A DNA stretch of 32,597 nucleotides from a virus: the IMG/VR virus record IMGVR_UViG_3300032311_000931, positions 1-32,597 of that record. One strand, given 5' to 3'. Every line of letters begins with the position of its first letter. The stretch's first letter is position 1. The position numbers and the translations under genes were made by a program. Below the pieces are notes generated by a model. That model did not search any database, was not told the DNA's origin, and was given only the letters and a program-made list of their open reading frames with translations. Below, in pieces: positions 1 through 32,597 of the stretch.

Positions 1-2
1 AA

Positions 3-2477
3 ATGAAGATATATTCGGCACAATTTAAGGGAACAACAACAGTATCAACTGGTTCAAATGTATCACTAACAGGTTCATTTACAGGATCTATTTATGGTTT
101 TAATGATACTGTTCAATATTCTTCATCGGTATCATCGGACTTGTCAAATTTAGAAAGTAAGTCAGCATCAGTTGACATTTCTATTTCTAATATCAATGCA
201 GTCACTGCTTCCAATATTGCACGTTTGTCAAATTTAGAAACTAAGTCTGCAAGTGTTGACATCTCTATTTCTAATATCAATTCAGTCACTGCTTCCAATA
301 TTGCACGTTTGTCCAATTTAGAAACAAAAAGTAGTAGTGTAGATATCAGTATAACAAACATTAACTCATTTACTGCATCAAATGGTAATACATCATTAAA
401 TACATACACAGGAAGTAATGATACAAAATGGACAACCTTAACAAATGTAACAAGTTCTTTAATTGCAGCAACTGGAAGTTATGCAACTACTGGTTCTAAT
501 ACATTTAAGGGAACAACTATTATAAGTGGTTCAACATACATTCAAGGTGATTTAGTAGTATTTGGTTCTTCATCTATACAATACATTTCTGCATCGTCCG
601 TGTCAATTGGTACAAATATAGTACAACTTAACACAAACCAACCTGCAGTTAGATTCGGTGGTTTATCGGTACAAGATAGTGGTTCTGCACAAGGTGTCAC
701 AGGTTCTATGTTATGGGATGGTTGTTGTAATCGTTGGATATACTCAAACCCTTCCGGTGTTGGGTATAGTGGAGGAGTTTTAATGAGTGGACCGAGAGGA
801 TCAACTTTAGGAAATGAACCAACTTTGACTTGTAACTATATTGCTAAAAGTGGAGGAGGTGATCATCTTTACGATTCTTGTATAATTGATGACGGAACTA
901 CGGTTTGTGTGAATGCAAACTTAAAAGGTAGTGGAATTGCATGTTTTGCAGGAGCAGTTTGTACACCAACAATACAATCGGCAAATGTATGTACCGATGG
1001 TAGTTATGGTTCAAGAGTTGTTGCATATGGTAGTAATGTTGGTATGTTTGTAAACTCAACTGGTGCCGGGGAAGGATATTATAGAATATTAAATGGTGCA
1101 TGTTCAATTGGAGCATTAGCAGCAACTGGATGGTATAAAGGAAGTGCAGAACAAAATATGGGCATAATAACAGGACCCAGTAAAAGTTTTCAAATTGCAA
1201 CTAATGATTGTGCAAATTCTAGATTAACAATTGGTGCAGATGGTGTATCTGTTTTTGCTTGTCAAATATGTTCTGCAGGATTAACTACAACAAATAGTAT
1301 GGTTATACTAAAGAATGCAGCTTCGGATAATAGATATATTCAATTTTGTGACACCAATACTGGAGGTTATAGATACGATTTTATATTACAAGGAACTGCA
1401 AATGGATGTGGATTTGGATTATATAATAATACTACTGCAGCTTGGTCATCATATGTAACTCCAAACGGAAATACTGGATTGGGAGGAACAACATCACCTG
1501 GCGGTAGATTAGAAGTATGGCAATGTACAAATAATAGATTGGTAATTGATTGTGCAAACGTACAAAATGAACCAAGAATATCATCTTTAGATTCAGCAGG
1601 TAATCCACAATATCTTACTATTAATAGTTATGACTTAAAAATTAAAAGTAATGGTAGTGAAGCATTAAGAATTACTGATAAAAAACATTTATTAGTAGGA
1701 ACTCAAACTGATTTATCTTTTTATTCAAATTGGGATAGTGGTGTTACAAGAATTGGAACAAGTGGTGTATTGTTTTCATATTTGAACAATGTAGATAATT
1801 TTATAATATCTCAAAACTATTATGTTAACGCAGCCGGAAGTGATGTAAGAATTGCATCCGGAGCAGCATCAAATATATATTTTGCATCGGGTGATATTCT
1901 TTTTAGAACAATCGGTACCGGTGCAGCAGAAAGTGCTACAAGTTGGAATACTCCTTTACGACTTACATGCACAGGTGCTTCTAATTTTTCCGGATGTTCT
2001 ACTTTTTATTGTACTACACAATTTAGTAAAATGCAAAAAAGTACAGATGGTAATTGGTATAAAATACCATTTAGAGTAGATAAAAATACAGGCACTGGAA
2101 CCGCTACTACCTATTGTATTGTAGACATAAATAATATGGATACATTTAGTGAACTTATTGTAAATATAGATTATGGTTCAAGATTGCAAGCAGTAAGTGA
2201 TGCATCAACCCAAATATCAAGTAGAATGTATGGAGTAAATAGATTTAATAGTGGTACGGTAGCTATAACAGATAGTTCTATTCCAATTGGAGGTTCCGGT
2301 AATATAAACACACATGCACCGATTACATTAGCCGTTGTTAATGATTGTAGAATAGTAGTAAAAGTAGATTTTTCATCGGGAGTTTCATATTCATCATTTG
2401 TATGGGGAGAAATTAGAATATTCTCAGTTGAAAGTTTAAATAGTAGATTATCAGTTACAAGTGCTAATAGTTGGTAA
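3..2477 (+). CDS. Tail fibre / adhesin, paralogue 1 (core type A)
   Basis: An 824-residue Ser/Thr/Gly/Asn-rich protein, one of six related fibre proteins here. Residues 47-127 hold nearly three copies of a 28-residue repeat (LSNLETKSASVDIS type) expected to form a trimeric stalk. Residues 157-302 are the core shared by all six, containing SSSIQYISASSVSIGTN; it is core type A, with the LSVQDSGSAQGVTGSMLWD and GGGDHLYDSCIIDDGTT segments, shared only with the fibre at 13992. The distal half has a GLGGTTSPGGRLEV repeat, many cysteines, and a C-terminal 150 residues I do not recognise; there is no S74 chaperone domain. The ATG lies two bases into the window, so an upstream start cannot be excluded. 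The fibre role is inferred from composition, repeats and linkage to tail genes; confidence in 'fibre-like virion protein' is high, in receptor specificity nil. Confidence 0.85.
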   Translation: MKIYSAQFKGTTTVSTGSNVSLTGSFTGSIYGFNDTVQYSSSVSSDLSNLESKSASVDISISNINAVTASNIARLSNLETKSASVDISISNINSVTASNIARLSNLETKSSSVDISITNINSFTASNGNTSLNTYTGSNDTKWTTLTNVTSSLIAATGSYATTGSNTFKGTTIISGSTYIQGDLVVFGSSSIQYISASSVSIGTNIVQLNTNQPAVRFGGLSVQDSGSAQGVTGSMLWDGCCNRWIYSNPSGVGYSGGVLMSGPRGSTLGNEPTLTCNYIAKSGGGDHLYDSCIIDDGTTVCVNANLKGSGIACFAGAVCTPTIQSANVCTDGSYGSRVVAYGSNVGMFVNSTGAGEGYYRILNGACSIGALAATGWYKGSAEQNMGIITGPSKSFQIATNDCANSRLTIGADGVSVFACQICSAGLTTTNSMVILKNAASDNRYIQFCDTNTGGYRYDFILQGTANGCGFGLYNNTTAAWSSYVTPNGNTGLGGTTSPGGRLEVWQCTNNRLVIDCANVQNEPRISSLDSAGNPQYLTINSYDLKIKSNGSEALRITDKKHLLVGTQTDLSFYSNWDSGVTRIGTSGVLFSYLNNVDNFIISQNYYVNAAGSDVRIASGAASNIYFASGDILFRTIGTGAAESATSWNTPLRLTCTGASNFSGCSTFYCTTQFSKMQKSTDGNWYKIPFRVDKNTGTGTATTYCIVDINNMDTFSELIVNIDYGSRLQAVSDASTQISSRMYGVNRFNSGTVAITDSSIPIGGSGNINTHAPITLAVVNDCRIVVKVDFSSGVSYSSFVWGEIRIFSVESLNSRLSVTSANSW
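141..383 (+). repeat. 28-residue stalk repeat, about 2.9 tandem copies
   Basis: Three tandem 84-base units start at 141, 225 and 309. Each encodes LSNLE(S/T)KS(A/S)SVDISI followed by a T/S-N-I-N linker; the first two end in VTASNIAR. Units 1 and 2 are nearly identical as DNA; unit 3 is more diverged. The same unit recurs in the fibres at 2527, 10306, 13992 and 16439. The regular spacing of hydrophobic residues suggests a trimeric coiled or beta stalk. Confidence 0.85.
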
Positions 2478-2496
2478 TAATAAAACAATAAAAGAA

Positions 2497-2504
2497 TATT
2501 TATA
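2497..2504 (+). promoter_or_regulatory. TATTTATA putative late promoter element
   Basis: Exact TATTTATA in the 49-base gap between two fibre genes, ending 22 bases before the ATG at 2527. It belongs to a set of such sites placed in front of most transcription-unit-leading genes in this window. Confidence 0.5.
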
Positions 2505-2526
2505 AAAAACAAATCGGACTAACTAA

Positions 2527-5103
2527 ATGCTACAGTACAACCCAACAGTATCAGGATCATTAACAATAACAGGATCATTAACAGTTACCAATGGAGTAAT
2601 AGGAACAGTTAGTGGAGTAGATGTACAAATATTCAGTTCATCTATCAATCAAGTAATTACTGGAATACAAGGATCAACAGGATCGTCAGATGCTAAATTT
2701 GAAACATTAAGTGGATTTACATCATCTGCATTAACTCGTTTGACTAACATAGAAACAAAATCAGCAAGTGTAGATATATCAATTAGTAATATCAACTCTG
2801 TAACTGCATCTAATATTGCACGTTTGTCCAATTTAGAAACAAAGAGTAGTAGTGTTGACATTTCTATAAGTAATATAAATACATTCACATCAAGTAACGA
2901 TACAAAGTTTACAACATTAGCAACATATACTGGAAGTTTAGATACTAAAAATACAACATTAAGTAGTGTAACAAGTTCATTGATTTCAAAAACAGGTTCA
3001 TACGCAACTACTGGAAGTAATTCATTCTATGGTACGCAAGTCTTTAGTGGTAGTGTTTATATTGCAAATGATTTAGTTGTACAAGGTAGTTCATCTATAC
3101 AATATATTAGTGCAAGTTCAGTAAGTATTGGAACTAATATTGTCCAACTTAATACGGCAAACCCGTCAGTTAGATTTGCAGGTTTAACTATGATAGATAG
3201 TGGATCAATTGGAGGCTCAGGATCATTCTTATACGATTCGGTACATGATGAGTTTGTATTCGTTCATAGAGGAAACGGAACAAATGTAACTTCATCCCAT
3301 TTTGTTTTAGGACCAGAGACATACGACAATTTAGGTAATGAAATATACTTAAGTTGTAATACTTTATCAAAAGGCACCGGAAAAGAACACTTAGTTGATA
3401 GTTGTATTTTTGACAATGGTACAACTGTTTGTGTAAATACAACCCTGAAAGCAAGTGGACAAGTATGTAGTTTAATGGGTAATTTTAGTTGTATAGGAAT
3501 TGGAACAACTTCCCCTGCAAAAACTTTACATGTAGTAAATACGGATTATCAATTAAGACTTTCATACGATACATCTGGAGTATATACTGATTTCAGAAAC
3601 GATTCGGCAGGTGGTTTATTAATTAATACTTCTGGTCAATATATTGTAAATTATATCAATGGTTCTGCAAAAATGAGAATAGATGCAGATGCCATTTGCT
3701 TTTCAACCACAATATGTTCACCAACAATTATTTCATCTGGAACTATTTGTTCAATTAGTAATACTTGTTTTGGTGGTAATACAATAATAAATGGATGTGT
3801 AGGAATGGGTACGGCAACACCAACTGCTAAATTACATGTTTATTGTAATGCGGATGTTTGGCATACAAAAATAGGAAGTGCATGTGGTGAATTAAGAATT
3901 GGTGGAGATACATCATGTGGAGCTGTAATTCAATCATATACACCCGCTGGAGTTGTTAGAGATTTATATTTACAAAGAGATGGTGGTAAAATAGGTATTG
4001 GAACAAGTGTCCCTACGGCTTTATTAGACGTATATCATCCAACAAACGGATATGCATCTGTCGGATTACAAGGATACTCAGGAGCAACTAAATGGTATTT
4101 AACATCAGGTATATCAGGTGATACAATTCAAGACTTTTCAATTAGTAACAATAATACTGGAACAAGTCCTAAATTTAGAATATCTTCAACAGGCGCAGCA
4201 ACATTCTCTACTACTGTATCAACAGGAGATATGATAACAATTGGTATTTCCGATATTTCAACAGGAGAAAATAAAGGATTAAAATTAAATAACACAGGCG
4301 GTGGGGGTAAAACTTGGAATATCACTGCAGGTGCTGTGGGTAGTAACAATGCTGATTTTGTCGTAAGAAATTCAACATCTCACGTAAATAATTTAGTACT
4401 TGATGGTTCTTCAGGAGCCGCGGCCTTTTCTAGTACTATAAGTGCATATGCCAATATAGGTGTTATTAATAGTGGAGCGCAAGGACCTGTTTTAGCCACT
4501 ACATCAACATATGCAGATGGATATAGAGCAACAGTAAGATTAACTAACACACATACTGGTGGTAAACAATGGGATATTTATTCAACTAATGTGGCTGATG
4601 GAGTATATGGAGCTGGTAAATTTGCAATAGCAAACGCAACAGATTCTATCACAGCAATTTCTATTCAAAGTGGTGGTATAGTTACAAAACCCAATCAAAT
4701 GTTTGTTATGGGAGGTATGAGTTCTGACCAAAGTATCTCCAACTCAAATCCAACCACGCTTAATTTTGTTACCAATGGTGCATATAGTTGGTATAATCAA
4801 AATGTTGGAAGTTGCTGGAACAATAGTACTTATACTCTTACAGCACCCGCTACTGGAATATATGTAGTAAATGCCTCAGTGTACACAAGCGCATACGGTA
4901 TAAACCAAATAGCACTTTATGTTAATGGATCTAGAAAAAATTCAATACCAACAGGATATGGGACAGCAATAGCAGGAGGTTCTGCAATGGTTATTTTACA
5001 AGCAGGAGATACGCTTAATTTAAGAGTATTTAATGATGTTGGTACCATTACTTTATATGGTAACGCATATCATAGCTGGTTCAATATATACTTTTTAGGC
5101 TAA
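2527..5103 (+). CDS. Tail fibre / adhesin, paralogue 2, with C1q-like tip (core type B)
   Basis: An 858-residue fibre. The N-terminus has SGSLTITGSLTVTNG beta-type repeats, followed by two copies of the 28-residue stalk repeat (residues 72-124) and the shared core (156-302) of type B, recognisable by GSGSFLYDS, VHRGNGTN and GKEHLVDSCIFDNGTT. Three repeats of the GIGTTSPAKTLHV kind follow. The last 140 residues resemble a C1q/TNF-like jelly roll: YTLTAPATGIYVVNASVYTS, a VNGS(R)K segment, an AGDTLNLRV strand and a closing HSWFNIYFLG. Such domains form trimeric heads on secreted and viral adhesins. No S74 domain is present, so folding would depend on the tip itself or a separate chaperone. TATTTATA lies 22 bases upstream. 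Confidence 0.86.
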   Translation: MLQYNPTVSGSLTITGSLTVTNGVIGTVSGVDVQIFSSSINQVITGIQGSTGSSDAKFETLSGFTSSALTRLTNIETKSASVDISISNINSVTASNIARLSNLETKSSSVDISISNINTFTSSNDTKFTTLATYTGSLDTKNTTLSSVTSSLISKTGSYATTGSNSFYGTQVFSGSVYIANDLVVQGSSSIQYISASSVSIGTNIVQLNTANPSVRFAGLTMIDSGSIGGSGSFLYDSVHDEFVFVHRGNGTNVTSSHFVLGPETYDNLGNEIYLSCNTLSKGTGKEHLVDSCIFDNGTTVCVNTTLKASGQVCSLMGNFSCIGIGTTSPAKTLHVVNTDYQLRLSYDTSGVYTDFRNDSAGGLLINTSGQYIVNYINGSAKMRIDADAICFSTTICSPTIISSGTICSISNTCFGGNTIINGCVGMGTATPTAKLHVYCNADVWHTKIGSACGELRIGGDTSCGAVIQSYTPAGVVRDLYLQRDGGKIGIGTSVPTALLDVYHPTNGYASVGLQGYSGATKWYLTSGISGDTIQDFSISNNNTGTSPKFRISSTGAATFSTTVSTGDMITIGISDISTGENKGLKLNNTGGGGKTWNITAGAVGSNNADFVVRNSTSHVNNLVLDGSSGAAAFSSTISAYANIGVINSGAQGPVLATTSTYADGYRATVRLTNTHTGGKQWDIYSTNVADGVYGAGKFAIANATDSITAISIQSGGIVTKPNQMFVMGGMSSDQSISNSNPTTLNFVTNGAYSWYNQNVGSCWNNSTYTLTAPATGIYVVNASVYTSAYGINQIALYVNGSRKNSIPTGYGTAIAGGSAMVILQAGDTLNLRVFNDVGTITLYGNAYHSWFNIYFLG
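2740..2898 (+). repeat. 28-residue stalk repeat, two copies
   Basis: Two units, starting at 2740 and 2824, encode LTNIETKSASVDISISNIN and LSNLETKSSSVDISISNIN. They are the same repeat family as in the first fibre, at the same place relative to the core. Confidence 0.8.
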
Positions 5104-5266
5104 AATACGAGTTGCATCTGTTAAAATATATAAAGGAGTTGGTTTTACAAGTTCAATGGTTTCTCAAAATTATAATATACAAAAAGGAAGATTTGGTTTA
5201 TAATATATTTGGTATTCTAAATTATTTTTCGTATATTTATTTCTATAAAACATTAAAAAGTTATAA
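5104..5266 (+). other. 163-base gap with a possible coding remnant and a promoter
   Basis: The longest gene-free gap in the window. From 5099 to 5203 an open frame without its own early start reads AKIRVASVKIYKGVGFTSS, then MVSQNYNIQKGRFGL and a stop. It is in a different frame from the preceding fibre and is closed by TAG at 5096-5098, so it is not a simple read-through. It may be a decayed fibre tail or chance. The downstream part holds a Bacteroidota-type promoter. Confidence 0.35.
5208..5241 (+). promoter_or_regulatory. Putative promoter: TTTG-N20-TATATTTA
   Basis: TTTG at 5208-5211 is followed after 20 bases by TATATTTA at 5232-5239, close to the Bacteroidota primary-sigma consensus (TTTG near -33, TAnnTTTG near -7). 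It also overlaps TATTTATT (5234-5241), a one-mismatch copy of the window's common TATTTATA element. It ends 25 bases before the glycosyltransferase start at 5267. The 15-base core TATTTTTCGTATATT recurs at 31412 before the DNA polymerase gene. Confidence 0.5.
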
Positions 5267-6166
5267 ATGGACAAATTCGTTATTTTCCACGTAGAAGGTG
5301 GACTAGGTAAAAATGTAGCTGCAACAGCAATCCTTAAAAACATTTACAAAAAATATCCAGATAGAAAACTCATTGTAGTATGTTCTTTCCCAGAGATATT
5401 TTTAAACAATCCTTACATACATAGAGTTTATAGATTAGGTGTATCTCCTTATTTTTGGGACGATTATATCAATGCAAAAGATACTATTGTACTTCGTAGA
5501 GAACCTTACTTTGAGTCAACACATATGATGCAACAAACTCCCTTAACAGAGACTTGGCATAAGATGTACGACTTACCTTTTAATAAGAAAGATGACTTAC
5601 CAGAGTTGTATTTGAATATGACACAAAATCAAATGCATTTACAATGGCAGCGTTCTCGTCCGATTATGTTATTACAAACCAATGGTGGCCCGATTATGGA
5701 TGGTCAACCGATATATGCATGGACACGAGATATGCCAAAAAATGTTATTGAAGCATTAGTTCAACAATTCGGACAACAATATCATATCATTCAAATTTGT
5801 AAGCATGATTCTCAGTCATTACAACATCCAGGAGTAGAAACAATAACGCGACAAATGAGTAATATTGAATTATTCTCTCTACTAAAAGTATCAGCAAAAA
5901 GAGTCTTAATTGATTCTTGTTTACAACACGCAGCAGCTGCATTCAAATTGCCGTCGGTAGTTTTATGGATTGGAACACACCCTAAAATGTTTGGTTATGA
6001 AATGCACAAAAACATAGAAGCAAAAGAACCAGTTGGAAATACAAAAAGAATTGATTCATTATACTTTGACTATTCTTTAGATGGTCAGTTCCATGAGTGT
6101 CCATATGGTGCACAAGAGGAAATGTTTGATGTAACACAAATCATCAACGAAGTAAATAAATTCTAA
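5267..6166 (+). CDS. GT9-like (heptosyltransferase-type) glycosyltransferase
   Basis: A 299-residue protein with the layout of a GT-B fold sugar transferase of the GT9 (ADP-heptose:LPS heptosyltransferase-like) type. The N-terminal domain has GGLGKN at 11-16, the usual glycine loop after the first strand, followed by a helix and the strand RKLIVVCS. The C-terminal domain starts near 131 with RPIMLLQT and carries the family-like stretch VLIDSCLQHAAAAFKLPSV (213-231) then GTHPKMFGY, matching the nucleotide-sugar-binding 'D-S-x-x-x-H-x-A-A-A' region. It probably transfers a sugar, but donor and acceptor cannot be read. It leads a three-gene cassette; the next gene starts one base after its stop. 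The family call is by motif, not by search. Confidence 0.75.
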   Translation: MDKFVIFHVEGGLGKNVAATAILKNIYKKYPDRKLIVVCSFPEIFLNNPYIHRVYRLGVSPYFWDDYINAKDTIVLRREPYFESTHMMQQTPLTETWHKMYDLPFNKKDDLPELYLNMTQNQMHLQWQRSRPIMLLQTNGGPIMDGQPIYAWTRDMPKNVIEALVQQFGQQYHIIQICKHDSQSLQHPGVETITRQMSNIELFSLLKVSAKRVLIDSCLQHAAAAFKLPSVVLWIGTHPKMFGYEMHKNIEAKEPVGNTKRIDSLYFDYSLDGQFHECPYGAQEEMFDVTQIINEVNKF

Positions 6167-6167
6167 A

Positions 6168-6875
6168 ATGAAAATTATATACAAAATATCTGATGGAGGC
6201 TATCCAAAAGATAAACCAGAATGGTTCTCCAAAATCAATTGCCTTAAGAATGCACTTAAACATTTCAAACAAGATGATTTCTTGCTTATAATGGATAATG
6301 TGTCGGACAATCTTAAATTAGAAATAGAAAAAATATATTCAGGTAAAGCACAACTAACATCAATAGGAAATCCTGCAGGCACATTTCAAATACAAATGGA
6401 TCATGCAATAGGTTTGACAAATATTTTAATGGCAAGTGATGATGAAATTATTTACTTTTTAGAAGATGATTATGTACACAAGCAAAATAGTCAAAAAATA
6501 TTAGAAGAAGGTTTTGAATTAGGAATGGATTATGTAACTTTATATGACCATCCAGATAAATACTTAAATCCAATAGAGGGTGGTAATCCATATTGTGAAG
6601 GAAGAGCGGAATTTACAAGAGTATTTTTAGGTCAAAATTCACATTGGAAAATAACAAATAGTACAACAGGTACATTTGCTGCAAAAGTGAAAACCTTAAA
6701 AGAAGATGAAAGTATAATTAGAAAGTGGTTTGCAGGAACATATGGACATGATTTTGAAATGTTCCAAGAATTAAATAAAAAGGGTAGAAGATTGGTATCA
6801 TCTATTCCTGGATATTCAACACATTGTGAAACTCGTTGGTTAACACCTTTGACAAATTGGGAAAACGAAATATAG
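6168..6875 (+). CDS. GT-A type glycosyltransferase-like protein
   Basis: A 235-residue protein. The segment EIIYFLEDDYVH (residues 93-104) has the DxD-like acidic pair (E99, D100, D101) at the end of a hydrophobic strand, as in GT-A glycosyltransferases that bind a metal and a nucleotide sugar. The C-terminal FAGTYGHDFEMFQ segment could supply the later acidic/His residues. The N-terminus MKIIYKISDGGYPKDKP resembles GT2-like proteins of phages and large viruses, though the usual first-strand motif is modified. It starts one base after the GT9-like gene and ends two bases before the next, so the three are almost certainly co-translated. Substrate unknown. Confidence 0.65.
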   Translation: MKIIYKISDGGYPKDKPEWFSKINCLKNALKHFKQDDFLLIMDNVSDNLKLEIEKIYSGKAQLTSIGNPAGTFQIQMDHAIGLTNILMASDDEIIYFLEDDYVHKQNSQKILEEGFELGMDYVTLYDHPDKYLNPIEGGNPYCEGRAEFTRVFLGQNSHWKITNSTTGTFAAKVKTLKEDESIIRKWFAGTYGHDFEMFQELNKKGRRLVSSIPGYSTHCETRWLTPLTNWENEI

Positions 6876-6877
6876 TT

Positions 6878-7630
6878 ATGAAAAAATTAGGTGCAGTTAT
6901 AATTGAAGATAGAAAGATTACAGACTTTTATAGAATAGTAAAAGAACATATGAAGTATTTACCAAAAGATACTGATATACTTATTTACACATCGGAAAGT
7001 ACTGAAAAAGAATATAAAAAGTTATTAAAAGAAGATAATATTCAGTTTAGAAGATATCCGTCTAATTTAGCAGTTCCAAAAACCATGATAAACATTGCAG
7101 GTTTTGACGAATTGATGAAGTCAAACGATAGAATGAAACCTTTACTTAACTATTGTTTATTTACAACAAGTAGAGAGTTTTGGATTGACTTATATGAATA
7201 CGAAAGAGTTTTAATATTCCAAACTGATACCGGACTTTTAAGAGAAGGTATTGAAGAATTTTTAGATTATGACTATGTTGGTGCACCTTGCTATAATTGG
7301 GTTGGAGACAAAACAATTCAAAATGGTGGTTTATCAATTAGAAATCCAAGAATAATGGAATACATTTGTAGAAACTTTGGATGGCATAGTGACTTACAAG
7401 AATTGATACAAATCGGACAATACTCAACAGCATCTTTCTTTGCAGAGGACATCTTCTTTTGTTTAAGGATGATTAAGTACAATGTAGGAAATTATGCACC
7501 AATTGATATTGCAAAAAAGTTTAGTGTAGAATCTAAATTTGAATTAGGTACATTAGGATATCACAGACCTTACCCTTATATGGATGAGAGTGCAATCAAA
7601 CAAATACTTACTCAATACAATAAGAAGTAG
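6878..7630 (+). CDS. DUF5672-like putative glycosyltransferase
   Basis: I place the start at 6878 (MKKLGAVIIEDRK, 250 residues), two bases after the upstream stop; an in-frame ATG at 6836 lies inside the upstream gene and would only add 14 unrelated residues. Visible motifs match the DUF5672 family: QTDTGLL (115-121) after the hydrophobic strand RVLIF, YDYVGAPC (131-138), NGGLSIRN (149-156), AEDIFFC (189-195) and a terminal LGYHRP (226-231). Members occur in polysaccharide loci and are thought to be GT-A-like sugar transferases, with TD acting as the DxD-like site. It closes the three-gene sugar cassette embedded between fibre genes. Confidence 0.72.
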   Translation: MKKLGAVIIEDRKITDFYRIVKEHMKYLPKDTDILIYTSESTEKEYKKLLKEDNIQFRRYPSNLAVPKTMINIAGFDELMKSNDRMKPLLNYCLFTTSREFWIDLYEYERVLIFQTDTGLLREGIEEFLDYDYVGAPCYNWVGDKTIQNGGLSIRNPRIMEYICRNFGWHSDLQELIQIGQYSTASFFAEDIFFCLRMIKYNVGNYAPIDIAKKFSVESKFELGTLGYHRPYPYMDESAIKQILTQYNKK

Positions 7631-7656
7631 ACGAAATGTTTAATCTTAAAAATCAA

Positions 7657-7664
7657 TATTTATA
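7657..7664 (+). promoter_or_regulatory. TATTTATA putative late promoter element
   Basis: Exact TATTTATA in the 50-base gap after the sugar cassette, ending 16 bases before the ATG at 7681. It would start a new unit with the fibre and the 158-aa protein. Confidence 0.5.
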
Positions 7665-7680
7665 TCCAAACAAGATATAG

Positions 7681-9768
7681 ATGTTAATAAATGATGCTTC
7701 AATTACTGGATCTTTAATAGTAAATGCCAGTTCCTCTTTTCAAAATATAGCAGTTAGTGGTAATATCCTACCTGGGACAAACAATGTATATAATTTAGGT
7801 AGTGCTGACAAGTATTTCAAAGAGATATTTGTTTCTACAAGTTCAATCAATTTCGTAGATAATGGGATTGTTACTGCAAGTTTAAATGCAAATACGTTAA
7901 ATAGTTTATTACAAAATACTTCAAGTGCAAATGTTTCAATTGTAAATATTAATTCATTCACTCAATCATTTTCAGCATCAGTTTCTACATCATTTGGTTT
8001 AAGTGCAGTAAGTGTAACATCTTTAAGTTCATCGGTAACTACTACAATAACCACATTAAGTTCATCGGTTTCTACATCATTTGGTTTAAGTGCAGCAAGT
8101 GTAACTTCTTTAAGTTCATCAACTTCAACATCATTTAGTTCAAGTGCAGCAAGTGTAACTTCTTTAAGTTCATCAATATCATCATCGGTAACTTTTTTAA
8201 GTTCATCGTTGACATCGGTTAATACAACTCAAAATAATAGATTAAGTAGTATTGAATTAGTAACAGGTTCTTATGCAACTACTGGTTCTAATACATTCTT
8301 TGGAACTCAAACTTTTAGTGGAAGTGTTTTTATAGCAAATAACTTAACTGTACAAGGTAGTTCTTCAATTCAATATATTTCTGCATCATCCGTTTCAATT
8401 GGTACAAATATAGTACAATTAAATACGGCAAATCCTGCAATTAGATTTGCAGGATTGAGTATAATAGATAGTGGATCGGTTGGAGGATCAGGTTCATTCT
8501 TATACGATAGTAAAGAAGATGAATTTCTATTTGTTCATAGAGGAAATGGTATAAATGTAACCTCATCACATTTTGTAATGGGTCCAGAAACTTTTGACAA
8601 TTTAGGTAATGAAATATATTTAACAACGAATGTCTTATCAAAGGGTACCGGAAAAGAACATTTAGTAGATAGTTGTATTTTTGACAATGGAACTACTACA
8701 TGTTTTTATAATTCTACAACAATAAACTCTAGTGGTGTATTAACTTCAACAAATTTAGTAGGAACAATATGTGCAAGAAATGGTGTTGTATCAGGTTCGT
8801 CACAAGTTGATGGTACTGCAATAACAAATAAATCAATAACAATTGCAGGAACTTCAACAGCATTAGGTGGAACAATTACTTTGGCAACTATGACCGGTGG
8901 AAGTGCAATACATAGTGGTTCTTATTTAGCAACAGCAACAACTGCAAATTTATCAGAAAATACTAATTTATATTATACCGATGCAAGAGTAAAAACAAAA
9001 TTAGATGCAGAAACTGTAATAAGTGGAAGTGGACAAGTTGCAATTGCATCTACATCTGGATTTGGAACATATATCAATCAGGCATTACTTACCACATCAT
9101 CACCTACATTTAATACAGTTACAGCTACTTTTAGTGGTAATATAACAGGTAACGTAACTGGTAATGTGTCTGGTACTTCAAATAATATTACAGCATATAC
9201 TATTAACCAAAGTGTAGGTACAAGTGATTCTCCATCATTTAACCAAGTATTTTCTAGTAATAATGGTAATGGTACAAATTATAGAGTTGGGGATGATGCT
9301 TGGTTTGGTGATGTAAATGTAGCAAATACAGTAAGATTAAAGGGTGTTCAAGATGCAACTGCTGGTTATTTAACTTTTGGAAACCAAACTACTCAATTAG
9401 GTTTAACAAACTCTACTACGTTAACATGGGGTGCCGCGTTTACAGCTACAGGTGACGTAACAGCTTATTCAGATATAAGAGTTAAAGAAAATATTAAAAC
9501 AATAGATAATGCTTTAGATAAAGTGTTACGTTTAAGAGGTGTTACATTTAATAGAATAGATTTAGATGACAAGTCCGAAAAAATGGGTGTTATTGCTCAA
9601 GAAATAATGAAAGTAGTTCCTCAAGTAATAATGGAAGAAAATGATAGATTATCAGTAGCATACGGAAACTTAGCTGCCTTATTTATCGAAGCAATAAAAG
9701 AACAACAAATCAAAATAGACAATCTTACAATAGAAGTAGAAAATCTTAAAAAACCAAAAGGACTATAA
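7681..9768 (+). CDS. Tail fibre with C-terminal S74 chaperone domain, paralogue 3 (core type B)
   Basis: A 695-residue fibre. N-terminal beta repeats include NNVYNLGSADKYFKEIFVS, a segment common in phage fibres. Residues about 100-180 are a Ser/Thr-dense stalk of repeated VSTSFGLSAASVTSLSSS units that replaces the LSNLE stalk of its paralogues. The type B core follows (about 195-343), then VSGSSQ and a segment with TTSSPTFNTVTATFSGNITG. The C-terminus is an S74 intramolecular chaperone of endosialidase type: YSDIRVKENI, with the expected Ser-Lys dyad at S597 and K602 (five apart), then GVIAQEIMKVVP and a final EQQIKIDNLTIEVENL coiled coil. In this family the domain trimerises the fibre and then cuts itself off. 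The stop overlaps the next start by one base. Confidence 0.9.
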   Translation: MLINDASITGSLIVNASSSFQNIAVSGNILPGTNNVYNLGSADKYFKEIFVSTSSINFVDNGIVTASLNANTLNSLLQNTSSANVSIVNINSFTQSFSASVSTSFGLSAVSVTSLSSSVTTTITTLSSSVSTSFGLSAASVTSLSSSTSTSFSSSAASVTSLSSSISSSVTFLSSSLTSVNTTQNNRLSSIELVTGSYATTGSNTFFGTQTFSGSVFIANNLTVQGSSSIQYISASSVSIGTNIVQLNTANPAIRFAGLSIIDSGSVGGSGSFLYDSKEDEFLFVHRGNGINVTSSHFVMGPETFDNLGNEIYLTTNVLSKGTGKEHLVDSCIFDNGTTTCFYNSTTINSSGVLTSTNLVGTICARNGVVSGSSQVDGTAITNKSITIAGTSTALGGTITLATMTGGSAIHSGSYLATATTANLSENTNLYYTDARVKTKLDAETVISGSGQVAIASTSGFGTYINQALLTTSSPTFNTVTATFSGNITGNVTGNVSGTSNNITAYTINQSVGTSDSPSFNQVFSSNNGNGTNYRVGDDAWFGDVNVANTVRLKGVQDATAGYLTFGNQTTQLGLTNSTTLTWGAAFTATGDVTAYSDIRVKENIKTIDNALDKVLRLRGVTFNRIDLDDKSEKMGVIAQEIMKVVPQVIMEENDRLSVAYGNLAALFIEAIKEQQIKIDNLTIEVENLKKPKGL
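7981..8220 (+). repeat. Ser/Thr-rich stalk repeats
   Basis: Imperfect tandem repeats encoding VSTSFGLSA(V/A)SVTSLSSS and shortened variants. At the DNA level the phrase for SLSSS is repeated many times. Nearly half the encoded residues are serine, with valine or leucine in regular positions, suggesting a trimeric stalk. Confidence 0.75.
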
Positions 9769-10244
9769 TGGCATTACAAAGTAGTGGAACGATTTCAATT
9801 AGTGAAATAAAAACAGAATTAGGGAGTGTATCGTATTCACTTCATACTTTAAGCCTTGCAGCTGGTAAATCAACACCCGATGCAATGAGTGAATTTTATG
9901 GATATAGTAATGTAACTACATTTCCAAACAACTGGCAATATAGTCCACTAACTACATTAGCAGACCCCGGTTCTGGTAATATTAGACTGAATAGTACTTA
10001 TTTATCATCTGTTACATGGATTGCTGTAAATAATTTTGGAAATACTGTATCTGCATTAAGTGCAAATATCAATAGTATAATAAGAGCTGAAGCCGCATAT
10101 ACTCCTACAAACTATATAGAATTAATATTAACATCAAATTCAACTAATAATGGTAGTTGGCAATACTATACGGGAACCAGAGTTTCATATGGAGGTAGTT
10201 TTAATGCGGGGCAAATAACCAAAATAACAATAAAAAAAGCATAA
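9768..10244 (+). CDS. Small virion-associated protein with GKSTPDAMSEFYGYS segment
   Basis: A 158-residue protein whose ATG overlaps the stop of the S74 fibre by one base (TAATG), implying coupled translation. Residues 1-47 (GTISISEIKTELG, then LSLAAGKSTPDAMSEFYGYS) match a short module I know from many Bacteroidota phage structural proteins, where it usually sits at the N-terminus ahead of variable beta domains. The remaining ~110 residues look like a small beta-rich domain with no recognised family; the end is KITIKK-A. It could be a fibre accessory, hinge or tip protein. No enzyme motif is seen, and the function beyond probable virion association is unknown. Confidence 0.65.
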   Translation: MALQSSGTISISEIKTELGSVSYSLHTLSLAAGKSTPDAMSEFYGYSNVTTFPNNWQYSPLTTLADPGSGNIRLNSTYLSSVTWIAVNNFGNTVSALSANINSIIRAEAAYTPTNYIELILTSNSTNNGSWQYYTGTRVSYGGSFNAGQITKITIKKA

Positions 10245-10265
10245 ACTAATTCGGAATAAATTAAA

Positions 10266-10273
10266 TACTTATA
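10266..10273 (+). promoter_or_regulatory. TACTTATA, variant of the late promoter element
   Basis: One mismatch from TATTTATA, in the 61-base gap ahead of the largest fibre, ending 32 bases before the ATG at 10306. The only intergenic gap between 9768 and 19247 long enough for a promoter. Confidence 0.35.
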
Positions 10274-10305
10274 GGTAGTATCAATTAAACAGAGAATAAT
10301 TACGA

Positions 10306-13300
10306 ATGAGACAACATAATTTAAGAGTCACAGGTTCACTAACAGTTAATGGAGAAAATGTAGTATCAGCATCACAATTGTCCGCATTAAATTCAACTTT
10401 AACGGGACAATATGCAACTACCGGTTCTAATATGTATAATGGTAACCAAACTATTACAGGTTCATTGTTAGTGACTGGAGTAATTACTGCTAACGAATTT
10501 CATACTACATTTGTAACATCTTCGGTTTTATATACATCAGGTTCTACTAAATTTGGAGATAGTAATGATGATATAATGGAAGTTACTGGTTCTCTAAAAG
10601 TTAACGGAAACATCACTGCAAATAATTTAAGTGGTATTGTTTCTGGTTCGTCACAAATCACATCATTGTTACCAATAGGAGTAGTTTCGGGTTCATCCCA
10701 ACTTACCGCTTCATATGATGTTAGATACGTTATAAGTGGTTCTATTACCCAAACAACATGGGACAACATTGCATCTAAACCTGATGGAATAGTATCAAGT
10801 TCTGCACAAGTTATTTTACAATCTACTACGGGTCAATTATCTGCAAGTAGAGTTGATGGATTAAACTTATCACAAATAGCAAGTGGTTCTTATACTGCAT
10901 CAATCGGACAAACTTTCAATGTAAATACCTCAACTACAATCACAGGTTCACTTTCAGTAACATCTTTAAGTGGAAGTGGTATAAATTATTTAGCATATAG
11001 TGGTGGAGTAATAACAGCAATATCTGGAACTGCAGCAATCAAATACAATCAAGAGTTTACTGCAACATTAGGACAAACCACATTTACACCTTCAATCGGA
11101 TATATAACTGGTTTGATTGATGTATTTTATAATGGTACAAAATTATCTACAACCGACTATACTGCATCAAACGGAAGTACAATTGTTTTATCTCAAGGTG
11201 CAGATTTAGCAGGTGACATTATTGAAGTTGACATTTATAATCCAGTTAGTGGAGTTAGTAATAATACTTTAAGACAACAAACTACATTTACTGCATCTGT
11301 AGCACAAACAACATTTACAGTCAATTATACACCTGGTTTATTAGATGTATTTTTTAATGGTTCTAGATTGTCAAACGAAGAATATACTGCAAACAACGGA
11401 ACATCAATAATACTTTCCGAAGCTGCAACTGGTGGAGAAATAATAGATATATTTGTTTATTCATATCAAATTGGTGCATTTAGTGGAGTAGGTGGAAGTG
11501 GTGTATTAAATCAATTAGCATATTGGAGTTCTCAAAGTGGACTAACAGGAAGTAATAGTTTAACATTTGACGGAACTACTTTAACAATAAGTGGTTCGTT
11601 AGTTCCTGCAGTTAGTGGAGCATATGACTTAGGTAGCACATCAAAACCATTTAGACATATATACGTTGGAAGTGGTTCAATCTATTTAGTCAACAATCAA
11701 GGTCAAGTTACCAATACAATATCTGCACAAAGTATAGTTACAACGGACACTCTTAATAGTGGAAGTATTGACTTAACAAAATCATTACCAACGGGTACTG
11801 TATCAGGTTCGTCACAAATAGTGGGTATATTAACATCTCTTAATACTGCAACTGCATCGTTTTCACCAAGAGTGTCAAATTTGGAAAGTAAAAGTAGTAG
11901 TGTTGACATAAGTATTACAAACATTAACTCATTCACTGCAAGTAATGGTACTACATCTCTAAACTTAAAAACAGGTTCATACGCAACAACAGGTTCTAAT
12001 ACATTTTTTGGAACTCAAACATATAGCGGAAGTGTTTATATAGCAAATGATTTGATTGTACAAGGTAGTTCTTCAATCCAATATATCTCTGCATCTTCGG
12101 TATCAATTGGTACAAATATAGTACAATTAAACACTGCCAATCCATCAGTTAGATTTGCAGGTTTAACCATAATAGATAGTGGATCGGTTGGAGGTTCTGG
12201 TTCATTCCTTTACGATTCGGTACAAGATGAATTCATATTTGTACATAGAGGAAACGGAACGAACATAACATCATCCCACTTTGTATTAGGGCCGGAAACA
12301 TATGATAGTTTAGGTAATGAAACATATTTGACTTCTAATATAATTCCAAAGGGAACGGGTAAAGAACATTTAATAGATAGTTGTATTTTTGATAATGGAA
12401 CTACGACTTGTATTAAGAATAATTTAGTAGGAACGGGAACTATGAGTGGAACTACAATTTATGGTAGTACGGCTGTTTGTTCTCCTGTCGGTAAATTTAC
12501 TAGCTGTATTGATGTGGGTAGTGGTACATTCACTGGTGGTGTAACGGCAACAAGTTTTAATTTAGGAAATGGCCAATATTTAAGACTAACTAGAAATAGT
12601 GGTGCATTGCAATATGATGCTTTTGGAATTGTAGTAGGTACGGATAATACAAGAATTATATCTACAAATGATTTTGATATAGTAAATGGTGGGTTAGTTA
12701 GTCAATTTAAAATAGCAGGTTCAGGAGTAGCTACCTTTGCTTGTAGTGTAGGTATATGTAATGGTGGTGTTATTAACATGACCATACCAAATGGTAATAA
12801 TGGTGGTGCAATTAGAATGTCATGTTGTACAGGAGCAAACGAAGGTGATATGTTTCTTACAGGAGGAGGAGGAACTGGTATACTAATTGCGGGTAGTGGA
12901 AAAATTGGAATTGGAACAACTATACCTCAGTCAACTTTACATATCGGCCCTTCATTAAATTCAATGCCAGCCGCAACTTCAATAGCAGTACCCGGAGATA
13001 CCTCTATAAGATTTATGGCAGGATCAGATGGTAACGCTAACTACGGAAGTTATATTGCTGGAACTCAAACTGCTGGTGTTAGAGCATTATCATTAGGATA
13101 TAGACAAGGTGACGGAGACGTACTAACAATGACTATTACACAATTAAGTACTGGTATAGGTGCAGTTGGTATAGGTATAAGTAACCCAACCGCACTTTTA
13201 CATCTTTGCCAGACAGGACAGCCCGCAACTCCACTTGGTCTTTATTCTACTATGACTTTACAAACAAATTCTCAAGCAAATTACCAAAGAATTAGATTTG

Positions 13301-13989
13301 ATAGAGATGGTTGTGCCTTTTGGGGAGTAGGAGTAGAAGGTGCTAGTAGTACTAATGATTTTATGATATCAGGTTTAGTAGGCGGTAAAGCAGCAGGTAC
13401 ATGGTCGGATAGTGTACTTAGAATAAAAAATAGTAATGGAGCCGTATTAGTTAATGCAACATCTTTCCCTAACTATGGAAAATTTAACTCATATACCAAT
13501 GATGCGGCTCCAGCTGGAAGATTTTATGGTGGTGCAAGTAATTCAGAAGGTGCTATCGTTTTAATGGTTGATAAATATTCAGCAACCACCACAACTTCTC
13601 AATGGTTTTTAGGTTTTACTATAAACCAACAAACAATAGCATCCGGTGTAATTACTGCAAATGGAGCATCACAAGCTGCGTTTGGTTCTTGGTCTGATAG
13701 AAGATTAAAAGAAAATATTACCGATTTACCAAGTCAATTATGTAATATTTTAGCATTAAGACCTGTTGAATTTGACTATATAGAATCAGAAGGTGGTGGC
13801 CATCAAACAAGCTTTATTGCACAAGAATTTGAAACAATATATCCTGATGCAATAGGAGAAAGACCTGACGGAATGAAAACAATAACCGGATGGGGTAAAA
13901 CGGAAGCAATATTAGTCAAAGCAATACAAGAACAACAATGCACAATACAATGTTTGACAAATAGAATAGAACAATTAGAAAATAAATAA
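10306..13989 (+). CDS. Largest tail fibre with S74 chaperone domain, paralogue 4 (core type B)
   Basis: A 1227-residue fibre. Order of parts: VTGSLTVNG-type beta repeats; several VSGSSQ/VSSSAQ repeats (residues ~110-175); two tandem ~70-residue domains of the pattern FTATLGQTTFTP...DVFYNGTKLS..DYTASNGSTIVL (about 245-390), widespread in marine phage fibres; a second beta-repeat section with AYDLGSTSKPFRHIYVG; one LSNLE stalk unit; the type B core (about 555-705); cysteine-rich GIGT repeats; and a C-terminal S74 chaperone. The latter has SWSDRRLKENI with the Ser-Lys dyad at S1130 and K1135, TSFIAQEFETIYPDAIGE, and a terminal EQQCTIQCLTNRIEQLENK coiled coil. Probable self-processing trimeric fibre. 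The next gene starts two bases after its stop. Confidence 0.9.
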   Translation: MRQHNLRVTGSLTVNGENVVSASQLSALNSTLTGQYATTGSNMYNGNQTITGSLLVTGVITANEFHTTFVTSSVLYTSGSTKFGDSNDDIMEVTGSLKVNGNITANNLSGIVSGSSQITSLLPIGVVSGSSQLTASYDVRYVISGSITQTTWDNIASKPDGIVSSSAQVILQSTTGQLSASRVDGLNLSQIASGSYTASIGQTFNVNTSTTITGSLSVTSLSGSGINYLAYSGGVITAISGTAAIKYNQEFTATLGQTTFTPSIGYITGLIDVFYNGTKLSTTDYTASNGSTIVLSQGADLAGDIIEVDIYNPVSGVSNNTLRQQTTFTASVAQTTFTVNYTPGLLDVFFNGSRLSNEEYTANNGTSIILSEAATGGEIIDIFVYSYQIGAFSGVGGSGVLNQLAYWSSQSGLTGSNSLTFDGTTLTISGSLVPAVSGAYDLGSTSKPFRHIYVGSGSIYLVNNQGQVTNTISAQSIVTTDTLNSGSIDLTKSLPTGTVSGSSQIVGILTSLNTATASFSPRVSNLESKSSSVDISITNINSFTASNGTTSLNLKTGSYATTGSNTFFGTQTYSGSVYIANDLIVQGSSSIQYISASSVSIGTNIVQLNTANPSVRFAGLTIIDSGSVGGSGSFLYDSVQDEFIFVHRGNGTNITSSHFVLGPETYDSLGNETYLTSNIIPKGTGKEHLIDSCIFDNGTTTCIKNNLVGTGTMSGTTIYGSTAVCSPVGKFTSCIDVGSGTFTGGVTATSFNLGNGQYLRLTRNSGALQYDAFGIVVGTDNTRIISTNDFDIVNGGLVSQFKIAGSGVATFACSVGICNGGVINMTIPNGNNGGAIRMSCCTGANEGDMFLTGGGGTGILIAGSGKIGIGTTIPQSTLHIGPSLNSMPAATSIAVPGDTSIRFMAGSDGNANYGSYIAGTQTAGVRALSLGYRQGDGDVLTMTITQLSTGIGAVGIGISNPTALLHLCQTGQPATPLGLYSTMTLQTNSQANYQRIRFDRDGCAFWGVGVEGASSTNDFMISGLVGGKAAGTWSDSVLRIKNSNGAVLVNATSFPNYGKFNSYTNDAAPAGRFYGGASNSEGAIVLMVDKYSATTTTSQWFLGFTINQQTIASGVITANGASQAAFGSWSDRRLKENITDLPSQLCNILALRPVEFDYIESEGGGHQTSFIAQEFETIYPDAIGERPDGMKTITGWGKTEAILVKAIQEQQCTIQCLTNRIEQLENK
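11041..11475 (+). repeat. Two tandem FTA-GQTTFT/DVFYNG domains inside the large fibre
   Basis: Two consecutive homologous ~70-residue modules, one reading TATLGQTTFTPSIGYITG...LIDVFYNGTKLSTTDYTA, the other TASVAQTTFTVNYTPG...LLDVFFNGSRLSNEEYTA. The protein similarity is obvious while the DNA has diverged, so the duplication is old. No other fibre in the window carries this module. Confidence 0.8.
11872..11946 (+). repeat. Single 28-residue-type stalk unit
   Basis: One VSNLESKSSSVDISITNINSF unit directly ahead of the shared core, the same repeat family as at 141, 2740, 14226 and 16643. Confidence 0.7.
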
Positions 13990-13991
13990 TA

Positions 13992-16421
13992 ATGGGAAAA
14001 ACAAGGAACACCGGTAAGTTAGCAACACAAATACAATTTGACAATAGCAATAATCTTGTCATAGGTACTTCTGCATCATCTTCATTTAATACAAGTGGAA
14101 GTGTAAATGCAATAGGAGGTATTACTGGTTCTATATTTGGAATTGGAAATCCTACAAGTTTTTCTGCATCTATATCGTCAAATTTAGTTAGTATACAAAG
14201 TGTTACTGCATCTAATATTGCACGCTTGTCAAATTTGGAAACAAAGAGTAGTAGTGTTGACATAAGTGTTAGTAGTATTAATACATTCACATCAAGTAAT
14301 GCAAACACATCTCTAAACCTATTAACAGGTTCTTTAGCAACTACTGGTTCTAATACATTTAAGGGAACTCAAATAGTTTCTGCAAGTATGTATGTAACCG
14401 GTGACTTTGTAGTATTTGGAAGTTCTTCTATTCAATATATCTCTGCATCATCTGTGTCAATTGGAACTAATATCGTTCAACTTAATACAGCAAATCCTGC
14501 AGTAAGATACGCAGGTTTATCGGTACAAGATTCAGGAAGTGCACAAGGTGTTACTGGGTCTATGTTATGGGATTCGGTATGTAATAGATGGATATACTCA
14601 AACCCTTCAGGAGTTGGATATTCAGGTGGAGTAATTATGTCAGGACCAAGAGCAGCAACTTTCGGTACGGAAACAACATTGACTTGTAACTATATTGCAA
14701 AATCAGGAGGTGGAGACCATTTGTATGATTCTTGTATTATAGATGATGGAACTACAACCTGTATTAAGAATAATTTAGTAACAACGGGTACTGCTTGTTT
14801 TGCAAGTAGTGTAACATCAAGTACACTGCAAATTAATAGTACAACATATGTTCCATTAAAAATCAATACAACTTATGGTCAAGTAGGTTTAGAATTTCAA
14901 TTAAATGGTATTGGTTTTGGCGGCATAGGTTCTGCAACTAACTTTACTGGTGCGTATAGTTGTAGTAGTACCGATATAGGTATTGGGACTAATGGTTCTT
15001 CAACATCAAATATAATATTTGCAACAGGTACAGGATTTGAAAGAAGAATGATTATTAACAGCTGTGGTTATATAGGTATAGGATCAGACCCTTTAACTTC
15101 AACAGCAGCAGCTCTTCAAATTGAACAAGCACAATCAAATATAGTGGCAATTAGAAGAGCAAATTGTTCAAATACAGGAAACTCAAGAGTATTATTTCAA
15201 GCTTATAATGCTTCGGGAACAATACAAAATACAGGCATTGTTGAAGCTGGATTAGATAGTAGTGCTACTAATGGTTATATAGGATTTTATGCAGGCACTG
15301 CTACTATGAATATGAAAATTACTAGTATAGGTAATGTCGGAATTGGAACGACTTGCCCTGACTCAAAACTTCATATTTGTAATTCTGTAGCTGGTAATAC
15401 AGATAACTTTTTAATTATAGTACAAAACTGTTGTACAGTTTCAGGTGCAAGAGCTGGTATAGCTTTTTCAAACAACAGCCAAACTCCAACCGCGGGTGGA
15501 TTATCAGGAGCCGCAATTCAAACCTCAAACAATGGCGTTGATGGAGCAGGCAATTTATTATTTTCAACATTAATAAGTGGTGCAAGTTGTGAAAGAATGC
15601 GTATAACGAGTGGAGGACTTATTGGTATGAACCAACCTTCACCGACTTATAGACTAGAAATTTGTAGTCCATCCTCCGATTGCGTATTGGGTTTAATGAG
15701 CGCAAATGGTGTGAATATTGATATGGTGGGTTATGGAGTTTCTTTAACGTATCCTCAAGCAAGAGTCCAAATGAATGATGACGGATTCTATGGAGGTAAC
15801 TTATCATTTTTCACTAAGCCAAATGGAGCATCAGGAAATGGTTTGACTGAAAGAATGCGTATAACGAGTTGTGGTAAAGTTGGTATCGGGGCATGCAGTC
15901 CTAAATGGTTATTAGAAATATGTGCAAATAATGCATGCGGAGGTGCAGGACAATATCCAGCATTAGCAATAAACAATGTATGTGTAACGGGATATGCAGG
16001 AATATATTTTTACAGAGGATTAGATCAAATGGGAGGACTGGAAATATCAAACTCAACTTGTAATATCTTAATTAATTCTCAAAACGGTGCATTAAATTTA
16101 CAAACGGCTGGAACTAATAGATTAACACTTAATAATGTTGGCGGATTTGGAACACAATTATGCAATTTCTGTTTAACTGGTACTTATCAAACTTTAGTAA
16201 CAGTTGAAAATGGATCATACGGTTTATTAATGTTATCATCATGTATAGGTGGAGGAACATATGCATTGTATAATATATTTAACAATGCCGGCACTACTAC
16301 AGCAAATCTTATTCAAGGTAATAATATACCAACCTGTATAGTAGGAAATGCAGTTCAAGTTAAAAGTACTAATGGTGCTACTTATTGTGATGTAAGATCA
16401 AGTTATATAAGATTTTATTAA
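13992..16421 (+). CDS. Tail fibre / adhesin, paralogue 5 (core type A, cysteine-rich)
   Basis: An 809-residue fibre starting two bases after the previous stop. Its N-terminus (MGKTRNTGKLATQIQFDNSNN) is homologous to that of the next fibre, suggesting a shared attachment domain. One stalk unit (79-103) precedes the type A core, which has SVQDSGSAQGVTGSMLWDS and GGGDHLYDSCIIDDGTT. The distal part has four repeats of the VGIGTTCPDSKLHIC kind and two of ERMRITS. I count about 26 cysteines, all after residue ~195, compared with one in the 749-residue sheath. The C-terminal end (CDVRSSYIRFY) is unrecognised; there is no S74 or C1q-like domain. Confidence 0.84.
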   Translation: MGKTRNTGKLATQIQFDNSNNLVIGTSASSSFNTSGSVNAIGGITGSIFGIGNPTSFSASISSNLVSIQSVTASNIARLSNLETKSSSVDISVSSINTFTSSNANTSLNLLTGSLATTGSNTFKGTQIVSASMYVTGDFVVFGSSSIQYISASSVSIGTNIVQLNTANPAVRYAGLSVQDSGSAQGVTGSMLWDSVCNRWIYSNPSGVGYSGGVIMSGPRAATFGTETTLTCNYIAKSGGGDHLYDSCIIDDGTTTCIKNNLVTTGTACFASSVTSSTLQINSTTYVPLKINTTYGQVGLEFQLNGIGFGGIGSATNFTGAYSCSSTDIGIGTNGSSTSNIIFATGTGFERRMIINSCGYIGIGSDPLTSTAAALQIEQAQSNIVAIRRANCSNTGNSRVLFQAYNASGTIQNTGIVEAGLDSSATNGYIGFYAGTATMNMKITSIGNVGIGTTCPDSKLHICNSVAGNTDNFLIIVQNCCTVSGARAGIAFSNNSQTPTAGGLSGAAIQTSNNGVDGAGNLLFSTLISGASCERMRITSGGLIGMNQPSPTYRLEICSPSSDCVLGLMSANGVNIDMVGYGVSLTYPQARVQMNDDGFYGGNLSFFTKPNGASGNGLTERMRITSCGKVGIGACSPKWLLEICANNACGGAGQYPALAINNVCVTGYAGIYFYRGLDQMGGLEISNSTCNILINSQNGALNLQTAGTNRLTLNNVGGFGTQLCNFCLTGTYQTLVTVENGSYGLLMLSSCIGGGTYALYNIFNNAGTTTANLIQGNNIPTCIVGNAVQVKSTNGATYCDVRSSYIRFY
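14226..14300 (+). repeat. Stalk repeat unit
   Basis: One LSNLETKSSSVDISVSSINTF unit, preceded by a partial one ending VTASNIAR. Confidence 0.7.
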
Positions 16422-16438
16422 TAGAAAAAAAACAATAA

Positions 16439-18655
16439 ATGGGAAAGAATAGAAAGCAGGCAAGTTTGACAAATGTAGTACAATACGATAGTAATTTTAA
16501 TCTATCTATTGGTTCATCTACATCATCATCATTTAATTCAAGTGGTAGTATAATAGCTGCATCCGGATTTACTGGATCATTATCTGGGTCCGTTTTTGGA
16601 TTAGGTAATACTGTTTCATTTAGTTCGTCCGTTTCATCTGACTTAATAAATTTAGAAATAAAGTCTGCAAGTGTTGACATTTCTATTACAAATATCAATT
16701 CTGTAACTGCATCTAACATTGCACGCTTGTCAAATTTGGAAAGCAAAAGCAGTAGTGTTGATATAAGTGTTAGTTCTCTTAATACATTTACAGCATCTAA
16801 TGCAAATCAATCTCTGAATTCAAAAACAGGGTCATATGCAACAACAGGTTCTAATTCATTCTATGGTACACAAGTATTTTCAGGAAGTGTTTATATTGCA
16901 AATGATTTAGTAGTTCAAGGTAGTTCATCTATTCAGTATATTTCGGCATCTTCGGTGTCAATAGGCACTAATATTGTCCAACTTAATACTGCCAATCCGA
17001 GTGTGAGATTTGCCGGATTAACTGTAATAGATAGTGGATCAATTGGTGGATCAGGATCATTTTTATATGATTCAGTACAAGATGAGTTTATATTTGTACA
17101 TAGGGGAAATGGCACGAATGTGACATCATCTCATTTTATAATGGGACCAGAAACCTTTGATAACTTAGGAAACGAAACTTATTTAACTTGCAACTTATTA
17201 ACAAAAGGTACAGGTAAAGAACATTTGGTGGATAGTTGTATTTTTGACAATGGAACTACTACTTGTATTAAGAATAATTTAGTAACAACAGGAACAATAA
17301 TTGGAACTACAATTTATGGTAGTACGGCTGTTTGTTCTCCTGTTGGTAAGTTTAGTACCTGTATTGATGCCGGTAGTGCAACGTTTAGTAATTCTTTGAC
17401 GGTTGATTATGCAGCAGTAGATGTTGACCTTAATGTAAAAAATACTCAATCAGCAGGAGCTGCTAATTTATATTTGAGAGCAAATGCAAACGGTACTGCA
17501 GATGTTAGATTTACAAGAAACTCAGATAGTTCTATACAAGGTAGAATAAGTTATAGTTTTACGGATGGTTCAATGAATTTTAGAACAGGTGGTAATGATA
17601 ATAAATTATTAATATCATCAACAGGATATGTTGGAATTGGAACAAATTGTCCAACTGGTTATTTAAATATTTCTACAGCTACTCCCGGACAAAATGAACC
17701 ACATATAAGATTAACCGATAGTAGTACCTCTGGAAATGGAGGAAATGTTTACATCAGTGCAGATAAAACGGGAGTGGGATATAACAATCTAACAATGCTT
17801 GCTTTCTCTTATACATTTAAAGGAGGGGCAAGTGCAACAAACTATTTAACAATTGACACATCTGGAATATCTTGTTTTAAAGGTACCGTTTGTGCACCTA
17901 CACTATTTGCTAGTACAGCAATATTTTCTAGTGTTTATTGTGTTAATTCCTACAATTCATTAAGTTCAACAACAAGTGGACAGATGGGTGTTTTAGGACA
18001 TAATGCAATTTCAAGTCAAGTTACCTCCAATACTATCAATCAAATGAATAGTGGTTATTATGGTAGTTTTATAAGACAATACTATAATGAAGGTATAACA
18101 TTTTATACAAGAGCAAATGCAGGAACGGCGGGAGATGTTTTATATGGAACTTCTGCTGTAGCTGATGGTGGAGAAAGAATGCGTATTACAAGTACAGGTA
18201 TAGCTTGTTTTGCTTGTCAAGTTTGTGCTAAATCATTAACTACAACAAGTGGTGGAGTTTCTCAAATTCAAAATGGTGTAAAAACCCAAACATTTTTTGC
18301 ATATAAATTAATAAACGAAAATAGTACTGCAAACTTTTTTAGAATTACAACAGCAGGAGCATCATCTACTCATACACAACTAATAGCTTCAAATGCAGGA
18401 GTAGGTTGGCATACTTCTCAAATATACCATGCATCAAATGCAGGTTATTGGGGTGGATATATTGGAAGTGGGGCAAGTATATCAATAACAAATAGTTCAG
18501 CTGGATATATAAGTGGTATATATAGCGATAACGCAGGAGCACAAAATTATTGTGTTACTGTTGCAAGTAATGGAACCAGTACACAGAGTTTAGTAGTAGC
18601 ATACATTACTGTAGTATTAGCCGATGGTTATGGTGTAACATTTACACAATTATAA
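16439..18655 (+). CDS. Tail fibre / adhesin, paralogue 6 (core type B)
   Basis: A 738-residue fibre beginning 17 bases after the previous one. The N-terminus (MGKNRKQASLTNVVQYDSNFN) matches paralogue 5; two stalk units (69-121) are followed by the type B core, as in paralogues 2, 3 and 4. Just after the core, 42 bases (17302-17343) are identical to part of the large fibre (12447-12488), pointing to gene conversion or recent exchange. One VGIGTNCPTGYLNIS repeat and an ERMRITS segment follow. The C-terminal ~130 residues (from the AYKLINENSTANFFRI region to VTFTQL) look like a beta-rich tip of no recognised family; S74 is absent. Confidence 0.84.
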   Translation: MGKNRKQASLTNVVQYDSNFNLSIGSSTSSSFNSSGSIIAASGFTGSLSGSVFGLGNTVSFSSSVSSDLINLEIKSASVDISITNINSVTASNIARLSNLESKSSSVDISVSSLNTFTASNANQSLNSKTGSYATTGSNSFYGTQVFSGSVYIANDLVVQGSSSIQYISASSVSIGTNIVQLNTANPSVRFAGLTVIDSGSIGGSGSFLYDSVQDEFIFVHRGNGTNVTSSHFIMGPETFDNLGNETYLTCNLLTKGTGKEHLVDSCIFDNGTTTCIKNNLVTTGTIIGTTIYGSTAVCSPVGKFSTCIDAGSATFSNSLTVDYAAVDVDLNVKNTQSAGAANLYLRANANGTADVRFTRNSDSSIQGRISYSFTDGSMNFRTGGNDNKLLISSTGYVGIGTNCPTGYLNISTATPGQNEPHIRLTDSSTSGNGGNVYISADKTGVGYNNLTMLAFSYTFKGGASATNYLTIDTSGISCFKGTVCAPTLFASTAIFSSVYCVNSYNSLSSTTSGQMGVLGHNAISSQVTSNTINQMNSGYYGSFIRQYYNEGITFYTRANAGTAGDVLYGTSAVADGGERMRITSTGIACFACQVCAKSLTTTSGGVSQIQNGVKTQTFFAYKLINENSTANFFRITTAGASSTHTQLIASNAGVGWHTSQIYHASNAGYWGGYIGSGASISITNSSAGYISGIYSDNAGAQNYCVTVASNGTSTQSLVVAYITVVLADGYGVTFTQL
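16643..16801 (+). repeat. 28-residue stalk repeat, two copies
   Basis: Units at 16643 and 16727 encode LINLEIKSASVDISITNIN and LSNLESKSSSVDISVSSLN. They occupy the same position relative to the core as in the other fibres. Confidence 0.8.
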
Positions 18656-18671
18656 GATAAAAAAATAAATT

Positions 18672-19247
18672 ATGGAAAAAGTTATATTAGGAGAGGAGAT
18701 AGTTCTTTATAGAGTATCATTTACTCCATCTACTCCAAAAGAAATTTTATTGTTTGGTGTTGAAGAACACATAAATAATAATAAAACAATGGAGGCATGT
18801 GATGCATTTGATTATCATGGTGAATATCCTGAATTAAATGAAATTGAAAACAAGGGTATTGACATTTGTTTAGAAATAGCAAAGCAAGAAAATATCTCTT
18901 ATACAAATCATAATTATAATAGTTGGATTAATAGAGTTAGAAAACAAAATCCCGTTCAATATTTATTTGCAAAAGAACCATATCACAATCATGTTGAATT
19001 AAATGAAGGTAGTGGTAGATTTGAACCAAAGTATACATTTATTTATTATTTACAGATGCCGAATAATTTACAAAATGATGATGGTTATTTAGTATTAAAA
19101 GATACAAAAGGAAATGTATATTCAATATTACCAAAAGAAAATGAATTTTTAATACACCAATCTAATATAGACCATTATCCAAAGCATGCACCAAATTCAA
19201 CAGTTGATAGGTTTATTATAGCAACAAATGTTGGATTTGATTATTAA
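18672..19247 (+). CDS. 2OG-Fe(II) oxygenase-like double-stranded beta-helix protein
   Basis: A 191-residue protein whose C-terminal half looks like a small 2-oxoglutarate/Fe(II) dioxygenase. YHNHVEL contains the HxE (H107, E109) of the iron triad, followed by YTFIYYLQMP and a DDGYLVLKD strand pair. The distal part is NEFLIHQSNIDHYPKHAPN...VDRFIIATNVGF, supplying the second metal His (H168 or H172) and the 2-oxoglutarate-binding Arg (R180). The spacing fits the phage '2OG-FeII_Oxy' families. Such enzymes hydroxylate amino acids, nucleic acid bases or small molecules; the substrate here is not readable. It sits 16 bases after the fibre array, so modification of a virion protein is possible but only inferred. 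Confidence 0.6.
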   Translation: MEKVILGEEIVLYRVSFTPSTPKEILLFGVEEHINNNKTMEACDAFDYHGEYPELNEIENKGIDICLEIAKQENISYTNHNYNSWINRVRKQNPVQYLFAKEPYHNHVELNEGSGRFEPKYTFIYYLQMPNNLQNDDGYLVLKDTKGNVYSILPKENEFLIHQSNIDHYPKHAPNSTVDRFIIATNVGFDY

Positions 19248-19279
19248 AAACTATACTTTTCAAAAAAATTTACAATATA

Positions 19280-19287
19280 TATTTATA
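19280..19287 (+). promoter_or_regulatory. TATTTATA putative late promoter element
   Basis: Exact match, extended as TATATTTATATA, ending 32 bases before the ATG at 19320. Confidence 0.5.
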
Positions 19288-19319
19288 TACACAAACAAAA
19301 ACAAAACTAAAATTGAATT

Positions 19320-19778
19320 ATGGAAAAAATTAGTCTTAAGTTACATGAGTTCTTAACATTAGAAGCAGAATTATTCGGTGTTAAAAATCAACAAACAGGA
19401 GAAGTTACATCAAAAGGTTTATTAAACGAAAAACTTTCATTAGTGTCTAAATTCTGGTTAAACGAACTAGGAAAGAAAGTAGCATCTGAAAAAGAAAGCG
19501 TTGAAAAATTAAGAGAAGAATTGATTAAAAAATTAGGTACAGAGGAAGAAGGACAAGTTTTCATCAAAATGTACGATGAAGTAAAAGATGAAGAAGGAAA
19601 TATTGTTTCCCGATCATTAACATCAAACTTTATTGAATTTAATCAAGAGTACGAAAAACTATTATCGGAAGAGAAAGAATTAGAGTACAGAGCATTTGAC
19701 TTATCTGAATTAGCAAATGTAGAAACCGAAGGAAACTTAAATGTATTCTTCAAATTGGTTAAAACACCTACTGAATAG
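19320..19778 (+). CDS. Acidic, helical protein of unknown function before the sheath gene
   Basis: A 152-residue protein, unrecognised. It is rich in Lys and Glu and predicted helical through the middle (KVASEKESVEKLREELIKKLG), with EEKELEYRAFDLSELANVE and LNVFFKLVK near the end. There is no signal peptide or membrane segment. It has its own TATTTATA element upstream and a hairpin terminator downstream, so it may be expressed as a single-gene unit. Its place directly before the tail sheath suggests a tail, neck or chaperone role, but nothing in the sequence proves it. Confidence 0.65.
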   Translation: MEKISLKLHEFLTLEAELFGVKNQQTGEVTSKGLLNEKLSLVSKFWLNELGKKVASEKESVEKLREELIKKLGTEEEGQVFIKMYDEVKDEEGNIVSRSLTSNFIEFNQEYEKLLSEEKELEYRAFDLSELANVETEGNLNVFFKLVKTPTE

Positions 19779-19810
19779 TAAATAACATCTCATAAAAAAA
19801 TTAAAATACA

Positions 19811-19846
19811 AAAAGTCCAATTCATAATTTAATGTTTTGGACTTTT
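19811..19846 (+). terminator. Hairpin, probable terminator before the sheath unit
   Basis: A perfect 10-base inverted repeat: AAAAGTCCAA at 19811-19820 pairs with TTGGACTTTT at 19837-19846 around a 16-base loop. The T tract is partly inside the stem and is followed by A+T-rich sequence, so intrinsic termination is plausible but weaker than at 22702. Confidence 0.6.
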
Positions 19847-19852
19847 AATTTA

Positions 19853-19860
19853 TATTTATA
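19853..19860 (+). promoter_or_regulatory. TATTTATA putative late promoter of the sheath gene
   Basis: Exact TATTTATA in the context TTATATTTATATT, just after the hairpin and 35 bases before the sheath ATG at 19896. Confidence 0.55.
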
Positions 19861-19895
19861 TTGAGAAATAATAAATTTAAATTAAAGCATATAAA

Positions 19896-22145
19896 ATGGC
19901 AGACAAAATAGTATCACCAGGCGTATTTACAAGAGAAAACGACCTATCATTTTTACAACAAGGTGTAGCTGACATTGGAGCAGCATTCATCGGCCCTTTT
20001 AAAGAAGGCCCATTAGTACCAACAATCGTTAATTCACAAGCAGAATTTGAAACTTTGTTTGGTAATGTGGATGGTACATACTATACTGAATTAGCAGTAC
20101 AATCATATTTAAGAGAAGCAGGAACTGCAACAATTGCAAGAGTTGCTGGTATCGGTGGATATTCCGAAACAGCACCTTTATTATTAACTGCAACTTCAGG
20201 AGCAGTAAGTCAATCTTTAGGTATCTTATTCAACACATCAACAAACTCAAATAGAGGTTTGTATGGTGCAGCTGTAACTGGTTCAGGATTTGGTGATTTC
20301 GTATTAAGAACTAATAGTGGTAGTTTAGCATTAACAGCATCATTGGACTCATCAGATACAAATGATATTGAAGCTGTATTTGGTACATCTCCATTTGGTA
20401 GTAAAACTGCATATGTTTATGGATTCTTTAAGAATACAAGTTTAAATGTAAATAATTCAAACACATCTGCATCTGTAACTGTTTTGGGTAACCAAGTATT
20501 TACATTCGACGCACAAGAAGCTCAAACTCCAATGATTAAATCTCAATTAATTAGTGGTGATAGATTCGACTTATTCCAATTTGAAACAATAGGAGCAGGT
20601 AACGCAGCAAACAGCAAAGTAAAAATTGGTATTACAAATATTAAGCCTGCAGGTTCTGTTAATGGTACTGATTATGGTACATTTACAGTAGTTGTAAGAA
20701 GTTTTTCAGATACTAATAAGAAAAAGACAGTTTTAGAAACATGGTCAAATGTAAATTTAGACCCAAATTCTCCAAACTATATTAGTAGAGTAATTGGTGA
20801 TAGAAAATTATCAATCGATTCAGAAGGTAAGATTTCTGAAACAGGTGATTGGGTGAACAATTCAAAATATGTTAGAATTGCAAACTTAAATCAAAACGCA
20901 CCTATACAAGCAGTACCTTACGCACACTCAGCATATCAATTACCAATCTCTGCATCTGCAGCAGTTGGATTATTAGTTCCTGCAGTAACTTATACTACAG
21001 CAACTTCTACAACATATGGTGGTATTGACTTAGATGGTAATACTGATAACTCAATTTACATCAAACCAATTCCAACAGGAGCTTCAACAGGTTCAAACGC
21101 TGTTTACTCATTAGATACAACTGATTCTTTAGCATTAACTGGTTCTATTTCAACTGACGTAGCTAAAAGAAACTTCATCGTAGCATTCCAAGAAGGATTC
21201 GATGGTATGAGTCCAGCAACTGCAATTAACAAAGGAAGTGATATCGTAGCAGGTAACTCACAAGGTTTTGATTTATCTACTTCAACATCTTCTGGTTCAA
21301 TTGCATATGGTAAACACGTTTCAGCATTATCTAACGCTGATGAATTTGATATCAATATGGTTGTAACTCCAGGTGTTATTAGAAGATTACACTCTTCAGT
21401 TGCTACTGACGTATTGGATATGGTAGAAGAAAGAAATGATTGTTTCTACATTATGGACACAAACGCATATGGTGATTCAATTTCACAAGCTACAACACAA
21501 GCTGAAGCAATTGATTCAAATATGGCAGCAACTTACTATCCTTGGATTAAGACAATTGATTTGAATACAAACAAATTGATTTCAGTTCCACCATCAGTAT
21601 TGTTACCAGGTGTATTTGCATCTAATGATAGAGTAGCAGCTGAGTGGTTCGCACCGGCAGGTTTGAATAGAGGTGGTTTAACAGGAGCAGTTAGTGTATT
21701 GAATAGATTAACTCAATCTGAAAAAGATACATTATATGAATCCAAAGTTAACCCAATCGTTCAATTCCCAGGACAAGGTATCGTAGTGTTCGGTCAAAAG
21801 ACTTTACAAGACAAACCATCTGCATTGGATAGAATCAACGTAAGAAGATTATTATTAACAGTTAGAAAGTACATTGCATCTTCTTCAAGATACTTAGTAT
21901 TCGAACAAAACACTGCAGAAACAAGAAATAGATTCTTAAATATAGTTAACCCGTATTTAGAGTCAATTCAACAAAGACAAGGATTATACGCATTTAAAGT
22001 TGTAATGGATGAGAGTAACAACACTCCTGACACAATCGATAGAAATATCTTACAAGGAGCAATTTACTTACAACCAACTAAGACCGCTGAATTCATTCAA
22101 ATTGATTTCAATATCTTACCAACTGGAGCAACTTTTAACGGATAA
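19896..22145 (+). CDS. Contractile tail sheath protein (T4 gp18-like)
   Basis: A 749-residue major structural protein. The N-terminal SPGVFTRENDLSFLQQGV and IGAAFIGPFKEGPLVPT segments are the classic start of myovirus sheath proteins. The region around 540-640 has AAEWFAPAGLNRGGLTGA, and the conserved C-terminal domain (~640-749) includes LDRINVRRLLLTVRKYI, SSRYLVFEQNTAETRN and the closing IQIDFNILPTGATF. The middle (~85-350) is a variable surface insert, making it longer than T4 gp18 (659). Sheath subunits polymerise around the tube and contract to drive it through the host envelope. Codons lean towards C-ending forms (ATC, TTC, AAC) compared with baseplate genes, consistent with high expression. 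Confidence 0.97.
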   Translation: MADKIVSPGVFTRENDLSFLQQGVADIGAAFIGPFKEGPLVPTIVNSQAEFETLFGNVDGTYYTELAVQSYLREAGTATIARVAGIGGYSETAPLLLTATSGAVSQSLGILFNTSTNSNRGLYGAAVTGSGFGDFVLRTNSGSLALTASLDSSDTNDIEAVFGTSPFGSKTAYVYGFFKNTSLNVNNSNTSASVTVLGNQVFTFDAQEAQTPMIKSQLISGDRFDLFQFETIGAGNAANSKVKIGITNIKPAGSVNGTDYGTFTVVVRSFSDTNKKKTVLETWSNVNLDPNSPNYISRVIGDRKLSIDSEGKISETGDWVNNSKYVRIANLNQNAPIQAVPYAHSAYQLPISASAAVGLLVPAVTYTTATSTTYGGIDLDGNTDNSIYIKPIPTGASTGSNAVYSLDTTDSLALTGSISTDVAKRNFIVAFQEGFDGMSPATAINKGSDIVAGNSQGFDLSTSTSSGSIAYGKHVSALSNADEFDINMVVTPGVIRRLHSSVATDVLDMVEERNDCFYIMDTNAYGDSISQATTQAEAIDSNMAATYYPWIKTIDLNTNKLISVPPSVLLPGVFASNDRVAAEWFAPAGLNRGGLTGAVSVLNRLTQSEKDTLYESKVNPIVQFPGQGIVVFGQKTLQDKPSALDRINVRRLLLTVRKYIASSSRYLVFEQNTAETRNRFLNIVNPYLESIQQRQGLYAFKVVMDESNNTPDTIDRNILQGAIYLQPTKTAEFIQIDFNILPTGATFNG

Positions 22146-22158
22146 TTTAAGAAATAGA

Positions 22159-22166
22159 TATTTATA
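22159..22166 (+). promoter_or_regulatory. TATTTATA putative late promoter element
   Basis: Exact TATTTATA in the sheath-tube gap, ending 24 bases before the tube ATG. It could provide extra tube transcripts in addition to read-through from the sheath. Confidence 0.5.
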
Positions 22167-22190
22167 ATAGAACAATAAAAATAAAAAGAA

Positions 22191-22679
22191 ATGCCAGATA
22201 TTTTAACCTTTGATAAGATGTTTTATAAGAATTTTGAACCTAAGTTAGGCAATAGATTCATTATGGAAATCAATGGTATCGAATCATATATCATCAAAAC
22301 AGCAAATAGACCTACATTTACGTCAGAAGTAGTTGAATTAGACCACATCAACGTAAAGAGAAAGATTAAAGGTAAATCAACATGGGATGATGTAACAATC
22401 ACACTTTACGACCCAATTGTACCATCAGGTGCACAACAAGTAATGGAGTGGGTTAGACAATCACATGAGTCATTAACAGGTAGAGATGGATACGCTGCAT
22501 TCTATAAGAAAGATATTACTTTCTTCTTATTAGGACCAGTAGGTGATAAAATTGAACAATGGACTTTAAAAGGAGCATTTATCTCTTCAGCAAACTTTGG
22601 TGAATTAGATTGGGCATCAAACGATCCAGTATCAATTGAATTAACTTTGACTTACGATTACGCTATATTAGAATACTAA
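22191..22679 (+). CDS. Tail tube protein (T4 gp19-like)
   Basis: A 162-residue protein, the same size as T4 gp19 (163). Supporting segments are NRFIMEINGIESYIIKTANRP (14-34), the strand pair DHINVKRKIKGKSTWDDVTITLYDP, MEWVRQSH, and the C-terminal WTLKGAFISSANFGELDWAS...SIELTLTYDYA. These match the T4-like tail-tube family, whose hexamer rings stack to form the inner tube. It lies directly after the sheath gene, as in nearly all myoviruses, and is followed by a strong terminator. Confidence 0.95.
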   Translation: MPDILTFDKMFYKNFEPKLGNRFIMEINGIESYIIKTANRPTFTSEVVELDHINVKRKIKGKSTWDDVTITLYDPIVPSGAQQVMEWVRQSHESLTGRDGYAAFYKKDITFFLLGPVGDKIEQWTLKGAFISSANFGELDWASNDPVSIELTLTYDYAILEY

Positions 22680-22701
22680 TAATATTCAAAATTATAAAAA
22701 G

Positions 22702-22730
22702 AAAGGGGAGACAGAAATGTTCTCCCCTTT
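22702..22730 (+). terminator. Intrinsic terminator after the tail tube gene
   Basis: A perfect 10-base stem: AAAGGGGAGA at 22702-22711 pairs with TCTCCCCTTT at 22721-22730 around a 9-base loop, and is followed by TTTATTTTT. The GC-rich stem core plus T tract is the clearest terminator in the window. Confidence 0.9.
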
Positions 22731-22750
22731 TTTATTTTTGAAAAACGTGA

Positions 22751-22758
22751 TATATATA
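22751..22758 (+). promoter_or_regulatory. TATATATA, variant late promoter element
   Basis: One mismatch from TATTTATA, located after the terminator and ending 20 bases before the ATG at 22779. A restart of transcription is expected here because of that terminator. Confidence 0.35.
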
Positions 22759-22778
22759 ATAAACACAAAAGTTATATT

Positions 22779-23594
22779 ATGAGTGAAAACATCGAACAAC
22801 AAGTTACAAGAGGATTAGGATCAACTCCATCACAATCACAAAGAAGTTATCCGTTCCCAACTGAGGTATTAAGTTTACCATCAAAAGGATTAGTATATCC
22901 AGAATCAAACCCATTATCTAAAGGAGAAATTACAGTTAAACTAATGACTGCAAAAGAAGAAGATATTTTAACTTCTCAAAACTTAATTAGAAAAGGTATT
23001 GTAATGGATAAATTATTAGAATCTATTATAGTAGATAGTTCAATAAACATCAATGATATTATTATTGGGGACAAAAATGCAATATTGGTTTCTTCAAGAG
23101 TTTTAGCATTTGGTCCAGAATATAAAATAAGTGTTAGAGACCCACAAGAAGGAGAAGATGTTGAGGTAGAAGTTGATATGAGTCAATTAAAAATTAAAGA
23201 AATTGATGAGTCTAAATTAAATAGAGAAAATGAATATGATTTCATTCTTCCTAAAACAAAAACTCCAATCAAATTTAAGATAATGACTCATGGTGATGAA
23301 ATTGCAGTAAATAAGGATATTGAAGCAAGTGAGAAAATATCAAAACAATCAAACGAAATACAAGCGAGATATAGAAGATTGATTACGGAAGTTAATGGTA
23401 ACAGAGAGGTTGGATATATCAGTAATTTTGTAGCAAATCAATTGTTAGCAGCTGATTCAAAAGCCTTAAGAAAGTATATTAATGAAATATCTCCAGATGT
23501 TGATTTTACATTTGAGTATACTTCACCTTTTACCGGCGAGACGGAGGCGTTAAAAGTACCAATTGGGGTAAACTTTTTTTATCCTACCGACTAA
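22779..23594 (+). CDS. T4 gp26-like baseplate hub / tail-assembly protein
   Basis: A 271-residue protein of the T4 baseplate gp26 family (I believe Pfam PF12322). The start of the domain reads VLSLPSKGLVYPESNPLSKGEITVKLMTAKEEDILTS in two parts (residues 30-66), followed by LIRKGIVMDKLLESIIVD, GDKNAILVSSRVLAFGPEYKISV, and a C-terminal half ending FEYTSPFTGETEALKVPIGVNFF. The frame stops five codons after a seven-T run at 23574-23580; the +1 frame carries a conserved-looking extension. It lies between tube and tape-measure genes, the usual place of tail-assembly chaperones; in T4, genes 26 and 51 are adjacent. Confidence 0.8.
   Translation: MSENIEQQVTRGLGSTPSQSQRSYPFPTEVLSLPSKGLVYPESNPLSKGEITVKLMTAKEEDILTSQNLIRKGIVMDKLLESIIVDSSININDIIIGDKNAILVSSRVLAFGPEYKISVRDPQEGEDVEVEVDMSQLKIKEIDESKLNRENEYDFILPKTKTPIKFKIMTHGDEIAVNKDIEASEKISKQSNEIQARYRRLITEVNGNREVGYISNFVANQLLAADSKALRKYINEISPDVDFTFEYTSPFTGETEALKVPIGVNFFYPTD
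23572..23591 (+). promoter_or_regulatory. Candidate programmed frameshift window (seven-T run)
   Basis: The gp26-like frame ends at TAA 23592-23594. The +1 frame is blocked by TAA at 23569-23571 and then open to 23790. The two frames therefore overlap only from 23572 to 23591, and this window begins with ACTTTTTTT. A +1 or -2 slip on the T run changes FFYPTD-stop into FFILPTNYSTF and onward. A one-base homopolymer assembly error would give the same picture. Confidence 0.55.
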
Positions 23595-23793
23595 TTACAG
23601 TACTTTCCTACATAAAAAATTATTTAATATGGTTTACTCATCCAATGGAGGTTTCAATTGGCATGATGTATACCTTATGCCTATAAAATTAAGAGATTTT
23701 TATTGGAATGAGTTGATGAATACAAAAACATCAGAAGCAGAATCAATGAAAGCGGCATCTAAAGGAAAGGGTTCTTCAGCAAGAAGACGATAA
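23572..23793 (+). CDS. Frameshift extension of the gp26-like protein, or separate small gp51-like gene
   Basis: The open +1 frame encodes, from the slip site, ILPTNYSTFLHKKLFN, MVYSSNGGFNWHDVYLMPIK, LRDFYWNEL and a basic Ser/Lys/Arg tail ending SSARRR. If joined at the T run the fused product would be about 337 residues (267 + 70). The pattern 'H-x-x-(I/L)-F ... GGF ... VYxMP(I/V)xLRxFY' is one I associate with small proteins or C-terminal parts next to gp26-like proteins in other phages. Alternatively, translation starts at ATG 23629, giving a 54-residue protein, but that start lies in the middle of the conserved-looking region and has no visible Shine-Dalgarno. Position between tube and tape measure fits a tail-assembly chaperone extension, as in lambda G/GT. 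Confidence 0.62.
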   Translation, partial: TFFILPTNYSTFLHKKLFNMVYSSNGGFNWHDVYLMPIKLRDFYWNELMNTKTSEAESMKAASKGKGSSARRR

Positions 23794-23807
23794 ACAATAT
23801 TATTTTA

Positions 23808-23815
23808 TATTTATA
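23808..23815 (+). promoter_or_regulatory. TATTTATA putative late promoter element
   Basis: Exact match in TTATATTTATATT, ending 21 bases before the ATG at 23837; it would drive the 84-aa gene and the tape measure. Confidence 0.5.
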
Positions 23816-23836
23816 TTAGAATAGAAAAATTTAGAT

Positions 23837-24091
23837 ATGTCAAAACTTTTAATAGAAAGAAATGTGTTCCAAAAATTAATAGATTTGTTTTTCAAAGCAA
23901 AGGCTAATGATAATCAAGACCAATTTATATCAAAAATAAAATATACAAACCCAGAATTGGGTAATGCATTTAAAAAAATGGATGATTCAATGGTAAAATC
24001 GACATTGGCATTAAAAGATGCATTAGAATCTGCAGGATTGGATACCACAGAAGCAGACAACTTTTTGAAAAAGTATTACAATAAATTTTAA
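23837..24091 (+). CDS. Small helical protein of unknown function before the tape measure
   Basis: An 84-residue protein, unrecognised. It appears fully helical and amphipathic (NVFQKLIDLFFKAKANDNQ, FKKMDDSMVKSTLALKDALE) with no membrane segment or signal. It lies 13 bases before the tape-measure gene and shares its putative promoter. A small tail-assembly or tape-measure-associated factor would fit, but this is context only. Confidence 0.65.
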   Translation: MSKLLIERNVFQKLIDLFFKAKANDNQDQFISKIKYTNPELGNAFKKMDDSMVKSTLALKDALESAGLDTTEADNFLKKYYNKF

Positions 24092-24104
24092 TAATTTATT
24101 TTAA

Positions 24105-27026
24105 ATGGCTGCAAACGATAAAAAAACAATTGCCGAATTACAAAGGCAATTAAATCAAATTCAAGCTTCTACTAATCTAAATGATAAGGAGAAGGAATCT
24201 GCTGCCAAAAGAATTGCACAGGCAATCAAAGAACAAAGAATTGAAACGGAACTATTAGTTAAATCATCGAAAGATTATGACGATGTATTGGGTAGTATTG
24301 GTAGTTCTTATGGTAAAAATAATAAACTATTTAAAGAATCAGAAAAAATACTAAGCCATGCAAAAATGCAAGTGGATGGTATGGTTGCTTTATCTGATAA
24401 ATTAGGCAAATCTAATAAACAATATAAAGGTGATATTTTAGAAGTTGCAAAGGGATATAAACAAGTAAATAGTTCTATCTTAACTAGTTTAGATAATGTA
24501 ATTAAAACTGGTAAAGGTGAAAAGGAAATTGCAAAAGCAGTTGAGAAACAGGTAAAATCACATGGCGTACTTATTTCAAAAATAGATGTACAAACCAAAT
24601 CAGGTAAAGCTTACAAAAAACTATTAGAATCACAAGTTGAACAAATGAACAACTTAGGTAAGGCAGCTACTGCCGCAGCTAAGGATATTGAAAAAATGCA
24701 TAAAGGTTCAGAAGCTTTGTCAGAAAGTTCATTGGGTGGTAAAATTAATGAGTTTTTGAAACTTAATAAAATGATGGGAGGGAAGACGGGTAGTATAGGT
24801 GACTTAGCCAAAAATATGGCAACAAATAGAGCATCTAAAATAGGTGGAGCAACAAATATACCGGCACCTGGTACTAAAGGAAATCCTGTAATGTCAGGTG
24901 GTAAACAATTATTTGGAGCAGCTGCACAATCTGCATTAAAATCAGGAAGTGGAACTGCATCAATTGCAGCAGAAACTGCAGGTGGTGCAGGTGGTTTAAT
25001 ATCATCATTGGGTTCAATGATGGCAATTGTTGCACCGATATTAGCAATAGTTGGTTTGATATATATGGCATTTGATTTTTGGAATAGTGGAGGACTTGCA
25101 AAAACAATGGCATCTGCAAAAATGCTTACCGGAAATAAGATGTTGGGTAAACAGGGTGTTAAAGAAATGCGAAAATCTTTAGAAGGTACCGAAGAGGTTA
25201 GAAAGATTAATGCGGAATATGCATACTTAAAACCATTAGAACTCAAACAAGAACACGAAAAGGCACTATATGATTGGGAAGCCGATCACGATAAGCAATT
25301 ATTACAATATCGTCAAAGTCTTACAACAGACCAAATGAATTTTGAATTTGAGTTGAGAAGAGAGGCATTTGAAGGTGAGAGAGCTAGAAGTAAATCTTTG
25401 TATTTGACTAATATGTCACAATTCAAAAATTCTATTGGTATTTCTGAACAGGCTTTACAGGCAATTGGGTCATCTACTGATTCCGTATTAGAAAGTGTAA
25501 AAGAATTGGGTGCACAATTAGGAACAAGTCTTAAAGAACAAATATCAATGGCAGCTTCTGCAGCTGGTCTTGGTAAATTATATCAAACTAGTGGTACGGA
25601 TGTATTAAAGATGAGTAGAAATTTCCGTTTAATGGACAAATCTTCATCTAAAGTGGCATTCAATAATATAGCCGGTTTAAGTGCATTTGCAGAATTAAAT
25701 CAAATTAGTCCCGGTGAGTTATTTAAACAAATGGCAGATGCATCGGAAGAAATATTGAAGTATAGTAATATGACTACTTCACAATATGCTAATCAGGCAG
25801 TTTTATTATCTAACATGAATACATCAATGAAAGATATGGCAGCTGCATCGGGAACAATGGTACTTAATTATAAAGATAGTATCAAATCCGAAATGAGTTT
25901 ATCTGCAATGTTGGGTAGAAATGTAAATCTTTCAGAAGTTAGAGCTAGATTGATGTCAGGAGATATGGCAGGTGGAGCATCTGCATTGAAATCCGCATTA
26001 GGTGGGATTGATATAGGTTCAATGAATGCATTCCAAAAACAAGCATTGTCACAATCAACCGGTATGGGTATAGAACAATTGATGGAATTGACCCAATCAA
26101 AAGGTGGTGGTGCTAAAGGAGTATTATCTGAAAGAGCGGGAATTAAAACAGGAAGAGATATTGCAAAAGGTGCACGTGATATGGATATTTCAACAAAAGC
26201 AAGTCTGATGTCAATGGAACAAGATCAGAGATTGAAAATGTTGGAAATAGAACACGAACATAGATTAGAACAAATTGAAAAAGAAGAAGCTTGGAGAGTA
26301 TTGTGGGAAATTAAATACGGAAAAAACCAAGCATTGGACATGAATGCTGCAAATAAATTAGTAGAATCGGCATCTGGGGCCGCAACATATGCTTCATTAA
26401 ATAGTCAAGGTGCATTTGCCGATGGAGCGGGTTTTAATGCATATGGATTGAATTACAACGCAGCAAATACGGGATATAATTTTACAAAATCAGGATATAA
26501 ACTATCCTCATCCACCGATTTAATCAGAGCACTAAATGGTGGGTATAACCCTAATAGTGGTGGCACAACAACTACAACCAATTCGGCAACAACATCGGTT
26601 GCAGCGGGTGGTAGTGATATGTATGAAATGGTAAAACAAGGATTTAATGAAATGGTTAAAGGGTGGAATTTACAAAATACAAATTTTGGTAATCTAACTT
26701 CTCATGTCGACACCTTTCACGATAATCAGTTAAGTAGACTAAACTCAGCTGTCAATACATTAGTTACTTGGGTAGATACTGCACATGATAATAATTTAAC
26801 AGAATTTAATAAACAATTGTCAGAATTATATGTTGTACAAGTATATGCAAATACTGAATTATTAAGACGAACCGATGTAACAAATTCATTATTAGACACA
26901 TTAATAGAAGCAACAGTTACTACTGCAGCCAAACCTATTACAATAGATGGTAAACGTGTTAATGATGTTATGAAAAATGTTCAAACAAGAGTTTATGGTA
27001 TAACAGGTAATGCAAGTGGAACATAA
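24105..27026 (+). CDS. Tail tape-measure protein
   Basis: A 973-residue protein, the longest non-fibre gene. The N-terminal 220 residues are Lys/Glu/Gln-rich helix (AELQRQLNQIQ onward). Residues 235-300 are Gly/Ala-rich, followed by a hydrophobic membrane-type segment at about 300-325 (SMMAIVAPILAIVGLIYMAF), typical of tape measures that insert during DNA delivery. The central part has helical segments including QFKNSIGISEQALQAIGSS and LSAMLGRNVNLSEVRARLMSG; a charged coiled coil (EIEHEHRLEQIEKEEAWRVL) lies near 705-730. The C-terminal PITIDGKRVNDVMKN segment is common at tape-measure ends. The protein sets tail length; position downstream of tube and upstream of baseplate genes agrees. No lytic domain seen. 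Confidence 0.88.
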   Translation: MAANDKKTIAELQRQLNQIQASTNLNDKEKESAAKRIAQAIKEQRIETELLVKSSKDYDDVLGSIGSSYGKNNKLFKESEKILSHAKMQVDGMVALSDKLGKSNKQYKGDILEVAKGYKQVNSSILTSLDNVIKTGKGEKEIAKAVEKQVKSHGVLISKIDVQTKSGKAYKKLLESQVEQMNNLGKAATAAAKDIEKMHKGSEALSESSLGGKINEFLKLNKMMGGKTGSIGDLAKNMATNRASKIGGATNIPAPGTKGNPVMSGGKQLFGAAAQSALKSGSGTASIAAETAGGAGGLISSLGSMMAIVAPILAIVGLIYMAFDFWNSGGLAKTMASAKMLTGNKMLGKQGVKEMRKSLEGTEEVRKINAEYAYLKPLELKQEHEKALYDWEADHDKQLLQYRQSLTTDQMNFEFELRREAFEGERARSKSLYLTNMSQFKNSIGISEQALQAIGSSTDSVLESVKELGAQLGTSLKEQISMAASAAGLGKLYQTSGTDVLKMSRNFRLMDKSSSKVAFNNIAGLSAFAELNQISPGELFKQMADASEEILKYSNMTTSQYANQAVLLSNMNTSMKDMAAASGTMVLNYKDSIKSEMSLSAMLGRNVNLSEVRARLMSGDMAGGASALKSALGGIDIGSMNAFQKQALSQSTGMGIEQLMELTQSKGGGAKGVLSERAGIKTGRDIAKGARDMDISTKASLMSMEQDQRLKMLEIEHEHRLEQIEKEEAWRVLWEIKYGKNQALDMNAANKLVESASGAATYASLNSQGAFADGAGFNAYGLNYNAANTGYNFTKSGYKLSSSTDLIRALNGGYNPNSGGTTTTTNSATTSVAAGGSDMYEMVKQGFNEMVKGWNLQNTNFGNLTSHVDTFHDNQLSRLNSAVNTLVTWVDTAHDNNLTEFNKQLSELYVVQVYANTELLRRTDVTNSLLDTLIEATVTTAAKPITIDGKRVNDVMKNVQTRVYGITGNASGT

Positions 27027-27040
27027 ATTTCTATTAAAGA

Positions 27041-27048
27041 TATTTATA
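27041..27048 (+). promoter_or_regulatory. TATTTATA putative late promoter element
   Basis: Exact TATTTATA in the 38-base gap after the tape measure, ending 16 bases before the ATG at 27065; it would start the baseplate gene run. Confidence 0.5.
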
Positions 27049-27064
27049 CAAAAGGAATTTATAG

Positions 27065-28417
27065 ATGCCAACAATTAGTGACTTATTAAAAAAACAAAGT
27101 GGAGAAATTTACGGCAAATCCGAAAAATTAAGGATTGATAGTAGAGGTATTATAAATGCACCAAGGGCTGCAGCATTATTAGGTTCATCTCCAGATGCAT
27201 TGTCTTCATTAATAGGTAATCAAATAGGTGGTGCTTTTGGTGGTTCTGCAAATAGACCAACCGATACTATATTTAAAAAACCAAAAGGATTTTTTACAAA
27301 ACCAATTTCATTATTAGCACCAACCGAAGCATTATTAAAAGATTCAGTAAAAGAGGGTACATCTTATTTTGTAAAACAATCACCATCACCCAATTCAGTA
27401 ATTGCAGCTTCTAAATCAACTAGTGAAACTATTGGTGGTGCAGCATTATCGGCAGTTAACAAATATGGTTCGGCAAATGGATTGAAAGCTTTAGCAAATT
27501 CATTAAAAAAGAACTCTGCGGGTAAAAATGAATATGGTGCAAAATATAATAAAACTACATTAGATGGTAAAACATATGTAGAAGAAGATGTATTGTTTTC
27601 TAAATATTACGAAGAAACAAAAATACATCCAGAAACAAAAATACCAATGCTTGATACGGAAACAAATAAGTATTCTAAACAATTGGTAAAAAGAGAAGGT
27701 AATTATCAAAAGTCCTGGGACGATTCAACTGTTGAAATAAATAGTCGTGAATCATTCAAAAATCAAAGAGAATTTTACGAATCAAAATATAAAAGTAGAT
27801 TTCAAAACCAAATTTGGGTTGCATTTAAAAAATATGGAAATAATGAAGTAATACCATTTGTTGGATCTGTAAGTGGAATTAGTGAAGATGTTACTCCTGA
27901 ATGGTCAAATTTTAAATATTTGGGGTCACCTTTTAAAATATACAGATATCAAGGAGTAGAAAGAAGTGTTAAATTTAATTTAAAATTATATTATCATACT
28001 TTAGTAGAAAGAACTGCAATGATGAAAAAAATTAATTATTTAAAATCATTGGCATTCCCATACGAAAAAATATCAGAAATGAAATATGGTGGAGATACAC
28101 AAACATCTCAATATGCCTTTTCTCCTCAATTATTTTATTTTACAGTAGGTGATATGTATGATTCGGTATTATCTCATTTAGAATCAATTTCATTTAATAT
28201 TGAAGATAATGTATCTTGGCCTAATTTTCAACCAAATGGTAAATCATCAAATACAATAGATGATAATATGTTATATCCGTCTGTAATAGATGTATCTCTT
28301 TCTATAAAAATAATAGAACAAGATTTACATTATATTGATAATAGAACAAAAACATATAATTACAATTTTGATGGAAATATAACCGATGCAATTCAAGAAA
28401 CAATTAAAAATTATTAA
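27065..28417 (+). CDS. Baseplate / tail-tube cap protein (T4 gp48/gp54-type, tentative)
   Basis: A 450-residue protein. Residues 1-230 are low-complexity and variable. The C-terminal half has the pattern of tube-initiation and baseplate proteins: EVIPFVGSVSGISEDVTPEWSN in parts, YLGSPFKIYRYQGVERSVKFNLKLYYHT, KKINYLKSLAFPYEKI, SPQLFYFTVGDMYDSVLSHLESISF, then W-P and YPSVIDVSLSIKIIE. This 'GxxVERSxxFxLxLY ... KINYLKSL ... FTVGD' layout is what I know from gp48/gp54-like and spike-adaptor proteins. It sits just after the tape measure, matching the T4 order 29-48-54. The exact orthology is uncertain. Confidence 0.6.
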   Translation: MPTISDLLKKQSGEIYGKSEKLRIDSRGIINAPRAAALLGSSPDALSSLIGNQIGGAFGGSANRPTDTIFKKPKGFFTKPISLLAPTEALLKDSVKEGTSYFVKQSPSPNSVIAASKSTSETIGGAALSAVNKYGSANGLKALANSLKKNSAGKNEYGAKYNKTTLDGKTYVEEDVLFSKYYEETKIHPETKIPMLDTETNKYSKQLVKREGNYQKSWDDSTVEINSRESFKNQREFYESKYKSRFQNQIWVAFKKYGNNEVIPFVGSVSGISEDVTPEWSNFKYLGSPFKIYRYQGVERSVKFNLKLYYHTLVERTAMMKKINYLKSLAFPYEKISEMKYGGDTQTSQYAFSPQLFYFTVGDMYDSVLSHLESISFNIEDNVSWPNFQPNGKSSNTIDDNMLYPSVIDVSLSIKIIEQDLHYIDNRTKTYNYNFDGNITDAIQETIKNY

Positions 28418-28440
28418 TTGTTTATATTAAATAAATTATA

Positions 28441-28743
28441 ATGTCAAGTAGATACACATATTCAAAAACTTTAACAAAAAAAGATACAAAAAAAATGTAT
28501 CTAAGTAGTGTTATATATCCAAAAATTAAAGCATCAAATGATGATATGTATATTATTTCCGATGCAGGTGATAGATTGGATATTCTTGCTTTAAAATATT
28601 ATGGAGACCAAAATTTATGGTGGATTATTGCAACTGCAAATAATCTAAATGAGGCATCATATTCAATAACACCTGGTATACAATTAAGAATACCTGCAAA
28701 TGTTTCTAGAATTTTAAATGATTTAGAAAAAATAAATAAATAA
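28441..28743 (+). CDS. LysM-like baseplate protein (gp53-type wedge)
   Basis: A 100-residue protein. The central segment DAGDRLDILALKYYGDQNLWWIIATANNL with a closing ITPGIQLRIP is a degenerate LysM-like fold found in phage baseplate proteins (T4 gp53 and the gpX/LysM tail adaptors), where it joins hub and wedge rather than binding peptidoglycan. The N-terminal 40 residues are Lys- and Thr-rich. It lies between the cap-like and hub-like genes and is only three bases ahead of the latter, consistent with a baseplate operon. Confidence 0.75.
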   Translation: MSSRYTYSKTLTKKDTKKMYLSSVIYPKIKASNDDMYIISDAGDRLDILALKYYGDQNLWWIIATANNLNEASYSITPGIQLRIPANVSRILNDLEKINK

Positions 28744-28746
28744 GTT

Positions 28747-31029
28747 ATGGCATTTCCATTTTTAGCCCCTTTCAAAAGTTGGACAGAAAATGTATTAAAA
28801 GAAAGAGAATTAAATTCAAATTCAATTCATACATTAAAACCATTTGCAATGTTGTCATCTGCAGCAATTGTTTCCAAAGGAGGAACACCCACCTCTATAA
28901 AAAATATGATTGCAGAAGATAAAATTAGTGGAATATATAATGGGTGTGTTGTGACTAACACATTAGATACAGCAAAAATATATCAAACCGGTGCAACTAT
29001 TGTTGGATATGATTTAGATGGTAAAGAGATAGTAGTTGAAGGTGAAAAAAATAGAAGAGTTTCAGTTCCAATAATTACAAAAATTGATATTGATACCGAT
29101 GGAGGAAATAATACTTTAAAAACAGCAAAGGTTGATATAAAAGTATTTACATTAAAACAATTGGAAATGTTTGAGTTGTTTTTCTTAAGGCCATCAATGA
29201 ATATTGTATTGGAATATGGTTGGAATAGTGATATAAGAAGTAATGCACATTTGATAGATTCTTATTTATTTGCAAAAAAGAAACATAGTGATTTTGTAAA
29301 AAAATATATTGAAATATTTTCTCATAAAGAAGATGCATATAAAGAATCTAAAGTAAAATATTTGGATACATTGGAAAAAACAAAAGGTTGTTATGATTTT
29401 ATGGCGGGTAAAGTTACAAATTTTACATATTCACCTGATACCGATGGAACATATAATATAAATTTAGAAATATCTGCAGGAAATGAATTACAATTGTGGA
29501 TGCCTATAAAACAGGCAAATTCAACAAACACAAATCAAAATCAAAGTACAAATGTTGCAATTGATTCATATGATACATTTTTAAATAAATTATCCGCAGA
29601 TTTAAATTATCCAAATTTAAAAAATGTAATTCCAAAAAAAGAATGGGAAAAGGAATTTTTTAACTGGGGGATTAGTAATGAAAAACAAAAAGATACAAAA
29701 TATTCAAAAGAAGCATATATTTCTTTTAAATTAATATTACATATACTAAATCAACCTACTTTATTTAAAATAAAACCAAAAAGTATTAAATCTGCATTTT
29801 TTGAAGATAAAGCACTTACGAAGGAAATTATTCCAATACATTCACATTCAAACATAATATCTACAACAGATTTATTTATCTTACCTGGAGATTTACCAAA
29901 AATAGAAGTATCAGAAATAGGTAAAAAAAATATAATACGAATTGCCGGAAAATATGATCAAAAAACAAAAAAATTTACTGCAGATCCATTAGTTGATGCT
30001 AAAATAAATGGTAAATCATTTAATTTGAACATTTCAGAAATTTATGATTCAAGTGGTGTTTCACATAAAATAACACAAGGTAGAGTTGGAAATTTGTTAA
30101 ATGTATTTTTTAGGTATGATTCGTTTGTACAATCATTTAATCAATCATATACTCAAGCTGATATTTTAAATAACATATTACAATCAATGAATGATAATAT
30201 GTTTGGATTATGTAGTTTACAATTTCAAAAAGATTCGGATTTAAATGATGGCAGTCCATTAACAATAATAGATAAAAAATTACCAATTGAACAACCGGAT
30301 GTTGATCCACAAAAAATATATAGATTTAAAATTGGTACAAATGGTTCAATTGTTAAAGCTTTTGAATTTAATATGGAATTAAGTACTTTGATGCAGGCAC
30401 AAGCATTGTATTCAACACAATTGGCACTAAATAAGGCAATTAATAATGATAATGGACCTGATATTACTCCTGTTGCACAAAAAGATGATTTTTCATCTGC
30501 AGATTTATCATATGCAACAAATTCGGATGGATATTATTCTATAAATTCAATTGAAGTTAAATTAGTAAAAGAAGCTCAAGCTTGGAATAAATATATTGCA
30601 GACACAACTAATACAACGAGTGGTTCCGTTAGTCAAGAAAAACAACCAACAGCTGCAGAAGTAAAAAAAGAATTGACTGAAGTTTTGGAAAGTAAATATG
30701 TAAAATTTAAATTAAACATTAAAGATAAAAATTCGGCAACAAATAATATGATTTATTTGGATTCTTCACTAATATTAAAATATGTAAAAGATGTTGAAAA
30801 AAATACCACAGCACTTACTTATTTAGATATTTCATTTACAATAGATGGTATTGCTGGAATTAGTTGTGGTGAATATTTTCATATAGATGGTATTCCTGAA
30901 ATATATAATAGAAATGGATATTTCCAAGTTACAAATGTTAAACACACAATAGACGATAAAGGTTGGGAAACAAAAGTTGAAGCAGGATATAGAATTAAAT
31001 CAGAAACTCAAATTTTCAAAGATGTATAG
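28747..31029 (+). CDS. Baseplate hub protein (gp27/gpD-type, large)
   Basis: A 760-residue protein. Segments VPIITKIDIDTDGGNNTLKTAKVDIKVFT in parts (about 97-128) and LEMFELFFLRPSMNIVLEYGW (138-158) resemble the N-terminal domain of hub proteins. The last ~60 residues read ISFTIDGIAGISCGEYFHI, DGIPEIYNRNGYFQVTNVKH, TIDDKGWETKVEAGYRI, the strand-turn-strand end common to hub and late-control-D-like proteins. It is about twice the length of T4 gp27 (391) and could carry extra domains around 250-600; I see no lysozyme motif. The stop overlaps the next gene's start by eight bases. Confidence 0.65.
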   Translation: MAFPFLAPFKSWTENVLKERELNSNSIHTLKPFAMLSSAAIVSKGGTPTSIKNMIAEDKISGIYNGCVVTNTLDTAKIYQTGATIVGYDLDGKEIVVEGEKNRRVSVPIITKIDIDTDGGNNTLKTAKVDIKVFTLKQLEMFELFFLRPSMNIVLEYGWNSDIRSNAHLIDSYLFAKKKHSDFVKKYIEIFSHKEDAYKESKVKYLDTLEKTKGCYDFMAGKVTNFTYSPDTDGTYNINLEISAGNELQLWMPIKQANSTNTNQNQSTNVAIDSYDTFLNKLSADLNYPNLKNVIPKKEWEKEFFNWGISNEKQKDTKYSKEAYISFKLILHILNQPTLFKIKPKSIKSAFFEDKALTKEIIPIHSHSNIISTTDLFILPGDLPKIEVSEIGKKNIIRIAGKYDQKTKKFTADPLVDAKINGKSFNLNISEIYDSSGVSHKITQGRVGNLLNVFFRYDSFVQSFNQSYTQADILNNILQSMNDNMFGLCSLQFQKDSDLNDGSPLTIIDKKLPIEQPDVDPQKIYRFKIGTNGSIVKAFEFNMELSTLMQAQALYSTQLALNKAINNDNGPDITPVAQKDDFSSADLSYATNSDGYYSINSIEVKLVKEAQAWNKYIADTTNTTSGSVSQEKQPTAAEVKKELTEVLESKYVKFKLNIKDKNSATNNMIYLDSSLILKYVKDVEKNTTALTYLDISFTIDGIAGISCGEYFHIDGIPEIYNRNGYFQVTNVKHTIDDKGWETKVEAGYRIKSETQIFKDV

Positions 31030-31396
31030 TGATTTAGTAAAAAATAAAACATTTTATTCGTTGGAAATACCAAAAACAATTGTACCGGTTCCAACACAAA
31101 ATGATTATGAATCTTCTTTTATTGAAAGATATTTTATTCAAAAAGCAAATGATATACATGGATTTGTTTATGAAATAGACATAAATGAATTTACTCATAT
31201 AAAATCAAACCCATATTGGTTATCGACAATTATAAGTTGGAGAATATCGGGCCCATTAAATGAAGTATATAATGATAATGGTATATTAATTGACAAAGGT
31301 GTTATAAATTCAAATAAAGCAACACTGGCAACTGCATCTGCAAAATTAAAAAACATAGGTTTATACTTACCAAACGTATTACAATTTCACAAATAA
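31022..31396 (+). CDS. Small conserved-looking phage protein after the hub gene, function unknown
   Basis: I choose ATG 31022 (MYSDLVKNKTFYSLE, 124 residues), which overlaps the end of the hub gene; an in-frame ATG at 30977 would add 15 residues lying wholly within that gene. The layout ESSFIERYFIQKANDIHGFVYEID, NPYWLSTIISWRISGP, GVINSNKATLATASAKLK and a final YLPNVLQFH looks like a short structural protein I have seen near the tail modules of T4-like and cyanophage genomes, but I cannot name it. It ends the late unit; the DNA polymerase follows after 38 bases. Confidence 0.6.
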   Translation: MYSDLVKNKTFYSLEIPKTIVPVPTQNDYESSFIERYFIQKANDIHGFVYEIDINEFTHIKSNPYWLSTIISWRISGPLNEVYNDNGILIDKGVINSNKATLATASAKLKNIGLYLPNVLQFHK

Positions 31397-31397
31397 C

Positions 31398-31428
31398 TTT
31401 GTAATCTCAAATATTTTTCGTATATTAG
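31398..31428 (+). promoter_or_regulatory. Putative Bacteroidota-type promoter: TTTG-N19-TATATTAG
   Basis: TTTG at 31398-31401 and TATATTAG at 31421-31428 fit the TTTG / TAnnTTTG host consensus with one mismatch. The site shares TATTTTTCGTATATT with the site at 5223. The box ends only six bases before the ATG at 31435, so the message would be nearly leaderless. Confidence 0.45.
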
Positions 31429-31434
31429 AGTTCT

Positions 31435-32597
31435 ATGAACCTAATTGAAGATAAACAATCCTTACAATCATTTTTAGGAGGTAATGTAAATATTGACCTT
31501 ATCATTCCTGTGTGGAGTTCACATAGAGCACATCCATTAGGAAATCGTTTATCGTTCCTTTATTATAGACAAAGTGACGGAAGTGATGGTATAATTAATT
31601 TCAATCACATAGACGCAAAGAAGTTAGACAAATTCGATATATCTAAAATAGTCCACACAAATACCTTAGTTTTAGACAATAGGTATTTAAAGACCATAGG
31701 ATTGGATTATGAGTGGGTATCTTTTGAAGAGAATGGGAAACCATTTATCTTTAATGAGGTCGTAGAATCGGTTTATAGAGGGTATAGAAACGACTTTAAA
31801 GAGTTAAATGATTGTGTACCTTTAATGAAGTGGTATGAAGTTCTAAAAACAATACCAAATATCAGTACACGAAGAGAATGGGATAGAAAATATACATCAG
31901 CAATCAATATATTGGGAAGGCTGGAAGGGGCTGGGGTAAAAGTCGTTGAGGAAAAATTTATTGATAGTTTTGCATTCAATCCGCAATACATCAAACGAAA
32001 TGGAATTGTGTTTACGCAATACAATCCATATACAACAACGGGTCGACCATCAAATAGACATCTTAACGTCAACTACTCTGCATTAAATAAATCCGATGGT
32101 ACGAGAGAAATGTTTATTAGTCGTCATCCACACGGAACTCTAATTCAATTTGACTATGAGTCGTATCACATTCGTTTGATTGCGAAAATGGTTGGGTATG
32201 AATTTCCGGAAGGTACTACGGCTCACCAACATCTTGCAAACCTTTATGGGTGTGATATAGAGACGGCAAAGAAAATCACTTTTACATATCTTTATGGGGG
32301 ACTTGACGACAATGCTCGTGAAATTCCGTTTTTCCAATTGGTGGATAAATACATTAAAGAATTATACCAAAGGTTCATCATTTCGGGAAAACTTACGACA
32401 CTCTTATATAAAAGAGAAATACCATTCCATAGAATAGAAGGTGCAAACGAACAAAAGGTATTCAACTATTTACTACAATCTTTGGAGACTGAAATAAATT
32501 ATATGAAGATTGGTGAGGTATTGGAGTATTTGGATGGGAAAATGTCAAAAATGATACTTTATACCTATGATGCCTTTCTTATAGACACCCATCCTAT
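31435..32597 (+). CDS. Family A DNA polymerase, 5' portion (runs off the window)
   Basis: An uninterrupted frame of 387 codons reaching the window edge. The polymerase motifs are clear: TTGRPSN before motif A; motif A as IQFDYESYHIRLIA (catalytic D240); motif B as KKITFTYLYGG (about 279-289); motif C as ILYTYDAFLID (D379). These match the palm and O-helix of the Pol I/T7 family. Motif C has Y-D-A where H-D-E is usual, and the A-to-C distance is ~139 residues against ~180 in T7 and Pol I, so the fingers are reduced. Only ~240 residues precede motif A, with no clear 3'-5' exonuclease motifs, so proofreading may be lost or encoded elsewhere. Codons are visibly richer in CGT, GGG and GTC than in the tail genes, suggesting a different expression class or origin. 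Confidence 0.85.
   Translation, partial: MNLIEDKQSLQSFLGGNVNIDLIIPVWSSHRAHPLGNRLSFLYYRQSDGSDGIINFNHIDAKKLDKFDISKIVHTNTLVLDNRYLKTIGLDYEWVSFEENGKPFIFNEVVESVYRGYRNDFKELNDCVPLMKWYEVLKTIPNISTRREWDRKYTSAINILGRLEGAGVKVVEEKFIDSFAFNPQYIKRNGIVFTQYNPYTTTGRPSNRHLNVNYSALNKSDGTREMFISRHPHGTLIQFDYESYHIRLIAKMVGYEFPEGTTAHQHLANLYGCDIETAKKITFTYLYGGLDDNAREIPFFQLVDKYIKELYQRFIISGKLTTLLYKREIPFHRIEGANEQKVFNYLLQSLETEINYMKIGEVLEYLDGKMSKMILYTYDAFLIDTHP

Follow-up and report, generated by a model that had tools for sequence, protein, structure and literature searches.

A probable +1 ribosomal frameshift at a UUU_Y site in a tail-assembly chaperone gene of a phage lineage

We analysed a 32,597-nucleotide stretch of viral DNA, hereafter the window (IMG/VR record IMGVR_UViG_3300032311_000931), in which one gene very probably yields two versions of a tail-assembly chaperone (TAC), some ribosomes skipping one base forward at a run of T, as judged by comparison with related sequences. 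In the reading that best explains the data overall, to which we assign a probability of about 0.83, a short form (TAC-N) and a longer fusion (TAC-NC) arise by +1 slippage on an in-frame UUU followed by U or C (UUU_Y), with an upstream hairpin probably acting as a stimulator in much of the family.

The locus and its reading frames

The TAC-N ORF occupies positions 22,779–23,594 and, like the other parts of the frameshift locus, lies on the + strand. Its 271-residue product is gp26-like and matches PF12322 (T4_baseplate; E 6e-7, 29.8 bits against a gathering cut-off of 24.5) as well as phrog_150 (E 2.5e-11), a family labelled ‘baseplate hub’. The gene lies between a gp19-like tail tube gene (22,191–22,679; PF06841) and a tape-measure-like ORF of 973 residues in the tape-measure position (24,105–27,026), the placement by which TAC genes are recognized, and the same order is found in Mel-JY01, immuto and LIS04. 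Downstream of the frameshift gene, a small ORF of 84 residues (23,837–24,091) precedes the tape measure.

The TAC-N ORF ends in VPIGVNFFYPTD (...GVNFFYPTD) and is closed by the TAA at 23,592–23,594; in relatives, the equivalent stop is found 15–36 nt past the first T of the run. A TAA at 23,569–23,571 closes the +1 frame, which is then open from 23,572 to 23,790 and stops at 23,791–23,793. Its translation begins TFFILPTNYSTFLHKKLFNMVYSSNGGFNWHDVYLMPIKLRDFYWNELMNTK, and the segment 23,572–23,793 encodes the C-terminal domain (TAC-C). Within the overlap, seven T (T7) at 23,574–23,580 are read in the 0 frame as part of AAC TTT TTT TAT. A ribosome slipping +1 once the second TTT is read, and resuming from 23,581, would produce a fusion of 337 residues (267 + 70), so that the frame layout and the approximate fusion length given beside the 271-residue form in a preliminary description of this DNA were confirmed.

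Under the proposed mechanism, most ribosomes would reach the TAA at 23,592 and release the 271-residue TAC-N, and the P-site tRNA-Phe would slip +1 on UUU_Y in the remainder, giving the TAC-NC fusion in vivo. By analogy with lambda gpG/gpGT, TAC-N would coat the tape measure and the rarer TAC-NC would recruit tail-tube subunits, the two chaperone forms thus possibly serving tape-measure and tube assembly.

A UUU_Y codon is present at every junction

To identify bases able to support a shift, every codon of the overlap was asked for re-pairing of the same tRNA after a +1 or a −2 movement, with no site preselected. The bases at the end of TAC-N were TTT TTT T in 140 of 185 distinct junctions, TTT CTT T in 28, TTC TTT T in nine, TTT CTA T in four, and singletons in the remaining four. 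In all 185, UUU followed by U or C, as +1 slippage in the P site requires, was found in frame, always at the first, the second or both of the same pair of codons: with TTC in first place the second codon is TTT, and with a leucine codon in second place the first is TTT. T7 itself, present at 140 of these junctions, occurs only four times elsewhere in these genes (136 kb), a contrast that speaks against chance. The base preceding it is T in none of the 140, compared with 38% of third positions elsewhere; since a T there would create a −1 slippery heptamer, its absence counts in favor of +1. The downstream frame, +1 in the window and in 242 loci, likewise does not correspond to a canonical −1 signal (X XXY YYZ). 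A stop in the +1 frame lies as little as 2 nt upstream of the T run at certain loci, including that of the window, and rules out an earlier shift at these. The A-site codons, mostly TGG, TAC and TAT, include none that is obviously slow, which counts against the +1 model.

The preliminary description had proposed a programmed shift of +1 or −2 at ACTTTTTTT; frameshifting at this place is supported by the relatives, which favor the first direction over the second. In a −2 ribosomal shift resembling that of Mu gpG/gpGT, the P-site tRNA-Phe would move back two bases and the fusion would carry one extra Phe. The same tRNA can indeed re-pair in this way at 143 of the 185 junctions, TTT TTT T included, and the window alone is compatible with such a shift; because −2 re-pairing is also possible at its T7, the direction assigned to the window rests on its relatives. 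At 41 of the 185 junctions, however, among them those of the TTC TTT T, TTT CTT T and TTT CTA T types, −2 re-pairing of the same tRNA is impossible anywhere in the overlap, yet the +1 frame and UUU_Y are kept. The family-wide re-pairing of a Mu-type shift is therefore absent, and we consider a −2 shift unlikely.

Transcriptional slippage on the T run, by which mRNAs one base shorter would let normal ribosomes read the fusion, appears very unlikely. Seven consecutive T in the AT-rich DNA of a phage could plausibly give rise to it, but at 42 of the 185 junctions every T run is four or shorter and the +1 C-terminal domain is nevertheless kept, and the upstream synonymous constraint and RNA structure reported below better fit a translational signal.

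The C-terminal domain is conserved in the +1 frame

When the frames were searched separately by tblastn, adjoining and overlapping matches offset by +1 were found in LR756508 and in the Microcystis phage Mel-JY01. A scan of viral contigs yielded 80 relatives (46–84% identity), to which later scans added LR756508-like, L083-like and immuto-like groups together with some MAG contigs. Scoring with a C-domain profile identified 247 loci with this domain downstream of TAC-N, 242 of them in the +1 frame and five in the −1 frame, the latter comprising L092, L124 and L096, which are T4-like or remote, as well as L108 and L113. The +1 arrangement spans TAC-N proteins down to ~26% identity and includes the cultured phages Mel-JY01, immuto, SP-15, LIS04 and GXN1; a query of the viral contigs with SP-15 TAC-N recovered only SP-15 itself.

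Past the 0-frame stop, the C-terminal domain has a dN/dS of ~0.11 (288 close pairs), compared with 1.4 when that DNA is translated one base out of register, and on these ratios it is under strong purifying selection in the +1 frame. Its predicted fold comprises three helices (mean pLDDT 83). A fold search with this domain gave no meaningful match, and no family in PHROGs or Pfam matched the C-terminal domain of the +1 phages. The relatives display the combination that characterizes frameshifted chaperone genes, namely a conserved, shifted, overlapping ORF that lacks a conserved start of its own and follows a conserved slip site, and they strongly support the suggestion of a long fusion beside a short form, as in lambda G/GT.

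Alternatively, the downstream frame could be a separate gene, translated from an internal start or by re-initiation after the 0-frame stop. The window does offer an ATG in this frame, at 23,629, and L108, L113 and LR756511 (L096) do appear to start at a separate ATG. Conserved residues are nonetheless encoded upstream of ATG 23,629, and 83 of 169 loci have no ATG at all before the conserved core, 32 of these 169 lacking even GTG and TTG. A separate gene would, moreover, have no need to conserve the +1 frame or UUU_Y. The independent gene with a conserved start and no slip site, which the preliminary description had raised as an objection, is thus not what the family contains, and we regard this explanation as very unlikely. 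A sequencing or assembly error concealing six T and one continuous ORF, also considered in that description since homopolymers are prone to errors, is practically dismissed by the same frame change in the 242 relatives and in finished phage genomes, including junctions that have no homopolymer.

In the public records MW353176, PP395634, KT624200 and OQ999172, the TAC-N gene is labelled ‘baseplate hub’ or ‘hypothetical’ and the proposed long form is unannotated; the long product has been missed in public genomes.

Synonymous constraint and RNA structure upstream of the slip site

Among the relatives, synonymous codon choice is strongly skewed immediately before the slip site. The glycine codon three codons upstream (23,565–23,567 in the window) is GGG in 63 of 99 cases, compared with five expected, and C or G is the usual third base of codon −1. 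The glutamate codon at −10 is GAG in 58 of 62 (11 expected) and belongs to a Shine-Dalgarno-like GGAGG motif around −31, which in the window occupies 23,543–23,547 and starts 31 nt before the T run. With one clade set aside, 72 of 99 loci had a GGAGG-like motif here; nowhere else along the gene did it occur in more than 2 of 111. A candidate stem with GGAGG as one arm was rejected, as it was not conserved (69% of cells paired, no covariation); GGAGG is hence conserved as sequence, through the choice of rare synonymous codons. Located 26 nt from the slip site, it seems too distant for a direct effect there.

The bases immediately upstream also fold more stably than expected. The folding energy from −24 to −1 was −5.06 kcal/mol, against −3.01 kcal/mol for synonymous-randomised sequence (t −8.3), and the segment from −36 to −13 departed likewise (t −9.7); among 24-base windows, a clear departure was seen only near the slip site. 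The excess from −24 to −1 persisted against GC-matched synonymous sequence in 64 thinned loci (t −5.3). The stems vary in sequence and register from clade to clade, their 3′ end usually lying no more than seven bases from the T run. In the L165-type clade, compensated changes occur in outer and inner stems alike: two pairs have changed from CG to UA and one from AU to CG, with eight doubly compensated cells (0 of 500 shuffles). Covariation is weak in the Y-type clade, to which the window belongs (8 of 500 shuffles for alignment A6, 254 of 500 for the two-helix version), and not significant in the upstream stem of the W-type clade.

In the window, the candidate hairpin is UACC-AAUUGG-GGUA (23,557–23,570), which ends 3 nt before the T run and is weak, with four pairs only; the family-wide structure excess and the covariation in another clade point to it. 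When stability is ranked along the gene, the 24 nt preceding the slip site come first in just 16 of 111 loci, although their median rank is within the top 5%, and the hairpin is accordingly a family-level signal and not diagnostic of a single locus. At the family level, these data make an upstream hairpin probable. In much of the family, such a hairpin, re-forming behind the ribosome and against the E site, would probably push it forward and thereby stimulate slippage.

Downstream RNA structure was rejected as a general stimulator, since no excess was found in the window or in most loci tested. A GC hairpin (GCCGCC/GGCGGC) 5 nt after T7 was observed only in the group of L072, L076, L081, L083, L085 and L137–L164; this clade is without GGAGG and shows one compensatory change (GCCGGC/GCCGGC), which alters amino acids in both frames. 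A search of Rfam returned chance matches only.

Probable change of direction and loss of the slip codon

The same gene is followed by an ORF in the −1 frame in S-RIM8, Melnitz-1, PhiW-14, Ackermannviridae (3M, VAP7), the KVP40-like VH1_2019, ZPAH1 and phiM12, and also in the jumbo phages Atu_ph07, CBB, XacN1, PA5oct and RAS14. Unlike the window, the T4-like and jumbo phages sampled have a −1 shift; in most of them the T run starts with the last base of a codon (NNT TTT TTC) and little 5′ structure is present, folding of the 24 bases upstream of the run being usually weak. In the cyanophages S-RIM8 and Melnitz-1 (L088 and L089), a GAGGG upstream of the −1 slip site could pair with a CCCTC downstream of it.

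The C-terminal domains of the two kinds are related (96% probability in a profile comparison with hhalign). In a maximum-likelihood tree of 59 TAC-N sequences, all +1 loci, including SP-15, LIS04 and GXN1, formed one clade together with the split genes (support 94/83), and the −1 loci fell outside it. The tree was rooted at its midpoint and contains several long branches; a single switch of direction is the simplest reading that it suggests, not proof of one. We hold at about even odds the broader proposal that the lineage carries a natural +1 signal of new design, consisting of UUU_Y and a refolding 5′ hairpin, plus GGAGG 26 nt away in many members, which would have arisen a single time from a −1 signal in the same position of the same gene through a change of T-run phase and the addition of 5′ structure.

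Two relatives, L108 (TTC TTG TAT) and L113 (TTC CTT TGG), are without UUU_Y, and their C-terminal domain is not in the +1 but in the other frame, with its own ATG a few bases past the TAC-N stop. Both are nested within the +1 clade, beside TTT CTT T relatives. On this tree, the slip codon is lost together with the change to a separate C-domain gene, as one event and not two; as a natural control, this association favors the frameshift reading. In L096 (LR756511, a 595-kb phage record), TAC-N does not end in FF, and a C-domain-like ORF in the −1 frame, with an ATG just past the stop, is apparently a separate gene.

Relation to known frameshift systems

T4 gp26 and gp51 both match PF12322, the family of TAC-N in the window. 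TAC genes of T4-like phages were reportedly identified by Vladimirov, Gautam and Davidson (2022; Virology 566:9-15), with T4 gp26 as TAC-N and gp51 as TAC-NC. They are also said to have proposed frameshifting in several T4-like groups, genes 26 and 51 of T4 itself being separate. The link between T4 hub-assembly factors and tail-assembly chaperones, put forward as new in the preliminary description, had thus in essence already been published. The adjacency of T4 genes 26 and 51 stated there was correct, but the two are on opposite strands, and gp51 is a PF12322 protein with a C-terminal extension; as it combines N and C in one gene, we rejected gp51 as a homolog of the isolated downstream ORF.

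The T4-like TAC work is cited in PMC10885494 and PMC12846349. T4-like TAC genes resemble the window in having a PF12322 TAC-N and a C-terminal domain in a shifted frame at a poly-T after FF, T4 itself having two genes. The TAC frameshift of Vandenendeviridae and Andersonviridae, with its GTTTTT motif (PMC12846349), was derived by the same comparative inference and is −1, opposite in direction. Lambda (gpG/gpGT), P2 and Mu resemble the window in arrangement, a single gene placed between those for tail tube and tape measure giving a short and a long chaperone; unlike the probable +1 of the window, the shift is −1 in lambda and P2 and −2 in Mu (PMC5009743, PMC3498833). A forward shift in a tail chaperone is not unheard of, since a haloarchaeal myovirus very likely uses +1 (PMC5009743), and the training set of PRFect includes forward-shift cases.

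Slippage of +1 on UUU_C has been established by mass spectrometry in a eukaryotic system (PMC3498833). As in UUU_Y, the P-site tRNA-Phe moves from UUU to UUY, and the UUC_UUU_CGU of GXN1 (L004) is close to the UCC_UUU_CGU described there; that case differs from the phage site in its eukaryotic ribosome and the rare CGU in the A site, and the passages on it mention no upstream hairpin. On 70S ribosomes, an RNA duplex placed at the E site promotes +1 and hinders −1 shifting, and in E. coli 70S extracts +1 shifting is increased by an upstream hairpin (PMC6321510). The engineered hairpin, which works on 70S ribosomes, resembles the arrangement proposed for the phages, in which an RNA duplex would likewise lie against the E site; its effect on +1 was seen only without RF2 and at a stop-codon site, which differs from the phage site. 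In the papers that were searched, we found no description of a lineage-wide +1 shift in PF12322 genes, of the UUU_Y rule or of the 5′ signals.

Tail chaperone frameshifts are textbook −1 recoding, and a +1 lineage at the homologous place of a homologous gene offers a natural pair for examining how the direction of slippage is determined. Should the 5′ hairpin act as the stimulator, it would be a natural counterpart of the effect shown with engineered stems in the papers found.

Elsewhere in the window, positions 3–18,655 encode several large fibre-like proteins with common repeated modules (e.g. GSSSIQYISASSVSIGTNIVQLNT), two of which end in a sequence resembling S74-type self-cleaving chaperones (KENI...), both features having been recognized by eye only.
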